Below are positions 1-64,000 of a stretch of DNA of 64,000 nucleotides, in pieces. A program made the translations under genes and the position numbers. Below the pieces are notes generated by a model. It was not told the DNA's origin, ran no database searches, and was given only the letters and a program-made list of their open reading frames with translations. Numbering within the stretch: position 1 is the stretch's first letter; every line of letters starts with the position of its first letter. The stretch is taken from the NCBI GenBank assembly GCA_950295325.1, contig OX485808.1, forward strand, positions 25,504,527 through 25,568,526. The letters are read 5' to 3'. This DNA comes from Polytrichum commune. Taxonomy: Eukaryota > Streptophyta > Polytrichopsida > Polytrichales > Polytrichaceae.

Positions 1-1
1 G

Positions 2-307
2 CACCTAATGGAGGACGTAGGTTGTGTACAAGAGGAGGCCATGACCATCATGTGCAACAACCAAGGTTCTATGGCACTCGCCAAGAACCTCACCAACCAT
101 GATAGGTCGAAGCATATAGACGTGCAATATCATTTTATTAGAGAAATTGTTGAAAACAAAATTGTAGAGCTAGAATATTGTCCAACGCAATATATGGTAG
201 CGGATATTCTAACAAAAGCATTAGGGAGAGATAGGCATGAGTTGTTAAGTGAAATAATTGGGTTGGAGTACAATGTCACCTCGCAAAGTGGGAGTATTGG
301 AGGATAG
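2..307 (+). pseudogene. Ty1-copia polyprotein, C-terminal RNase H tail (partial)
   Basis: This is the last ~100 codons of a Ty1-copia Pol polyprotein, and the reading frame runs in from the left edge. Visible copia hallmarks are the NQGSMALAKN segment, the HIDVQYHFIRE motif and the VADILTKAL motif close to the C terminus, in the order usual for copia RNase H. In most copia elements the residue before NQ is an acidic Asp (CDNQ). Here it is CNN, so a residue expected to bind metal is Asn and the enzyme is probably dead. The stop codon lies directly against the start of the LTR. It is called a pseudogene because of that substitution; the rest of the element is outside the window, so its state is unknown. 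Confidence 0.85.
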
Positions 308-494
308 TGCTAGGTTGCATCGGCGACATTGTCCCATATGGGTTGTCAATGCTAGTCCTAACCCATACATATAAATAAAGGCATAAGAGAAGGAATGAAT
401 CATTCTCTCCATTGTATGCAATCCTAGTGTATTGTGTTCTTGCTTCCTAGGTGATCTCTTTGTTTCCTTCTCTCATTTCTCAGTAAACCTAACA
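308..494 (+). mobile_element. Short 3' LTR of the Ty1-copia element
   Basis: The segment begins TGCTAGGTT and ends AACCTAACA, which are inverted copies with one mismatch and have the TG...CA ends of an LTR. It starts immediately after the pol stop codon, where a purine-rich stretch (GGAGGATAG) could be the polypurine tract. A TATA-like sequence (ACATATAAATAAA) lies at about 367-379. At 187 bp it is short for a copia LTR. The 5' LTR is not in the window, so the target duplication cannot be checked. Confidence 0.7.
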
Positions 495-1435
495 CTATCT
501 TCCAATAACCCTCACATTTATATGATAACTTGAATTATGTATTTTCACCTAGTTTGCCCCAATGACCAAAGGGGTCCTCTTTTGACATGGGTATTCTAAA
601 TAGCCACTTGAAGTCATCATCCGACCCCAAATTCAACAAGAAAAAATTTCTCAAATAATTCAAGAATAGATCGGTGAAAGTCCAATTAGTTGTTGTTTCC
701 ATTTATTCAAAAAATAATTAAAATACATGCTTCAAGGTGAATTTTGATGATTGTAGATATTCACTAACATTAAAGCAAGGAGACAAATTGTTTTGCATAT
801 GGGTGTTGTCCATTATAAGTATGAAGTTTCTTTAGGAATTTGGATAACACCTCAAACCCAACATTTAAAAAAAATAATGTTCACTTCAATATGAAAGACA
901 CCCATCATCTACTTGTCAATAGACTTTGACCACCTTCAGAACATGCATATGAACTCCAAAATTTGGAATTTGGAATTTCAATTATATTTTTTCCATTTAA
1001 GTATTCAAATCTTACACATTCAATGTGACTTGTGTCTAGGGATATTATCCATCCATTTGTCCATATTAAGACAAGATAAAACTACATGCTCTACAACATC
1101 TCGGTTGCAATTCTTTTGATTTGGTTTCAAGGTGCAGACCGGTGGAATACTTAATACTAGAGCCAAGTTTGTACTGAAAATGAATCATGCTTGTACTAAA
1201 TAGAAACTTGGGATAGATTAGTGGGTCCAAAACCAAACACTACACTAGCTAGAAGGTTTGTGATTCAAATTTGATCACCATTCTTGTGGAAATCCACATA
1301 AACAACCCAACATCTATCAGCCAACAAAATGACGTCTATAGTAGGGCTAACTATTGACCTAATATATTTAAGTACATAAAATCATGATGAGTCTACAATC
1401 TAACATTGGGAGGCAGGGGTTAGGATGTTCTTTTA
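495..1435. other. Intergenic, nothing recognised
   Basis: AT-rich DNA between the LTR and the 3' end of the first GDSL gene. I see no coding frame with family resemblance. The gene's 3' UTR and poly(A) site on the minus strand must lie here, but no clear signal stands out. Confidence 0.5.
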
Positions 1436-4400
1436 TCAAGTGCTACCATCAAACCTTGAGAAATCAGGTTCACACTTGAATCCACCCTCAGGTGTGATGT
1501 GCTTGCCGGTGAGGAAAGCCTTGGCAATGGCTTTATTGGCAGTGTTGGAAAGATGGATGCCATCAAAGCTCAAGTGATGAGCACTCGTGATTTTGGAAGC
1601 CATGGTGAGATTCAAGAATTTCCCTCCGAATTTGCCGGTGTAGGAGCAAGTCACTTCTTTGTTGAAGTTGTAAGCTCCGCCATAGCCACAAGCTGCCTTC
1701 AGTGGCTTGGTTATGTCTATCATCAAACGCGCAAAACAAACATTACAAGTCGGAATATACTACGTGGTAGATGATACTAAATATAGATCCATGGAACTTT
1801 GGGCAATTGACCACAATTTTGCTTAAATTTAGAATTATAGAGATGGGCCATCACGTTTTGTGGTTGCCATGCATAAGCAGGTTTGGGCAATTTTCCTCAT
1901 AGTGGACACATGCAATTTCTTTGTCAATACCTAGGAAAGTGGTGGATGTAGCACTTGTCTAAGTAATACATCTTGCTATATTTCCTAGATATTGAGACAA
2001 AGATGATGAACTTTGAGCAATTTATCACATAAAGAAATATGCGGTAAAGTGGACAAAACCTTGAGAAAGGAGGTTTATTCCGCATGTTTCACAAGCATGT
2101 TGGAGTTCATAACTTTTATTTTAATATCTAGGATTATGGTAGAGTACCAATTGTATGCCTTACATGAAACTTTGTCAATAAAGAAACATGTGGTGAGGTG
2201 GACAAAATAAAAGAAATGGAGGCCCAATCTCAAATCCACCACATTGTATACACAAATATACTTTTACAATCATGTGTTGATTAATTCATGTCAATGGGTC
2301 ACGGTGGAGTGCTTACTATATTTCAATGGGTCTTTAAGGATGTCAATGTAGACACCGTGCGAATCTCCATAATAGAATTTGACCGCCGGGTACTTGGCAC
2401 GCAAAGCGACAATGCCTTCACCGAGCAATTTGTTGTGTTCAGCACTAATCTTGTTGATTTCTGTCAAGCAACCATGGCTATTGTACTTGTCTTTGGTTCC
2501 CGGATACAAGGTGAGCAAGGCAGGCATGCATCCAAGGGGTGGCAAATTCACCACCAAAATGTCCTTTGCCTCTAACGCTACCAAACTCTGTAGAAAGAAA
2601 ATCACAAAGTAAGTTCTTCTCACACCCAATCACTCTTCACCGTGCTTTAAACACAAATTATATTCAAAAATTTGTGGGGCCCTAAAAATTCGAAGGACTT
2701 GTGTTGCTTAAAGATAACATGTAGGATGTCTTATTCTGCTCGAGTTGAATATGACAATTAGACTTAATATGCTCCGATGTGACTATTGATAGGAAAAAAA
2801 CTCTACCAATTGAGTAGTGTTAACCACCCATGAGCCATGTTAGGCTTTCGTTCAATCTTTTTAGGTCCATTCCTCATATTTTGTCCACTTTATCACATCA
2901 TTTTCTAGGTGTTAAATTGCCCAATTTTGTTCCTTCACTAATTCAAGGTATACGGTAATTACCTCAAGAGATGTGGTGATAGCTGTTATGACGTGCGGAA
3001 CTGTGTCTAGTGATTGTCTAGGAGTCAATTTCCCATCATAAAGGTCAAAGAAATAGTCTTGATACCCAGCCCAAACCATGAACAAGGACTGGTTGAATGA
3101 CTGATACGTTGGGAGGGATTGTTTCACAGCTGTCAGAAAAAAATAAAACACAACATGAGGTGATCAAAATCTTGGATCTGGATCTGCTTCGCATCAAAAA
3201 AAATTGTGGTGATACTTACTGCAAGGTCAAACTCATTGATCCCATGGAGGAGTTTCTTCCTAGAAATGTAACACAAATGTTTGCATCAATGTGACCTATA
3301 TTTTTATTTTCATTAACTCATACTCTTTTACGCAGACTGGGAAAGAAATAAATTATGTAGATAGTAGATGCATTGCAATGGAAGTTTTTGGAGGGGTATA
3401 GTTGGCATACTGGTTGATGGGAAGTAATAAAACATCAAATGAATCTTGTAACGCTCAACCCATTCCATTTGCAAGCTTAAGGAGAATGGAACGTTGAATC
3501 CTTCGTCGGGAAGCCATCCACCGGTGATGTTCCTTGCCGAAGACCCTGATATTGCAAAATTTGTCCCATATGTGAAATCGCCTCCAACGCTCCTAAAGCT
3601 TGCATAGTTGGGCACAAGATTTCCAACTCCAAATTCTGCATGACAAAAGAATTGATCGTCACTACGGAAATTCTTTAAATTTTCATATGCATCATGATGT
3701 CGAAGGTTATTAATTACTCCCCATATTTTACTCCTATATATGTTATGAGACATGTCACCATCAAGACTAGAATATTCCTCCTGAGACACCATCATCATAC
3801 CAGATAGGTAGGAGCCTTGACCGAAGTGTACCTTCACTCAATCCTAAGCAAGCTCGATCACTACTCCTCTCGAGTTTGCAGTACATGGAATTATAGGACA
3901 GTTGTAACATGTTTATAAGGTTCCATCTAAATGGGACTAAGTAAACTAAGGTTAAGAAGAACTCCATGTCATGAACTAAATAGAGTTATTTGTGGAATTC
4001 TACTTAATAGTGGGACAACCCCATGCCAAAGGACCCCCTTTCTGAGACACGTGTCTCCATATTGTATGGAAAAGTAGGCTATGGAAGGCCATTTCCAAGT
4101 TGAATATGGGATTTACAATCGGTTCAATTTCGGCAAAAAGGTTAACATACCAAAGCCTAACAATTAATGGCATGTAACTCCAACTACTACAAGACATGAG
4201 AGGGAGAGGAGCAAGAGAGAATCATCTTTGACTTCTCGATCATGTTTCCGAGCTCATGCCTACGCTTCATAGCTCATAGTTGGTGGTCGTTTGTGCCACT
4301 ATAAGGCTCCTCTAGAACTCTGGTAGATTGTTACAACTAAACCGTCCGGAGTCACTTTACAAAGATATGTCTAGTCAACTAATTATTCACACCCTGCACC

Positions 4401-4761
4401 TAAAATTCTACTACTAATCAATACAATGTGTTGTTCATGAGTTCTCGAGAAGGAATTGATGAATGCCATCATGTGACCACTCACCAAAGAAGTCGACAAG
4501 AAGGTGGCCGTCCGAGAAGCGATCGGCCGCGTGCAAGGGGAACGAAACTCCATACGGCTCGAGCTCTGAGTGCGCGAATTGGTCCGGGAACACAGCAATT
4601 CCGTTGCCCACGTCCGTGAGGGAGTCCCCGAATGAGTAAATGGCCGGGAAGCTGCAGTTGGGGAGCTTGGCTGCAATCACATCATGCTGATGTAGCCAAC
4701 ACACAGTGCTCACCACCATCACCATCAAATTTGATCTCCACATCCTATAAGTGGTCCCCAT
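1436..4761 (-). CDS. GDSL esterase/lipase, 5 exons (copy 1)
   Basis: Serine hydrolase of the plant GDSL/SGNH family, expected to hydrolyse acyl or acetyl esters in the secretory pathway or cell wall; the substrate is unknown. Exons (minus strand): 4761-4485, 3635-3411, 3129-2963, 2587-2317, 1716-1436, all with GT-AG introns and phases 1,1,0,1. The spliced protein is 406 aa, typical for the family. The ATG at 4761 precedes a hydrophobic signal-peptide-like stretch. Block I is FGDSLTDVGN with the nucleophile Ser47. Block II is YGTNFAISGSSA. Block III is AGYQDYFF, where the usual GxND Asn is Gln. NLPPLGCMPALL follows in exon 4, and block V FDGIH supplies the Asp-His pair in exon 5. Its closest relative in view is the gene at 24253-29171, with identical lengths for exons 3 and 4. 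No frame-breaking lesion is visible. Confidence 0.93.
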
Positions 4762-5056
4762 CCTGATCAGATTACAACTACGTTGGGCAGTATTCAACAC
4801 TGGAGTACAGCTAAATCCTCCGATGATTCACAAGTTCTATGCCACTGGGACCTTCTGAGCCTCAACTACTTCTGAGCCTCGGCCCAAGTTGTCTTAGGCT
4901 CTATTGATGATTCATGGCAGGAAACACGGAGCGAGATTGATTGATCAGACTCCAGTTGCAGTTGATACTGAAATCTGGAGAAAGAGTTGACCAATCAAGC
5001 TGATCACCGTGACACGAGCTGGAGTAGGTTGCATTCTGGTACCCGTTGTATGGGCG

Positions 5057-5063
5057 TTTTATA
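5057..5063 (-). promoter_or_regulatory. Candidate TATA box of GDSL copy 1
   Basis: On the minus strand the sequence reads TATAAAA, about 295 bp upstream of the chosen ATG. It would give a 5' UTR of about 260 nt. Supported by sequence and position only. Confidence 0.45.
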
Positions 5064-5252
5064 CAATATGACCACCACTTCTTCATAGCTTTCATGATGA
5101 TGCGTTGCCATTGGGATTCGAGAGGGCAAGGACTACGTAAGCAGCAAGTCGGTTGCACCATAGTGACAGGGGCAAGGCCCGCAATCGATGACCGCTGTTT
5201 GGCGGTTCTGCAACTTTAATTCTTTCCCTGCAGTTTGCAGCTTTTCTACAGA

Positions 5253-5288
5253 GCTGCCCAGACAAAACCGTGCAATGCGCGGTTGGCC
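5253..5288 (-). promoter_or_regulatory. Palindromic upstream block shared with GDSL copy 2
   Basis: Read in the gene's direction it begins GGCCAACCGCGC, continues with TGCACGGTT and ends in GGGCAGC. The block at 23924-23961 upstream of the other GDSL gene has the same order: GGCCAACCGTGC, GCACGGTT, GGGCAGC. The half-sites ACCGYGC and GCRCGGT form an inverted repeat. Surrounding intergenic DNA is AT-rich and not obviously alignable, so the block looks conserved. A transcription-factor site is inferred. Confidence 0.6.
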
Positions 5289-5670
5289 GCTCCGTTTTGG
5301 GAGCATATTACGACGACTTTTGTGTAGTAGTCCATATGCTGCAACCATTTCCCCTTTGTCTACCACTTTGAGTCGAACAAAACTCCTTTTTGGGTGTCAG
5401 GACTTCCATGCACCTGATGCATGCCTCACGATTAAAAAATAGGCTTCGTTGATGGTCAATGCATATCCAGCCATTGTGGTCAGTAGTTGCACTGCTCGCA
5501 TGATGATGGCACTTGAGGTTAATGAGTGTAAGATGATGGAGGATCGGAGAGTAGATGATAAGTTGCGATTCCAGCAAGATTTCACCCACTCGAGCCTTAT
5601 ATGGGATAGAATCGATGTGCTCACGGACATGAAGGATGCAGAATTTGCTTGTGTGGGTAGAAAGGTACAA

Positions 5671-6432
5671 GAGTTCAGACCTTGGACAACTGCCAAAATA
5701 ACTATAGTTAACTAGATTCTTTTTCAATAAATTTTAGGGACCAACTATAGTTAACTAGAAAAATTCCAAGCATTATTATATATTCAAAGAAGTTTGCCTC
5801 TTGATTCGCTTCAGTTGAGGTCTTTAATATGCTTGGGCCATTGAGGATCATCAAGAAATGACTTTAAACGATCACTCTTAGTGTTGGGCTGCGGAACGAC
5901 CTCCATGTACACCATCAACACAAATAACACACTAGTGTTTGATTATATTTATTTTTGTTATCACCCTATCTTGCTCAACACTAATTTTCAATTTTTTGAC
6001 AATTACTGTTAGAAGATATTTGAAGATATGTTAGAATTCTTTTTTTATCATTGTTTTTTTCATATCCTCACTAACACTAAATTCAAACATGTAACTTCCA
6101 CATATTACCATAGTTGATATTTAATGTTTGAGTTTACATTTAATGTTACTTACTTTCACAGGGTTGTTGGTATTTAGTGTATCAAACACTAAATATCTTA
6201 TTTAGTGTAATGACACTACAACACTACAATATAATTATGTGAACTTGTTGTGCTCAACTTTAGTTAACTAGATATAACTATAGTTAACTAGATTTTCCGG
6301 CATACCATATTTAAAACTACTATAGTTAACTACATTTTTTGGCGGCTCAAATCGCAAACAACTATAGTTACGAAAGGCAAGTAGTTAATTAATAGTTGAA
6401 TTGGTTGCTTAGTTGTCCAAGGTCTGCAAGAG
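5671..6432. mobile_element. Non-autonomous DNA element with subterminal repeat cluster
   Basis: The ends are inverted copies: CAGACCTTGGACAAC on the left (5676-5690) and its reverse complement on the right (6412-6426). Inside, near both ends, the 15-mer ACTATAGTTAACTAG recurs at 5701, 5744 and 6277, with shorter or variant copies at about 6257, 6320 and 6361. Clustered short repeats just inside terminal inverted repeats are typical of transposase-binding sites in hAT-like and similar elements. No transposase frame is present. The superfamily is not assigned because no clear target duplication was found. Confidence 0.55.
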
Positions 6433-6484
6433 TTGTTGAAAATGCTCTTCACTTGGATCGGTAACTCGTTATGGGAACTTTAAG

Positions 6485-6850
6485 GTTTTTAGGTCCGCTT
6501 CTCTTCAAATAAACTGAACACAATACCAGTATGAGATGATTCAAATAAAGGGCGTATCCATTTTCATCATGATTTCTGGAATTTATACGATTATCTTCCA
6601 GTGAATATTCTACTTCTTTTCTAAGCCCAATGTTCAACGTAATTGGGGAGCCTACATGACCATTTAATGAGCATGAGGATCTTCACTTGATAATGAACGA
6701 GATATCCACATGAGCTCCGGAAATTATGAAAATAGTGGCTATGGCCTTGATGTGGATTTGCTAACCGTCTTGTACAAATTGTATGTTTCATATCCTAGGA
6801 GAAGTGGGCTTCTCGGAAAAAGTAACCATTTAAGACCCATGATACCTTAT
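6485..6850. repeat. Dispersed repeat R1, two inverted copies
   Basis: The plus-strand copy (about 6665-6850) carries the recognisable segment CCTAGGAGAAGTGGGCTTCT and GATATCCACATGAGCT. A more diverged minus-strand copy lies at about 6485-6640. Together they form an imperfect inverted repeat. Related copies are at 14815-14985, 17640-17810 and 29885-30030. No coding capacity or known family was recognised. Confidence 0.55.
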
Positions 6851-6870
6851 ATTTGTTGCAAAGTCCCACT

Positions 6871-9800
6871 TCTGTCCCTTTGTTGGCCGAAGAAGAGTCA
6901 TGGAGAAATGTTGTTAGTAAAGTTGAAAAGCCCTCACTACATACGCTTTTGAGTGGGCCACCACTTGACACCTTGTGCGCGAGTGGAATTGTAACAGTTT
7001 AATAAAGACTGGCAAAAAGAGGGAGGGGAGGGGGAAGAAGGGGAAACAAAAAGAAAATAAAGGATTTTTTTTTTTAAAACAATGACTCCAATTATGTCAC
7101 TGGTGTGAATTATGGTGTTGCTTCATTTTTTGAGTTGGACTATATTTCTATGTAATCTCGAAATTGGCATTACATGAATTAAAGGTTTAGGGTTTAGGTG
7201 AAAATTCTCTGAGTTTTCAAATGATCATATAGGTCCCCCCCCCCCCCAACTATGTGGGCTATTGCATCTAGAATACTTAACAAATTTTGAATACATAGAC
7301 TAACTTTTTTTCAACACGTGTCTTTGTGATGTTCGTTCTTGAATTTACACCCAACTATGCACCACTCAAGTAAACATTCAAGATCAAACACTGAATCAGG
7401 CACATCTTCCTTAATATGAGAGAATATTCATTCAAGGCTCTACATTTCATTGTGTATACTAAGGGACATGTAGGTTATTCCATTGATGACCTAAAGTTGG
7501 AGACAAGTTATGCCCATTATGATGAACTTTGAAGTGCTCAACCATTAAGGTTCAATGACCGTTTTTGGGGGTTTTTGGGCATGTTCTATACATGTGCATT
7601 CCCAATTTTAGATATCGACACTAGGGTTGAATTGCACATGTTGTTCACATTTGTAGTAGTTGTGGCAAAATAGGTGGAGGTGTAAAGATAGAAATAAGAC
7701 AAATTAAGTGAAGAGGAGGAGACAATCTACTTCTTTGCACATGGCTTATGCCTTTTGTGATTAACTCCAAAGTTCTCAACCGTTAAAGTTTCAATCATTG
7801 TTTTTGGGCACATTCTACACACGTACAATTCAGATTTTAGAATTATGATTAAAGTACATCTCATAATACATCTTCACTTTCACTTGAAACCCCAACGCTT
7901 TAAAACAATCATTTTACCACTAGATTCTTTCATTTGAGTTCATATACGGTACTATCGTAATATTATTATTATTATTGTTATGAGAATGGTCTTTAAAGTG
8001 AACATGAAGGGGACATGTTTCATTGCTCCCCCTAGTACTTCTCAATATCCAAATTTTTCAAAATGAATGGTCTGAGTATCCAAATTTCAAATATCACATA
8101 TTTGAATTCATAAGTTTTATTTAATTATATTAATATTTCTTGATTTTTTCCACTACCTAAATCATATATTGAAGTCAATGGTTGGGTAGAGCATTGCAAA
8201 GTCTTTATAATATTATTTTTTTACATTTGTAAGAAATTCATGCATATCTATGACGTTTATACATACATCCTAACAAGATCATTACCCAGGGTGTGCACTA
8301 TTCATTAAAACCAAGCATCACGTGCGTGCATGCCCCTTATTAAAATACCCCTGTATACATTTTATTTTTGCTAAAATCAAGCAATATACTTACAAATCTC
8401 ATTGCTTCAAAATACATTTCCATACATACACAAGGGTCCAAAAACAAATACAAAAATTGTATATAACATGTGTACAAATGTTTGGAAATGCAAAAATATG
8501 GCCCTATTATATGTATAATATCAAATCATGGATTTTTAGTTATAAAGTCGTTACTTAGTGGATGAAAAAACACATGATTCTTGGTCCAGGTCTAACTTGA
8601 ACGCGTAAACGCGTAAATGCGTACTTTACATATATTTTTCTATAGCCTCATGTATATCTACTTCTTGCTTAATAGCAATATGTCTCTTGTACGTACATTT
8701 TGTACATGCTTGTTTTAAATAATACCCCTTTTGTGCACCCACGTGTATAAATACAGTACTTGAACAGTGCACTCCCTGGGGATCATTATGTTTCTGCTAT
8801 ACGTCAAGTTTGTGATGAAGGGTTTGGCAACACATAATTGTCAAAAGCAGATTGCCAATTTTTTGAAAAGTCAAATACATGGAACTAGAAGTCAAAGAAT
8901 TTCAAACCCCATATCCTACTTACCAAGAATATACAACTTTGTGGAATTTGTGTATGTTATCGACATGCATAAAGGGAAAGCACGTGATTTCCACTTGGTC
9001 ACGTATCGTGAGAGAAATGCCTAAGACACAACTTTTATCATGACATAATTGACGTGGTGACATTCATACAAGGAAAAACACATGAATAAAGATTGGACTC
9101 GAGGTGAAGTGTCCCTCATGCATGCTCGCCCCTTGTGTTTGGTTGTCTCTCTCTCTAGAAATTGCTTTGGAATTTAGTGCAAAGTATTATTAAATTTTGT
9201 ATTCTATAAAAAAAATCATTTTTTTGACAAGTAATTCCCAAATCAAGTAGCTCGCTATGGTAGGTAACATAAATGTACCATAACTTCACAAGGAGTTTAA
9301 TGGAGGGATGAAATTATCATATATGAGCATTCCTCTCATCCATTCAACATAAGGTGGATGAGGCTAATGTGGACACCTCCAACTTTGTGAAATCATCTAG
9401 CAGATGGATTTGAGCATTAGAAGCTTGAGCATGTTAGCAATTGCAAATTGAAACCAAAGAATTTGAGCTCGTTGAAATTGGAGTTGAGGAAGGTATTGAT
9501 CTAGGCTCCAAAATCAAAGATTCTCTACTTCCCAATTTGGTGTTATAGGGGGGAACCTTTTTATTGTTCAATGTTGTGTAAGTGGACGACATCATTAGCA
9601 GATTCTACATGGGTTGTTTGCCAATGAAAACCAAGTTTAATGCCAATATTGTTGTGTCATGTCTCTAAAGTGATCACATGTAAGATAAAGTATTGCCAAA
9701 TTGGTATTTCATTATAGAATACCCACAATATAAGTTGGTTGGCACCTCACGGCCACATGCCTCCCTCCTAATTAGTCCAAGTTGTATCCTCCTAATTCGC

Positions 9801-10234
9801 ATACCTCGTACACAAAAATCAAGCCTGTCATTAGCTTAGTGAAACCCCTCTTAATTATGGAAGATGATAGGTGTAGTTTGACTTCTGTGAGGTGACTAAG
9901 CCAACTATCAATGAGGCGACAACTAAATCACCATATCTTACTCATCCACCGAATTAGTTATAGGTTTGTTGCCGATTCATCTCAAATGACTTGATGACTA
10001 GACTAATTTGTGGCCTTTAAATCTAAATAGGATGTCAACTCAACCTTAAAAAGTAACCTCCAGACACTACTTCAAAGCTTTTATGTTAGACGACTAAGAG
10101 GTATGCTCGTATACAATAATTCCTTCTCTCGAGTCCAAGTTTTATGTTTATGTGAAGTTCCAACACACTTTGCACTTGCCTGAGGCCTCCTCCATAGAAC
10201 AATACATGGAAGGTAGGCAATTTGTTACAATAAA
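6871..10234. other. Intergenic, with one local direct repeat
   Basis: AT-rich, with no credible gene. A 90-bp segment at about 7528-7620 (CTCAACCATTAAGGTTCAAT, then GTTTTTGGGCATGTTCTA) recurs diverged at about 7770-7858. There is a C13 tract at 7235-7247 and a small ACGCGTAA triplication near 8600. The rest, 7860-10234, shows nothing recognisable. Confidence 0.5.
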
Positions 10235-10625
10235 CGAGGAGAACTGACTGCTAGTTACAGATAAACCGGGTTGAGGTTGAGAAGAACCGGTTCAAATTTG
10301 AGATGTCAGGAAAATTACGGATCTATTCAGAGTGATTTACAAGGTATTCCTTCAGTCTAATGAAGAAAAAGCGAAAGATGCCAACATGTACATCAGTTGG
10401 TCATGGAAACAGTAGGATCTGAACCTACAGTATGTCCGGGGAGAACTGGCCGTCAGTCACAGATGGACCGGTTGAGTTTGTGAAATAACCAGTTGAAGTT
10501 GGAGACTTCAGGAGAATAACCGGTCCTTTTAGAGGAATCTATGAAAGAATGTACCTCACATGAATGAAGCAAAACCGGAAGATGTCAACATGGAACCGGC
10601 TGGAGTTAGAATCACTAGGACCTTG
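10235..10625 (+). repeat. Two tandem ~200-bp units, inverted copy at 20935
   Basis: Unit 1 (about 10235-10435) and unit 2 (about 10440-10625) share GAACTGNCNGYNAGTYACAG, then an accGGTT-rich middle and GAAGATGTCAACATG near the end. A third copy in reverse orientation lies at about 20935-21125, recognisable by CATGTTGACATCTTCCGGTT. The units are rich in ACCGGTT. No known family was recognised. Confidence 0.7.
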
Positions 10626-10710
10626 ACCGACTATACTGTATATGCCCAAAAACTACCTTCCCGGGCACTGATCTCAAGCGATTATAACCAGAAAATCTCT
10701 CCAGTCACTG

Positions 10711-10840
10711 CATAACATTATTCAGATCCATAACAGAGTTATGTGAGACTGACAAATCCTGGGAGATTAAATGTGAGGAATATTCCTCCGAATATTGTCA
10801 GTCCCGCGTATTTCTGTTTATGGATCTGAATAATGTTATG
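10711..10840. repeat. 130-bp nested hairpin
   Basis: The left arm CATAACATTATTCAGATCCA is matched by its reverse complement at the right end (10814-10840). Inside, GACTGACA (10748-10755) pairs with TGTCAGTC (10795-10802). The whole segment could fold into one long stem-loop. It could be a small MITE or a hairpin RNA source; no target duplication is evident. Confidence 0.65.
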
Positions 10841-11879
10841 TCATTTGTTAGCCTTCAGCCACTCAATTACACAAACATTCATACCTGATCATCGCCGAAC
10901 ATATCTACATTGATGGTGATGTCAAACGGCATTGTTATTGCTCTCCTTTCTCTTGGTTGTGCAGTACAATATGAGGAATAAAATAACAAAAAGGGGAACA
11001 AATAAGTGGAAACTTTCCGAGGGAGGAGGGAGGTAAGTTAGAGGGGGAAATTTATGCCAAGTACAAGGAGGTTGTTGTTGTTGTTGTGTGTTTGTCCTTT
11101 TATCACTCTTTTAAAAAGTTTGTGTTCACAGCGTATAGGTGACGATTGGAACATAAATATCAAATTCATCTTTTGTTTAGCTGCATGAGTCAAAACATCA
11201 ATGAACTACATATTGATGATCTCAATCAGAGCGTATGGTTCTAATTCTCAAAACATGCATTGTTTTGTCAAGTCTCAAAATTAATTAGGGTTGAAATTTT
11301 CTACCGAGTGATAATACATTCATGAATACATGTACATTTATTACACATTCTAAGAAAATTAATGTGTGTTCTAAGGTGTTTCTAGAGTAATTAAAAACAT
11401 TGTATGCAATTAAAACCACATGTGCTTGTCACTAAATAGTGTTATGATGAATAGTGTAGGTACTTTCAATGAACAATGTTGTTATGAATAGTTATTTTTA
11501 ATAAATAATGTTGGGATGAACAAGGCTTCCTAGATCTTTTTGTGACACTAATTTCATAGCATAAAGAAATTGCACTATCTTCTTCACTTTGGTATCACCT
11601 TCACTAATCTTCCACGCTCATTATCAGCCCTTCACTACAAGAGTTTATATAACCTATTTGACAAAAATGTGACGAAATTCTGTTAATTTGGGTGTCATAT
11701 AGGGCACCTTGATTCGGTCATACAATTAACAGAGTTCTGTCAATTTCTTTGTCATCTGAGACAATTATACACGTAGGATTCCATTTACTCCGGCCCCCTT
11801 GCCATGTTGGATTCTCTTTACCTCGTCATTTACCCATGGTGATGTGGTTTAATGTCCAAGTTATACTAATAAAAAATCC

Positions 11880-12078
11880 TAAATTAGTAATCCACCCTCG
11901 CATTCGGGGCCTACTCAGATAGGTCTAAGGGCGAAGGGCCACCTCACCTAACCTAGGCTAATGGACAAAGCAACCTACCTACCCTAGGCGAAGCCAAGGG
12001 TGAGGGGTCAAGGGGATCAAACCTTGAACCTCTTGGCTATAGTGTGAAGGCCTTAGCCACTAAGTCACCGCTCATTAC
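11880..12078 (-). mobile_element. tRNA-derived SINE-like segment inside the CACTA element
   Basis: On the minus strand, beginning near 12078, the sequence reads GGTGACTTAGTGGCTAAGG (A-box-like) and about 30 nt later GGTTCAAGGTTTGATCCC (B-box-like), the internal Pol III promoter arrangement of tRNA-derived SINEs. The segment has a higher GC content than its surroundings. The 3' boundary near 11880 is approximate. It was probably inserted into, or captured by, the CACTA element. Confidence 0.55.
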
Positions 12079-12304
12079 ATGTTATAGGCCAAGTATGTAA
12101 GAGTTTTGTATGAAGAAGCCATAAGACTTATAAACTTATGTATATATATTTTTTAATTAGTGAAAGTAAAAACAAGCATAGAATTAATGTATTTACTGTT
12201 TTTAATTAGAACGTATTGTATTTGTATTAAAAACAATTTACAAAATACTCCTAAACATTATTACAGTAATTATTGTAATTATTTTAACTACATTAATTAC
12301 AATA

Positions 12305-12525
12305 ATTTCAGTATTTTACTGAAAATAGGAAATTTCAGTATTTACCTAAATTAGCAAATTTCAATATTTACTTAAATTAGCAAATTTCAGTATTTAGTTA
12401 AATTGGTAATTTCAGTATTTACTTAAATTGGTAATTTTCCCATTTACTTAAATTGGTAATTTCAGTATTTACTCAAAAGGGTAATTTCAGTATTTACTTA
12501 AATTGGTAATTTCAGTATCTACATT
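12305..12525. repeat. AT-rich minisatellite, ~25-bp unit
   Basis: About eight imperfect units of the form TTTCAGTATTTACTTAAATTGG(TAA). It lies within the CACTA element, where internal minisatellites are common. Confidence 0.8.
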
Positions 12526-12840
12526 AATTAATTAAATTAGTTATTACATTAATTATAGTAAATACATTATTTATATTAATTACTTATACTAGTAATTACA
12601 ATAATTAAAAACCTTTTGTAACACCTTTTGTAACACCTTTTGTTGTTAATAAATATGAGACACATGCTCAGGTGAAGGGAATAAGTTAAACGTGAAATAT
12701 ATAAATCTGATGACAGAAAATTGACACAAATTTTGAATAATGTCCGAATTGACAAAAACTCATAGCTTTGAGCTGATTTTGTCACTTCGGACATTTTAGT
12801 GTCACATTTTTGTCAATTATACACCCATTTCCTTGTAGTG

Positions 12841-14814
12841 CTTCCTCACTATTTGGGATAATCAATGTACCCAATATTTTTGTATTAATTGGTGTACTGG
12901 ACATTATAATATTTAAATACACTCTAAACTTCATTATATTACGCTTGTGGCAACTAAAGTGCACATGATATTAAGGAGTTATGTAGTGTTAACATGGATG
13001 TGTGATAAATGAAAATTAGTGTAGCATGTCACATTATAGGACAACACAAAGTCAACATTGTAATAATGACAATAATTATAACAATGACAAGGTGATGTGT
13101 GTGAGCATGTGGTTTGATTCTTTGGTGGTTTATTTTGATGTCAACACATGTGATGTATGGGAGGGAACATGACAATAAGGAGTGACATTTAAATTGAGAG
13201 CATATGGTCCTTAGGGTTTGAGGATATAAGAGAAGGAGTACCAATTATGAGGTTGATATTACGGAGATTAGAGTGCACCATAGTCTTATAATTGAAAATA
13301 AGTTTGATTATATACTCAACAAAACTTCAATAAAGGAAATGATTTAGAGAGAGAGAGAGAGAGAGAGAGAGTTGTTTTTTTTCAAAGTTTTTTTCAAAGC
13401 TTGATCTTCCTCTTTTCAAAGGCCTTATCCTTTCTATTCTTCATCAAAATAAAGCAAGGGTGGGTGGGTGGGATTTTCTTTCATCACAAGTCTATTACTC
13501 ACCAAAACATAGTATCCGTCATTGTAGCTATGGATGTAGTGCTATTTTCTACATCATATGAAGTAGTCTGAACTTTCAACAAGGAGTATGTATTCTCATT
13601 AGAGTGGTAGATATATATGCTATCATGTTTCCTTGCTTTCAAATCAAAGTTTGATAGCATAAAGTACTAAAATGTAATGATGTGTGTCATGGTCACAAAA
13701 ACACATTACATATGGCAGCTGAGTTCAAAACATAGTCTAGTATGTCACTGCATTGTGCATAATAATTATTGTTACAACCAAGTAATAAGTTAAGGATGTA
13801 ATATGTAAACTTACATACCTCAATGTATGTATTCTCAATATCTCAACTACTTTCTAGAGTTTATGTACATATCAAGATACTAGTTCAAAGTAATATAGTA
13901 ACTTTCACAAGTATAAGATCATAAAGTGAAAGAATATTCAAACATGAGTAATGTACTATTGTTGGTGTTGAAAATGTGAAGAGCTAGCCTCAACTACATC
14001 GGTGCCAACCCAAACTTACAATTGTGTGTTAGAAAGGCGTGTGTCAGCTGTCTTCAGCTAAGCTTAGTTGCAATCCATGTCACACATTTACCTCACCTGT
14101 CAAGTCCATTGAATGTTTGTAAATACCAATACTCACTACAAAACAATGAGTATACAAACCTATTCTTTTGCCATATTGTGTAACTTCTTGGATAGTAACA
14201 ATCTTTAGTACACCAAACACCAAGCACTTCCACACTAGTCTTGTATCCACATTCTAAGCCAAGAGTTTGCTCCTTCAAGCATGTAAAAGAGTTTTCACAT
14301 GGAGGAGCTTAGGATTTAAGTATTGATTTAGTAAGGTATATTGGCCGCTTTAGGTCACTGAAACCCTAAAACGTGGAGCGTGGTAATTTTCCTTTACCAT
14401 GGTAAGTTAACTCATGGTTGGGTTTAGTTTAATGTTTTAACTGTGGTGTAGATTATACTAAGTGTTCTAGTCTTAGTAGAAGATTTTAATCAATTTTTCA
14501 AGAATGTTACATTCAATTATATCTCAAAGGCAAAATCTAGAGAGAGAGAGAGAGAGAGATGTGTAAGACAATTTGATACTTGATTTGTCCAATCGCAAAA
14601 TACGTTTTCATCAAATGAGTTCCTAAATTGATTACTTATCTTAATCGGACACATATATTTTAGTGATATGTCACTAGATCTGGATTGAAGAACGGATACC
14701 AAAAATACACGTGTGTAATAGAGATTGGATCATTGTGCTGAAAATATGATAACCATTCTAGTCTCTCTAGTCTACACAATTGGGGAAATCCACATGCCTA
14801 CTTAACATTTGAAC
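12841..14814. other. Intergenic, no gene seen
   Basis: AT-rich DNA with a (GA)n run at about 13346-13371 and another at about 14538-14559. Short open frames here have no family resemblance. Confidence 0.5.
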
Positions 14815-14985
14815 ACAAGATCTTCACTTTGATAATGTTTGAGATATTCATATGAGCTTTGAAAATCATGAGAAAAGTAGCTACATCCTTGATTTGGATT
14901 TGCTTACTGTCTCATACAAATCGTGTGTTTCATATCCTAGGAGAAGTGGGCTAGTTGGAAAGAGTAATCATTTAATCCCCATCTA
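14815..14985 (+). repeat. Dispersed repeat R1 copy
   Basis: Matches the 6665-6850 copy in order: ATCTTCACTTTGATAATG, GATATTCATATGAGCT, GATTTGGATTTGCTTACTGT, CCTAGGAGAAGTGGGCT. It is the best-preserved plus-strand copy. Confidence 0.75.
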
Positions 14986-15213
14986 CCTTACTATAAAATG
15001 TAAACATAAATATAATGTAATGTACATATTGAAATGCATCTTTTATTTGAATTCCATGTGAGCATAAAATATAATAAATGTGTCCAAATTTTGCCATGAT
15101 CTTGCTCCCTCATGTAGAGTTTCCAACACCAAGGCCTTTTTTAGTAAACGTTTTCAATGACAATGGATCCGGTGGTGGGAAAACCTTTTGTGTGGATCGT
15201 TGTATGATAGCAT

Positions 15214-15362
15214 GCCCGCATATACTAGTGTAGGTGACCAACGATTGGCTTCTACTAGCGGGGGACACTTTTAGCTCCAATTTGACTAGCAATAGTCATT
15301 AAATGCAACCAATACTGGTAAGAACCGTTCATTGGTGGCTTGCACCAATATGTGTGGGTGGA
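15214..15362. mobile_element. Small palindromic MITE, copy 1
   Basis: About 149 bp. The inverted ends, CCCGCATATACTAGTGTAGG on the left and GCACCAATATGTGTGGGTGG on the right, correspond to those of the copy at 19151-19304. The interior is also partly self-complementary (ACACTTTTAGCTCCAATTTG and GACTAGCAATAGTC). Confidence 0.7.
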
Positions 15363-16110
15363 CTATTGTATTGATACATATCCATATAATAATACTTGTT
15401 TGGTTAGTTCTTTACTTGCTCTCCGTTGTTTATTTTGACAACAACCGACAAACATCTTACAAGAAATCAATGACAACACCACCTTTGATGCGAGGCGGAG
15501 GCGTGGCTCAAGTGAGAGCCTCACCTTTAAGACATGAAAAGAAGGGTTTGTATGTAGTTAGAAGTTAGCAAAGAAACCATATAATAATCACTCACACTCA
15601 TCATACCTGTTGTACATGCCACATGGTTCTCAAAGTGAGTTTGACTGTTGAAAAGCAATCTGTAGTTGACCTTTGGGAGTATCCTTTAGCATTAAATTAA
15701 CTACAAAAAAGAAAGGGAAGTAAGGCTGTCAACAAATTTCGATTGCTTTTTGGATATTTAAATCTCTGTTTTCATACACTCTAATGTTGACTCGGTCAGA
15801 GGTCAACTGCTAGTTTTTTGCAACATAAAACATGTGAGCTTGGTGGATGAAAGTGCATGTGTCTTTTTGCATTATCCCACACCATGTCCCATTTTCATTG
15901 GCTCTATCTCCAAGAAGATTTCTCGGTTCCATCAACATTTTTGGCGTATACACAAACTTTGTTTCTGATTGACTGGACAGGTCAGCATTTTTAGAGAACA
16001 ATATGATGTTTATTTCATTCATTAGTTATATTATTTACATAGATTAAGTCCAAAATTATAATGTTATGAAACACAATATTTACCTGTGTTAAATTCATTA
16101 ATACTTTCTT

Positions 16111-16139
16111 AATATAATATAATATAATATAATATAATA
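16111..16139. repeat. (ATAAT)n microsatellite
   Basis: Five to six perfect ATAAT units. Flanking DNA from 15363 to 17600 is AT-rich and shows no gene. Confidence 0.9.
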
Positions 16140-17639
16140 AGCTCTAACCAATATGAATTATTTCTTCAGAGGAAAGTGTTACATGCATCTATTAGCGCCT
16201 TGTATGGGTGGTCATTTGGGAGTGATATATGACAAAGGTAGAGGATGTATCGAATGCTTGAGTTGGGCTTACATTTGAGCTCAACTTATGCATGTGAATG
16301 ATATATCTATAGTTCATGTCAAATTCCAGTTGTCGTTCTCTCTCTTTCTTCTACTCTCTTACATGGTGTCACCTTTTCTAGTTTGAAACAGTAAAGGTAA
16401 CATTTCACTAGAATCTTTTTGAAAAAATCCTAATGCATGTTGCTACCTCTTTCATTTATAACTTTTTAATATATATGACCACAAAATTCCTAGGGAGTCT
16501 AACTAGAACAAACATGTGTTATAAAATATGACTTTGAGACCTTTTTTGGAGTTAAAACACAAGAAAAAGTTGTAGTAGAAATGACTTTTAACCCCTAAGT
16601 GCTCACAAAGCCCAAATGTGCCAAAGTGCATGATCTTTTATGGGCTTTTTTTTTTAATTGAACAATATATGTTGTTATAATAAATTTACTATGTTAATTG
16701 CTATCCTATTTGGAATCTAAGGGTGAATATATTTTCCAAATTGAACCAAGCATGAGACATGGGGGTTTTTTTCAATCTTTCACCAATTGGGTTTTCTAGT
16801 TTACTTGCTCCCCCAACTTGTTGGTTTAGGGTTTTAGGGTCTTCACTGTCACGGGCCATATCTCCCTTTATTTTTGAAAATTATGCATCAATCATTTGAA
16901 GAAAATTATACAACCTTTATGCCACATCTACCGTAATGGTTTTCATTTTGAGGTCCACGTGTGTTGAACTTGTATTTAAAAAATCTAGACATATTATTCT
17001 TCACATGTAGACTTTTTGGTTGCTCTGTTGATATATTTCCACTATACCTAAATTTAATGCAAGATGTGTGAATCATGAGTGAAAATTTGAATGTTATGAT
17101 ATTAAATATGATGAGAAATTTAAATATTTATTTTGATGTTGAACCTATATAATCATATAAAAAAGTACTGAAAATATAGTCAATACAATTGCTAAGTATA
17201 TCATTATAATCAATTGTGCATTTACTATGGGAGGATCCTACAATAAGATTCAACATGTTATAATTTTGGATTAGGACTTAGTCTACTTTCACATAGATAA
17301 AAGTCATTTCGATCAAAAGATTGCGATAGGATCCTACAATGTCCAATTGCCATGGCAAGGCTTGTGGCCAATTGATCATTTTAAAGATTTAGGTGTCATA
17401 AATTTTCATTAGCTTTTGAATGATGTGTTTCTTGTTTGGCTTGAATTTGATAAGGAAACAAGGTCTATTATTCTCACTTTTAGGGATATATGTTTACTAA
17501 ATTGCTATAATATACCAACTAGAAAATACTTGGATGGTTGAACATCTCCAAGGCATTACTTACCTACATCCTTTACATCACTCTCTATGTGATTTAGTCA
17601 ATGCCATATTTTGGTATCCATATAAGGAAAGTGGGCCTT

Positions 17640-17810
17640 AAATGGACATTTTAAACTCTGCACCCACTTCTCCTAGGATATGCACTCACAAATTAGTGTG
17701 AGGTGATTAGCAAATCCAAATTAAGTCCATAATCCTATCCCTCATAATTATAGAGCTCATATAGATATTGCAAATTTTATTATCAAAGTGAAGATTTTCT
17801 TTCTTATTAC
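17640..17810 (-). repeat. Dispersed repeat R1 copy
   Basis: The reverse complement of the R1 core: CCCACTTCTCCTAGGATATG, then TTAGCAAATCCAAATTAAG and ATAGAGCTCATATAGATATT. Confidence 0.7.
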
Positions 17811-17892
17811 ATGATCGTATTGTTTCCTCCCCTCATCACCATGACTACAAATAAAATCCCCTTTTAAACACATGTCTTTTTGGTTTCCATTC

Positions 17893-18212
17893 TTAGGGTG
17901 GGTGTCCATCAGGGTTCGGTTCCAAGAAACTTGAATTTCAAATCGCCCCTTCATGGACTTTAACTTCAGACTCAAGATTGGATCCAAGCTTCAAGATTGA
18001 TTTCTCAAACTAGCAGAAGTAGTTTCTTGAGTGGGACCAAAGATATTTGGCATGAAATTGATGCCATATGAGCACCACTTCCTTTTTCGTAGCTTGGATT
18101 TGAACCCTAGTGTAAAACCCTTGGATCCAAACTTTTGCTCTTGAGCAAAAGGGCCACTTGATTTTTTGAGTTTCTTTGGTCTTGGACCCTAGTGTAAATC
18201 CTTTTAATAGAT
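17893..18212 (+). repeat. Dispersed repeat R3, second copy in a ZFYVE26 intron
   Basis: About 320 bp alignable end to end with 62945-63245. Shared landmarks in order are GACTCAAGATTGGA, CAAGCTT, TTGGATCCAAA(C/T)TTTTGCTCT, GAGTTTCTTT and GACCCTAGTGTA. No protein resemblance was seen. Confidence 0.75.
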
Positions 18213-19150
18213 GCAAATTTGCTCATAGAATCCATGTAGGTTTTGATTATGGGTTAGTCTTTGGCTCAATTTTACTTGAACCTTAGTTAGAACTATTTTA
18301 GTCATTTATTGACAACATGTCAAATCAATGATACTTGTGAATCATTCTAGTTCTTTTCAATGGTGCATGTCAATGTATGGGGAATACCGAGGTTTAGTTA
18401 CGAGCTAGACGAATTTTTTTGGAGGTTTCCAAATGAGTTTGCAATGACTAGGATGAAGTACCGTTGTAAAATTGTCGAGGTCAAAAATTGACCGGTTGAG
18501 GGATCATAATTTGAGATATTTACCGATACTTGAGATTTCCTTCAACACAAATTCACCCCCTTAAAAGCATAACATCAATTTTCTTTTAGAAAATGAAATT
18601 GCAACAAAACAAACCCGACTTACTATACATAACTTCAGAAACATACCAAAGTAAAATTTAGAAACTAAGAAATTTACCGAATGATAAAGGTTAATGTAGG
18701 AATCTAAGCAAGAAAAAAAATCTGGCTTTCAGTAGCTTCCGAGTAAAAAGAAAAGAAAAGAAAATCCGAACCTCTTTACAAACGGTTAGAAATGTACCGA
18801 TTTTTGTATAGAACTTCCCGGACTGTGGTGCATGTGCATGGAATTGACAACTTTTCAGCTGTTCAATTCTTTTAAATTAATGATTCATTTTTTAATATTT
18901 ATTTTTCCCCCATGGGTACATATTGCATTTCCTTTATAAGCGCATCCTAGCTGACTGGATTGAAGCAAGAAGAAAGTGCAATGGCATGTCCAAAACCATC
19001 ACCAACTACATAATCTTTGAATTTTGGATGATAATAAATCAGGATTAAATAGATCTAAATTCAAACATGCATTTGGACAAAATGATGTTGTCTGCATGTA
19101 CTTCTATCTGGATGCACTATGGTGCACAAAGGTGCACAAACTAATAACAT
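18213..19150. other. Intergenic, nothing recognised
   Basis: AT-rich DNA with no credible coding frame or repeat shared with the rest of the window. Confidence 0.5.
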
Positions 19151-19304
19151 GCCCACACTTATTGGTGTAGGTCACCAGTGAATGGTTCCTATTAGCAAGG
19201 GGCCACTTTTAGAGCTGGTTTAGCCAGTGAGAGCCACTAGATGCAACCAGTGATGATGATATTCATCATTCACAGATGGCCTGCACCAATAAGTGTAGGT
19301 GGGC
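19151..19304. mobile_element. Small palindromic MITE, copy 2
   Basis: 154 bp starting GCCCACACTTATTGGTGTAG and ending with the near-perfect reverse complement (CACCAATAAGTGTAGGTGGG). It matches the copy at 15214-15362 throughout, including GGCCACTTTTAGAGCTGG. A transposase must be supplied in trans. Confidence 0.75.
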
Positions 19305-20934
19305 TATAACCTAAGGTAGTGTCCACCATGTAACTTGTTGTGAACACACGTTTGTGGTGCATATTGTATTGATTGTAAAAGTTCACCTTTATATTGGTGT
19401 TTTGATCACAAAGTGTATGTATAGTCAGGATTGCCATTACATGCTTTATAATTCATGTCTTCCAAGTAACTCTTTTTGCAATGTGCGTGTATTGTTAGAG
19501 TCATATAACCATTACCCTTTAAAAAACAATATTCATGAAAACAACAAATTCACATGTGATGTTTTTTTCCCCAATGCCGACTCAATTTCTAATCTTGTGG
19601 AGGGCACTTGCACTTTGAAAAGAGTTGTAATTAGCCCAAAAAAAGCCTTGTGTAATTGGCAAAAGTTGCCTCCAAAGACTAATTCAAGCCGACATTTCTT
19701 GTATTCAAGAAAAACAGCATATATGACATTTTTACATGCCACGTGAGGTTTTCATGAATTCCTTGTTCTAACTCTATTATTAATTTTGAACAATATTTTT
19801 TTTGGATGCGCTTCAATCTAATCACACTCTGTGCAAATGGTGTAGTGTTAATGTCTTGTCATTGCAAGCATTTCGAAAAATTCCCATCAAAGTGTTTTTT
19901 CACAAGATTTCTAGAATTAAATGGTCGATTACAATTGGACTTAGGCATAAGTTGACACGAGATAAGTGGATATGGGATATAAATTTGAAACATGTCAACA
20001 CCATAATGGCCAACATTCCATAGGTACTTCAAAAATCTTCAACCAGTCATTAAGTGTTCAAAAGCACTGTGTAACCCAAAAGTGACATTGAGGACAGAAA
20101 CTGTTCTCGACTATTTTCAGTCCGAATTTGAAGGCATTTGCCACACTGTTCTAGAATAATTCAAGAAAGAGCTATTGTACAAATCTGCGAGATCAACCCA
20201 CTGACACCAAAAACAACAAATTTGAGGATGGACTGTAATTTTTATGAAGCGCGAAAGTTTTATGCTATCCTTCAAACTGCAAAGTTTTATAGTCCACCCG
20301 ACTCTTCCCTGGGCGTTGGCTTTCTACATGGTTCACATGTACTCGGAGTTCGTTGGCCGAAGATCTAGCCGTTCAAAGTGGCTCGAAAAATTTCATGTAG
20401 TTGCACTTGCTATGAGCTGTACAATGACCGCTTGGATTTGCATATTTCTCACTTCACAAATTCTCCCGCATTTTTGTAAGAAATGATATTCTCCTTGTAG
20501 TTTCCAACAACCTTGTGTAGACGACATCAAGTACAACAAAGGTTTATAGTTTTTGCAAATTTATCAAGTGGAGGGGGGAGCTAGTATGTGGAGCTCAAAT
20601 TTCTTAGTTGAAGTCGCCATGAAATTTGGAGTGTTGCCGGGCGTACCGAGGAATGAGGCGAGAAAAAGCTCGAGAAACACTGTAAGTGTAAGCTGTTGGA
20701 TATTGATAGGTGCTTTTGATACAAAAAAAATTACTGAAAAAGAGAATGGACGGTAACAAATTTCTGAGGTGTTTGTACCCTACTATACCCTCCCTATATA
20801 TGGTTGGATTTACATCTATAGCCATTGATCTCCCTGAAGAAAAATTCAAAAATGAACACCTACTACAGGGATCCTTCCTTGAGGAATATCCTATGTCACT
20901 TTGGAGTGAACCGGCCCCCATCTATCAATTTAGA
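19305..20934. other. Intergenic, no credible gene
   Basis: Several short open frames occur (the longest is 130 codons at 19354-19746, starting with GTG) but none shows a motif, domain or codon pattern of a real gene. Confidence 0.45.
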
Positions 20935-21125
20935 TCAGTACCTGGGAAGTTTTTGGACATAGTCGGTCAAGATCCTAGTGATTCTAAATCTAGCCGGTTA
21001 CATGTTGACATCTTCCGGTTTTGCTTCATTCATTTGAGGTATATTCTATAGATTTCTCTAAAACGATTGATAATTCTCCTGAAGTCTCCAACTTCAACCG
21101 GTTCATCTGTAACTAACCGGAATCA
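20935..21125 (-). repeat. Inverted copy of the 10235-10625 repeat
   Basis: Reads as the reverse complement of the tandem units at 10 kb. Landmarks are GTCGGTCAAGATCCTAGTGA, CATGTTGACATCTTCCGGTT and CTCCTGAAGTCTCCAACTTC. The two loci are inverted, 10.3 kb apart. Confidence 0.7.
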
Positions 21126-21839
21126 CGCAATGCAATAACTTCTCACTCTTGATTTCAATTTCTACTCATAAAAGTTGAATGGGTTGTTCAGACATTATAG
21201 AACATCAATGACTTTTCTGGATAACATTATACATTCTCAATGAACAGGTATACCACTGTGTAACGCCAAATAGTAAGTGACATTAAATAACCAACTTCGA
21301 GTACTAGGTTAGGGAGAGAGACTGATCTGGGGATTAGATACTAAAAGTCCTCCCCCACAAAGTGAAGTGCAACTTGAGAGCTCTGAATTACCCCAACATA
21401 TGTGTAAGTCGCTTTAGTTGTCTCTATGGTAACTACACCTATAAATCTCTTATTGTTTTATAATCCCCCTAATGCCTACCCATTGGTTACCTCAAAATAA
21501 TTTTGGAAGACCTTTTGTTCAGTTATTAAAATTTTGACGATTTAAATCTATTACTCTTATACGTGAATTTCACATCCAACCATATAGATGTTTGAACTGT
21601 GTAGGTGCAAAGAACTCCCAAAATATTGGTCATCCATGTATCCACTGTATCTAGAATAATAGAACACACTCTCCTACAATCCATAGCTCTTTTCCCATCT
21701 ACCACCCCCTCCCCTCCTCACCTTCACGCCTACCTCCACCAATCCACACAATACCAAGCCCCAACCTGCTTAGGAGACAAAAACGCGCTCATAATACCAC
21801 TTGGCACCCCCATCTCACACATCTCCAATTTCAAACCCA

Positions 21840-22290
21840 TACACATAAATGATAAATGGGGTGGAGAAAACATACATATTTGTTCCATTGCCATTGGCAA
21901 TCCCCACAAACCAATTACTCAAAATGGATTTCCCAAAACCACCTCCTAAACCTTGACAATCTCCTCTATGAACATAACCTACTTCTCATCAAAAAAACTA
22001 TCACAAAACACCAAACAAAAAGTAATACAAGACAAATTGCTCAACAACCCAAAAACCGAGCAATCACGCGATTGGTGACATGTCCGCTTGAGCAACGCTA
22101 TCCTGCACCTCACTCTAAAAATCCAAGAATGTAGCCCGAATAAAGATGTCATTGCAACATCACCAACAATACATATACATCCCCCTTTGCCCTTATACAT
22201 GATTACAAAGGCAATTTTCAAACCAATATCACATTACAAAGTTTAACATGGCTACAGGAAAGACACTTAGCATACTCCTCCGCACTTAAT
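21840..22290 (+). repeat. C-rich dispersed repeat R4, coding-like, copy 1
   Basis: The segment at about 22110-22290 aligns with about 34475-34645 (AATCCAAGAATGTAGCCCGA here, AATCCAAGAGTGTAATCCTA there). Conceptual plus-strand translations of both contain similar peptides around IHDYKGNFQ here and IHDQEGNFQ there, interrupted by stops. This suggests descent from a coding element, which I do not recognise. Confidence 0.5.
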
Positions 22291-23923
22291 TGTACAATGG
22301 CAATGATCTATTTTGGATCTTAGTTGCTATGTCAAAAGATTGTATATTGAGTGATGATGGTTTGAACAAATTTTGTTGAAATTATACAATGTTAGCTTAC
22401 GCTTTGAGGCTAGAATGTATGCATTCCACTTCTAACCTCTACTTCTTTTGCATCCTTACACATGCTTTGTATCTAAAGGTTGGCAACAATGAGGTGTTGA
22501 TTGATGAGAGCTTCCACTAGACTATGCTTGGCATTCATGCATGTACTCATGGACCCTGATTATTGAAATTTTTATTCTTGAAGCTAGAGTCAAAAGGGGA
22601 TACCCTTATACATGTTTTAGAATGCTATGAACATTTGTATTTCGAAATATTTTGTACTATATATTCTCACTAGTGGCGTTATTATAGGGTGACCCAACCA
22701 ATTGACATATCTCCTCTAAAATCGTAACACTCATAGGGCATTTTGGGTGTTTGTCTTTAGAATGACTAGTTGTAGCATTGACTGGAGGGGTTCTTGAATT
22801 AGAAACTCTTAGGTTTAACATTCTCTCATGAAGTTGTCCAAGACTTGGGTAATGAGGAAGTGCCACCACTTGCATTTCAAGTGTTTGGGATTGCAACACA
22901 AGGAAATGAAATTAAATGGATGCAATGACTCAACGTCAAACTATACTTGCGATGGAGGAAAGGGAGAGGGTGGTTGGAAGTAGCAAGGGTTGTTTGTAGC
23001 GATAGAATCCCTCCATTGTATAACGAGGTTTCATTATTTGTCCACCTTTACTGATTATGAATAAACTCAGTTGTGATTTTGAAGCACATCATGGTTTTTC
23101 ATATGCTCTAACTTGCGATGTTGAAGTTTGTCATGTGCATATTAAACATCAAAAATGAATGGATGACAATTGAAAGAATTATTGGTTTTGTGAAGTGAAT
23201 TGCACGCATGCATGGGACGTGTGTATCTAAAATTGAGAATCGGGGCTTTCCCATGCTTGTGTTGAGAAATATGAACGTTGATTCACTGTACATTTGTGCT
23301 CAAAGTTTTCATTAGGTCTTTGGTTGCATATCAACAAACATGTACTTTACACTTTGTTTGAGGTTCATCACTGTCAACCTCAATTTCTCACAACATAGAA
23401 GTTGTTGGTATACAATTACTTTAAAAAGTATGCAATGTCACGAGTTTTTGAATCTGTGTTCTTATATTAAATATGTGGGGAGGGGGGGAGAGTAAATGAC
23501 ATTCGTGGTTAGTCACAGGCTAAGTACCCACATTTTGTTTCCATTTTTTGTCGTAATTGTAACAACTATAGAGAACACCATATTTTTTGCATGTTTTTAT
23601 TGAAGTTGTGGTCAAGCATCACAACAATAATACAACAAGTTATGAAAATAATGGATTTTCTCACTTTTTTAAGTGTCCACAATCCCTAGGACCCAAAAAT
23701 GAGTGACTTTGGACTCCAAACTTGAGTTTTACTCCAATATATTCCACACTTTGTAGGGACACCATATTCTAGCATCACATTCCCAAAGCAGTTGGAAAAC
23801 TACCACTAACTTTTTAGGTAGGTGAGGGTAGGGAGAAGGATGAATGAATGGATGAATGAATGAATGTCTTTCTAAAAGCTTGTCAATGAAGCAAAGAGCG
23901 AAGAAAACTGAGCAACTGCGCTT
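22291..23923. other. Intergenic, nothing recognised
   Basis: AT-rich DNA with no supported feature until the promoter region of the second GDSL gene. Confidence 0.5.
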
Positions 23924-23961
23924 GGCCAACCGTGCGGCGCCGCACGGTTGCAGCGGGCAGC
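23924..23961 (+). promoter_or_regulatory. Palindromic upstream block of GDSL copy 2
   Basis: Contains a perfect 24-bp palindrome (23927-23950; half-site CAACCGTGCGGC), followed by GGGCAGC. It is GC-rich in an AT-rich setting and lies about 300 bp upstream of the ATG. The corresponding block occurs upstream of the other GDSL gene at 5253-5288. It is probably a dimeric transcription-factor site; the factor is unknown. Confidence 0.65.
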
Positions 23962-24052
23962 CCGAAATTAACTTCATCTCCGTTGACGCAACACGAGTTG
24001 AATGCTTTGAATACCAAAATCTCCACCACATTCACTCCTGATTCTAAACTAC

Positions 24053-24062
24053 TTATATATAT
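24053..24062 (+). promoter_or_regulatory. Candidate TATA box of GDSL copy 2
   Basis: TTATATATAT, 190 bp upstream of the ATG and about 100 bp downstream of the palindromic block. Position and sequence only. Confidence 0.5.
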
Positions 24063-24252
24063 CGCAACTCCTCCAACAAATTCCATCTCAAAAACCGGCT
24101 CCCAATCCAACAAACACTTGTGCAGCAATTTGGTGACCTTGTGGAGTTTGGAATTTCGATTTGCTCGTTTGTTTGATCATCAGCTGTAGCTAGTACCTGC
24201 TGTTGCTGCTGCTGCAGTTGAATTGGGAGGAGTTGAATTAATTGCAGGCCGG

Positions 24253-27200
24253 ATGGAGAAACTGAAGGCGATGATGAAATTACAGTGGCTCACAATTCAA
24301 GTTCTCGTTGTTGCCATATTTCTCGTGAAGGACACTCGCTCGCTGAAAACGTGTGAGTATCCGGCGGTCTACGGGTTCGGGGACTCACTCATCGACGTGG
24401 GCAACAGCATTGCGGCGCTCCCACACCAGTTTGCAGGCGCGGAGGTCGATCCCAACGGAGCCTACTGGCCGTTGCACGCCGCCGATCGATTGTCCGATGG
24501 CAAGCTCTTCGTCGACTTTGTTTGTAAGCTCAACAATCATTTCTATGTAAATGACCACCTAGATGAAGCATCTTGGGGAGTACATTAGGTACACTAGGTG
24601 GGATTCTTCTTGGCAAGGTCTTTAAGTTGAATCGTGGGTGATGAGAGAAGGCTTTTTTCTGAAGAAGATTATAATGAGGCAATGATGAGGTGTAGAGTAA
24701 TTAATCATGAGATTGCCACTTGGCTTTGACTAGTATTCATGCTGCATGACATGATCAAGGACCTTGATTCTTGGGTTTATCCTAAGAGAGATTGCTACTT
24801 GATTTTGATTGGTATACATGCTGCGTGACATAATCAAGGACCTCGATTCTTGGATTCATCCTCAAAGCTAGAGTAGAAACAGAACCTTCTACAACAGGCT
24901 TCAGATTGCTCTGTTGGATTGATGAATTTCTTCATTTCACAAAGAGGAGTGACATGGCAATGTGACTAGGACTTCGTTGATCTATACCATTTGTGTTCGA
25001 GTTAGGAAAGGCCAGTACTTTCAAATTAAGGCGTCACTATTGAAGGCTGCGCTATTAGTATATGAGGCTCAGAGAACACGACTTGCAAAAATGATGAATT
25101 TTGAAAATCTATCAAATCTACCGCAATGATAGATTTGTGAAATGTTTGTGAGTTGCACGTGGGATGTGTGCTATGGGACTCATATGTTATGCTAAGCAGT
25201 GAGGGGTCACTCTCTCAACACCCCCCCCCCCTTGGCACTTTTTGTCACTTCCAGGCAAACAATTGAAGTTTCTTAGAACTTATAGTTTTCTTAATAGTTG
25301 TGAGCTACTCCAAAATAGTGCTTGTGCTTTAAATGTTTTAGCTGCTCCAACCCACCTTCTCTATACATTTTAGAATGTATGCATAATTGTTTATATTGAA
25401 TTCTAGGATTTTGTCTTTTATGTAGTATTGATCACTCTTAGCTAGATGTGTGTGATTGAGTTAATTGAGCATGATTAGTGAGTATTTGTTGGGTATATTA
25501 TTGCAGCCTTCGGCGTGAGCTTAGGGCCTAGCTACCCTTTTCTAAGGAGCACCGCCACCAACCCGGTGTGGGGGACAAATTTTGCAGCTTCCGGTGCTAC
25601 GGCCCTGAAGCAAACAACCCGGTGGTCTCCGAACTCGGGATTCAACACGCCATTCTCACTCAACGTGCAGTTGCAATGGTTGTACCGCTACAAGAATCGA
25701 TTGGCGTATTATTACTCACAAACATGTAAAGTATCTACCCAATAATCATGATTTACTTGTATTCTTTATATAATTGTACTCCAAACTCCAAACTCCAAAT
25801 TGACCAAACATCGACCTTCATGTTCCAGCTTCCTACCAATGTTGGTCTAGTATACAGGGAAGTGCTTGGTTTCAGGAATCAACACTAATAATAATATGAA
25901 TGAACCTACATATGACACTCGAACATCACAATCAAAGGCTATATCACGTATTTATTGTGATTCAACTTGTTGCCTGGAGTAGTAGGTCGAATCACAACAA
26001 AAACCTATAATAAGTCCACTATGTTTAATGAACCTTGGGGAATTCTATAAGATAACTAGGATTTAAGTGTATTTGGATTCATGCATGACTTTTGGACAAT
26101 TCCGACCACCAATATGATTTGCACTAGATTGCACAACTACACAAATATGTGGTTGGAGAACATGGAATACAAACATTCCAAGTTGTGGTTATCGTGTTAT
26201 TGGTTTTGTTGTTGTCATGTGATGATTTCGTCCCCTCTAGTGCACATCCTTTATTATTTTTGGACAAATGGTTTGTCCGAATATATTTAATGTCAATTTT
26301 ACGCAATGTTTTAGGTGAAGTTTATTGTTGGCTTCTCTAACATATTGGCTTTGTGTGGCTTTGATTTCTTGATGGTTTTGTAGTACATCAAAGATTGGCT
26401 ATGTCCAATATTAATTGTTGTCTAAACTAATATTGGAGGGGGTGCTAACCACCCCTCAATCCATCAACTCTCCTACTCCACAGGGCTAACCAACCTTGGG
26501 GTGGTCGTTCATGCTCATGTGGCATCACTAGAGAGTTTCAAGGCCAAGGTATGGTAATAAAGTAGAGACAACCACTTTAACACTACAATATAAATTCAAC
26601 AAAGATAAAAATCATTATAACTTCCTCTCAAGTCCAAGACCTAAAACAATGACAAGTTGCAATTTAGAAGACCAACCCCACCATCAACCACAACCACAAG
26701 TATCCACATAAGACAAGTGTGAATGAAATAAACAGTAGTTGTGATTGATTGTGATGGTTAAACACAAGCACAACCAGCACCAGCTTTGTAGTGTAAATGA
26801 CCCCTGGGAGCAGCATGCCTCGTCACAACAAATACCGACAAGTCCATCATGTTTTTGTGAATACCCCTGGGAAATTCATGGGAAGTACTGCTTCAGGAGA
26901 AGAGGATCTTTGGTGTCTGTAACAGATTGCACTTTGTGTGGCATGTGGTTTGGTGTGTGTAGATGTTACACAGGCGCTGCCTTCGTATGATTCTCTCAAT
27001 GCATCCATATATGTAGTCCAAGCTGGATTCCAGGACTACTTTTTCCCACTCTACGACAAGAAGGCCACAGCCCAAAGTTTGTTGGACAAAGTGCAGTCAG
27101 TTGTGTCCGCGATCGCCGAACTGATTGATGTAAGTCTTTTCTCTGTCTGGACACTCTTCCCGAATGACTTACATCTGTTACACTATACACCTGGTTTCAT

Positions 27201-29171
27201 GTGGCATTCGAATTGGTGTGCCTTGTTCATGAGAGTGTCAAGAGTGACTTGTCACGGAGCATCAAGTGTCATGTGACACTCTCTCCATGTGACATCCTCT
27301 CTAGTTATCACCCCATGATTTTTAGAAAACTAATGTGGGTCAATGATGAATAGAGTGGGTCACACTAAATCACATGTTTAGTGGATCATAATTTAATTAT
27401 GATTATGTAATACATTCAACATTACACATAAATTGAGCTCGCCTTATGAGTTTTCGAAATCTTCAAATTAAGAAATTCTATGGACAATCATGAATTAACA
27501 AGCCCTTAGCCAATGCAAAATCTAGTTGTTCCTTTGAATAAGTTTAGTATGGATCTGTTGATCAAAGTTCTTGTAAAATCAAGCTTTGTCACCAAATTGC
27601 CGAAATGAAATCTAAATGAGCTCTTCTAGAGTTTCATGCCTCTTTCAAGGACTTCATGGTTACCTTAATTATAGCCAAACTCAACTGGTCGTTGAAGTCG
27701 CCCTTCAAAACTTCAAGCCACGACCAAGGCAGTAATAAACTATTGTGTGCAACATCACTAAATGTATTTTTATCCTTACATTTTTTTTAAAACACCAAGA
27801 ATCATTTGAATAGAGTTCTGCAACCAAGCCATTCAAATACTTAAAACAACACTAATTAAACTGGAGACAACAACCACAATAGCATTAATTTCAAACACCT
27901 AATGTTTGATTAATTTATTGTGTGTAGGGACTAGTCGCATTTGGGGCCACGGAAATTCTGACGGTGAACCTAATACCGCTAGGTTGCACTCCTGCTCTTC
28001 TCACCTTGTATCCCGGGACACCTGATAAATACAACCAGTATGGTTGTTTGCAAGCATTGAACGACATTAGCACCAAGCACAACAAGGTGTTGGGAGAAAA
28101 GATAGTCACCTTGCGGTCCAAGTACCCGGCCATTAAGCTTTACTTTGCAGACATGCATGCTGTCTACATCGACATCTTGAAGAGCCCAAAGACATATAGT
28201 AAGAATTATGTTTCTAATCACCACCTCTATTTCTAAGTAATGAAAATAATGTAGTGTTATTTCACAAAGTGGAGCAACAAGCTTGGAAAGAGGAATCCGT
28301 TGATACCATTTGTGTCTGAATAACTCAAAAAAAGGTATACATTTTCAAATGTTATTTTTACTAAGAACTAAGTACTTAAAAGCAATTTTCTAGAGCAAAG
28401 CTCACAATCCAAACACCATACTAAAGTATCTATTTTCATCTCTAAGAAATCTAATTAAAACTTCTTCAATTTTTAATATTAAATTTTTATACAATTACCA
28501 AAGCAACTCCATACTTGTAAACCTTCAAAATATTTTAGCAAATCCAAACCAAGTTGTAAGTAAACACATTGACCCCTACAAATGCTATAAATAGTTGGGG
28601 TAAAAAAAGAAATATCCTCAATTCATGTCATTCTCTTACTATGGGAATGGCATGGTCTTACTAGTTAAAGTCTTCAACTAGATGGTTATTAAACTTTATC
28701 TATGTGGGTTTATTAACTACTATCGTAATGGATCATAGAAGCATGTAGTGGAAGAGAAATAGTGGCATTGCAGAAAATTATCAATGAAACAAAATAACAT
28801 GTATTCAGCTTGAAGTACTTAATTTGGATTTCTAGTTATTTAATTTTGAAACCAATCAAATGCTTACATTTTGAGGGTAATTTGGTAACATTTCAGATGT
28901 TACCGAGCCGTTGAAGGCATGCTGTGGAGCTGGAGGTCAATATAACTTCAACAAGCAAGTGACATGTACAGGACTTGGCACAGTTGGGGGTCTCCTTGTG
29001 AATTTAACAGCACCCTGCACAACACCTCTTGCGCATTTGAGCTGGGATGGCATTCACACCTCACATAAATTTAACAGAGTGGCAGCTGCCGATTTCTTTT
29101 CCGGCAAGCATATTACTCCCACCAGCTTCGGGTGCGCAGCAAACACAAGCCGTTGGGACACACAAGCTTGA
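24253..29171 (+). CDS. GDSL esterase/lipase, 5 exons (copy 2)
   Basis: Plant GDSL/SGNH hydrolase, paralogue of 1436-4761. Exons: 24253-24523, 25507-25725, 26963-27129, 27928-28198, 28897-29171, with GT-AG introns and phases 1,1,0,1. Exons 3 (167 bp) and 4 (271 bp) match the paralogue's lengths exactly. The spliced protein is 400 aa. The ATG at 24253 starts a signal-peptide-like segment (hydrophobic residues 13-25). Block I is FGDSLIDVGN (Ser45), block II is WGTNFAASGATA, block III is AGFQDYFF with Gln for the usual Asn, exon 4 has NLIPLGCTPALL, and block V WDGIH carries the Asp-His pair. It is probably secreted; the substrate is unknown. The exon 3 acceptor is GTGTGTAG at 26962, chosen because it keeps frame. 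A decayed copy of the 3' end follows at 29535. Orientation is head-to-head with copy 1, ATGs about 19.5 kb apart. Confidence 0.93.
24709..24866 (+). repeat. 79-bp tandem duplication in GDSL copy 2 intron 1
   Basis: Two adjacent units begin GAGATTGCCACTTGG and GAGATTGCTACTTGA and both contain CATGCTGCRTGACATRATCA. The copies are about 85-90 percent alike by eye. Confidence 0.8.
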
Positions 29172-29534
29172 GAAATTGTTAGGGTTAACAAAATCACCTA
29201 ATTGGCCTCAATTTAGTACTCATGAGCAATTAATCCTCTCATTTGTTTGGGCAGACCCTGAAGCAACATCAAATTATTTTACTATCGTCAACAATGTCGC
29301 ACCTGAAATCTTTAGAGAGTCATCTGAGACCTCATAACATGTACATTTCAGATGTGTTCCTTTCATTTTGTCTATTTGTTGAGAGCCAAGTAGTATGGGA
29401 ACTTGCTACTCAGTTAAATACTTTGCAAACTTATAGGGACTCGGGAGGCAAATAATAAACAAGGTTTTCAAGCACGTGAGGTTCTGCCTGATGGATTGGT
29501 TGATGTTTTTTAAATGCATTTTGCGTCCTTCAAC

Positions 29535-29835
29535 CAGATACCAATTTCCTTGCCGGCAGACTTGTTACTCCCTCTAGCTGCAGCTGCTCAGCAAACACAA
29601 GCCATTGGGACACTCAAGCTTGATAAGTTTTTAGGCTTTAGCTTAATTACCTAATTATTCTCAATTCAATCATAATGGATAATTCCCTCATTTTGGGCAG
29701 ATCCTGAAGCAACACCAATTGTTTTATAAGCAAGAGTTTTGCAACTGAAATCTTCAGGGAGTTAAACAAGATTATATAATGTGTACATTTCAATTGTCTT
29801 CCTTCATTTTGGATGATTGTTGGAAATGGAGTAGC
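29535..29835 (+). pseudogene. Duplicated 3' end of GDSL copy 2
   Basis: About 300 bp repeat the end of exon 5 and the 3' flank of the gene just upstream (29081-29380). Shared landmarks in order are TTGCCGGCA/TTCCGGCAAG, CAGCAAACACAAGCC, TTGGGACAC, CAAGCTTGA, GGGCAGA(C/T)CCTGAAGCAAC, CTGAAATCTT and TGTACATTTCA. It lacks the rest of the gene, and the frame is altered, so it is a non-coding fragment on the same strand. Confidence 0.85.
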
Positions 29836-29884
29836 ATCACTTGGCTACATAAGGTACAGGTCTGTTATTAGGATACTTTTCTCT

Positions 29885-30030
29885 TTGCACCCACTTCTCC
29901 TAGATATGAAACACATAATTTATGCGAGATATTTAGCAAATCCAACTTGTGCCCGTAGCCATTTGCCCTCATAATTTCATACACATATCTAATTCATTAT
30001 GAAGGTGAAGATTCTCATGCTCATTAGGTG
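29885..30030 (-). repeat. Dispersed repeat R1 copy
   Basis: Reverse-complement copy: CACCCACTTCTCCTAGATAT, TTAGCAAATCCAACTTG, CTCATAATTTCATACACAT, GAAGGTGAAGATTCTCATGC. Confidence 0.7.
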
Positions 30031-30169
30031 GTCAAATAAGTCTTTCCCATCATGTTGACTATTGAACCTAAATTGGTTAGCATATTATGAGCAGTAATCC
30101 AATGTTAAGATATGTCTTATTGAGAAAGAAATTTCTTCAACATGTCATCCAAGTCTGGAGTGTCTGTGT

Positions 30170-30445
30170 GCTATGAAGCATTCCACAGTACTTAGAATTA
30201 CATAAAAGGAAGCATCAGTCTAAAGTTTCTGACTGCAGGAAATAGCAAGATCTGGTATGTTCCATAAAATCTAACTTGGGTTGAAAATAAGTGACTCTAC
30301 AGACCCAAGGTATTTGCACTCTCCTGGACTACGGTATGTAACAGCAGAGCAGTGTCAGCAACAAGTGATCTAATCCCTGCCTTGCAAGAAATGAGATTAC
30401 CACTTGCCATGTTTCTGTTCCTCCTGCTAGTATGCTTACCTGCTT
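30170..30445 (+). pseudogene. Amidase-gene fragment, inverted copy A
   Basis: Aligns with the reverse complement of 32570-32835 over about 260 bp: ACAGTACTTAGAA, AGCATCAGTCTAAAGTTT, ACTGCAGGAAATAGCAAGAT, CTCTACAGACCC, TCTCCTGGACT, CTAATCCCTGCCTTGCAAG, GTTCCTCCTGCT. It ends before the GGSSSGS segment preserved in copy B and so has lost the catalytic part. It does not maintain a frame. Confidence 0.75.
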
Positions 30446-31172
30446 CCCCAGCTCCACAAATCGAAATCATGCAATCCACGCAACACAAGGAACAAAAAAA
30501 AGTGGAAGGTACTTGAAACAATAGATCTTTGGATTAGAAGAAACCTGTTATAATGTATACTAACTTTGCAGAAAGACTTCTGGGTGCTTTCACAACTTAA
30601 ACACAATAGATGGCACATCATTCTGTCAGGCCATGACTACCATCATCATATTCCAACAAAAATGAAAATATTGCCACCATGGCTAGACGCTATTGACATG
30701 AACAGAAGCATACCTGGCAACCACTAGACATTTAAACCAACAAGCTCAGCAGGACAAAAGCCTTCTCCGGTATAATTCAAAATCATCTCCTTGTGCTTTT
30801 AGTTCTGGAGGTGGCCCTGGCATTATAGGGATCACCAGAACAAACATGCAGGCCATCTGAGAAGCGCAAGGAGCCAATCTTTGCCCTTTTGGTAAAAGAA
30901 GATAGAATTCTCCAGTCGGTGATTTTGCAGTCACCCTCTAAAGTCAAAGAAAGTGATTGAGCTGAGCCAGGTTAGATTTGGATGTACCTCCAGAAGGTCA
31001 TTGATAGCTTGTCAGGTCTCTTTCTTGACAGAAAAAGCCAATGTCTTTAAAAGTGAGGTTGTTCTCATTACCATTTCCACAAGAGAGGGGACACCCATCC
31101 CTAGGTTGGGCTTCTCAGAGGTGACCTAGTCTTCATAGTTCATCCTGAAGACCCATCTCCATCTCCATATGC

Positions 31173-31207
31173 AACCCTAAACCTTAAACCCTAAACCTAA
31201 ACCTAGG
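31173..31207. repeat. Interstitial telomere-like repeat, C-rich strand
   Basis: Imperfect CCCTAAA units (ACCCTAAACCTTAAACCCTA and further variants). Plant-type telomere sequence inside the chromosome, or chance expansion. Confidence 0.6.
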
Positions 31208-31756
31208 GACTGATGTTGCCTCTCGTGTGAAAAAGGCAATGAGGACAACCTCACTTTCATATCTCAGTCAAGAAATGCTATGTCATTTCTTTTGATGCAC
31301 GCCTTTCCCACACAATTTAGTAGAAATCCAACACAGAAGTTGAGTTGCAGAAGATTGCTCACTACATCCAGTACTATTCAAGGCTTAACAAATTTCAAAA
31401 TACCAAACATACTTACCTTAATATATATGTCAACACATCATCAAGGAGAACTCCCAGGGGCCCATGCCTGTTTCCTCCATCAACTCTTCAAACTCCTCCA
31501 GAGAGAACACATTGGACACTAAATACTCCCCAAGATCCACATGTCCTAACACTCTTATCTGCCACAAATTTGATCTCATAGTATTACTTGTTGTAATCGA
31601 GGACCGTTTGAGTTCTACAAAATTGAAGTGATGCCTATTTTCCATAGACTAGGTGCTAAAGAAAAACAACTAGGAAAAACTTACCTCCACAAATGCTTGT
31701 GATGGAATTGGTGGCAATGCCAAGTCTCTTGTCGTTCAGGGTTTAGGGTGTAAGAT

Positions 31757-31849
31757 GATTGCTTCAAGATGTTTTGAGGAAGTTTGAAGGAGTTTGAAGA
31801 GTTGTAGGGTTTAGGGTTTAGGGTTTAGGGTTGACATCTTGAAGCAATC
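31757..31849. repeat. Hairpin enclosing four TTTAGGG units
   Basis: The perfect 16-bp arms GATTGCTTCAAGATGT (31757-31772) and ACATCTTGAAGCAATC (31834-31849) flank a run of four TAGGGTT units at 31805-31832. A further GGGTTTAGGG lies just outside at 31739. Confidence 0.75.
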
Positions 31850-32509
31850 GTCAACAATCAGAAAACGCTGCGGTTGCCTTTGTTCAAGGGTTTGCCAACA
31901 ATCGAGCAGGACATGGCCCACTTTGCAAAGCACTGATAGACTACTTGCAAACCATTCTGCTCAACAAGTGGCCCATAAAATTAGGTACATCAAAATTCCT
32001 ATGACAACTAATGGGGGAAACTTTGGGAAAAGAGTTGATCCAGAGTGATCCAGAGAGATCCAGAGATTGATACAATGCAAACCTAAATCATGTCAACGTC
32101 AATAGCTTCGCCAACACCAACGTCAGCTCTTTCCAAGTATTAGACAGAATTGTCCAACCCATCTTGTTCCCTTCAAAAAAACTGCAAATTTGCAAAAATA
32201 TAAGATCTTTTATACCCTAACCATGTTGAAACGCCGTAGTGGGTTGATGTCAAAATCCTGTATTTTGAGTTAAATACTGGATGGCGAAATGATGAAACAG
32301 GTTTTAGTTACCCTACCACCAGTATCACTGCCTGCTGCATTCTAGTACAGCTAGTCAATTTTTTCTTGAAGAGGGAGCACTTCCATACAAACCTCTATTC
32401 ATCGCAATTTTGTCACAAACATGAGACAGCTTCAAATGATTCTAATTAACATACACCAACTGCAATATTACTGTCAAAAGAGGGTTATTATGCAGTTATC
32501 AAGAGCTCT

Positions 32510-32835
32510 CACCAAGAGAATGGCCACCAAGTTTGCAGCAACGGCAACTCGTGACCCACTGGATGACCCGCCAGCAGGAGGAACATAAACAGGGCCAGTG
32601 GCAATCTCGTTCCTTGCAAGGCAGGGATTAGGTGACTTCTCGTTGGATACTGCTGTGCTGTTACATACCACAGTCCAGGAGAATGCAAAGACCTAATTGG
32701 GTCTGTAGAGTCGCTTATCTTTAACCTACTAGAGTTCATGGAACATACCTAGATCTTGCTATTTCCTGCAGTCCTAAACTTTAGACTGATGCTTTACTGT
32801 ATGCAACTTCTAAGTACTGTGGAATGCCCTCCTAG
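32510..32835 (-). pseudogene. Amidase-signature gene fragment, copy B
   Basis: The minus-strand frame contains PPAGGSSSGSRVAVAANLVA, which resembles the amidase signature (GGSSSGS, including the nucleophile Ser) of plant amidases of the At4g34880 type. The exon ends with a plausible donor (TTG then GTGAGA, about 32512). Only about 60 codons of similarity remain. Upstream sequence is shared, inverted, with 30170-30445, and no further amidase exons were found. It is called a pseudogene fragment, perhaps carried by a mobile element. Confidence 0.7.
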
Positions 32836-34060
32836 CATGATAAAGACACTTCGGAGACTTATCCTCTATGTATGTAACTTTTTGGCTGTATGGAAGTAAC
32901 TTATATTCGAAAGCAATCAAGCTCTGATATACGTAGGATGTTGCTGATTGGTATCTAATGAATGGTGCGGGGTCCTTCCAAGGCTGTGGACGAATCATTG
33001 ACATAACTTAACCACCAGCCACAACTCCTTGAATTAACAACAAAGCAGGGTAAATGTTTAACATAAGAACTTCGTTAAGACATCAAGGTTTTCCCTTTTG
33101 AAATTATCAACTCCTAAGCTACTACTTCTGGTACTACCTAGTCATTTTCTGGAGACGCCCATCTGCAATTGCGTTCTGCAATGCTGCCAAGCTTTGGCCC
33201 TTGACACGTCTTAAAGTCACATGTCATCATAGGGTCAAGGTTTTAGATGTGGATGTTCAGGAATAGGGTTTAGAGCATGTTCACATGTTATCAATATGGG
33301 GTCCATAATGGGATAACGTCCAGTTTAGTCTGGGAGCTAGACCCATGCATCAGGCCCAACCACTATTGTAACATTGGCAATCCGGAAAGCTCTCATGGGC
33401 CAGAAGAGCTTGGGTCTATTGTAGCACAGCTTTCAACACCTCTATAAGAGAATTAATTATCAATTACCTCACATCTTTTTACCAAAAATAATCTTAGCTT
33501 CAATTATTTATATGTAAAGTCTTTGTGTATTGTAAGATACTAGTTTTGATCATGGGACCCACAGTTTATGAAGCTCGTATAGAGTGAACGTGTGGGACAT
33601 ATAATGAAACTACTCCCCTCTAAAATATGACCCGATTTAACCCCTTTGTGTTTTGGTTTCGTATACAACAAGTGAATATGCCCTTAGGGTTTAGGCTCTT
33701 GGTTCTTCATGTTAATCTACCTATTGTGAAGTGGGGACACTAGGACTAGCAAGCTTTTTTACTTACCATATTGTTTTTTTGTGACAAGCATATCGTTTGA
33801 GGAGGTTTATCAAATTAAAATGGTGCATGGATGTGTATCACATTGCATTACTCATTTGTTTGGTCAAACTCATTTGAGCCCAAGAATATGAAGAGTTTGT
33901 TCCCGTATAATTCAAACATATTATTGATTAAATTTAGAATCTAGTTCACATTTGTAACTACCAACAAAATATTGCCATCAATTGTTCTTTCATCTCAATG
34001 TGAATATGTAAGACATGTTTTGGCACATTAGGGGGGGGGGCATGTCATAGATTAAAAAAT
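32836..34060. other. Intergenic, nothing recognised
   Basis: No supported coding frame or repeat. A GGGTTTAGAG-like stretch near 33265 is not extended enough to be a telomere repeat. Confidence 0.45.
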
Positions 34061-34970
34061 TTGGCCAACCTTGGGATTGACCGGGGGATGGGTTGGTCAC
34101 CACATTCAACATCATTACCCTACCCCAAATACAAAATCACACCACCATACGTATACTCACCCTTAAAGAAATCCAAACCAAATGCCACACTTACTCGAGA
34201 ACAATTTTTTTTAAATGCCCTCCTACAAGCCGCCATTGTTTTGTTATCAAACATCCAACTCACATCACCCACTGCACAAGGGACCCCCCCCCCCAATCCG
34301 CCCAACTCCAAACCCCCTCCCGACCCCCTCCTGCTTTCACTACTAAACACAATTTGCTCCTCATCACAAAATACACCAAGGCATGATAAACAAACGAATT
34401 GCCAAAACTCAACAATCATGCAATAGATGTCTTGTACACGCCAACCTAGACATCCCACACCTCAATTTACAATCCAAGAGTGTAATCCTAAAAACGACAT
34501 CATAGCACCATCACCAACAATACAAATTTACTCTCCCCTTGCCCAAATACATGACCAGGAAGGCAACTTTCAACTCGTTGTCACTGTATAGCGACGAACA
34601 TGGTTTTGGGAAAGATACTAAATATACTCCTCCAAATCTAATTAAACATTCTCACCCCCCCCCCCTGTCCAATATTTTGGCAACAAAAATAATTCTCCTA
34701 ATTAACCGTTACACACGTCCATTACCATGTTGTAAACTACCTACCATCCCCCTTCTCCACAATCACTGCACATTCTCATTGAATATATTAGATAACCTCA
34801 TACAAACCCTTCAACTTACCCACTCAAATTTCTCTAGTCTATTCACGTGCCCTACAAACTCCACAAACGTCTCATTCACACGCTCAGATGGGGAAGGTGA
34901 TGGAAACATCATTTGCTCCATAATGTATAGTGGACCGCTACAAATTAATATTGCACCTCACTTACCTTGA
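34061..34970 (+). repeat. C-rich dispersed repeat R4, coding-like, copy 2
   Basis: Homologous to 22110-22290 over at least 170 bp. Strongly C/A-rich on the plus strand, with open stretches of 121 codons (34061) and 143 codons (34539) broken by stops and by C-runs at 34286 and about 34657. The paired peptides LALIHDYKGNFQ and LAQIHDQEGNFQ in the two copies argue that the plus strand once coded for protein. I do not recognise the family. Confidence 0.5.
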
Positions 34971-35065
34971 TACCCAAACATTCTCCAAGCATAATTATAA
35001 GCACTATTACTAGTAGTAATAAGACTCCAAAAGACTCACCACTAATACAGACATATTTACAAGGC

Positions 35066-35215
35066 ACCACGGGCCTTGGCTTGGTGGTTAGGGCTCATGG
35101 CCCCCAATGAGGAGGTTGTGGGTTCTATTCCCCATGTCGGCGTGGTGCTCACCACCTTAGTCCACCCAACCATCACTTCCCCCAACCTCCATACAATATG
35201 ACAGATCAAGTCACA
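35066..35215 (+). mobile_element. tRNA-derived SINE
   Basis: GGGCCTTGGCTTGGTGGTTA (A-box-like, from 35071) and GTGGGTTCTATTCCC (B-box, about 35118-35132), 35 nt apart, as in tRNA-derived SINE heads. The body runs to about 35215. No poly(A) or clear target duplication was found. Confidence 0.7.
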
Positions 35216-38200
35216 ACCTAAAAAGAATATGAAAGTGCCCTCATCCCCCATGCAAAAAATACATTGCCTTTGATAAACAAGTGGCTATCTAATAACTTTG
35301 GCATACATATGTAATGGTCCAACCTATTTTGGGATGCCCCCTGGAATACAAATACACAAATCGCACAAATCCTTAAGTTCCAATACATAAGATATTTAGG
35401 CAACTTTCGCAAGAAACACATCCTCAAACAAAACATATTTCCACTATGTAACCTATGCACAACCCAACAAATTCACACATGCCTCCACATGCTTTCCTAC
35501 TACAAAAAACAAACACATAAATAACCTACGAACTAACCAACACAATACAACAATACATGCATTAGTAAACAAATCACTACCACACCCCTAAACACAATGT
35601 TTCACCCTAATAGGCACTCACAAATTCAAAGACTAAACACCACATAATATCATACCCTCTTGGTTATTACCATGCACATGCTACCTACCCAAATGCATGT
35701 GTTGTGCCCGACTAAGACCAAACATACTATGTATCGTAGGAATGCCTCCTACAACCAACCCATCGTTTACACCCACCCCAAACCTTAAAATACAAATACT
35801 TAAATTCACATGTTGTAACGACATGTTCCCTATGGATGCAACAACTTGTTAACCGAACAAATATGCCTTAATCCACCCACGCCTAACCCAAAGAGGATGG
35901 GAAGTATTACCACCCAACATCATAATGGCAAGAATAAAAGGGACCATACACATAACATCCACTAAACTCCTCCAAGAACTACCCTTTCCCTTCACCAAAA
36001 TCCACAAACTTATAATAACCTTCTCATAAATAGCCATAAAATACTTAAATATATCATCTTGAACAAAAGAATACTAGAAAAGAAACAAGCCCTAATCCCA
36101 CTAGACTAAAAGAAATGACTAACAACAATTCTATACCTCACAATAGATAATGTTGAACTAACATAAACGTAAAGTTCACATGTGAAAACAATCACTAAGC
36201 CAACCCCGACCCCCTTGACCAAATAGTTAGTTGGGAGGGTGATCATCAAGATGTTACTTCCTTTCATACCTAGAAGACTATATACGTGTGGTCTAAATGC
36301 AATAAATTTTTTCTTGTTGAAGTGATAAGAACTCTCACATGTTGACAACTCACATACTTAGCCTACTCGAGTTGAAATCAAAATAATACAAATTGAACTC
36401 AAATGACCTATCACATGTACCTCAAAACAAATTTATTTTTTTAATTAAATCATCACACAAAAAACTAAAATGTAACCCAAGAGAATGCACAAGAAACCTG
36501 CAAGCCTAGCAACACTCTAACTTGAGGCTTCGTGTCCTCTTCCCCAAACACTCCAAGCTCCATGGCTACTCTTAAGTCATTGATTTTGGCGGTTTATGTA
36601 CTTATTTCCAATAGGTTGTCATGTTTCAATGAGTTGGTCTCCAAAATCCTAGCCATAGTGATCATATTTGTAGTTGGGTAGCAAACAATTATCCTTTGTT
36701 AGGAGGTTTGTCACTATGAACACAGATGAAAGGAATTTTAGCATCAATTACCTCTTTAATATGATAAAACGGAGGTTCTAAATGTGGCATTATCAAGTGT
36801 TGTAGTCGTATAAAAGAGGGAGTTTTGAACTAAAAATTTTGGTCTCGCAAAAATGTGTCATAATATTGAGGGTGTTGTATAAACGAGTATCATATTAACA
36901 AGGTTAGAATGTATGAGTGGACATGACATCTTTGAGGATTATGTTTTCTTTAAAACTTTTTAATGCTAACCAAAACGTATGACAAATGGATTTCTGCATA
37001 AAATGTTTTGTCTTTGTCCAACGACCTACCTTCACCCTACAATCTTGAGCACGTGCTTGGGGGAAGATGTCACATGGAACCTACAAGCTCTATCTATGGA
37101 AAACAAAGTTTGAAAAAAATTGAAACCTAATTATAAGGACATGCCAAATGCTTTCCACGACAATGCAACTAGGCAAGCCAAGTATGTATACAATTGATGG
37201 ATCTTTCTTGGTCCCTATAAACTCACTAGGGAATTGGATGCCTATGGGAGATGACCCAAATTGCTTCATCTTTGCCACATGTGATAAACACAAGCATAAG
37301 ATAACTTGTGTACATTTTAACAACATGTGCACGCACACATGCTCACTTGACCTTTAAGAGTTTTAAGAGGTATAAATTGCAAGTAATGGCAAGTTTAAGA
37401 GATTGAAAAAGGTGTGCCAAGGCACATACACAAAAAAATCAACAATGCATGGCACATCACATCCTTAACTAATGACCTATGTATCAAGAAGGATTGGCGA
37501 AGTACATGTGTACATATGTGCAAGGAGGTTAGTTGACATGAAACAAGTCAACTTATTCATAATAAAGTTCATGGAAAAATATATCATGCCCAAAAAATAC
37601 ACATATGTGCCCAAATGGTATAACCTAGGAAAAATAATCAGCGCATGTATAAGTGTGCAAAAATGAACATGTGTGCATTCACATTGCAAGAATGATAGAA
37701 GGAAACTAATGGGCTCTAAATTGGAGAATTTAAATATGCCATACACGTGTTGTTGTCATATATATGAGTTGGTGATTGCTACCTACTTCAACCTTAATCC
37801 ATCTATTGCATTCAAATTTGACCTCATTTTGAGTCTATGAAACATAGTCATGTAAAATTGATGAAGCTCTAGGTATTGGAATTCACAATACTCCCAAATG
37901 TTTTCATTTTAAAGAACCAAGTACAATGCCCAAAAGTCATCTGAAGTGACCTCTACATCAACTCCATCTTTCATTGCAATAGGCGTGTTGTTGGTATCAA
38001 TTATTTTCCAACTAAATGTCTCTAATTTCACGAGTGTTTTGGCAACATCAATATACCACTGGAAAAGTATAGAAAACCACGAGATGAAACTTTATCCACA
38101 TGCACGATTAAAGAACTACAAAACACAACATAACATGCATAGCCTTTGATCCAAATATGACGTGACTTCCATTATAGTTTGACAAGAGTTTGACCCATCC

Positions 38201-40090
38201 ATGTTCAACAAATTTAAACTTGTTTTATAATGATGCCATCCTAAGTTGAATTATTTTAGTTGAGTGTAAGGATGCTAGAGATTGATCAACAATTGAGGTA
38301 GCAAGTTGAGGTAAGGGTGATGCACGTCGGAGCTGATGGGACTTCGATATCGAGATTGACGTTGGAGGATTTGTGATTTTAGAGCTAGAAGTTAGGACTT
38401 GGGAGCTTGGAATTGGGACTTTGCATGATGGGAGCTTGGATTTGAGACTTAGGAGAGAGTGAGGAGGAGGAGGATTGTTGAGTTGGGAGGGAGGACTTCA
38501 AAGGATTGCAATGACTTAGGAGGCTGAAGCTAGGAGGAGAGGAGGTTGAGTGATAATGTAGAAAACCATGTGCGAGAAAATGTATGTCGGTTGTTATTCA
38601 AGACACATAAATTTTACATTTTTTAAGATATACAATAGCGTCTTCTAACTACAAGTTTGGGAATTATGTATGATGTACAATGTGGTTTAAGTTGTGGTAT
38701 TTCTTTTTATTTAGATGTAAAGTAGCATAAATAAAATTTAGATTTTATTTATTTATAGGTTCAACATAAATCATCTGCCATTAGTGGCATTGAATGAGAA
38801 ACAAGCAAAATGTATGTGGATATATGAATGGATTTGTTGAAATGATCACATTTGGATGAAAATCACCATCATCTAATGATGGAAGGGTTGTCTGGCTTAT
38901 TTAGGGTTTATTTGGGGGGGATCAAGAACCATACGCATGGTATAAGGGTAATAAAAAGTATTAACAAAGTATCATGGTAATATCGAGCATCACACAAACA
39001 TGAAAAAGACAATCTTAGGGTATTGAAAGGGGTCGTTGAGCTCAATTTTTCATTTCTATCTTTAGGTTTTTGTTTTCTCCTCTAGTCGGCTGCGGCAATC
39101 TCTCTTGACTGAGCATTTGCTTGCTCTGCTTCATTTAGGAGTGCTCACTTACTTTGTTTGCTCGCTCCTATGCTTTGAAGGTTGAATGCTAATTTGTTAT
39201 TTGAACTTCATGATGTTTGTGCGAGAATTGTTTTGGTTGGGTTCAAGGTGTTGGAACTTTAAAGTCCATTGTATATTTTAATACTTTAAGGTTAATTACA
39301 TTGTAATGTTCGTTGTTGGTAATGTTGAAGTTCAATTCTTAAGTGTATATTTCAAGGTGTATATTAAAGTTGAAGGTGTAATGTCCTTTTTATTGATGAG
39401 GTTTATGTATGTTGGTGTTGATTTGTTATGTATGTTGGAGTTGTAGCTTATGTATGTTAAAGTTGCTTTATTGCTATATATGTTGTTCTTACGTTGGTTG
39501 GATGTTAAAGTTTATGATATGATGGTTGTATGTGTGTAATGTGCAGAGTAATATTTGTGCAATGTAATGTATGCATAGTGTATTATATGTGTAATGTATG
39601 TACAAATTATTCACACAATTTTTTACTACTTATAAATAAAATAGGATGATTATAATTATGTGACTCTAACATTGATATATTATGATAGGGTGTTAGAAAA
39701 TACCATCTAGTAGGGATTTAACTACTTACAGGGTGAAAACTATTCAATGAAGGAAGGTAAATACACCCCCATTAATTAGGGGGTTATTGCACGTGTATAT
39801 ATAAATCAAGTGTAGATGCATCCATGGTGGGTCGTTCCACTCCCCTATTGAAATCAATAGCGTACATAGGATATGAGTTTTTTTAAACCCATAATATACC
39901 CAATTTATGTTCACACCTTCCTCACAAATTGGTCAACTAACACGAATGCATATTGGTGAGTTGGCCTTTAGAAGAGGGGATCCCTCTTTCCATGACTTTA
40001 AGATTGTTCAGTTAACTTTGATATGTAATAGATTTTACAACTATTATTAAACTTACAAAAATTAAATTTCCTATAAAATAATATAAATAT
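35216..40090. other. Intergenic, gene-free
   Basis: The plus strand remains markedly A/C-rich up to about 36100, as in the R4 region, and may continue that old element. 38280-38560 is G-rich with GGAGGA-type runs. No gene, RNA or defined element was recognised. Confidence 0.4.
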
Positions 40091-40094
40091 ATTG

Positions 40095-40725
40095 TGAAAA
40101 GGTCCACTGCTTATTGGGGAGTAAACTTGATGAATTAGAGGCTCCAAGATTAACAAACTCCCAATCCCCACAATCTTATTGAACCCCAATTTTGAAAGAC
40201 AAATAAACACCCTCATAGAAATGCAACTCCCATGTATGCATGGTATAGGAATTGGCTTGTAAATTGTTTGTTTGCAAAATCATTAGTAATAATAACTATT
40301 ATGGCATTCCAAATTCATTTCACTCTATCAAAAAAAAAATTGTATGAAAAATTATTACAATCATGCCACGTGCTAAGACAACACACCTACTTACACTAGA
40401 TGTAACTATCTTCTCCAAAAATGTGACACTTCTATAAGAAATTCAATCCTCTAATGAAAACTCATGAGATATTGGTAACCGAGGTCCACTAATGGGAAGC
40501 AAAGGTGAAGCTCCAAGTCCAACACATCTCCCAATCCCAACAATTTTGTGGGACTTAACCCCATAAGACAAGTAAACACCTCCATAGGAACACAACCCTC
40601 ATGCATGCATGTTATGGGAATTAGCTTGTACATTGATCACTTGCAAATCATCAAAAACAAGAATTGTTGTCCAATTTCAAATTCATTTCATTCATTCTAA
40701 TAATATACTCTATGAAAGCTTGTCT
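40095..40725. repeat. Dispersed repeat R5, copies 1 and 2
   Basis: Two direct copies (about 40095-40330 and 40480-40725) share GTCCACT, GAAGC/GAGGCTCCAAG, CTCCCAATCCC, CAATYTTRTKG, GACAARTAAACACC, CATGTATGCATGGTAT or CATGCATGCATGTTAT, GAATTRGCTTGTA and AATTCATTTCA. A third copy lies at 41490-41750. Confidence 0.7.
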
Positions 40726-41489
40726 CACCATGCCACGAGTTGAGACACCACACCTAGCTGTACTGTGCATAATCATTTGTTCCAATTACATGGCACCTCT
40801 AAAAAAATGTATTCCTCTAAATAAACATAATTTTTTATAAAGGAGTTCACTACATAACATTGGCAAGAGCTTCATTGTGGCACCCTTTCTAAATTGGAGG
40901 GTCTCATAATATCCAAGTGTGTTATTTCGGCTAGAGTGTCAACATAATGCGTAGTTGGCTAACTATTTGTTCAACTACATGCATAGATAGTTGGTGGCAT
41001 CCACGTGAAGCCCGTATTGATAGACTCAACTACCAAGTTATGAAATATAAGTATTTTGTGAATAAAATTTTGTAAGTGCCGGGCCTAGGTGCTAGTTGCC
41101 CCCCTGTAAAATGAATAATACTCAAGATGAGTACTATTAATTATGCAAGGGTGGCCCAACATAAGCTGAAAATTATTCTCACAAGATTTCCAAGATTCTC
41201 AACACTAGGGTGTACAATGTTTTGTCTAATTAGTGTGAGTTGGAATTTAGTGCAACCCACATTGATTTTATAGTACTCACCTTGGTTAAGTTTAGTACTT
41301 TTATAATACTTGCCTTGCCTTGGAATTTTCATCCAAATATGTAGATGAAAAAACCCACACTACTTTTTCATATTCGAAATTATAGTGGACCACTTCAAAT
41401 TATAATTAAAAATAATGTGGATAATTAGAAATTGGTGTGACCCCACAATAATTAGACAAAACATTGTAGCACCCTAATGCTGAGTAATA

Positions 41490-41750
41490 TTATGTACCCA
41501 TTGGGAAGCAAAGGTGAACATGAAACACCAAGTCCAAGGCCGGGGCGAACCAACCCGTCACTGGTTCCTTGGAGACAAGGGTTTAGGCATCCAACAAGGA
41601 ACGAGTGTATGGGTTGGTTCGCCCAAATCCCAAGTCCAACAAACCTGTCAATCCCAGCAATCCTATTGGACCCCAGCAGCCTCAGAAGACAAGTAAACAC
41701 CCCCATGTGAACGCCGGCCCCCCCCCAGGCAGGCAGCATAGGTTACTACG
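41490..41750. repeat. Dispersed repeat R5, copy 3, with inserted hairpin
   Basis: Shares GGGAAGCAAAGGTGAA, CCAAGTCCAACAAACCTGTC, CAATCCTATTGGACCC and AGACAAGTAAACACCCCCAT with copies 1 and 2. It contains an extra segment that folds on itself: GGGCGAACCAACCC (from 41543) pairs with GGGTTGGTTCGCCC (ending 41624), and GGTTCCTTG pairs with CAAGGAACG. Confidence 0.75.
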
Positions 41751-41791
41751 TAGTAAAGACCCGACCACCCTGTTGTGTGGATGCCAGCTAG

Positions 41792-41811
41792 CTCTCTCTC
41801 TCTCTCTCTTT
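41792..41811 (+). repeat. CT-rich tract upstream of the ZFYVE26-like gene
   Basis: A pyrimidine run, (CT)n then TTTTCCCC. CT-rich stretches are frequent near plant transcription starts and 5' UTRs, so transcription of the large gene may begin near here. This is an inference from position. Confidence 0.4.
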
Positions 41812-42189
41812 TCCCCTTTCTTTTCAAATTACTAACTTCATCATCACCATCATCAATTCCGAACACACACACACCCCCCGCACCCGCAAGGATCCCCATC
41901 ATCTCATTCAATCACCTCAATCTAACTTTCTTCTAAGTATTACACTCACCATCGCACCAATCGTTAACTTCTCAATTCACTCATCTCATTCAATCCATTG
42001 AGAGTTTGGCCTCAGTTAGGCTAAGGGATGCCATGCCATTCAATGCTCACGATGATGCAACAGCACGTTTTTGAGTGATTGGTAGATGGATGGTGGTGTG
42101 GGGTGTAACTTAGGAGGGAGAGGTTTTAGGTCCCAATTGTGGGATCGAAGAAGGAAGGACATGATGGGTGTGTGGTGAGAGAGAGGTGA

Positions 42190-42960
42190 ATGTGTTGGAC
42201 ACATTCAAAGGTTTGAGAGAGAGTGGAGTTCCAAAAATTGTGGGGAATTTTTTCGGGTTAGCTTTGATCGAGGTTGGTGGTGAGGTTTGTGGGTTATTGT
42301 GGGTTATTGTGGGTTATTGTGGGTTCGTAGAGAGATATTCATCCAGGTTTGATTGAGAGAGACGATTTGGGGAATTTTTGAGCTCGGTTTGATCATCGAG
42401 GTTTGCGTGGGGAGGCAGTCGAGGCTTGAGAGTGTCGATTCCCAAATTTTGGGTGACATTCAAGGTGCATATTTGGGTTAGGTTTGATCGAGGTTTGTGG
42501 GTTTTGTGGGGTTGTGGATATATTCATCAAGGCTTGAGAGAGACGATTCCAAGTTTTTTATTTTTTATTTTTTATTATCTTGAAGCTTGCTTAGGTTTGA
42601 TCGAGGTTTGTGTTGGAGGCATTTGAGGCTTGAGAGAGATGATTGTTCCAAATTTTAGGTGATTTTTCGGGATAGGTTTGATCGAGATTAGTGGGTTTTA
42701 GGTTTGCGGAGCTCTCTCGAGGCGATTCCAATTTTAGGGGGGATTTTCGGGGTAAGTAGGTTTGATCAAGGTTTTGTGGTGGTGAGATTTGTGTGTTGTT
42801 GGTTTGCGGAGACATTCAAGGCTTGACAGAGACGGTTTTCATATTTGGAGGGAATTTTGCGTTAGGTTTGATCGAGACGGATTTCCAATTTTGGAGGGAA
42901 AATTGGGGGGGGGGGGGTAAGTAAGTAGGTTTGATCGAGGTCGGTAGCGATATTTTAGGT
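42190..42960 (+). repeat. ~110-bp imperfect tandem repeats upstream of the large gene
   Basis: Six to seven degenerate units. The recurrent parts are GGCTTGAGAGAGACGATTCC, AATTTTNGGGG, TTCGGG and AGGTTTGATCGAGGTTTGTG. One unit carries a 14-bp triplication (GTGGGTTATTGTGG). A G13 tract lies at 42905-42917. The array ends about 70 bp before the start codon and probably forms promoter or 5' UTR sequence. Confidence 0.7.
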
Positions 42961-43026
42961 TATGTGGGAAGAGGTGGGATGATCGGGGAGATACAGGGTT
43001 AAGCTAGTTAACAATTGGCAACAGGA

Positions 43027-46000
43027 ATGATGGAAAGCAAGGAGGATCGATTGCTGGGCGGCGTCATAGCCAACCACCTATTTCTGTCCCAATTCGAGTT
43101 ATTCCGAGCCTGCCTGCTTACCCTGTCTGTTCGCAGCCCAAGGTTAGCCCGCGACATTTACCAAACTGTGATTAAAAAGATATGGACACTCAAGGGCGTG
43201 GTATGGTCCGAGAGTGTGCCATCATCCGCCCACATGGCCTGGCTCTGCCTCCAAGAGCTTCATGCTATGGAGGAGAAGCTTGCAGATTCCGAATCCACCA
43301 AACCTGAGGGAGACGGAGATGGAGATGGCTCCGAGCAAGGCGAGCATCGGATTTACTGCCGCCCTGTTTATGATAGCATCGAGTTTCTGCTGCTCCTCGA
43401 GTTTCTGAATCGGTATGTGGTCGACCATGGCAACACCATCGCCAAAGACATCACAGCAGAAGAATGCACAGGTACAAGGATGCTTCTCCTTTCTCATGTT
43501 CTCATTTTGGATGTGGGTGTAAATGTAGGACACTCAATCTTTGAGCGATTCAGTCTTCATCCTCTGGAAAGTCCACTCTCATGTGGCCTGTAGGGCATTC
43601 AATCTTTTAGTAATTGAGAACTTGCTTCATCCTCCACACATTCAACTCTCATATAGCCTCTGAGAGATTCAATCTTTGAGTGATTGAGGACTGTCTTTAC
43701 CCTCCACACATTCCACTCTCATATGGCCTGTGGGACATTCAATCTTTAAGTAGTTGAGGACTGTTTTCATCCTCTGCAAATTCCACTCTTATATGGCCTC
43801 TATGATATTCAATCTTGTGAGTAAATTGAGGACTCTCTTCATCCTCTGGAAAGTCCACTCTCATATGGCCTGTAGGACATATAATCTTTGATTGATTGAG
43901 CACTGTCTTCATCCTCTGCAAATGCCATCCTGATATGGTCCGTATGGCATTCAATCTTTGAGTAGTTGAGGACTGTCTTCATACTCTGCAAGTTCCACTC
44001 TCAAATGGCCTGTAGAGCATTCAATCTCTGAATAATTGGGGACTGGCTTCTTCGCCTGCAAATTCCACTCTCATATGGCCTGTAGGACATTCAAGCTTTG
44101 AGGAATTGAGGAATGTCTTCACTATCCCCAAATTCCACACTTAATGGCCAGCTGGCACTGAGAAGCAATCATCAACATACACAACTCTGTTTCAGGATAT
44201 TTATGCACCTTGAATTCAATAGAATAGAACATTGCATAATATGAAGCTACTGAAGGTGAAGAAATAGTAATCTGGAATGAAGCTCGACCAGGTTCGGGGA
44301 GCATGCATGGAAGCAGTAAGGTTTGATGAGGGTCGAAGCAATACAAAGTTTTTAAGATGCCCGAGGTAATTATGTGGTTTATGCTTTACTTGCAGATAAT
44401 GAGATGAATTCTCCTACAGACATTATTTTGGTAATTTGTTAATGAATTTCACTCCCTATCAGCTCAAATACGAGCACCAGTATTGGAAAGTCATACAGAT
44501 AACATGACGGAAAGGTGTTGAGAAGATTATTCCTGGTGATTAGCCCATGAAGGCAAGGCTTATAGTAACTTTAGTAAGGGATTTGTGATCCTAGGATTTA
44601 TCATCCTACAATTGTTGTTGAATTCATGATGAGTCCCCTGGTCAATACTTTTATTTGGTTGGCATAAAAAAATCTAGACATGACTAATTCATACATTTCG
44701 CACTTTACATCTGTAACCTCCAATATTGTGCTCAATGTCTCATAATGTTCTTCTGTTCATCATTAATTCAGTTTTTGTACGGACCTATTTTTTTTATGGG
44801 TTGCTTGTATTTTGTGCACACTTTGTGGTACATTTTGGTCTTCAGAGACTCTGTATTGTATTAGGTGCTCACAATAACTTGTCTTGCATCACAAATTGTT
44901 CATCTACCTATAATAATGCTCTGAGTACATTCTCATCAGTTCTAAGAAGTAAGATCGTGGTTCAATTGAGAAACAAGTAGTGGCTCACATTCAGCTGAAG
45001 AATTCACTGGAGAAATTGAACCTCACTGATGCTGTAGACATGAGAAATGTTTTCTCAAGTCGGAATCAATTAGACTCTTTCTTTGACTCAATGGGACTTG
45101 TTGTTGGGAGTTGGTCCTTATGAGTTTCCATTGGTTGTTTTACTCTCAATATCAACAATTTCTTCCACTTGTGGTGCATGCTTGGAGGTAGTGTTTGAAT
45201 TTGAAGAGCAACCTATTTCGGACCATTGAGGGCCAAGCTCATTTTAGCACCTCTTGGCATGCCAAAACGAGTTTGACCCTCAATGAAATAGAATGTTCTT
45301 TGTTCAGACCTCCACAGTGCCTCCAAGCATGCACCAAAAACTCACCAAACATGGAAGGTGTTGTATGCAAAACAACCAACTCCAACCAAAAGTATGCTGA
45401 GTTAGATGATAATTCTGTTGTTGTTTTAATTTCGCGTGCACTTGTTTTAGCTCAGCAAGTGGTACTTTATGTTCAGGATGGATTTTCTGAAGGTCTGTAA
45501 CAAATTTCTTGCCATAGTTTTGCTGATAGTGTTATTTTCTATGTCATATTAGCACTATAGCCACATTTCCTGCATTGACCATCGTAAATGGGTTGTTGCA
45601 GTTTCCAAAAATGAGGATGGTGTACCATCGTCTGGGCATGCAGATGAAAGGGTGGGGCTAGAAGTTGTCAAGAAGATGACTGTGGCAGGACTAGAGCAGC
45701 TGTTTAGGTCTATTCAATCGGTTAGTGAACGTAATTCCGGAGGTGAAGATAAGGAGGAAGGTAGTAGAGAAGGGGAATTTGAGGGTCGAGAAAGTCCTCT
45801 GGAGCCTATTATTCCTTCACATTCAAAAGGCCAAAGGGAGGTGTTCTTCTCCGATATGGAAAAGAAATGGCTGCGCTCCTTGACACTAAGACAGCCGGAG
45901 CTTCTTGATGCTCTTTGTCAAAATATCACTCGTCAACAACAGTTTAGTTGGTTAAGTAACCAACCGGACCTGCATAATAGGCGTGAAGGGGAATCGGAAA

Positions 46001-49000
46001 GGGATTTGGATGCAGAAATATCCAGCAAGAGGGCTGAAGCTGATTTTGAAGATGAGACAGAGGCTGGAGAACCACCTGGCACTTCTGAACATTTTGAGGT
46101 TAGATTCCAGTTTTTATTTTGTTAGTTATACTCCCATGGGGTGAAGATAGCTATATCTGATTGCCGCCCTTTGCAACATGTAAATGTATTGACCACAAGG
46201 TTTTGTTTCCATTTGATTGTAATTCCTGGAGTCTGGTAGTGTTCCTTATTCTCTTTGCCTTCTTCCAGATGGGTTCAGATATTCAAAGAGAAGTACAAGA
46301 GGCGCATTTGAAACAAATTATGCAAGATGTTAAAGGAGGCCATTTGGCGAAGGCTATTGATCACCTAAAGTTTTTGCATGAGGATTTTGGCATCACAGAA
46401 AAAGAGTCTGGGTTAGTAGATTGCTCACCTTCTTAAGTCCTCCTCAGGTGACAGGTCCATGGCCTATTCAGCCCTTTTAAAGGCACTTTGCTAGAAACCT
46501 CATTTCCAATGTATAGAAATATGAAAAATCCTTATCCTTGTGGTGCAGAGGATTCTCTCCAGATTGTTTCATGTCTCAACTTTTGAGAGGTCTTTGCCAA
46601 ATTGTTTTCTGCGGTGTTGGAATATTTCATCAGTTTTTGATGCCATTTATTTGTCAATTCTGTCTCTTAGTGAAGCAATCCACTTGATTCTGAAAGAGGC
46701 CAAATCTATGGTGCGGGAGCAGCAGGAATCTGTTCTACATTCCATATACGAGTGCAGTGTTACTTCTGGAAGCATTCTTCTTCCTAAACTTGTTGAGGTA
46801 TGCCTCAAAAGCCTCATCCTTTTGTTATCAAGATACAAGTTGACAAGCGAGCACTTTGTAGTGTATGATTTGCTTTTTAGTGTGGATGCAATTTTAGATC
46901 CTTACAAATTGATCCAAGTTGGTGGAAGTCTGTATTTGCAATGGCAATTGTATTCATAGAGTGCTTCAGTTAGTCAAGGCATCATATGTTCTCATATGTT
47001 CTATAACAGAGTTATTCTTTAACTTGATGTGACTTTTCATAGGGAGTTGGCTGATCTGATTTTGCATTAGTTGCTTTCCATACAATATCAACACTTTCTT
47101 TCCACTTGTGGTGCATCCTCTGAGGGAGTGTTTGAGTTTGAATGAAGAGCACTCTATTTTGGCTCATTGAGGGTCAAACTCATCATAGTACCTCTTGGCA
47201 TGCCAAATTGAAATTGACCCTCAATGAACTGATGTAGAATGTTCTTTGTTCAAACCTTCACACTACCTCCAAGCATGCACCAAAAACTTACTGAACATGG
47301 ACAGTGTTGTATGCACTACAACCAACTCCTGACCAAAAGTAATGTTGAGTTAGAGGGTAACTCTAATTTGGTTATTTTGAAGTATTGAATTTTCCCAGAA
47401 GGGTTGCTAAATGCTTATGAATGGTGGAACAGTCTGCTCAAGATGATATGATTCGGGAGGAACTCGAACGCAGTAAAACATCATCACCACAAGAGCTTTA
47501 TCCTCCTCCATTTGAACGCCTCCATCAGCGGATGCAACTACTTCGAGGTGGTAGCCCTTCGGATGCTGGAAGCCTCCCAATGACGGAAACTTCAGCAATT
47601 CGTGCTTGTTTGAAAGAGTTGTACCAATATGCACGTGTTGATGGTGCTCACGTTTTGGAGCTTGTGGTGAAAGCTGCACTTGCGTCCGTCAAGGATCGTC
47701 AATTTCAGAAAGTATCAGATGTATGTGTGCACTGCATCTTCTTGAATTTGGATCCACATTGACAAATGCCATAGTTCTGAAAGCTGTAAAATGGAAAATA
47801 TACTCGATTATCTCAAATTGTTGCTGTAGCGTGAGTAGTACTTGTTTTGATCAGCAGGTTTCAGCAATTGACTTGGTGATGTGAAAACAGGTTGTTTCTC
47901 CATTTCCACGACTCCAACCATTAGTTGCTGTTATGGGTTGGGATCTCTTGGCTGGCCATACAAAATCTAGGCGTAAGTTGTTGGAGCTACTTTGGAACAG
48001 CAAGATTAAACCTGGGAACCTGTCTCATGGCAGAGCTACAGAGGAGGTAGAATTTCAAAATTGCTGTGTCTTACAGGGTTTTTACGCAGATTGAATTGCT
48101 ATGCTTAGTGTGGGGCACTTTGGATCACTGCTTTTTAAGTCAAGACAAAAGACTAAAAATAATGTTTAGATGAGTCAAGTTTGTCGTAGAGTTTTGAGTG
48201 GTTTGTTGATATCATGGTAACAGCTTGATAAAATCTGATTTACATCAACTCAGTAACTTGTGTAATTTGGACTGCGTGCGACGCTTGGACCTCAACAAGA
48301 TGATGTCAACAGGAGAATAGTTTTCTTTTCACTTCTCTATCCATTCTGAGATTCTATTGTGGTCTACTCCCTTTCTTTGAATACTCTGTGGAAAATTGAT
48401 GTGGAGTGCAGGAAAAGAACATGCATTCTGATATGGGTTTTTTATGTGCAATATTTCAGATTTCCTGTGTGGAGCAGCTTTGTGATCAGCTGTGTTATCG
48501 GTTGGAGTTGGCATATTTTGCTGCTTCTGCTAACTCGGGTATTAGCCAGTCAGCCACTACTCGAATTTTTGTCAAGGGAAACCGCATTAGGGGTGTGGAG
48601 AACATTGAGGCTCCTGCTGACCCTTTTGTGGCCAACCTTGTTCTTGAACGACTAACCATGCATTCTCCAATCCGAGTGAGTTTTTATTTTATTATTTTAT
48701 TATTATTGTTATTTTCTCTCCTTTCAAATCACATGAATCAATGTGAGCTTCGAAGTTTATTCTTTTATTGAGTCTCATTTTCTGCTTATAGGCCTCTTAC
48801 AGGGTACTGATTGAGGGTGATGCTCAAATTCTAGGTGCTATTTGATGTGGTGCCCGATATCAAGCTTGGTGAAGCCCTTGAACTCATTAAATTACAGCCT
48901 ACAGGCACATCTACCGAAGCTTATCGCCAAAGGTTTACCTGCTAACTTTCTAAACTCTACTGCACTCTGATTGTGCAAAAGCTGTTCTCTCCAGATGAGC

Positions 49001-52000
49001 TTTGTTCATTAGGACTCTCTTTTGACATCTTTTGGCCAAAGGCAAATGCCTCCCCTTTGTTCCACCAAAATTGGATGTTTTGGTACCACTTGAACACTCC
49101 TCATCTTTTTGAATTGTCTAAAGTGTGGCAAAACTCCCTACTCAACCGAGAGTTTTGAGAATTATACCACGATTTCTCATGATTTTTCACAAGTTCTAGT
49201 GTTATATTGAGAATGTGATACCTAATTTAGGGTATTGTCCTGCTTGTCAGGCCTGAAATTATTGTTGATTCTATGATAACAAAAATATGCTGTCACTGTA
49301 GGCACCTTGACTTGGAGCTTTTACACATGCACTATGGAATACAAGCTGCAGTTCTTGCTTTGGATGTCATGGAGACTAGTGTTGATAGTGACTCAAGCAA
49401 TGAAAAACAGCTACAGGCAGCACAATACCTACAGCAACTTCGTGAGCACTTGGAAGCGATCAGTACTCCAGTTCGTCGGGTAAATCAGTCGAAGTCTTCA
49501 TTATGCATGTGAGGTTGTTAGTGCCAGTGCTTGATTTGAAAAATATGACTACTTAACCTTTCAAGAGCTGGGGGTGTGTTTACATGGGATATGTGACAAT
49601 TTGTATGAACAAACAATAGGTATTGTAATAATTTTTGATGTGTTGTATTTAATCCATATTTATCACAACCTTTTTAAAAAGAGGAAGTGAAATTAAAGGC
49701 ATATGTGACAATGGTCATTAGAAATCGTGGTATGTATTGAGTCCAGGTCATTTATGCAAACTCATACATGCGAATATGTTTTATTTACTCCTTGACATAG
49801 GGTATTAAATTCAAAACCCAAAAGCATCAAAATTATAATTTTCAGACTTGGTGAGGCTCGTGGAATTTTTGTACATGGCTGTGTATTGAGCCACTTGGTC
49901 CTTCATATGCTCAAAAAGTATGATGTTTCAATGCAAAGGCTTGCTGTTGATGTGATTTGTCTTGGGATTGACCAAATGCACATCACAATGCATTGATTGA
50001 GGTTGTGGAATGCTGCTATATTGCAGGTGTGGATTATGAATATCATTATATCTCTTTTACATATGGATGACATCAATATCCAACCACTGAATAGCAAGGA
50101 TTCATCAGTGCCAGTAGAACCAAGTGTTACGGAACCTGCAGAAATGAGTAGTACAGGCTCCAAGAAGAAAGAGATGATGTCCCCAGTTGCATTTGTGCAA
50201 ACCATATTAACCATCCTTCAACAGTGCATGCCACCTCCTGGGTTGGAGTTGGAGCCACGAAGCTCATCAAGCAAAGGGGGCTTGGCTAGGAAAGGAAGCA
50301 CAAGGAGTGCCAGCTTTCCAGGGAAAGCTGCAAAAAAGGCCTGGTTAAAACAATTGGAATCTTTGCACAATTTTGTTGACGATTGGAATTGGAGACTCGC
50401 AGTGTTGCAGCGGCTGTCTCCGTCCACTCAGCGTCCTTGGCAGTGGCGAGAAGCGTTGGCAGTTCTGCGAGCAGCTCCTTCAACCATTCTCAACATGTGG
50501 GTTTTGTGACCAGAAATTGTTAGTCATAAATACTGCTTTCTTGTCGACAGCATAAATAAATAATTAGGACTGATTTTTAGTGTGTTTTGTCTTGATATCG
50601 ATATGGATACCAGCTTCTTCTGATGCCCACAGATTTCAAGGTTATTAGCACTCATCTCCTGTTGAAGAACTTAAGCTTATAAAATAGAATTATCTTAACT
50701 TGTCTTCTGGTTAGGAGTTGGTTTGTTTGCATAGAACACCTTCCATGGTTGGTAAGTATGCAGTGGATGCTTGGTAAGTATGTGGAGGATTGAATGAAGA
50801 ACATTCTTTTGTGGTTCATTGAGGGTTAAACTTTTTTTTTAAAAAAAAAAAAAAAAAAAAAAATCATTTCAAGAGATGCTAAAATGAGCTTGGCCCTCAA
50901 TGAATTATAATAGGTTGCTTTTCATTCAAATTCAATACTACCTCCGAGCATGCACCACAAGTCAAAGGTTAATTTTTGATAGTGGATGCAAAGCAACCAG
51001 TGGAAAATTATAGGGGACTAACTGCTGATGAAAAGTCCCATTGAGGTTAAGGAAAACTCTGATGTACCTAAACTTTTCTGTCATTTAGTGCCTTCTAGTG
51101 CTTTGTAAGTTTTTGAAGAACTTATATAGTCCTTGAACGTGTTCACTACAGGTGTGTCCAGAGAAACCAGTATGATCTTGGAGAAGAAGCAGTGAATCGG
51201 TTTAGGTTGTCCCCGGAGGAGGCGGCCTCTTTGCAACTTGCTCAGTGGGTTGACAATGCTGTTGCAAGAGCATCAGTATGTAAATCCTGTTTTTGTTTAC
51301 TCTTGGGCTTTCATGTGTGGTAAATGATGGTTAGGACTTGTTGAGTGCAATTGATTATGGGAATGAGGTGGTGAACTGTGGAATTATAGCTAAGTGTCCT
51401 GTAGGTGAATTGGTCCATTTAGTCTCTCTACCCTTGCCTTTCCTTGAAGTACCAAAGCTGTGAGACCCATGTCTCAAACTCACCTGTTCAGTAGGATTCA
51501 AGCAGTGCTGACGATGTCAATGCTTCCTCTTTCGTTGCTTTTGGGTTGATGCAAATGTGTAAACTTCTGTTGGACCTTCATTGGTGTGTTTTTTGGACTT
51601 TTAGGTGGATGATGCAATTTCTCGAGTTGCAGAGGAGTTGTCAGGCACAGATGATAACCTTGACTTCACTGCTCTTCAGGCCCCCTTGGCACCTCTTGCC
51701 ACTGTAAAATTCATTGCTCACTGTATTCTGTGTCCTTCTGTTCGTTTAATTTTTTCCATAGTGTGGTAGCAAGACGATTCCTGCTTCTGTTTATCTTCAT
51801 GTGGATGCCTCATTCCTCATTGAAAGATGGTACACTAAATAGTCCTATTAGTGTGGGCCACAGTGGTTCTCTACAACCCACATAAAATTTTCAACCACAG
51901 TAATTCTCCAGTTTAAAACTTGTCTGGCACACATTAATTTTTTTCAAGGAAATTGATGTGGGTGACGATTTTATTTTATGCTACATTTGTCTTTGAACTA

Positions 52001-55000
52001 ATTACTTAAGGTGTTTCTTGGAAGTCTCCAGGAAGATTTAGGGAAAGACCCAGTGTCTTGGGCCCACATTATTTCTACCCTGACTAGGAAATTAGTGTGG
52101 CCCACATTAATTATTCCCACATTTATTTTCCACCCACACTAATAGGACTATTTAGTGTAGCTTGTGACCAGAAAATTCTAGTATTTATTGGCTGTTGAAC
52201 TGAACAGCGTTCTGTTTTCTTTACCAGGTTCTGCTGTGTGTTGATGTTGCTGCCACTTCTGTAAGGTCTGTTGACATGGCAAGGCGCCTACTTGACCGGG
52301 TATGTAGTCTGCCCTTATGGCATATTGAGTTTTAACTACTATGTACGAAGATTTTTTGGGACTAAATCAGTAAAGTGATGAATAAGTCTAGTTATTATCT
52401 TTGGACATCCTGATCTTGTATAACTAGCGCTTGGTCAATACCAAGGAAAGAAGTTGATAATATGAAGCCAGAAATTGACCTTTATCTCATAACTGTTGTT
52501 TTTAAATAAACGAACTTTTTCTGCATAGGGAGGGTTTTCATAAAAAACGAAAGTGATGACAATAATGTGCTATTGACAAGTGATTTTGTCAATATATTTG
52601 GAAATCCTGATCTTGTACAACTATGCACTTGCTCAATACCAAGGAAAGAGCATGATAATAGAGTCAAAAATTGACCTAAGTTTTGTTCTGGAGAAACAAA
52701 CTTTTTATGTAGAATAGAAAGGGGTATTGTTGTATCGTATGAAAATGAAAGTGATGACAAGCATGTGGTATGAACGAGGGAATTTGTGGTGTCTCCAGGC
52801 GCGCGTCCTTCTATCTCAAATTTCCCAAACAGGTTCCAGGGGTCAAGGGCCAGAGCAACGACAGGAGGCATGCATGGTCTTGGTTGCAAAACGCACTGTT
52901 TTACGATTATATGAACTTCTGGAGCAGGTCTACACAGTTGGTTTTTTTAACCTGTGTGCTTCTGGATTGACCTGCTTGGTGACGACATGTGGAAACTGTT
53001 GAAAAGTCCATATCTTGCTGTATCTCATATGTCATGTAGCTAAATCTATTGACATATTGGGGATATTAACCCTTAAAGGACCAAAGGGCTGAATGTATGG
53101 TCTATATACACAATTTTCTATGAGCCTTACCTAGCAATTTGTCTTTCTAGAGTATTTATGGGTTTGGAACTTTATTTAGTGCATTATTTTATGTTAAGGA
53201 GAAAATAAAAACATATTCATATGTGACATTGGTGATCAAACTACAAAGTATTTGTTTGCATCTGAGGGCACCCAAGTTTTGTATTTGAACCTAAATTTCC
53301 AATTACATTAAGTTACTCAACTGAATTGACGAATGAGTAAATTTTAGATAGGGCCACTTTTGACACAATTAGCTAAATATGGAAGTTTTAACCTCAAATA
53401 CATGATCTTGTGCATGTCGAGGCCCAGATAGGACCTCATAGATGCTTAGTTATTAAGTGGAATTCATGACCTAAAATAAACGAGTAGAGAGAATGTTGTG
53501 CTTAGAAAGAGGTTGTATCTTATTGTTCTCCTTTCTGATTGCAGGACAAGGTTGGAGCCTTGCAGCTTTTATTGTCAGGTGCAGATATGGTTTCAATGTC
53601 AGGTACTGATGGTTCACGTCAAGTTCTTCGGCAGCGTGCTCTAGCCATTCTTCAGCAAACAATAGAAGATGCTTTTAGTGGCAAACGCCAGTTTCTAAGT
53701 GGTGAGCATGGCTACTTCAATCTTTCATTTGTACTTGTCATTCATATGCCACCTAAGGCTTCTTTGTAATTCCCAGAGATAGGCATTTCAATCTGGATTT
53801 GTGATTTTCTTCACATATTTTGACTTTTGATACTATTAGACTTTTGTATAATGTCCTGATGGTGCTTCTCCTGTAACAAGGATTCTAGGGACTTTGTCAA
53901 TTGAACAAAGTCATAACCCTCTTCATGATCATGCAGAACTTGATTGTTCTGTTGTTATTCGATTTCAACGTCTTTTTGTTGCCTTTCTACAAGGTGTTGA
54001 CAAATGCCACCACTTAAAATTGTTGGGTAAGGTGACCTTGGTGTATTCAATTAGACAGTTTCCTTATCAACTGATTTTTGAGTGCAGGAAAACTTCATAA
54101 CTTGGTCAAGGCATTAGCAGACGAGGAAGGAGAGGATTGGTCAATTGGGTCGTATGGAGAAAAAAAATCTCTGCTTGGACCTGAGCACAGCCTTGGCTTA
54201 GGGCTTGGATTCCGGGTTGCATCAAGGCAGAATCAAAGAAGTAGTATGCCTTCAAGTCCTGGTTCTGGATCAGTCGACTTTTCTGGGGAGGCTAATTTCC
54301 AAGTTACTCCCAAGGCATCAACAAAGCGGTTTCTTGGACCATTAAGTAATAAGCCTATGGCTTATCTTTCAGCTTTCATACTCTACATTGCGACTGTTGG
54401 TGACATTGTGGATGGTGTCGATACAACTCATGACTTCAATTTCTTTACTCTCATCTACGAGCGCCCCAATGATGTATGGCTGTCTTGATTAACTCAGCTT
54501 TATTCCTTTTGAGATTTATAAAGGGACAAATCTTTTGAAAAGAGTAATTGTAAGAGTCATTTACTTTTATCATGTGATACATGAGCATTGCAACTTACAG
54601 AGCATTTATGTCTAGATATAAATTGGCGACGGGGTTATTTGGAGATTTTTGAGGAGCACAACTACATGCCCTTAGAAGTGGACTTTCTGTCCTTGCATTT
54701 CACAATCTGCAGAAACGTAAAGAAGAATAAGCTAAAGTGATTGAAGTGGAATTGTTCTTTTCCAGCTGTTGACGAGACTTGTATTTGAGAGGGGAAGTGC
54801 GGATGCTGCCGGTAAAGTTGCAGAAATCATGGGCGCAGATTTAGTCCATCAGGTGCCGTGTTCCTTGAGACATTTGTGCAGATCTCCTACTAATTACTTA
54901 GTAGGAGATGTCATTGTTGCAGGTTATTTCTTATATATGTCTTTATAAAGTCTGTCACTATATCTACACTGTCGAATCGAGGTTAATTGTGATCAACAAT

Positions 55001-58000
55001 TAATTTGCACTAGCATCATCTTTAGAGAAACAATGTGTTTTGTCTCAAATGTGAAGTCTTGTCAATCTGGATTCACAGCTTTTCAAGTTCCAGTTTTAAT
55101 TGTTCTCTGAGAGGCCTTAGTTTTTTCTGTTTGTCATTTATTGTTGCAGGTCATTTCTGCGTGTGTTCCTCCAGTGTATCCTCCTCGTGGGGGCAAAGGA
55201 TGGGCATGTATACCGCAACTTCCGACGCGTGTTGTTCAACCGGGCAATCAAAGGGGGGATGTTCATGTTGTGCAAACAACAGCACATGATGAAGACGAGC
55301 CTCAACTTTACCCTCTGCAATTGGATGTTGTGAAACACCTTGCGACATTGTCACCTGTGCGCTCTATCCTTGCTTGCATATTTGGTCAAAGTCGTTTCAC
55401 GACACAAACCAAAGATGCAAATGTAGCAGATTCAAATGTGGATGCGGATCGCTCCTTTTTTGACTTTGCCTTGGAGCAGTCTGACAGGCAAGGACCTGCT
55501 CCACAAATACCTATGAAATAATATGTGGGCTCAATTCATTTGGTGCATACTATCTTATCATGCTTGTATGTTCTCATAGTATTCCAATGAGCTGGAGGCC
55601 ATTTTCATGTTGATATGATATGACTATTTTTTTACTGACATCCCCAATATCTTGTCCAATTTCTCATGGTTTTGTCTTTCACAGATACCTCACCTTGAAC
55701 CAATTTGTGGGTTCAAATATATTCATTTGATGCAGGCTATCTTACCATGTTTGTATATGTTCTTTAAAGATGAGTTGAAGGCCACTTTCATGTACACATT
55801 TCTTCAAATGACATTCCCAATACGTAGACTTTCAAATTTCTGAAGGTTTTGTCTTTTGCAGATATCCCACGTTAAACCGCTGGATTCAGCTGCAAGCCAA
55901 TCTGCAAAGTTTGACGTATTCATCAAACTCTTCCCTAAGTCTTAATCAAGACCTAAGAAAGGTAGAGGATTCAAAATCATCACTTAAACGGCCTCGTGCA
56001 CCTGACAAAGAGGATTCCGATTCATCATCCGAGGTTGATGAAAGAGATGAACTGCCTGGAACTTCTGTATCAGCAACATCTAGATGGGACACAGGATCTT
56101 TTGGACGAAAAGGCGAGGGTGAAGTTTCGTCAATCTCCAAGGAAGCGGAAACTTCACAACCAACTAGCTTGTATTCCCTAATGTTTGACTGGGAAAATGA
56201 GGCCCCATATGCAGAAGCAGTTCAAAGGTAAATCTTGGTGGAAATGACTACCTACCTGTCTGTAAGTAGGTTATTACCAGTCATTTTTGTTGGGCCTCAA
56301 AATCAAAATTGAGGAGCCAGTGATTGATTGAAGGCTATTGGAGGTCTAGTCTACTCACATTGTAACTTTCTCAATAGTAGAGAGTGTCAAAGAAGATCCT
56401 GTGATTCTGTGACAACATATGATTAAATTGAAGAACAAGTGCACAAGGAAGCTTAGCTTGTATACATCCAACATTTACATATGCTTAGCAGATGAACACG
56501 ATTTGTTTCAATAAGAAGTATTCTTGAGTCTGTAGAATTTCCTGTTTAAACAACTGTATCTTCCTTTTGGTGAAAACTGGCAATGAAATATTATACTCCA
56601 TACCACAAAGGTAGAAGTGAGAAGTGTAAGTGGACATCAATAGCTTATTTTTAAAGTCTCTCAATAATCCATGTTTTGATAAAGAGTTGGGCCTTATGTT
56701 TTGACAATTTTTATAATGTTCAAGGAGCATTCAAGTGGTGTTGGAACCTCCATTTATGGTGCATTGAAGTGGAGGTTTTTGACTTTTGGCCAAGAGATGG
56801 TTATTAAAAAATAGACCCCTTGTCAAACTTTCGAGAGCACCATTTTAGGTGTCTTCAAAGGTTGCCATGAAATTCTTTGGGGAGAAACTCCCTACCAAAA
56901 CATGAGTCATTGAGAGACTTCCAGGATACTCTATCGGCCACAAATGCTTTTCAATTACAACAAGACATCGTGTTTGCAGATTGAAAGTCTATCTTCTTCA
57001 ATGACAAGCATGACACCTGCTCATTGTGGTATTCAAGAGTTTAAGAGCAAATGGACGTCATGATATTCACAAAGTTATTGTTCTTGCAGGCTAATTGAGG
57101 AAGGGAAATTAGTGGATGCGTTGGCGCTTTCTGACAGATGGTTGCGCGATGGTGCGCCAGATCAGTTGCTACAATTATTAATTGAGAGAGGTGAAGAAAG
57201 TGGATCAATTTCAGGTAGCAGATGGCAGAGTCAAACTGGAAGTCATTCCTACAGCAGCAGTTGGCAGTATTGTATTCGTCTGCGAAACAAGACTCTGGCG
57301 GCTACCCTTGCCTTGAAGTAAGCCCTGAGAGAGGACCTTTTGTTAATAAATAACTTTGTAAAACACAAAGAGTGTAGATCTGGCCTTTTGGTTAGAGATA
57401 CTCTCAATGCTTATGAATGTATTGGGGTTTTTCTGTAACTCAACGGGACTTTTGGTTGGGAGTTGGTTGTTTTGCATACAACACCTTCCATATTTGGTAA
57501 GTTGCGGTGCATGCTTGGAGGTAGTGTGGAGGTTTGAAAGAAGAACATTCTATATTGGTTCATTGAGGGTTAAGCTCGTTTTGGCATGCCAAGAGGTGCT
57601 AAAATGAGTTCGGCTGTCAATGAACCGAATTAGGTTGCTCTTTACTGAATGTTAAATACTACCTTTGAGCATGCACCACCACAAGTGGTAAGAAATTACT
57701 GATTTTGTACGTAAATCGATCATTGGAAAATCATAGGGATCAAGTCCTCAGGAAATCCACCATTGAGTTGAAGGAGAACTTTATTGTATCTATGTTCACC
57801 TATTTTCTACACTAGCTGTTACAACTCTGCAGCTGTATGGTTCTGTTAAATGTTTGGATTATGCAGTTGAGATGCAGCTTTCCTCACATTTTGTCTTGGT
57901 TGTATTCCGACTGTCAATTTGTACGAGTTGAAATTTCACTAATACCAAAATGATTATTTTGTATTCTGAATATCAACCCCTGATAATATGGAAAGATCCA

Positions 58001-61000
58001 GGCAGTGAGGGTGGAATTAGAAGCTTAAGAACAAATGAACTGTATTTGGTAGAGCACTTCATAAAGGACAAACTACAGTTAGAGGTCACAAAGGATCAAC
58101 AAACAGCTTATTTTCTTTTCAAAATGCTCTTTAAGTAGACTCATTGGCCATTCACACTGTCCCAGGATGCTAGTCTTATTTGATTTCATGCAATTTGGGT
58201 GTTAGAGTTTATCTGAGTTGAATTTTTGTGATTTTTCTGCAGGTATTTGCAGCGGTGGGAGCTTGATGCTGCAATCGATGTCCTCACTATGTGCAGTTGT
58301 CACTTGTCTCCTGACGATCCACTTCATGCCGAGGTCTTCAATACTTCTTTTCTAATTATGTACAATTTTTTATGCTGTAAAGTGACTTTCTGGCATTAAT
58401 TACACCTCAACAAACACCAGTTGTGGCTCTGTGTGTCCTTGTGTCTTAAAAACAGATGGATTCCTCTGCTTCTGACTTAATAAACTGCAATGTTACTGAA
58501 TTCATGGCTGTAGGTAGTTCAAAAAAGAAATACTCTCCAGCAATATGGTCGCATTCAACGAGCAGACAACCGTTTTACCCAGTGGCAAGAGGTACTACAC
58601 ACAAAATTCCTAGCTTGCTACTGCAATCTCAATTGAGTTATCTTTTAATGTAATGGGACCTTTGGTCAGGTATTGGTCCCCTATGATTTCCATTGCTTGT
58701 TTTTGCATACAATACTAATAATCTCTTTTCACTTGTGATGGTGCATGCTTGGAGGCAGTCTTTGAATTTGAGTAAAGAGCAACCTATTTCAATTTACTGA
58801 GGGCCAAACTCATTTTAGCACCTCTTGGCATGCTAAATTGAGGTTTACTCACAATGAGCTGATATAGAATGTTCTTAGGTCAAACCTCGACACTGCCTAC
58901 AAAGCATGCACCTCAATCTTACCAAACTTGGAAGGTGTTGAATGCAAAACAACTAACACCCAATCTAAAAGACATGCTGAGTTAGAGAATATTTTAAAAT
59001 GTTAAAATTAGGTGATGACTCCTGTATGCTGTTATAAATTAAAATGATGGAGATCCATAGGTTTTACCTCAAATTCTGTAAATGGAATTTGGTGGTTAAA
59101 CTTGATTAACCCTGTTTCTACAGACCTAATATATTTTGGTGTAAACAACTATAAGTGGCAAGAGAATACATAACTTGGTGTATGTGTGTGCAGGTAGAAG
59201 CACTTTGTCAAACTGATCCTGAGGGACTGGCGCTTCGACTTTCGGATAAAGGGGCTGTTTCTGCTGCACTTGATGTGGCGGAATCTTTCAAACTATCGAA
59301 TAATTTACGACGAGAATTGCAAGGTCGCCAGCTCGTGAAATTGCTGACAACTGACCCCATAAGTGGTGGGGGACCTGCGGGTGGTTTACGTTTTCTCAAT
59401 TCCTTGCATCATCCGGAAGATGCATTGCCGGTGGCTATGGCAGCAATGGAGCTACTTCCGAATCTTCAGTCCAAACAGCTTTTGGTACAAACAACTTGGC
59501 TATAAAATGTTATCCTCTAACCCAGCATCACTTCTGGTTGGGAGTTGGTTGTTTTGCATACAACACCTTCCATGTTCAGTGGAGTGAAATTATTGAATTG
59601 TATGCAAAACAACCAATGGAATCATAGGGGATTAACTCCTGATGAAAAGTCCCATGGAGTTAAAGGATATGATTATTAGCATGTGAATTGATGAATGTAA
59701 CTCCAAACTCTCAATTGCAATCGAGCTGAATTGACATAAAAAATTAGGTGTGCTCAATTTAGAAAGCCTCAGCACAAGTGATTGTAGTGGCGTAGTTTTT
59801 TTCAAAATGAGGAAGTGCTTTAACTGGAAGAGTGAGCCTTATGTGAAATTCTGAGCATCATCAGACATTTTCTATAAGTTACCTACTAGCTGATGTTAAT
59901 GTTGTAAGAGCTGTGGTTGATGGAACTTATGCAAAATGTTCTCAACAATTCTCAATTGAGAGGTAGGATTTGGAATCCAGTTAGTATTAGGATTTGTCAC
60001 AAAAATAGTCTTTCTCTTGGCAAGTGAAAACATGTCTTTGCTGTGATTCACTTGGCCTTTTTTGAGGTCAAGCACGACTCAAGGTTTAGTGAACTTTATA
60101 AGGGCTTATAATTTTGGTATGGTTCTAGATTCTTTCTGGAATTCGTTCAATCAGAGTTATCTGCAAACCCCCTCTTTGAGACTCTCTTCTATGAAGAGCT
60201 CGTTTTTTGATTTGGGTGAAACTCTTGGATCCCCTCCAAAAACGTTGAGAGATCTTAAGGATCTAAATTAGGGTATGACCCATGGGACCTGCCATCCTAA
60301 ATCCTAGCTTGGCATATCCAAGGGCAATCCTAGTATAACAAATTAGAAAGCCAATTTGTTTATAGCCTGCCCCGTTCTCTCAGCATGTCAAGTTAAGCCT
60401 TAAGAAAAACTTCTGTTGCTTTATGCATAGGTGACCTTTCAGCCAACTCATCCAGAGTTTGATCTTGAGACTTTACAGGTAACTTTCTTAAATGAGATTT
60501 GAGTTTGATAAAGGACTGCAAATCATTTGTTTGTTTCTGTGGTGTGATATAGGTGCATTTTTTTCTGAAGCGACGAGTGGGGACCCTCACCGAAGAAGAG
60601 CATGCAAGGCTGGATCGTTTAGCTTTGGGTTTGCGCATGTTGGGATCCCTTCCACTGCCATGGCAGCAACGGTGTTCTGCGCTTCATGAGCACCCGCGTC
60701 TTATTCTTGAGACTTTGCTCATGGGGAAGCAATTGCGTGCTGCTTCTCAGGTACAAAAAATATATCAAGGTTGTAATTGGAGTGTTAGGGATAAAATATC
60801 TTTATCAGAGTTGTCTTTTAACTCAATGGGCCTTTTTGGCAGGAGTTGGTCCCTTATACAAAATTCCATTGGTTGTTTTGCATACACTATCAATAATTTC
60901 TTACCACTTGTGGTGCATTCTCTGAAATAATGTTTGAATTTGAATGAAGAGCAACTTTCTGCTGTTCATTGAGGGCCAGACTTATTAGAGCACCTCTTGG

Positions 61001-64000
61001 CATGCCTAACCGAGTTTGACCCTCAACAATCCAATGTGGAATGTTCTCTGTTCAAACGTCCACACTATTTCCAAGAATGCACCAAAAGCTTACAGAACAG
61101 GGAAGGTGTTGTATGCAAAGCAATCAACTCCTGACCAAAAGTCATAGTGAGTTAGAGCATAACTCTATTGACCTGATGTCATTTTTCAATGATTTGCACT
61201 TTAATTAAGTTAGCCCTTAAGTTGGCAGGGGTGTCTTTATTTGGGATACCTACATGACGAATTGTATGAACCCCCAACAAGCATTGAAATAATATTTTAT
61301 TTTGTCTATGATATCGAATCTATATTTAGCACACGCATAAAAAAGAAGTGAAAATGAATTTACATGTGACAATTGTAATTAGGTACATGTGGTATGTATT
61401 TTGAGTCTGAGTCATTTGTACAAGTTCAATCCTTCAAATAATTTAGTTCTACATATTTACATGCTCTGCTCAGAAGAATGCATATGGTAAGTGTGCTAAT
61501 TTTCAGGTAGGGCCACTTTTAACAATTTCAGTTTAAAATATAATGTAATCTTAAATCCCTCCAGAATGGGCCTCTCGGGCCTTTAAGGGTTATTCCAGGT
61601 TTCACCAACTTGGCTTGAGTACATCATTTCATACCCCTCTTTTTTGTATTGCACCCCACTTGGTTTTACTGAAGCTGTAAATTTGATTGCTTTGGCTCCT
61701 TCAGCTTCTCCATACATTTGAAAACCTGCAAGACGATGAGCTTGTGAAACTGTACGCCGCAAAGGCTCTAACTGTGAGCAGTAGTAGCCCTCCTCTCGAA
61801 CGTCGAAGCTCTACATCGACAATTCCTCCCACAAAACCCGTTACTCGAACAACATCAAGTGCACGCTCAAATTTCAACAGTGGACTGAACTCGCTGCAGA
61901 AACGAGCATTTTCGTGGACACAACGAGACTCAGGACACAAAGTTATAAATCAAGATACGAGCAGCCGAAAGCGAAAACTTGTGGGAAACTTGCCACCTTC
62001 TCAAAAAGCAGCATGGGAAGCCTTGGCTGGAGTACCAGAAGATCGGCCGCCCAATACTGGAATTGCTTCTCTCGAGGGCTATGAGCGCCCAGCTCCAATG
62101 GCAATGACTGAGGAATGGGTGTTGACAGGAGACCCTGTAAAAGATGAGGCAGTTCGATCTTCACATCGCTATGAAAGTGCACCGAGCAGCATCTTATTCA
62201 AGGTATGAATGAATGATTTGCACATTTTTTAATCTATTGAACATTTTTTATTTCACAAATGTTATTGTTCAACTTAATGGGACTTTTTATTGGGAGTTGG
62301 TGTTTGATGATTATCCGTTGGTTGTTTTGCACACAACCTTAATAATTCCTTTCTACTTGTGGTGCGTGCTTGGTGGTAGTGGTTGAATTTGAAGAAAGAG
62401 CAACTTAGTGTGGTTCATTTGGGGGCCAGACTCTTATTTTAATGCATTTCCATATTTTATGCACTTTGGTACTCTTGCTTTAACTTCATCAACAACTGTG
62501 GGGCTAAAGATATTTTTGTATTGCTTATGTAGGCTCTCCTTGAATTATGCTCTTCAAAGGAAGTGGCAGTTCAGGCGGCAGTGGAGCTTTGCATAGTCCA
62601 AATCAAGCGGTACCTATCTTCTGAGCAGCTTCCCACTGCTGCCTTCAATGAATCAGCAGAACGAGGGTTCCATGCAGCAGAAACTTTTGTGCAGGTACAA
62701 ATATTGGTTCTCAATTAAACTTATGGTATAAGAGCGATTTTCACCTTGGGGGGGGGGGGGGGGGGGGGCTGATTCTGTTTTTATGGGAAAAAGGAAAGAC
62801 GAAGAATTTCATTTTTGATCAGTCTTGCAGGACATTGGATTGAAGGACTGTGAGTGTGTCTTGTTGTAGCAGCCTTGCAGCCTAAGGAATGCTCCATACT
62901 AAGGAATACTCAAGGTTATTTACTTTGATTAACTGGTTCAATAAGGGTGGGTTTAAACTAGGGTCCTGGTCCAAGGAACTTGAAGTCCAAAACACAGCTT
63001 AATGGACCTTTTGACTCAAGATTGGACCCAAGCTTGAAGGTTGGTTTCTCAAACAATGAGGAGTATATTCTCAAATAGGGAGTGCCGAGATTTTGTGGGA
63101 AATTGGTGCCACATTAGCGCCACTTCAATTTTTCATACTTTGGACTCATCCTAATATAAACTTCTTGGATCCAAATTTTTGCTCTCAAACAATAGGAACA
63201 TTTGATGTTTGAGTTTCTTTAGTTTTTGACCCTAGTGTACATGTACCCTGAAATTGTAGCACAATTGATCTTAGTTTTATAAATGGAGGAAATTTGTTGA
63301 TTGTTCTGTTAATGAGATGCACAGGCACTGCAATATGCTAGAGACGAATTGCGTAAGCTTGTTGGGAAGTCAGAAAAACTTCCAAACAGCCCCAAAACTG
63401 GAGAAGTTGCGGCAACGACCTCAACAGCAACTTTGGAGACAACCACTGCTCCTCCAGATACAGATGCTTCGGATAAAAAGAAACTCGTCAACCTCTCCGA
63501 CACTCTTGAACAAGCGGAAATCTGGCTGAATCGGGTAGAACTTTTGCAGAGCCTGTTTGGGAATTACGTCCCCGCGTCCCTCGATGATTTAGTCACCGAT
63601 GATGCTGCCAAGCGGCTACGAGACCGTTTGATTGAAGAGGAGCGCTTCAATATGGCTATTCACACCTGCCATAAATGCAAGGTAACACACAACAATGGAC
63701 CACAACTTTTGTATTTGATTGTTCTCATTTTTTGACTTGTTTGCATATCAGTCAGTCATTTCTAAGCTGTGGGTTGTGGGTCACCAGATTGATCCAATTT
63801 TGGTGTGGGAGGCATGGGGTCATGCTCTTCTGCGCATTGAGCATTATGCTCAGGCACGGCAGAAGTTCAAGTAAGTGTTGTGCAGTTGCACCATATTCTT
63901 GGAGAAGTGTTTCAACAGGTCTATTTGATCCTGTATTACCCCTAAGCATCCAAGATGCCCCCTCATTCTTGAAGTGAACTTTTTAAATTGGTTGAATACC
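43027..64000 (+). CDS. ZFYVE26: ZFYVE26/spastizin (SPG15)-like protein, 5' 28 exons, runs off the window
   Basis: Very large alpha-solenoid protein, the plant homologue of ZFYVE26/spastizin (Arabidopsis At2g25730 type). In animals the protein works with spatacsin and AP-5 on late endosomes and lysosomes; the plant role is inferred. Twenty-eight exons keep one frame: 2,120 codons plus two bases by 63870, and the gene continues to the right. The ATG at 43027 (alternative 43030) is chosen because family proteins begin with a short acidic leader and then ANHLFLSQFELFRA. Diagnostic segments in order are FPRLQPLVAVMGWDLLAG (exon 6), IIISLLHMDDI (10), FILYIATVGDIVDG (16), ISACVPPVYPPRGGKGWACI (18), FDWENEAPYAEAVQR (19), LSDRWLRDGAPDQLLQLLIE (20), LPLPWQQRCSALHEHP (24) and a TPR-like WEAWGHALLRIEHYAQA (28). 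Exon 3-4 junctions are less certain because that part diverges. No lesion was seen. Introns are rich in MITEs. Confidence 0.93.
43520..44155. repeat. 70-bp minisatellite in ZFYVE26-like intron 1
   Basis: About nine units, period 66-72 bp, with starts near 43535, 43601, 43671, 43741, 43811, 43883, 43952, 44022 and 44092. Consensus landmarks are ATTCAATCTTTGAGTNATTG, AGGACTGTCTTCATCCTCTG, CAAATTCCACTCTCATATGG and CCTGTAGGAC. It starts about 50 bp after the exon 1 donor. Confidence 0.92.
45070..45415 (+). mobile_element. Hairpin MITE (ZIM family), copy 1, intron 1
   Basis: About 345 bp whose two halves are inverted copies. The outer ends resemble GACTCAATGGGACTTG...CCAACTCC. The inner part reads GGTGCATGCTTGGAGGTAGT and, inverted, TGCCTCCAAGCATGCACC. 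The centre is TTTTAGCACCTCTTGGCATG. ZIM is only a working label used here. Confidence 0.85.
47019..47363 (+). mobile_element. Hairpin MITE (ZIM family), copy 2, intron 4
   Basis: 345 bp with ends GAGTTATTCTTTAACTTGAT and, inverted, GTTGAGTTAGAGGGTAACTC. The centre AGTACCTCTTGGCATGCCAA has the same orientation as copy 1. Confidence 0.85.
49565..49790 (+). repeat. Intronic repeat R2, intron 9
   Basis: Aligns with 61225-61440: GGGGTGTNTTTA, GGGATA, ATTTGTATGAAC, AGAAGTGAAA/GGAAGTGAAA, ATGTGACAATNGT, GTGGTATGTATT, GAGTC and GTCATTT. Confidence 0.7.
50687..51059 (-). mobile_element. Hairpin MITE (ZIM family), copy 3, intron 10
   Basis: About 373 bp. The central part has been replaced or invaded by a T-run followed by a 20-plus A-run (about 50830-50863). 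Outer and inner arms match the family (TTAGGAGTTGGTTTGTTTGC, GGATGCTTGG, CCTCCGAGCATGCACCACAA). Orientation is inverted relative to copies 1 and 2. Confidence 0.8.
51831..52159. mobile_element. MITE with 27-bp perfect TIRs, intron 12
   Basis: The element begins TACACTAAATAGTCCTATTA and ends with the exact reverse complement of its first 27 bases. The interior holds further copies of TTAGTGTGGCCCACATTA in both orientations. The termini read CACTA...TAGTG flanked by TA on both sides, so either a TA-inserting family or a CACTA-like element is possible. Confidence 0.85.
52400..52765 (+). repeat. ~199-bp tandem duplication in intron 13
   Basis: Two direct units: ATCCTGATCTTGTA at 52406 and 52603, TCAATACCAAGGAAAGA at 52434 and 52633, GAAAGTGATGACAA at 52549 and 52748. 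The downstream unit ends about 35 bp before the exon 14 acceptor. Confidence 0.85.
55505..55880 (+). repeat. ~177-bp duplication of an intron 3' end (intron 18)
   Basis: The last ~175 bp of the intron together with the first 17 bp of exon 19 have a direct copy just upstream. TTTGTCTTTCACAG then ATACCTCACCTTGAACC (55671-55701) corresponds to TTTGTCTTTTGCAG then ATATCCCACGTTAAACC (55848-55878). This creates a second acceptor at 55684. Confidence 0.85.
57425..57780 (-). mobile_element. Hairpin MITE (ZIM family), copy 4, intron 20
   Basis: One of the better-preserved copies: TAACTCAACGGGACTTTTGG at one end, CACCATTGAGTTGAAGGAGA at the other, centre GGCATGCCAAGAGGTGCTAA. Inverted relative to copy 1. 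Confidence 0.85.
58635..58995 (+). mobile_element. Hairpin MITE (ZIM family), copy 5, intron 22
   Basis: About 360 bp, GAGTTATCTTTTAATGTAAT to AGACATGCTGAGTTAGAGAA. The centre is TTTTAGCACCTCTTGGCATG, as in copy 1. Confidence 0.85.
59508..59670. mobile_element. Hairpin MITE (ZIM family), copy 6, internally deleted, intron 23
   Basis: Only the outer ~80 bp of each arm remain (GTTGGGAGTTGGTTGTTTTG and TGCAAAACAACCAATGG). The interior is missing, giving a compact 163-bp hairpin. Confidence 0.8.
60808..61165 (+). mobile_element. Hairpin MITE (ZIM family), copy 7, intron 24
   Basis: 358 bp. The outer ends GAGTTGTCTTTTAACTCAAT and, inverted, GTGAGTTAGAGCATAACTC define the best estimate of the family termini (GAGTTRT...RYAACTC). 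The centre is AGAGCACCTCTTGGCATGCC. Confidence 0.87.
61225..61530 (+). repeat. Intronic repeat R2, intron 24
   Basis: Second copy of the intron 9 repeat. It ends with AGGTAGGGCCACTTTTAACA. A similar AGATAGGGCCACTTTTGACA lies at about 53348 in intron 14, suggesting a third, partial copy there. Confidence 0.65.
62261..62445 (+). mobile_element. Hairpin MITE (ZIM family), copy 8, truncated, intron 25
   Basis: Only the left half survives: GTTCAACTTAATGGGACTTT, CTTGTGGTGCGTGCTTGG, GAAAGAGCAACTTAG, GGGGGCCAGACTC. It ends about 90 bp before the exon 26 acceptor. Confidence 0.8.
62748..62768 (+). repeat. G21 homopolymer near the 5' end of intron 26
   Basis: Twenty-one consecutive G, 53 bp after the exon 26 donor. 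Sequencing or assembly length error is likely at such tracts. Confidence 0.9.
62945..63245 (+). repeat. Dispersed repeat R3 copy in intron 26
   Basis: Counterpart of 17893-18212: AGGGTGGGTTTAAACTAGGG, GACTCAAGATTGGACCCAAG, CTTGGATCCAAATTTTTGCT, TTTGACCCTAGTGTACAT. Confidence 0.75.

Follow-up and report, generated by a model that had tools for sequence, protein, structure and literature searches.

An old hairpin MITE family in the introns of a Polytrichum commune gene: survival in introns as a probable explanation for an intron-rich distribution

Introduction

A 64-kb stretch of the genome of the moss Polytrichum commune (64,000 nucleotides of contig OX485808.1, referred to here as the window) raises the question of why eight copies of one repeat should lie within a single gene. 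The first-pass annotation, which was made from the sequence alone, described the copies as one family of hairpin MITEs located exclusively in introns, and proposed an insertion preference for transcribed, open DNA or an influence on small RNAs or splicing as possible reasons. The family was therefore followed from the window to the whole assembly, and the surroundings of old and young copies were compared.

Element copies and host gene in the window

All eight copies were recovered by blastn and a profile search. Six of them were full length, one lacked its centre, and one lacked its right part. Copy 1 (45072–45416, plus strand) was 92.5% identical to the family consensus, copy 2 (47008–47364, plus strand) 87.4%, and copy 3 (50686–51060, minus strand), which carries an A/T run near its centre, 83.4% or 84.5%, depending on the alignment settings. 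Copy 4 (57424–57782, minus strand), with AAT at each flank, and copy 5 (58634–58996, plus strand) showed approximately 86% identity, copy 7 (60807–61166, plus strand) 86.0%; all three were full length. The compact internal deletion mentioned in the annotation corresponds to copy 6 (59506–59674, minus strand), which retained both ends, whereas copy 8 (62258 to approximately 62445, plus strand; right border approximate) comprised the left half only. Both orientations occur as described, with five copies on the plus and three on the minus strand. A ninth copy was not detected in the 64-kb window with the family profile at an E-value of 1e-5, and the restriction to the gene thus holds for the window. 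Matches to the two landmark sequences given in the annotation (up to three mismatches) numbered 7 and 12 in the window compared to 0.33 and 0.40 expected from shuffled sequences, counts that include, in part, the two arms of one copy. The exact 16-base landmark was present in only three of the eight copies.

The host gene (43025–64000, plus strand) was called as a chain of many exons and introns (intron length approximately 40 to 1,100 bp), which spans all eight copies and continues past the end of the window; its start is uncertain. With the elements masked, the gene finder placed all eight copies in introns, in agreement with the earlier assignment, but the intron numbers differed from those originally given. 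The gene finder was written for this analysis, with splice weights set by hand, and was trained on one gene, namely on exons of the host gene picked by eye. Because of this training, the intron placement of the eight copies represents a consistency check only, and other loci were used for the real intron test. The name "ZFYVE26-like" could not be confirmed, since neither ten exon frames of the host gene searched against Pfam nor one searched against PDB yielded a significant match. Upstream of the first element copy, an array of approximately 70-bp repeats was found at 43484–44238. A strong GC skew of opposite signs was observed further upstream (−0.41 at 34001–36000, +0.28 at 38001–40000).

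Structure, target-site duplication, and classification

The family consensus has a length of 358 bp, begins with AGAGTTATCC, and finishes with GGATAACTCT; the first 11 bases of its ends are identical when inverted. It is predicted to fold end to end (−207 kcal/mol as RNA). Compared to shuffled sequences, the predicted RNA folds of copies 1, 4, and 6 reached z-scores of −6.5, −8.6, and −4.9, respectively, while the one element-free intron of the same gene that was folded gave −1.4.

The target-site duplication comprises 3 bp with the sequence AWT (AAT or ATT). In the old family, the flanking bases L−3 and R+3, which represent the variable middle base of the AWT duplication, agree in 40 out of 54 copies (22.9 expected, z 5.1). 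In 20 out of 24 young-type copies, which are described below, an identical AAT or ATT adjoins both ends, and a match of four bases was found in none of the 24. The insertion site of the young copy L121, joined with a single AWT, aligns to seven unfilled relatives; six of these alignments are gap-free within 5 bases of the AWT (L033 is one base short), and three of the seven are gap-free over the whole printed stretch. The three extra bases expected under a TA duplication were present in none of the seven relatives at the L121 junction. An eighth junction alignment (L146 against L038) was interrupted by a gap of 6 bases immediately to the right of the ATT and was of no help. A TA duplication is thus supported neither by the flank correlation nor by the young copies or the empty sites, and longer duplications were rejected as well, as four bases match in 0/24 young-type copies and no register of 8–10 bp stands out. 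An additional agreement between the flanking bases L−6 and R+5 in 29 out of 54 old copies (16.9 expected, z 4.0) fits no duplication register. The flanks of L121 themselves belong to an old dispersed repeat with 68%–77% similarity to L017, L027, L033, L070, L079, L126, and L132.

All eight elements belong to an old, high-copy family of non-autonomous hairpin MITEs. General features of MITEs, namely small size, absence of coding sequence, terminal inverted repeats, a target-site duplication, and a high, dispersed copy number, were all found. Introners, repeated elements that make up introns and supply their splice sites, resemble the family in their occurrence in many introns and several times per gene. 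However, an introner constitutes the whole intron, whereas the copies described here lie inside larger called introns with flanks of their own, as in the intron at 50497–51151 (655 bp), which holds a copy of 375 bp; an introner origin was therefore rejected. Mutator elements produce duplications of approximately 9 bp. Neither this length nor the 8 bp stated for hAT elements in a passage of PMC10741241 is compatible with the absence of four matching bases in the young-type copies. The same source, where it defines CACTA elements, names the ends CACTA/CACTG and a 3-bp duplication; CACTA was rejected, as the family ends in AGAGTTATCC. Stowaway-like MITEs (Tc1/mariner) share the ability to form hairpins, and a TA happens to be present at both ends of the family elements, but their duplication is TA and not the 3-bp AWT derived from flank correlation, young copies, and empty sites; parsing the sites with TA would leave the three extra bases that were seen in 0/7 relatives. 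Tourist-like MITEs (PIF/Harbinger) resemble the family in being small, non-coding, and of high copy number, with terminal inverted repeats and a 3-bp duplication consisting of A and T only. Their duplication is given as TAA/TTA (TWA) in passages of PMC10741241 and PMC12595863, so that the length of 3 bp fits the family with its AWT and its AGAGTTATCC ends, but the sequence does not. The AWT duplication hence fits no plant MITE group as defined in the relevant parts of PMC12595863 and PMC10741241. The length of 358 bp lies within the range of 50–800 bp given for MITEs in a passage of PMC12550479. Angiosperm microRNA precursors derived from MITEs (e.g., rice miR812w, named in a passage of PMC10004981) are similar in being MITE hairpins, the pairing of which weakens with age. 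A word search of the open-licence literature retrieved no paper on the family.

Genome-wide distribution and age of the family

The exact landmark occurs 523 times in the searched assembly of 408 Mb, and its reversed control does not occur at all. Scored family matches were located on all seven large contigs, which together amount to 406 Mb. Because the exact landmark is present in only 3/8 window copies and in only one of 13 neighbouring copies that had been found without using it, the family size is estimated from the sequence to be of the order of 3,000 copies. The estimate agrees with the rough first-look counts of 3,330 and 3,808 candidates. The interpretation as one hairpin MITE family was thus borne out by the consensus and the genome-wide copies, and the location inside a single gene applies within the window but not to the genome, in which the family is dispersed.

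The six full-length window copies showed a mean identity of 73.4% among themselves compared to 75.2% to copies elsewhere. Since they are no more alike among themselves than to outside copies, they were inserted independently, and a local segmental duplication, which the first-pass annotation had named among the findings that would speak against its reading, is ruled out. The 77 distinct full-length copies were on average 87.6% identical to the consensus, and the closest pair shared only 85.9%. On the basis of these identities, the family is regarded as the product of an old, star-like burst, and the sample of 77 contains no recent member.

The old copies cluster. In 10 out of 40 element loci, 13 further copies were found, compared to three copies in 3 out of 40 control loci; 17 extra rows had been obtained for the element loci, four of which (L010, L022, L024, and L035) were taken, on visual inspection, as fragments of the central copies. 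Among the landmark matches listed, 8 out of 98 intervals were shorter than 10 kb (1.0 expected). Four element copies, of which one is truncated by the end of the locus, are crowded into 2.8 kb at L030, next to dynein heavy chain domains. A dynein heavy chain gene at this locus implies flagellate cells in the host and, together with the seven large contigs, suggests a plant with swimming sperm.

Intron enrichment of old copies

For the old copies, 40 loci were obtained by taking alternate sites among the first 80 landmark matches listed, together with 1.4 kb of flanking sequence at either end. As the matches listed (100 of 523 sites) follow contig order, these loci are confined to contig C1 and the beginning of C2. 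As controls, 40 points at a distance of 150 kb from element loci were used, the centres of which were masked alike. A locus was considered intronic if its centre fell into an intron that was bounded on either side by same-strand exon calls. This applied to 23 out of 40 old copies and to 8 out of 40 controls (one-sided Fisher p = 0.0006); the eight include L070, a control with an element copy at its own centre. Seventeen of the 40 old copies were not called intronic. The comparison of introns with other locations that the annotation had suggested therefore reveals an enrichment for the old subfamily, and the association with introns is upheld in the sampled old copies. Counts of coding segments and strand agreement, which were determined before the gene finder was applied, did not distinguish the element loci from the controls.

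Pfam searches provided support that does not depend on the gene finder. With the 100 best-scoring reading frames per set, 37 families were found near elements and 14 near controls at an E-value of 0.01; at 1e-5, 24 families in the element set compared to eight such rows in the controls. Fifteen same-strand frame pairs were chosen by eye, and contiguous or neighbouring domains were detected on both sides of the element in six of these loci (L006, L007, L024, L027, L030, and L038). In some cases, the exons flanking an element continue a single profile (Aminotran_3, positions 9–74 and 72–159; ZZ, 2–22 and 23–38; Methyltransf_29, 128–201 and 193–291), and at L007, L030, and L038, neighbouring domains flank the elements, namely those of Lon, a histidine kinase, and a dynein heavy chain. 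The Pfam scan of the frame pairs gave nothing decisive at the other nine loci. With respect to the gene, 16 elements of the sample had the same and seven the opposite orientation (14:4 in a cruder first estimate; 5:3 in the window), which is not conclusive.

Young relatives and the search for a transposase partner

An exact 20-base element end was found at 434 sites, with none for the reversed control. Among the matches listed (100 of 434), 19 facing pairs had an end-to-end span of 268–341 bp, with 16 measuring 318 or 337–341 bp. Eighteen pairs are near-perfect palindromes with a self-identity of 0.93–0.99, and the nineteenth, L134, is old-type (0.78). A 338-bp query matched at least 40 places, the query included, with 96%–100% identity on all seven large contigs, and the eight best places not yet fetched were added to the young set. 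L134, the sole intronic call (1/27 before dropping), was dropped as old-type; L137 and L138 were dropped as the same insertion as L136. The latter three loci (C2 near 23.17, 23.23, and 23.31 Mb) have identical 12-base flanks, one of them inverted, and probably represent a local triplication of one insertion, as judged from these flanks. The remaining young-type loci (L120–L133, L135, L136, and L139–L146) are mostly 318 or 337–341 bp long, with lengths of 329, 282, and 268 bp also occurring. For 22 of the 24 copies, a sibling with an identity of at least 95% was found; L128 and L135, which are shorter, reach 90%. The ends and the AWT duplication are the same as in the old family.

For the comparison with old copies, flanks of 800 bp were used in all sets, and only the central block was masked, leaving neighbouring copies unmasked. 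None of the 24 distinct young-type copies lay between called exons, compared to 21 out of 40 old copies (p = 4e-6) and 7 out of 40 controls (p = 0.039; both two-sided). In two of the 24 (L127 and L135), the intron state ran off the locus, with no exons on both sides. Among 85 longer reading frames near young copies, Pfam detected six families, two of which are retrotransposon domains; as these frames were chosen by length, the count is not directly comparable with those of the old and control sets. In these samples, the distributions of the old copies and of their young relatives are thus opposite, despite identical ends and target-site duplication.

PIF/Harbinger systems combine a DDE_Tnp_4 transposase with a linked Myb-like protein. 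Harbinger-type transposase domains are abundant in the genome: 150 of 990 candidates were scored, and most of these were free of stops inside the match. On C1 and C2, the scored domain nearest to an exact-end site is 52.8 kb away (100 of 434 sites, 150 of 990 domains). Among the matches listed, no Harbinger transposase adjoined element ends, and no autonomous partner with the same ends was recognized when these domains were compared with the exact-end sites.

Probable survival in introns and alternative explanations

The intron-rich pattern is probably the result of survival in introns after an old burst and not of insertion targeting, a reading to which we assign a probability of roughly 0.6. 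It is not proven, because the old and young copies are different subfamilies. A transposase supplied in trans presumably mobilized the elements during the old burst, and copies would have landed in the host gene independently of each other. Copies outside genes may then have been lost or eroded faster than the intronic copies, which would have been protected, so that a long, intron-rich gene would come to hold a cluster of surviving copies. Such a cluster would need no function as an explanation. Old intronic copies are closer to the consensus (88.3% compared to 86.1%, p = 0.029) and longer (315 compared to 288 bp, p = 0.038) than the other old copies; both tests are post hoc and uncorrected, and one piece of L038 shorter than 120 bp was left out. 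Although small, these differences favour survival over targeting. The frequency of substitutions (C>T plus G>A per C/G) in old copies inside and outside introns differed slightly (0.087 and 0.107, respectively). The distribution may serve as a test case, in that an intron-rich transposon distribution that is read as targeting may be survivorship.

It is unlikely, but the strongest of the alternatives, that the old 358-bp subfamily targeted transcribed, open gene bodies, whereby introns of long genes gathered several copies, and that a different complex with a preference of its own mobilized the young copies. The enrichment in introns (23/40 compared to 8/40) together with the clustering would be expected in this case, and plant MITEs insert preferentially into gene-rich regions according to a passage of a 2025 review (PMC12595863). 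According to a passage of PMC12550479, a study of 207 plant genomes, the MITEs of three angiosperm families prefer the flanking regions of genes to introns. The preference for transcribed, open DNA proposed in the first-pass annotation found no support, because young-type relatives with the same ends and AWT duplication are located between exons in none of 24 cases, which is even fewer than in the controls. Moreover, targeting alone does not predict the slightly better preservation of the intronic old copies.

Survival after the burst has also to be weighed against purging. The near-perfect young hairpins of 338 and 318 bp might be harmful in pre-mRNA and be removed from introns, with the imperfect 358-bp elements being tolerated, which we consider improbable. 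It is a live rival because the young copies are also the better hairpins: the self-identity of 0.93–0.99 in 18 young loci (16 distinct) compares to 0.85 for the old consensus. The mean self-palindrome identity of old copies is 0.76 in introns and 0.79 elsewhere (with alignment settings that differ from those used for the young copies), and highly complementary MITE transcripts are named as siRNA substrates in a section of the review PMC10004981. However, when old copies aligned over at least 300 bases were compared (18 intronic, 10 other), the identity of the arms showed no difference between the two locations (p = 0.50).

A retention of the intronic hairpins for a host function, whether as a source of small RNA, in splicing, or in the formation of circular RNA by intron pairing, would be in line with the strong predicted folds (−6.5, −8.6, and −4.9 compared to −1.4 for the element-free intron), with two oppositely oriented copies, separated by called exons, that share 79% complementarity over 201 nt, and with the enrichment of miRNA-producing MITE copies in introns and pseudogenes reported in a passage of the review PMC12595863, but is most improbable given that the window copies (84.5%–92.5% to the consensus with one alignment setting for the full-length copies; family mean 87.6%) show no sign of constraint, the elements are found in both orientations (window 5:3, sample 16:7), palindromic MITEs fold alike wherever they are located, and Rfam gave no match at the gathering score in the region 42500–64000 of the window.

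Mirrored substitutions between the arms

In 18 young copies of 338 bp, 13 mirrored pairs of substitutions between the two arms were identified, which derive from nine distinct events. A sliding-mirror control gave a mean of 0.28 and a maximum of 5 pairs, and 3.3 pairs were expected from per-site change rates. Distinct changes confined to one arm at symmetric sites numbered 38. Three mirrored non-CpG events are private to one copy each (L143, L125, and L121), two have an added carrier with the change in one arm, and one is common to several copies; the other three are at CpG sites, where repeated mutation is possible.

The simplest reading of these alignments is that arm-to-arm copying gave rise to the mirrored changes. 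It might proceed via folding and template switching, either at the resident site or in the course of transposition. The mirrored changes would likewise be compatible with an origin from several symmetric masters. If confirmed on more copies, mirrored arms would provide sequence evidence for arm-to-arm copying in transposon palindromes. A possible, albeit doubtful, extension is that self-correcting palindromes keep the young copies near-perfect and that perfect hairpins fail in introns, while drifted ones become inert and accumulate there. Arm copying would in that case act as a clock that separates active from dead copies. Four further mirrored events were found in four copies of 318 bp.
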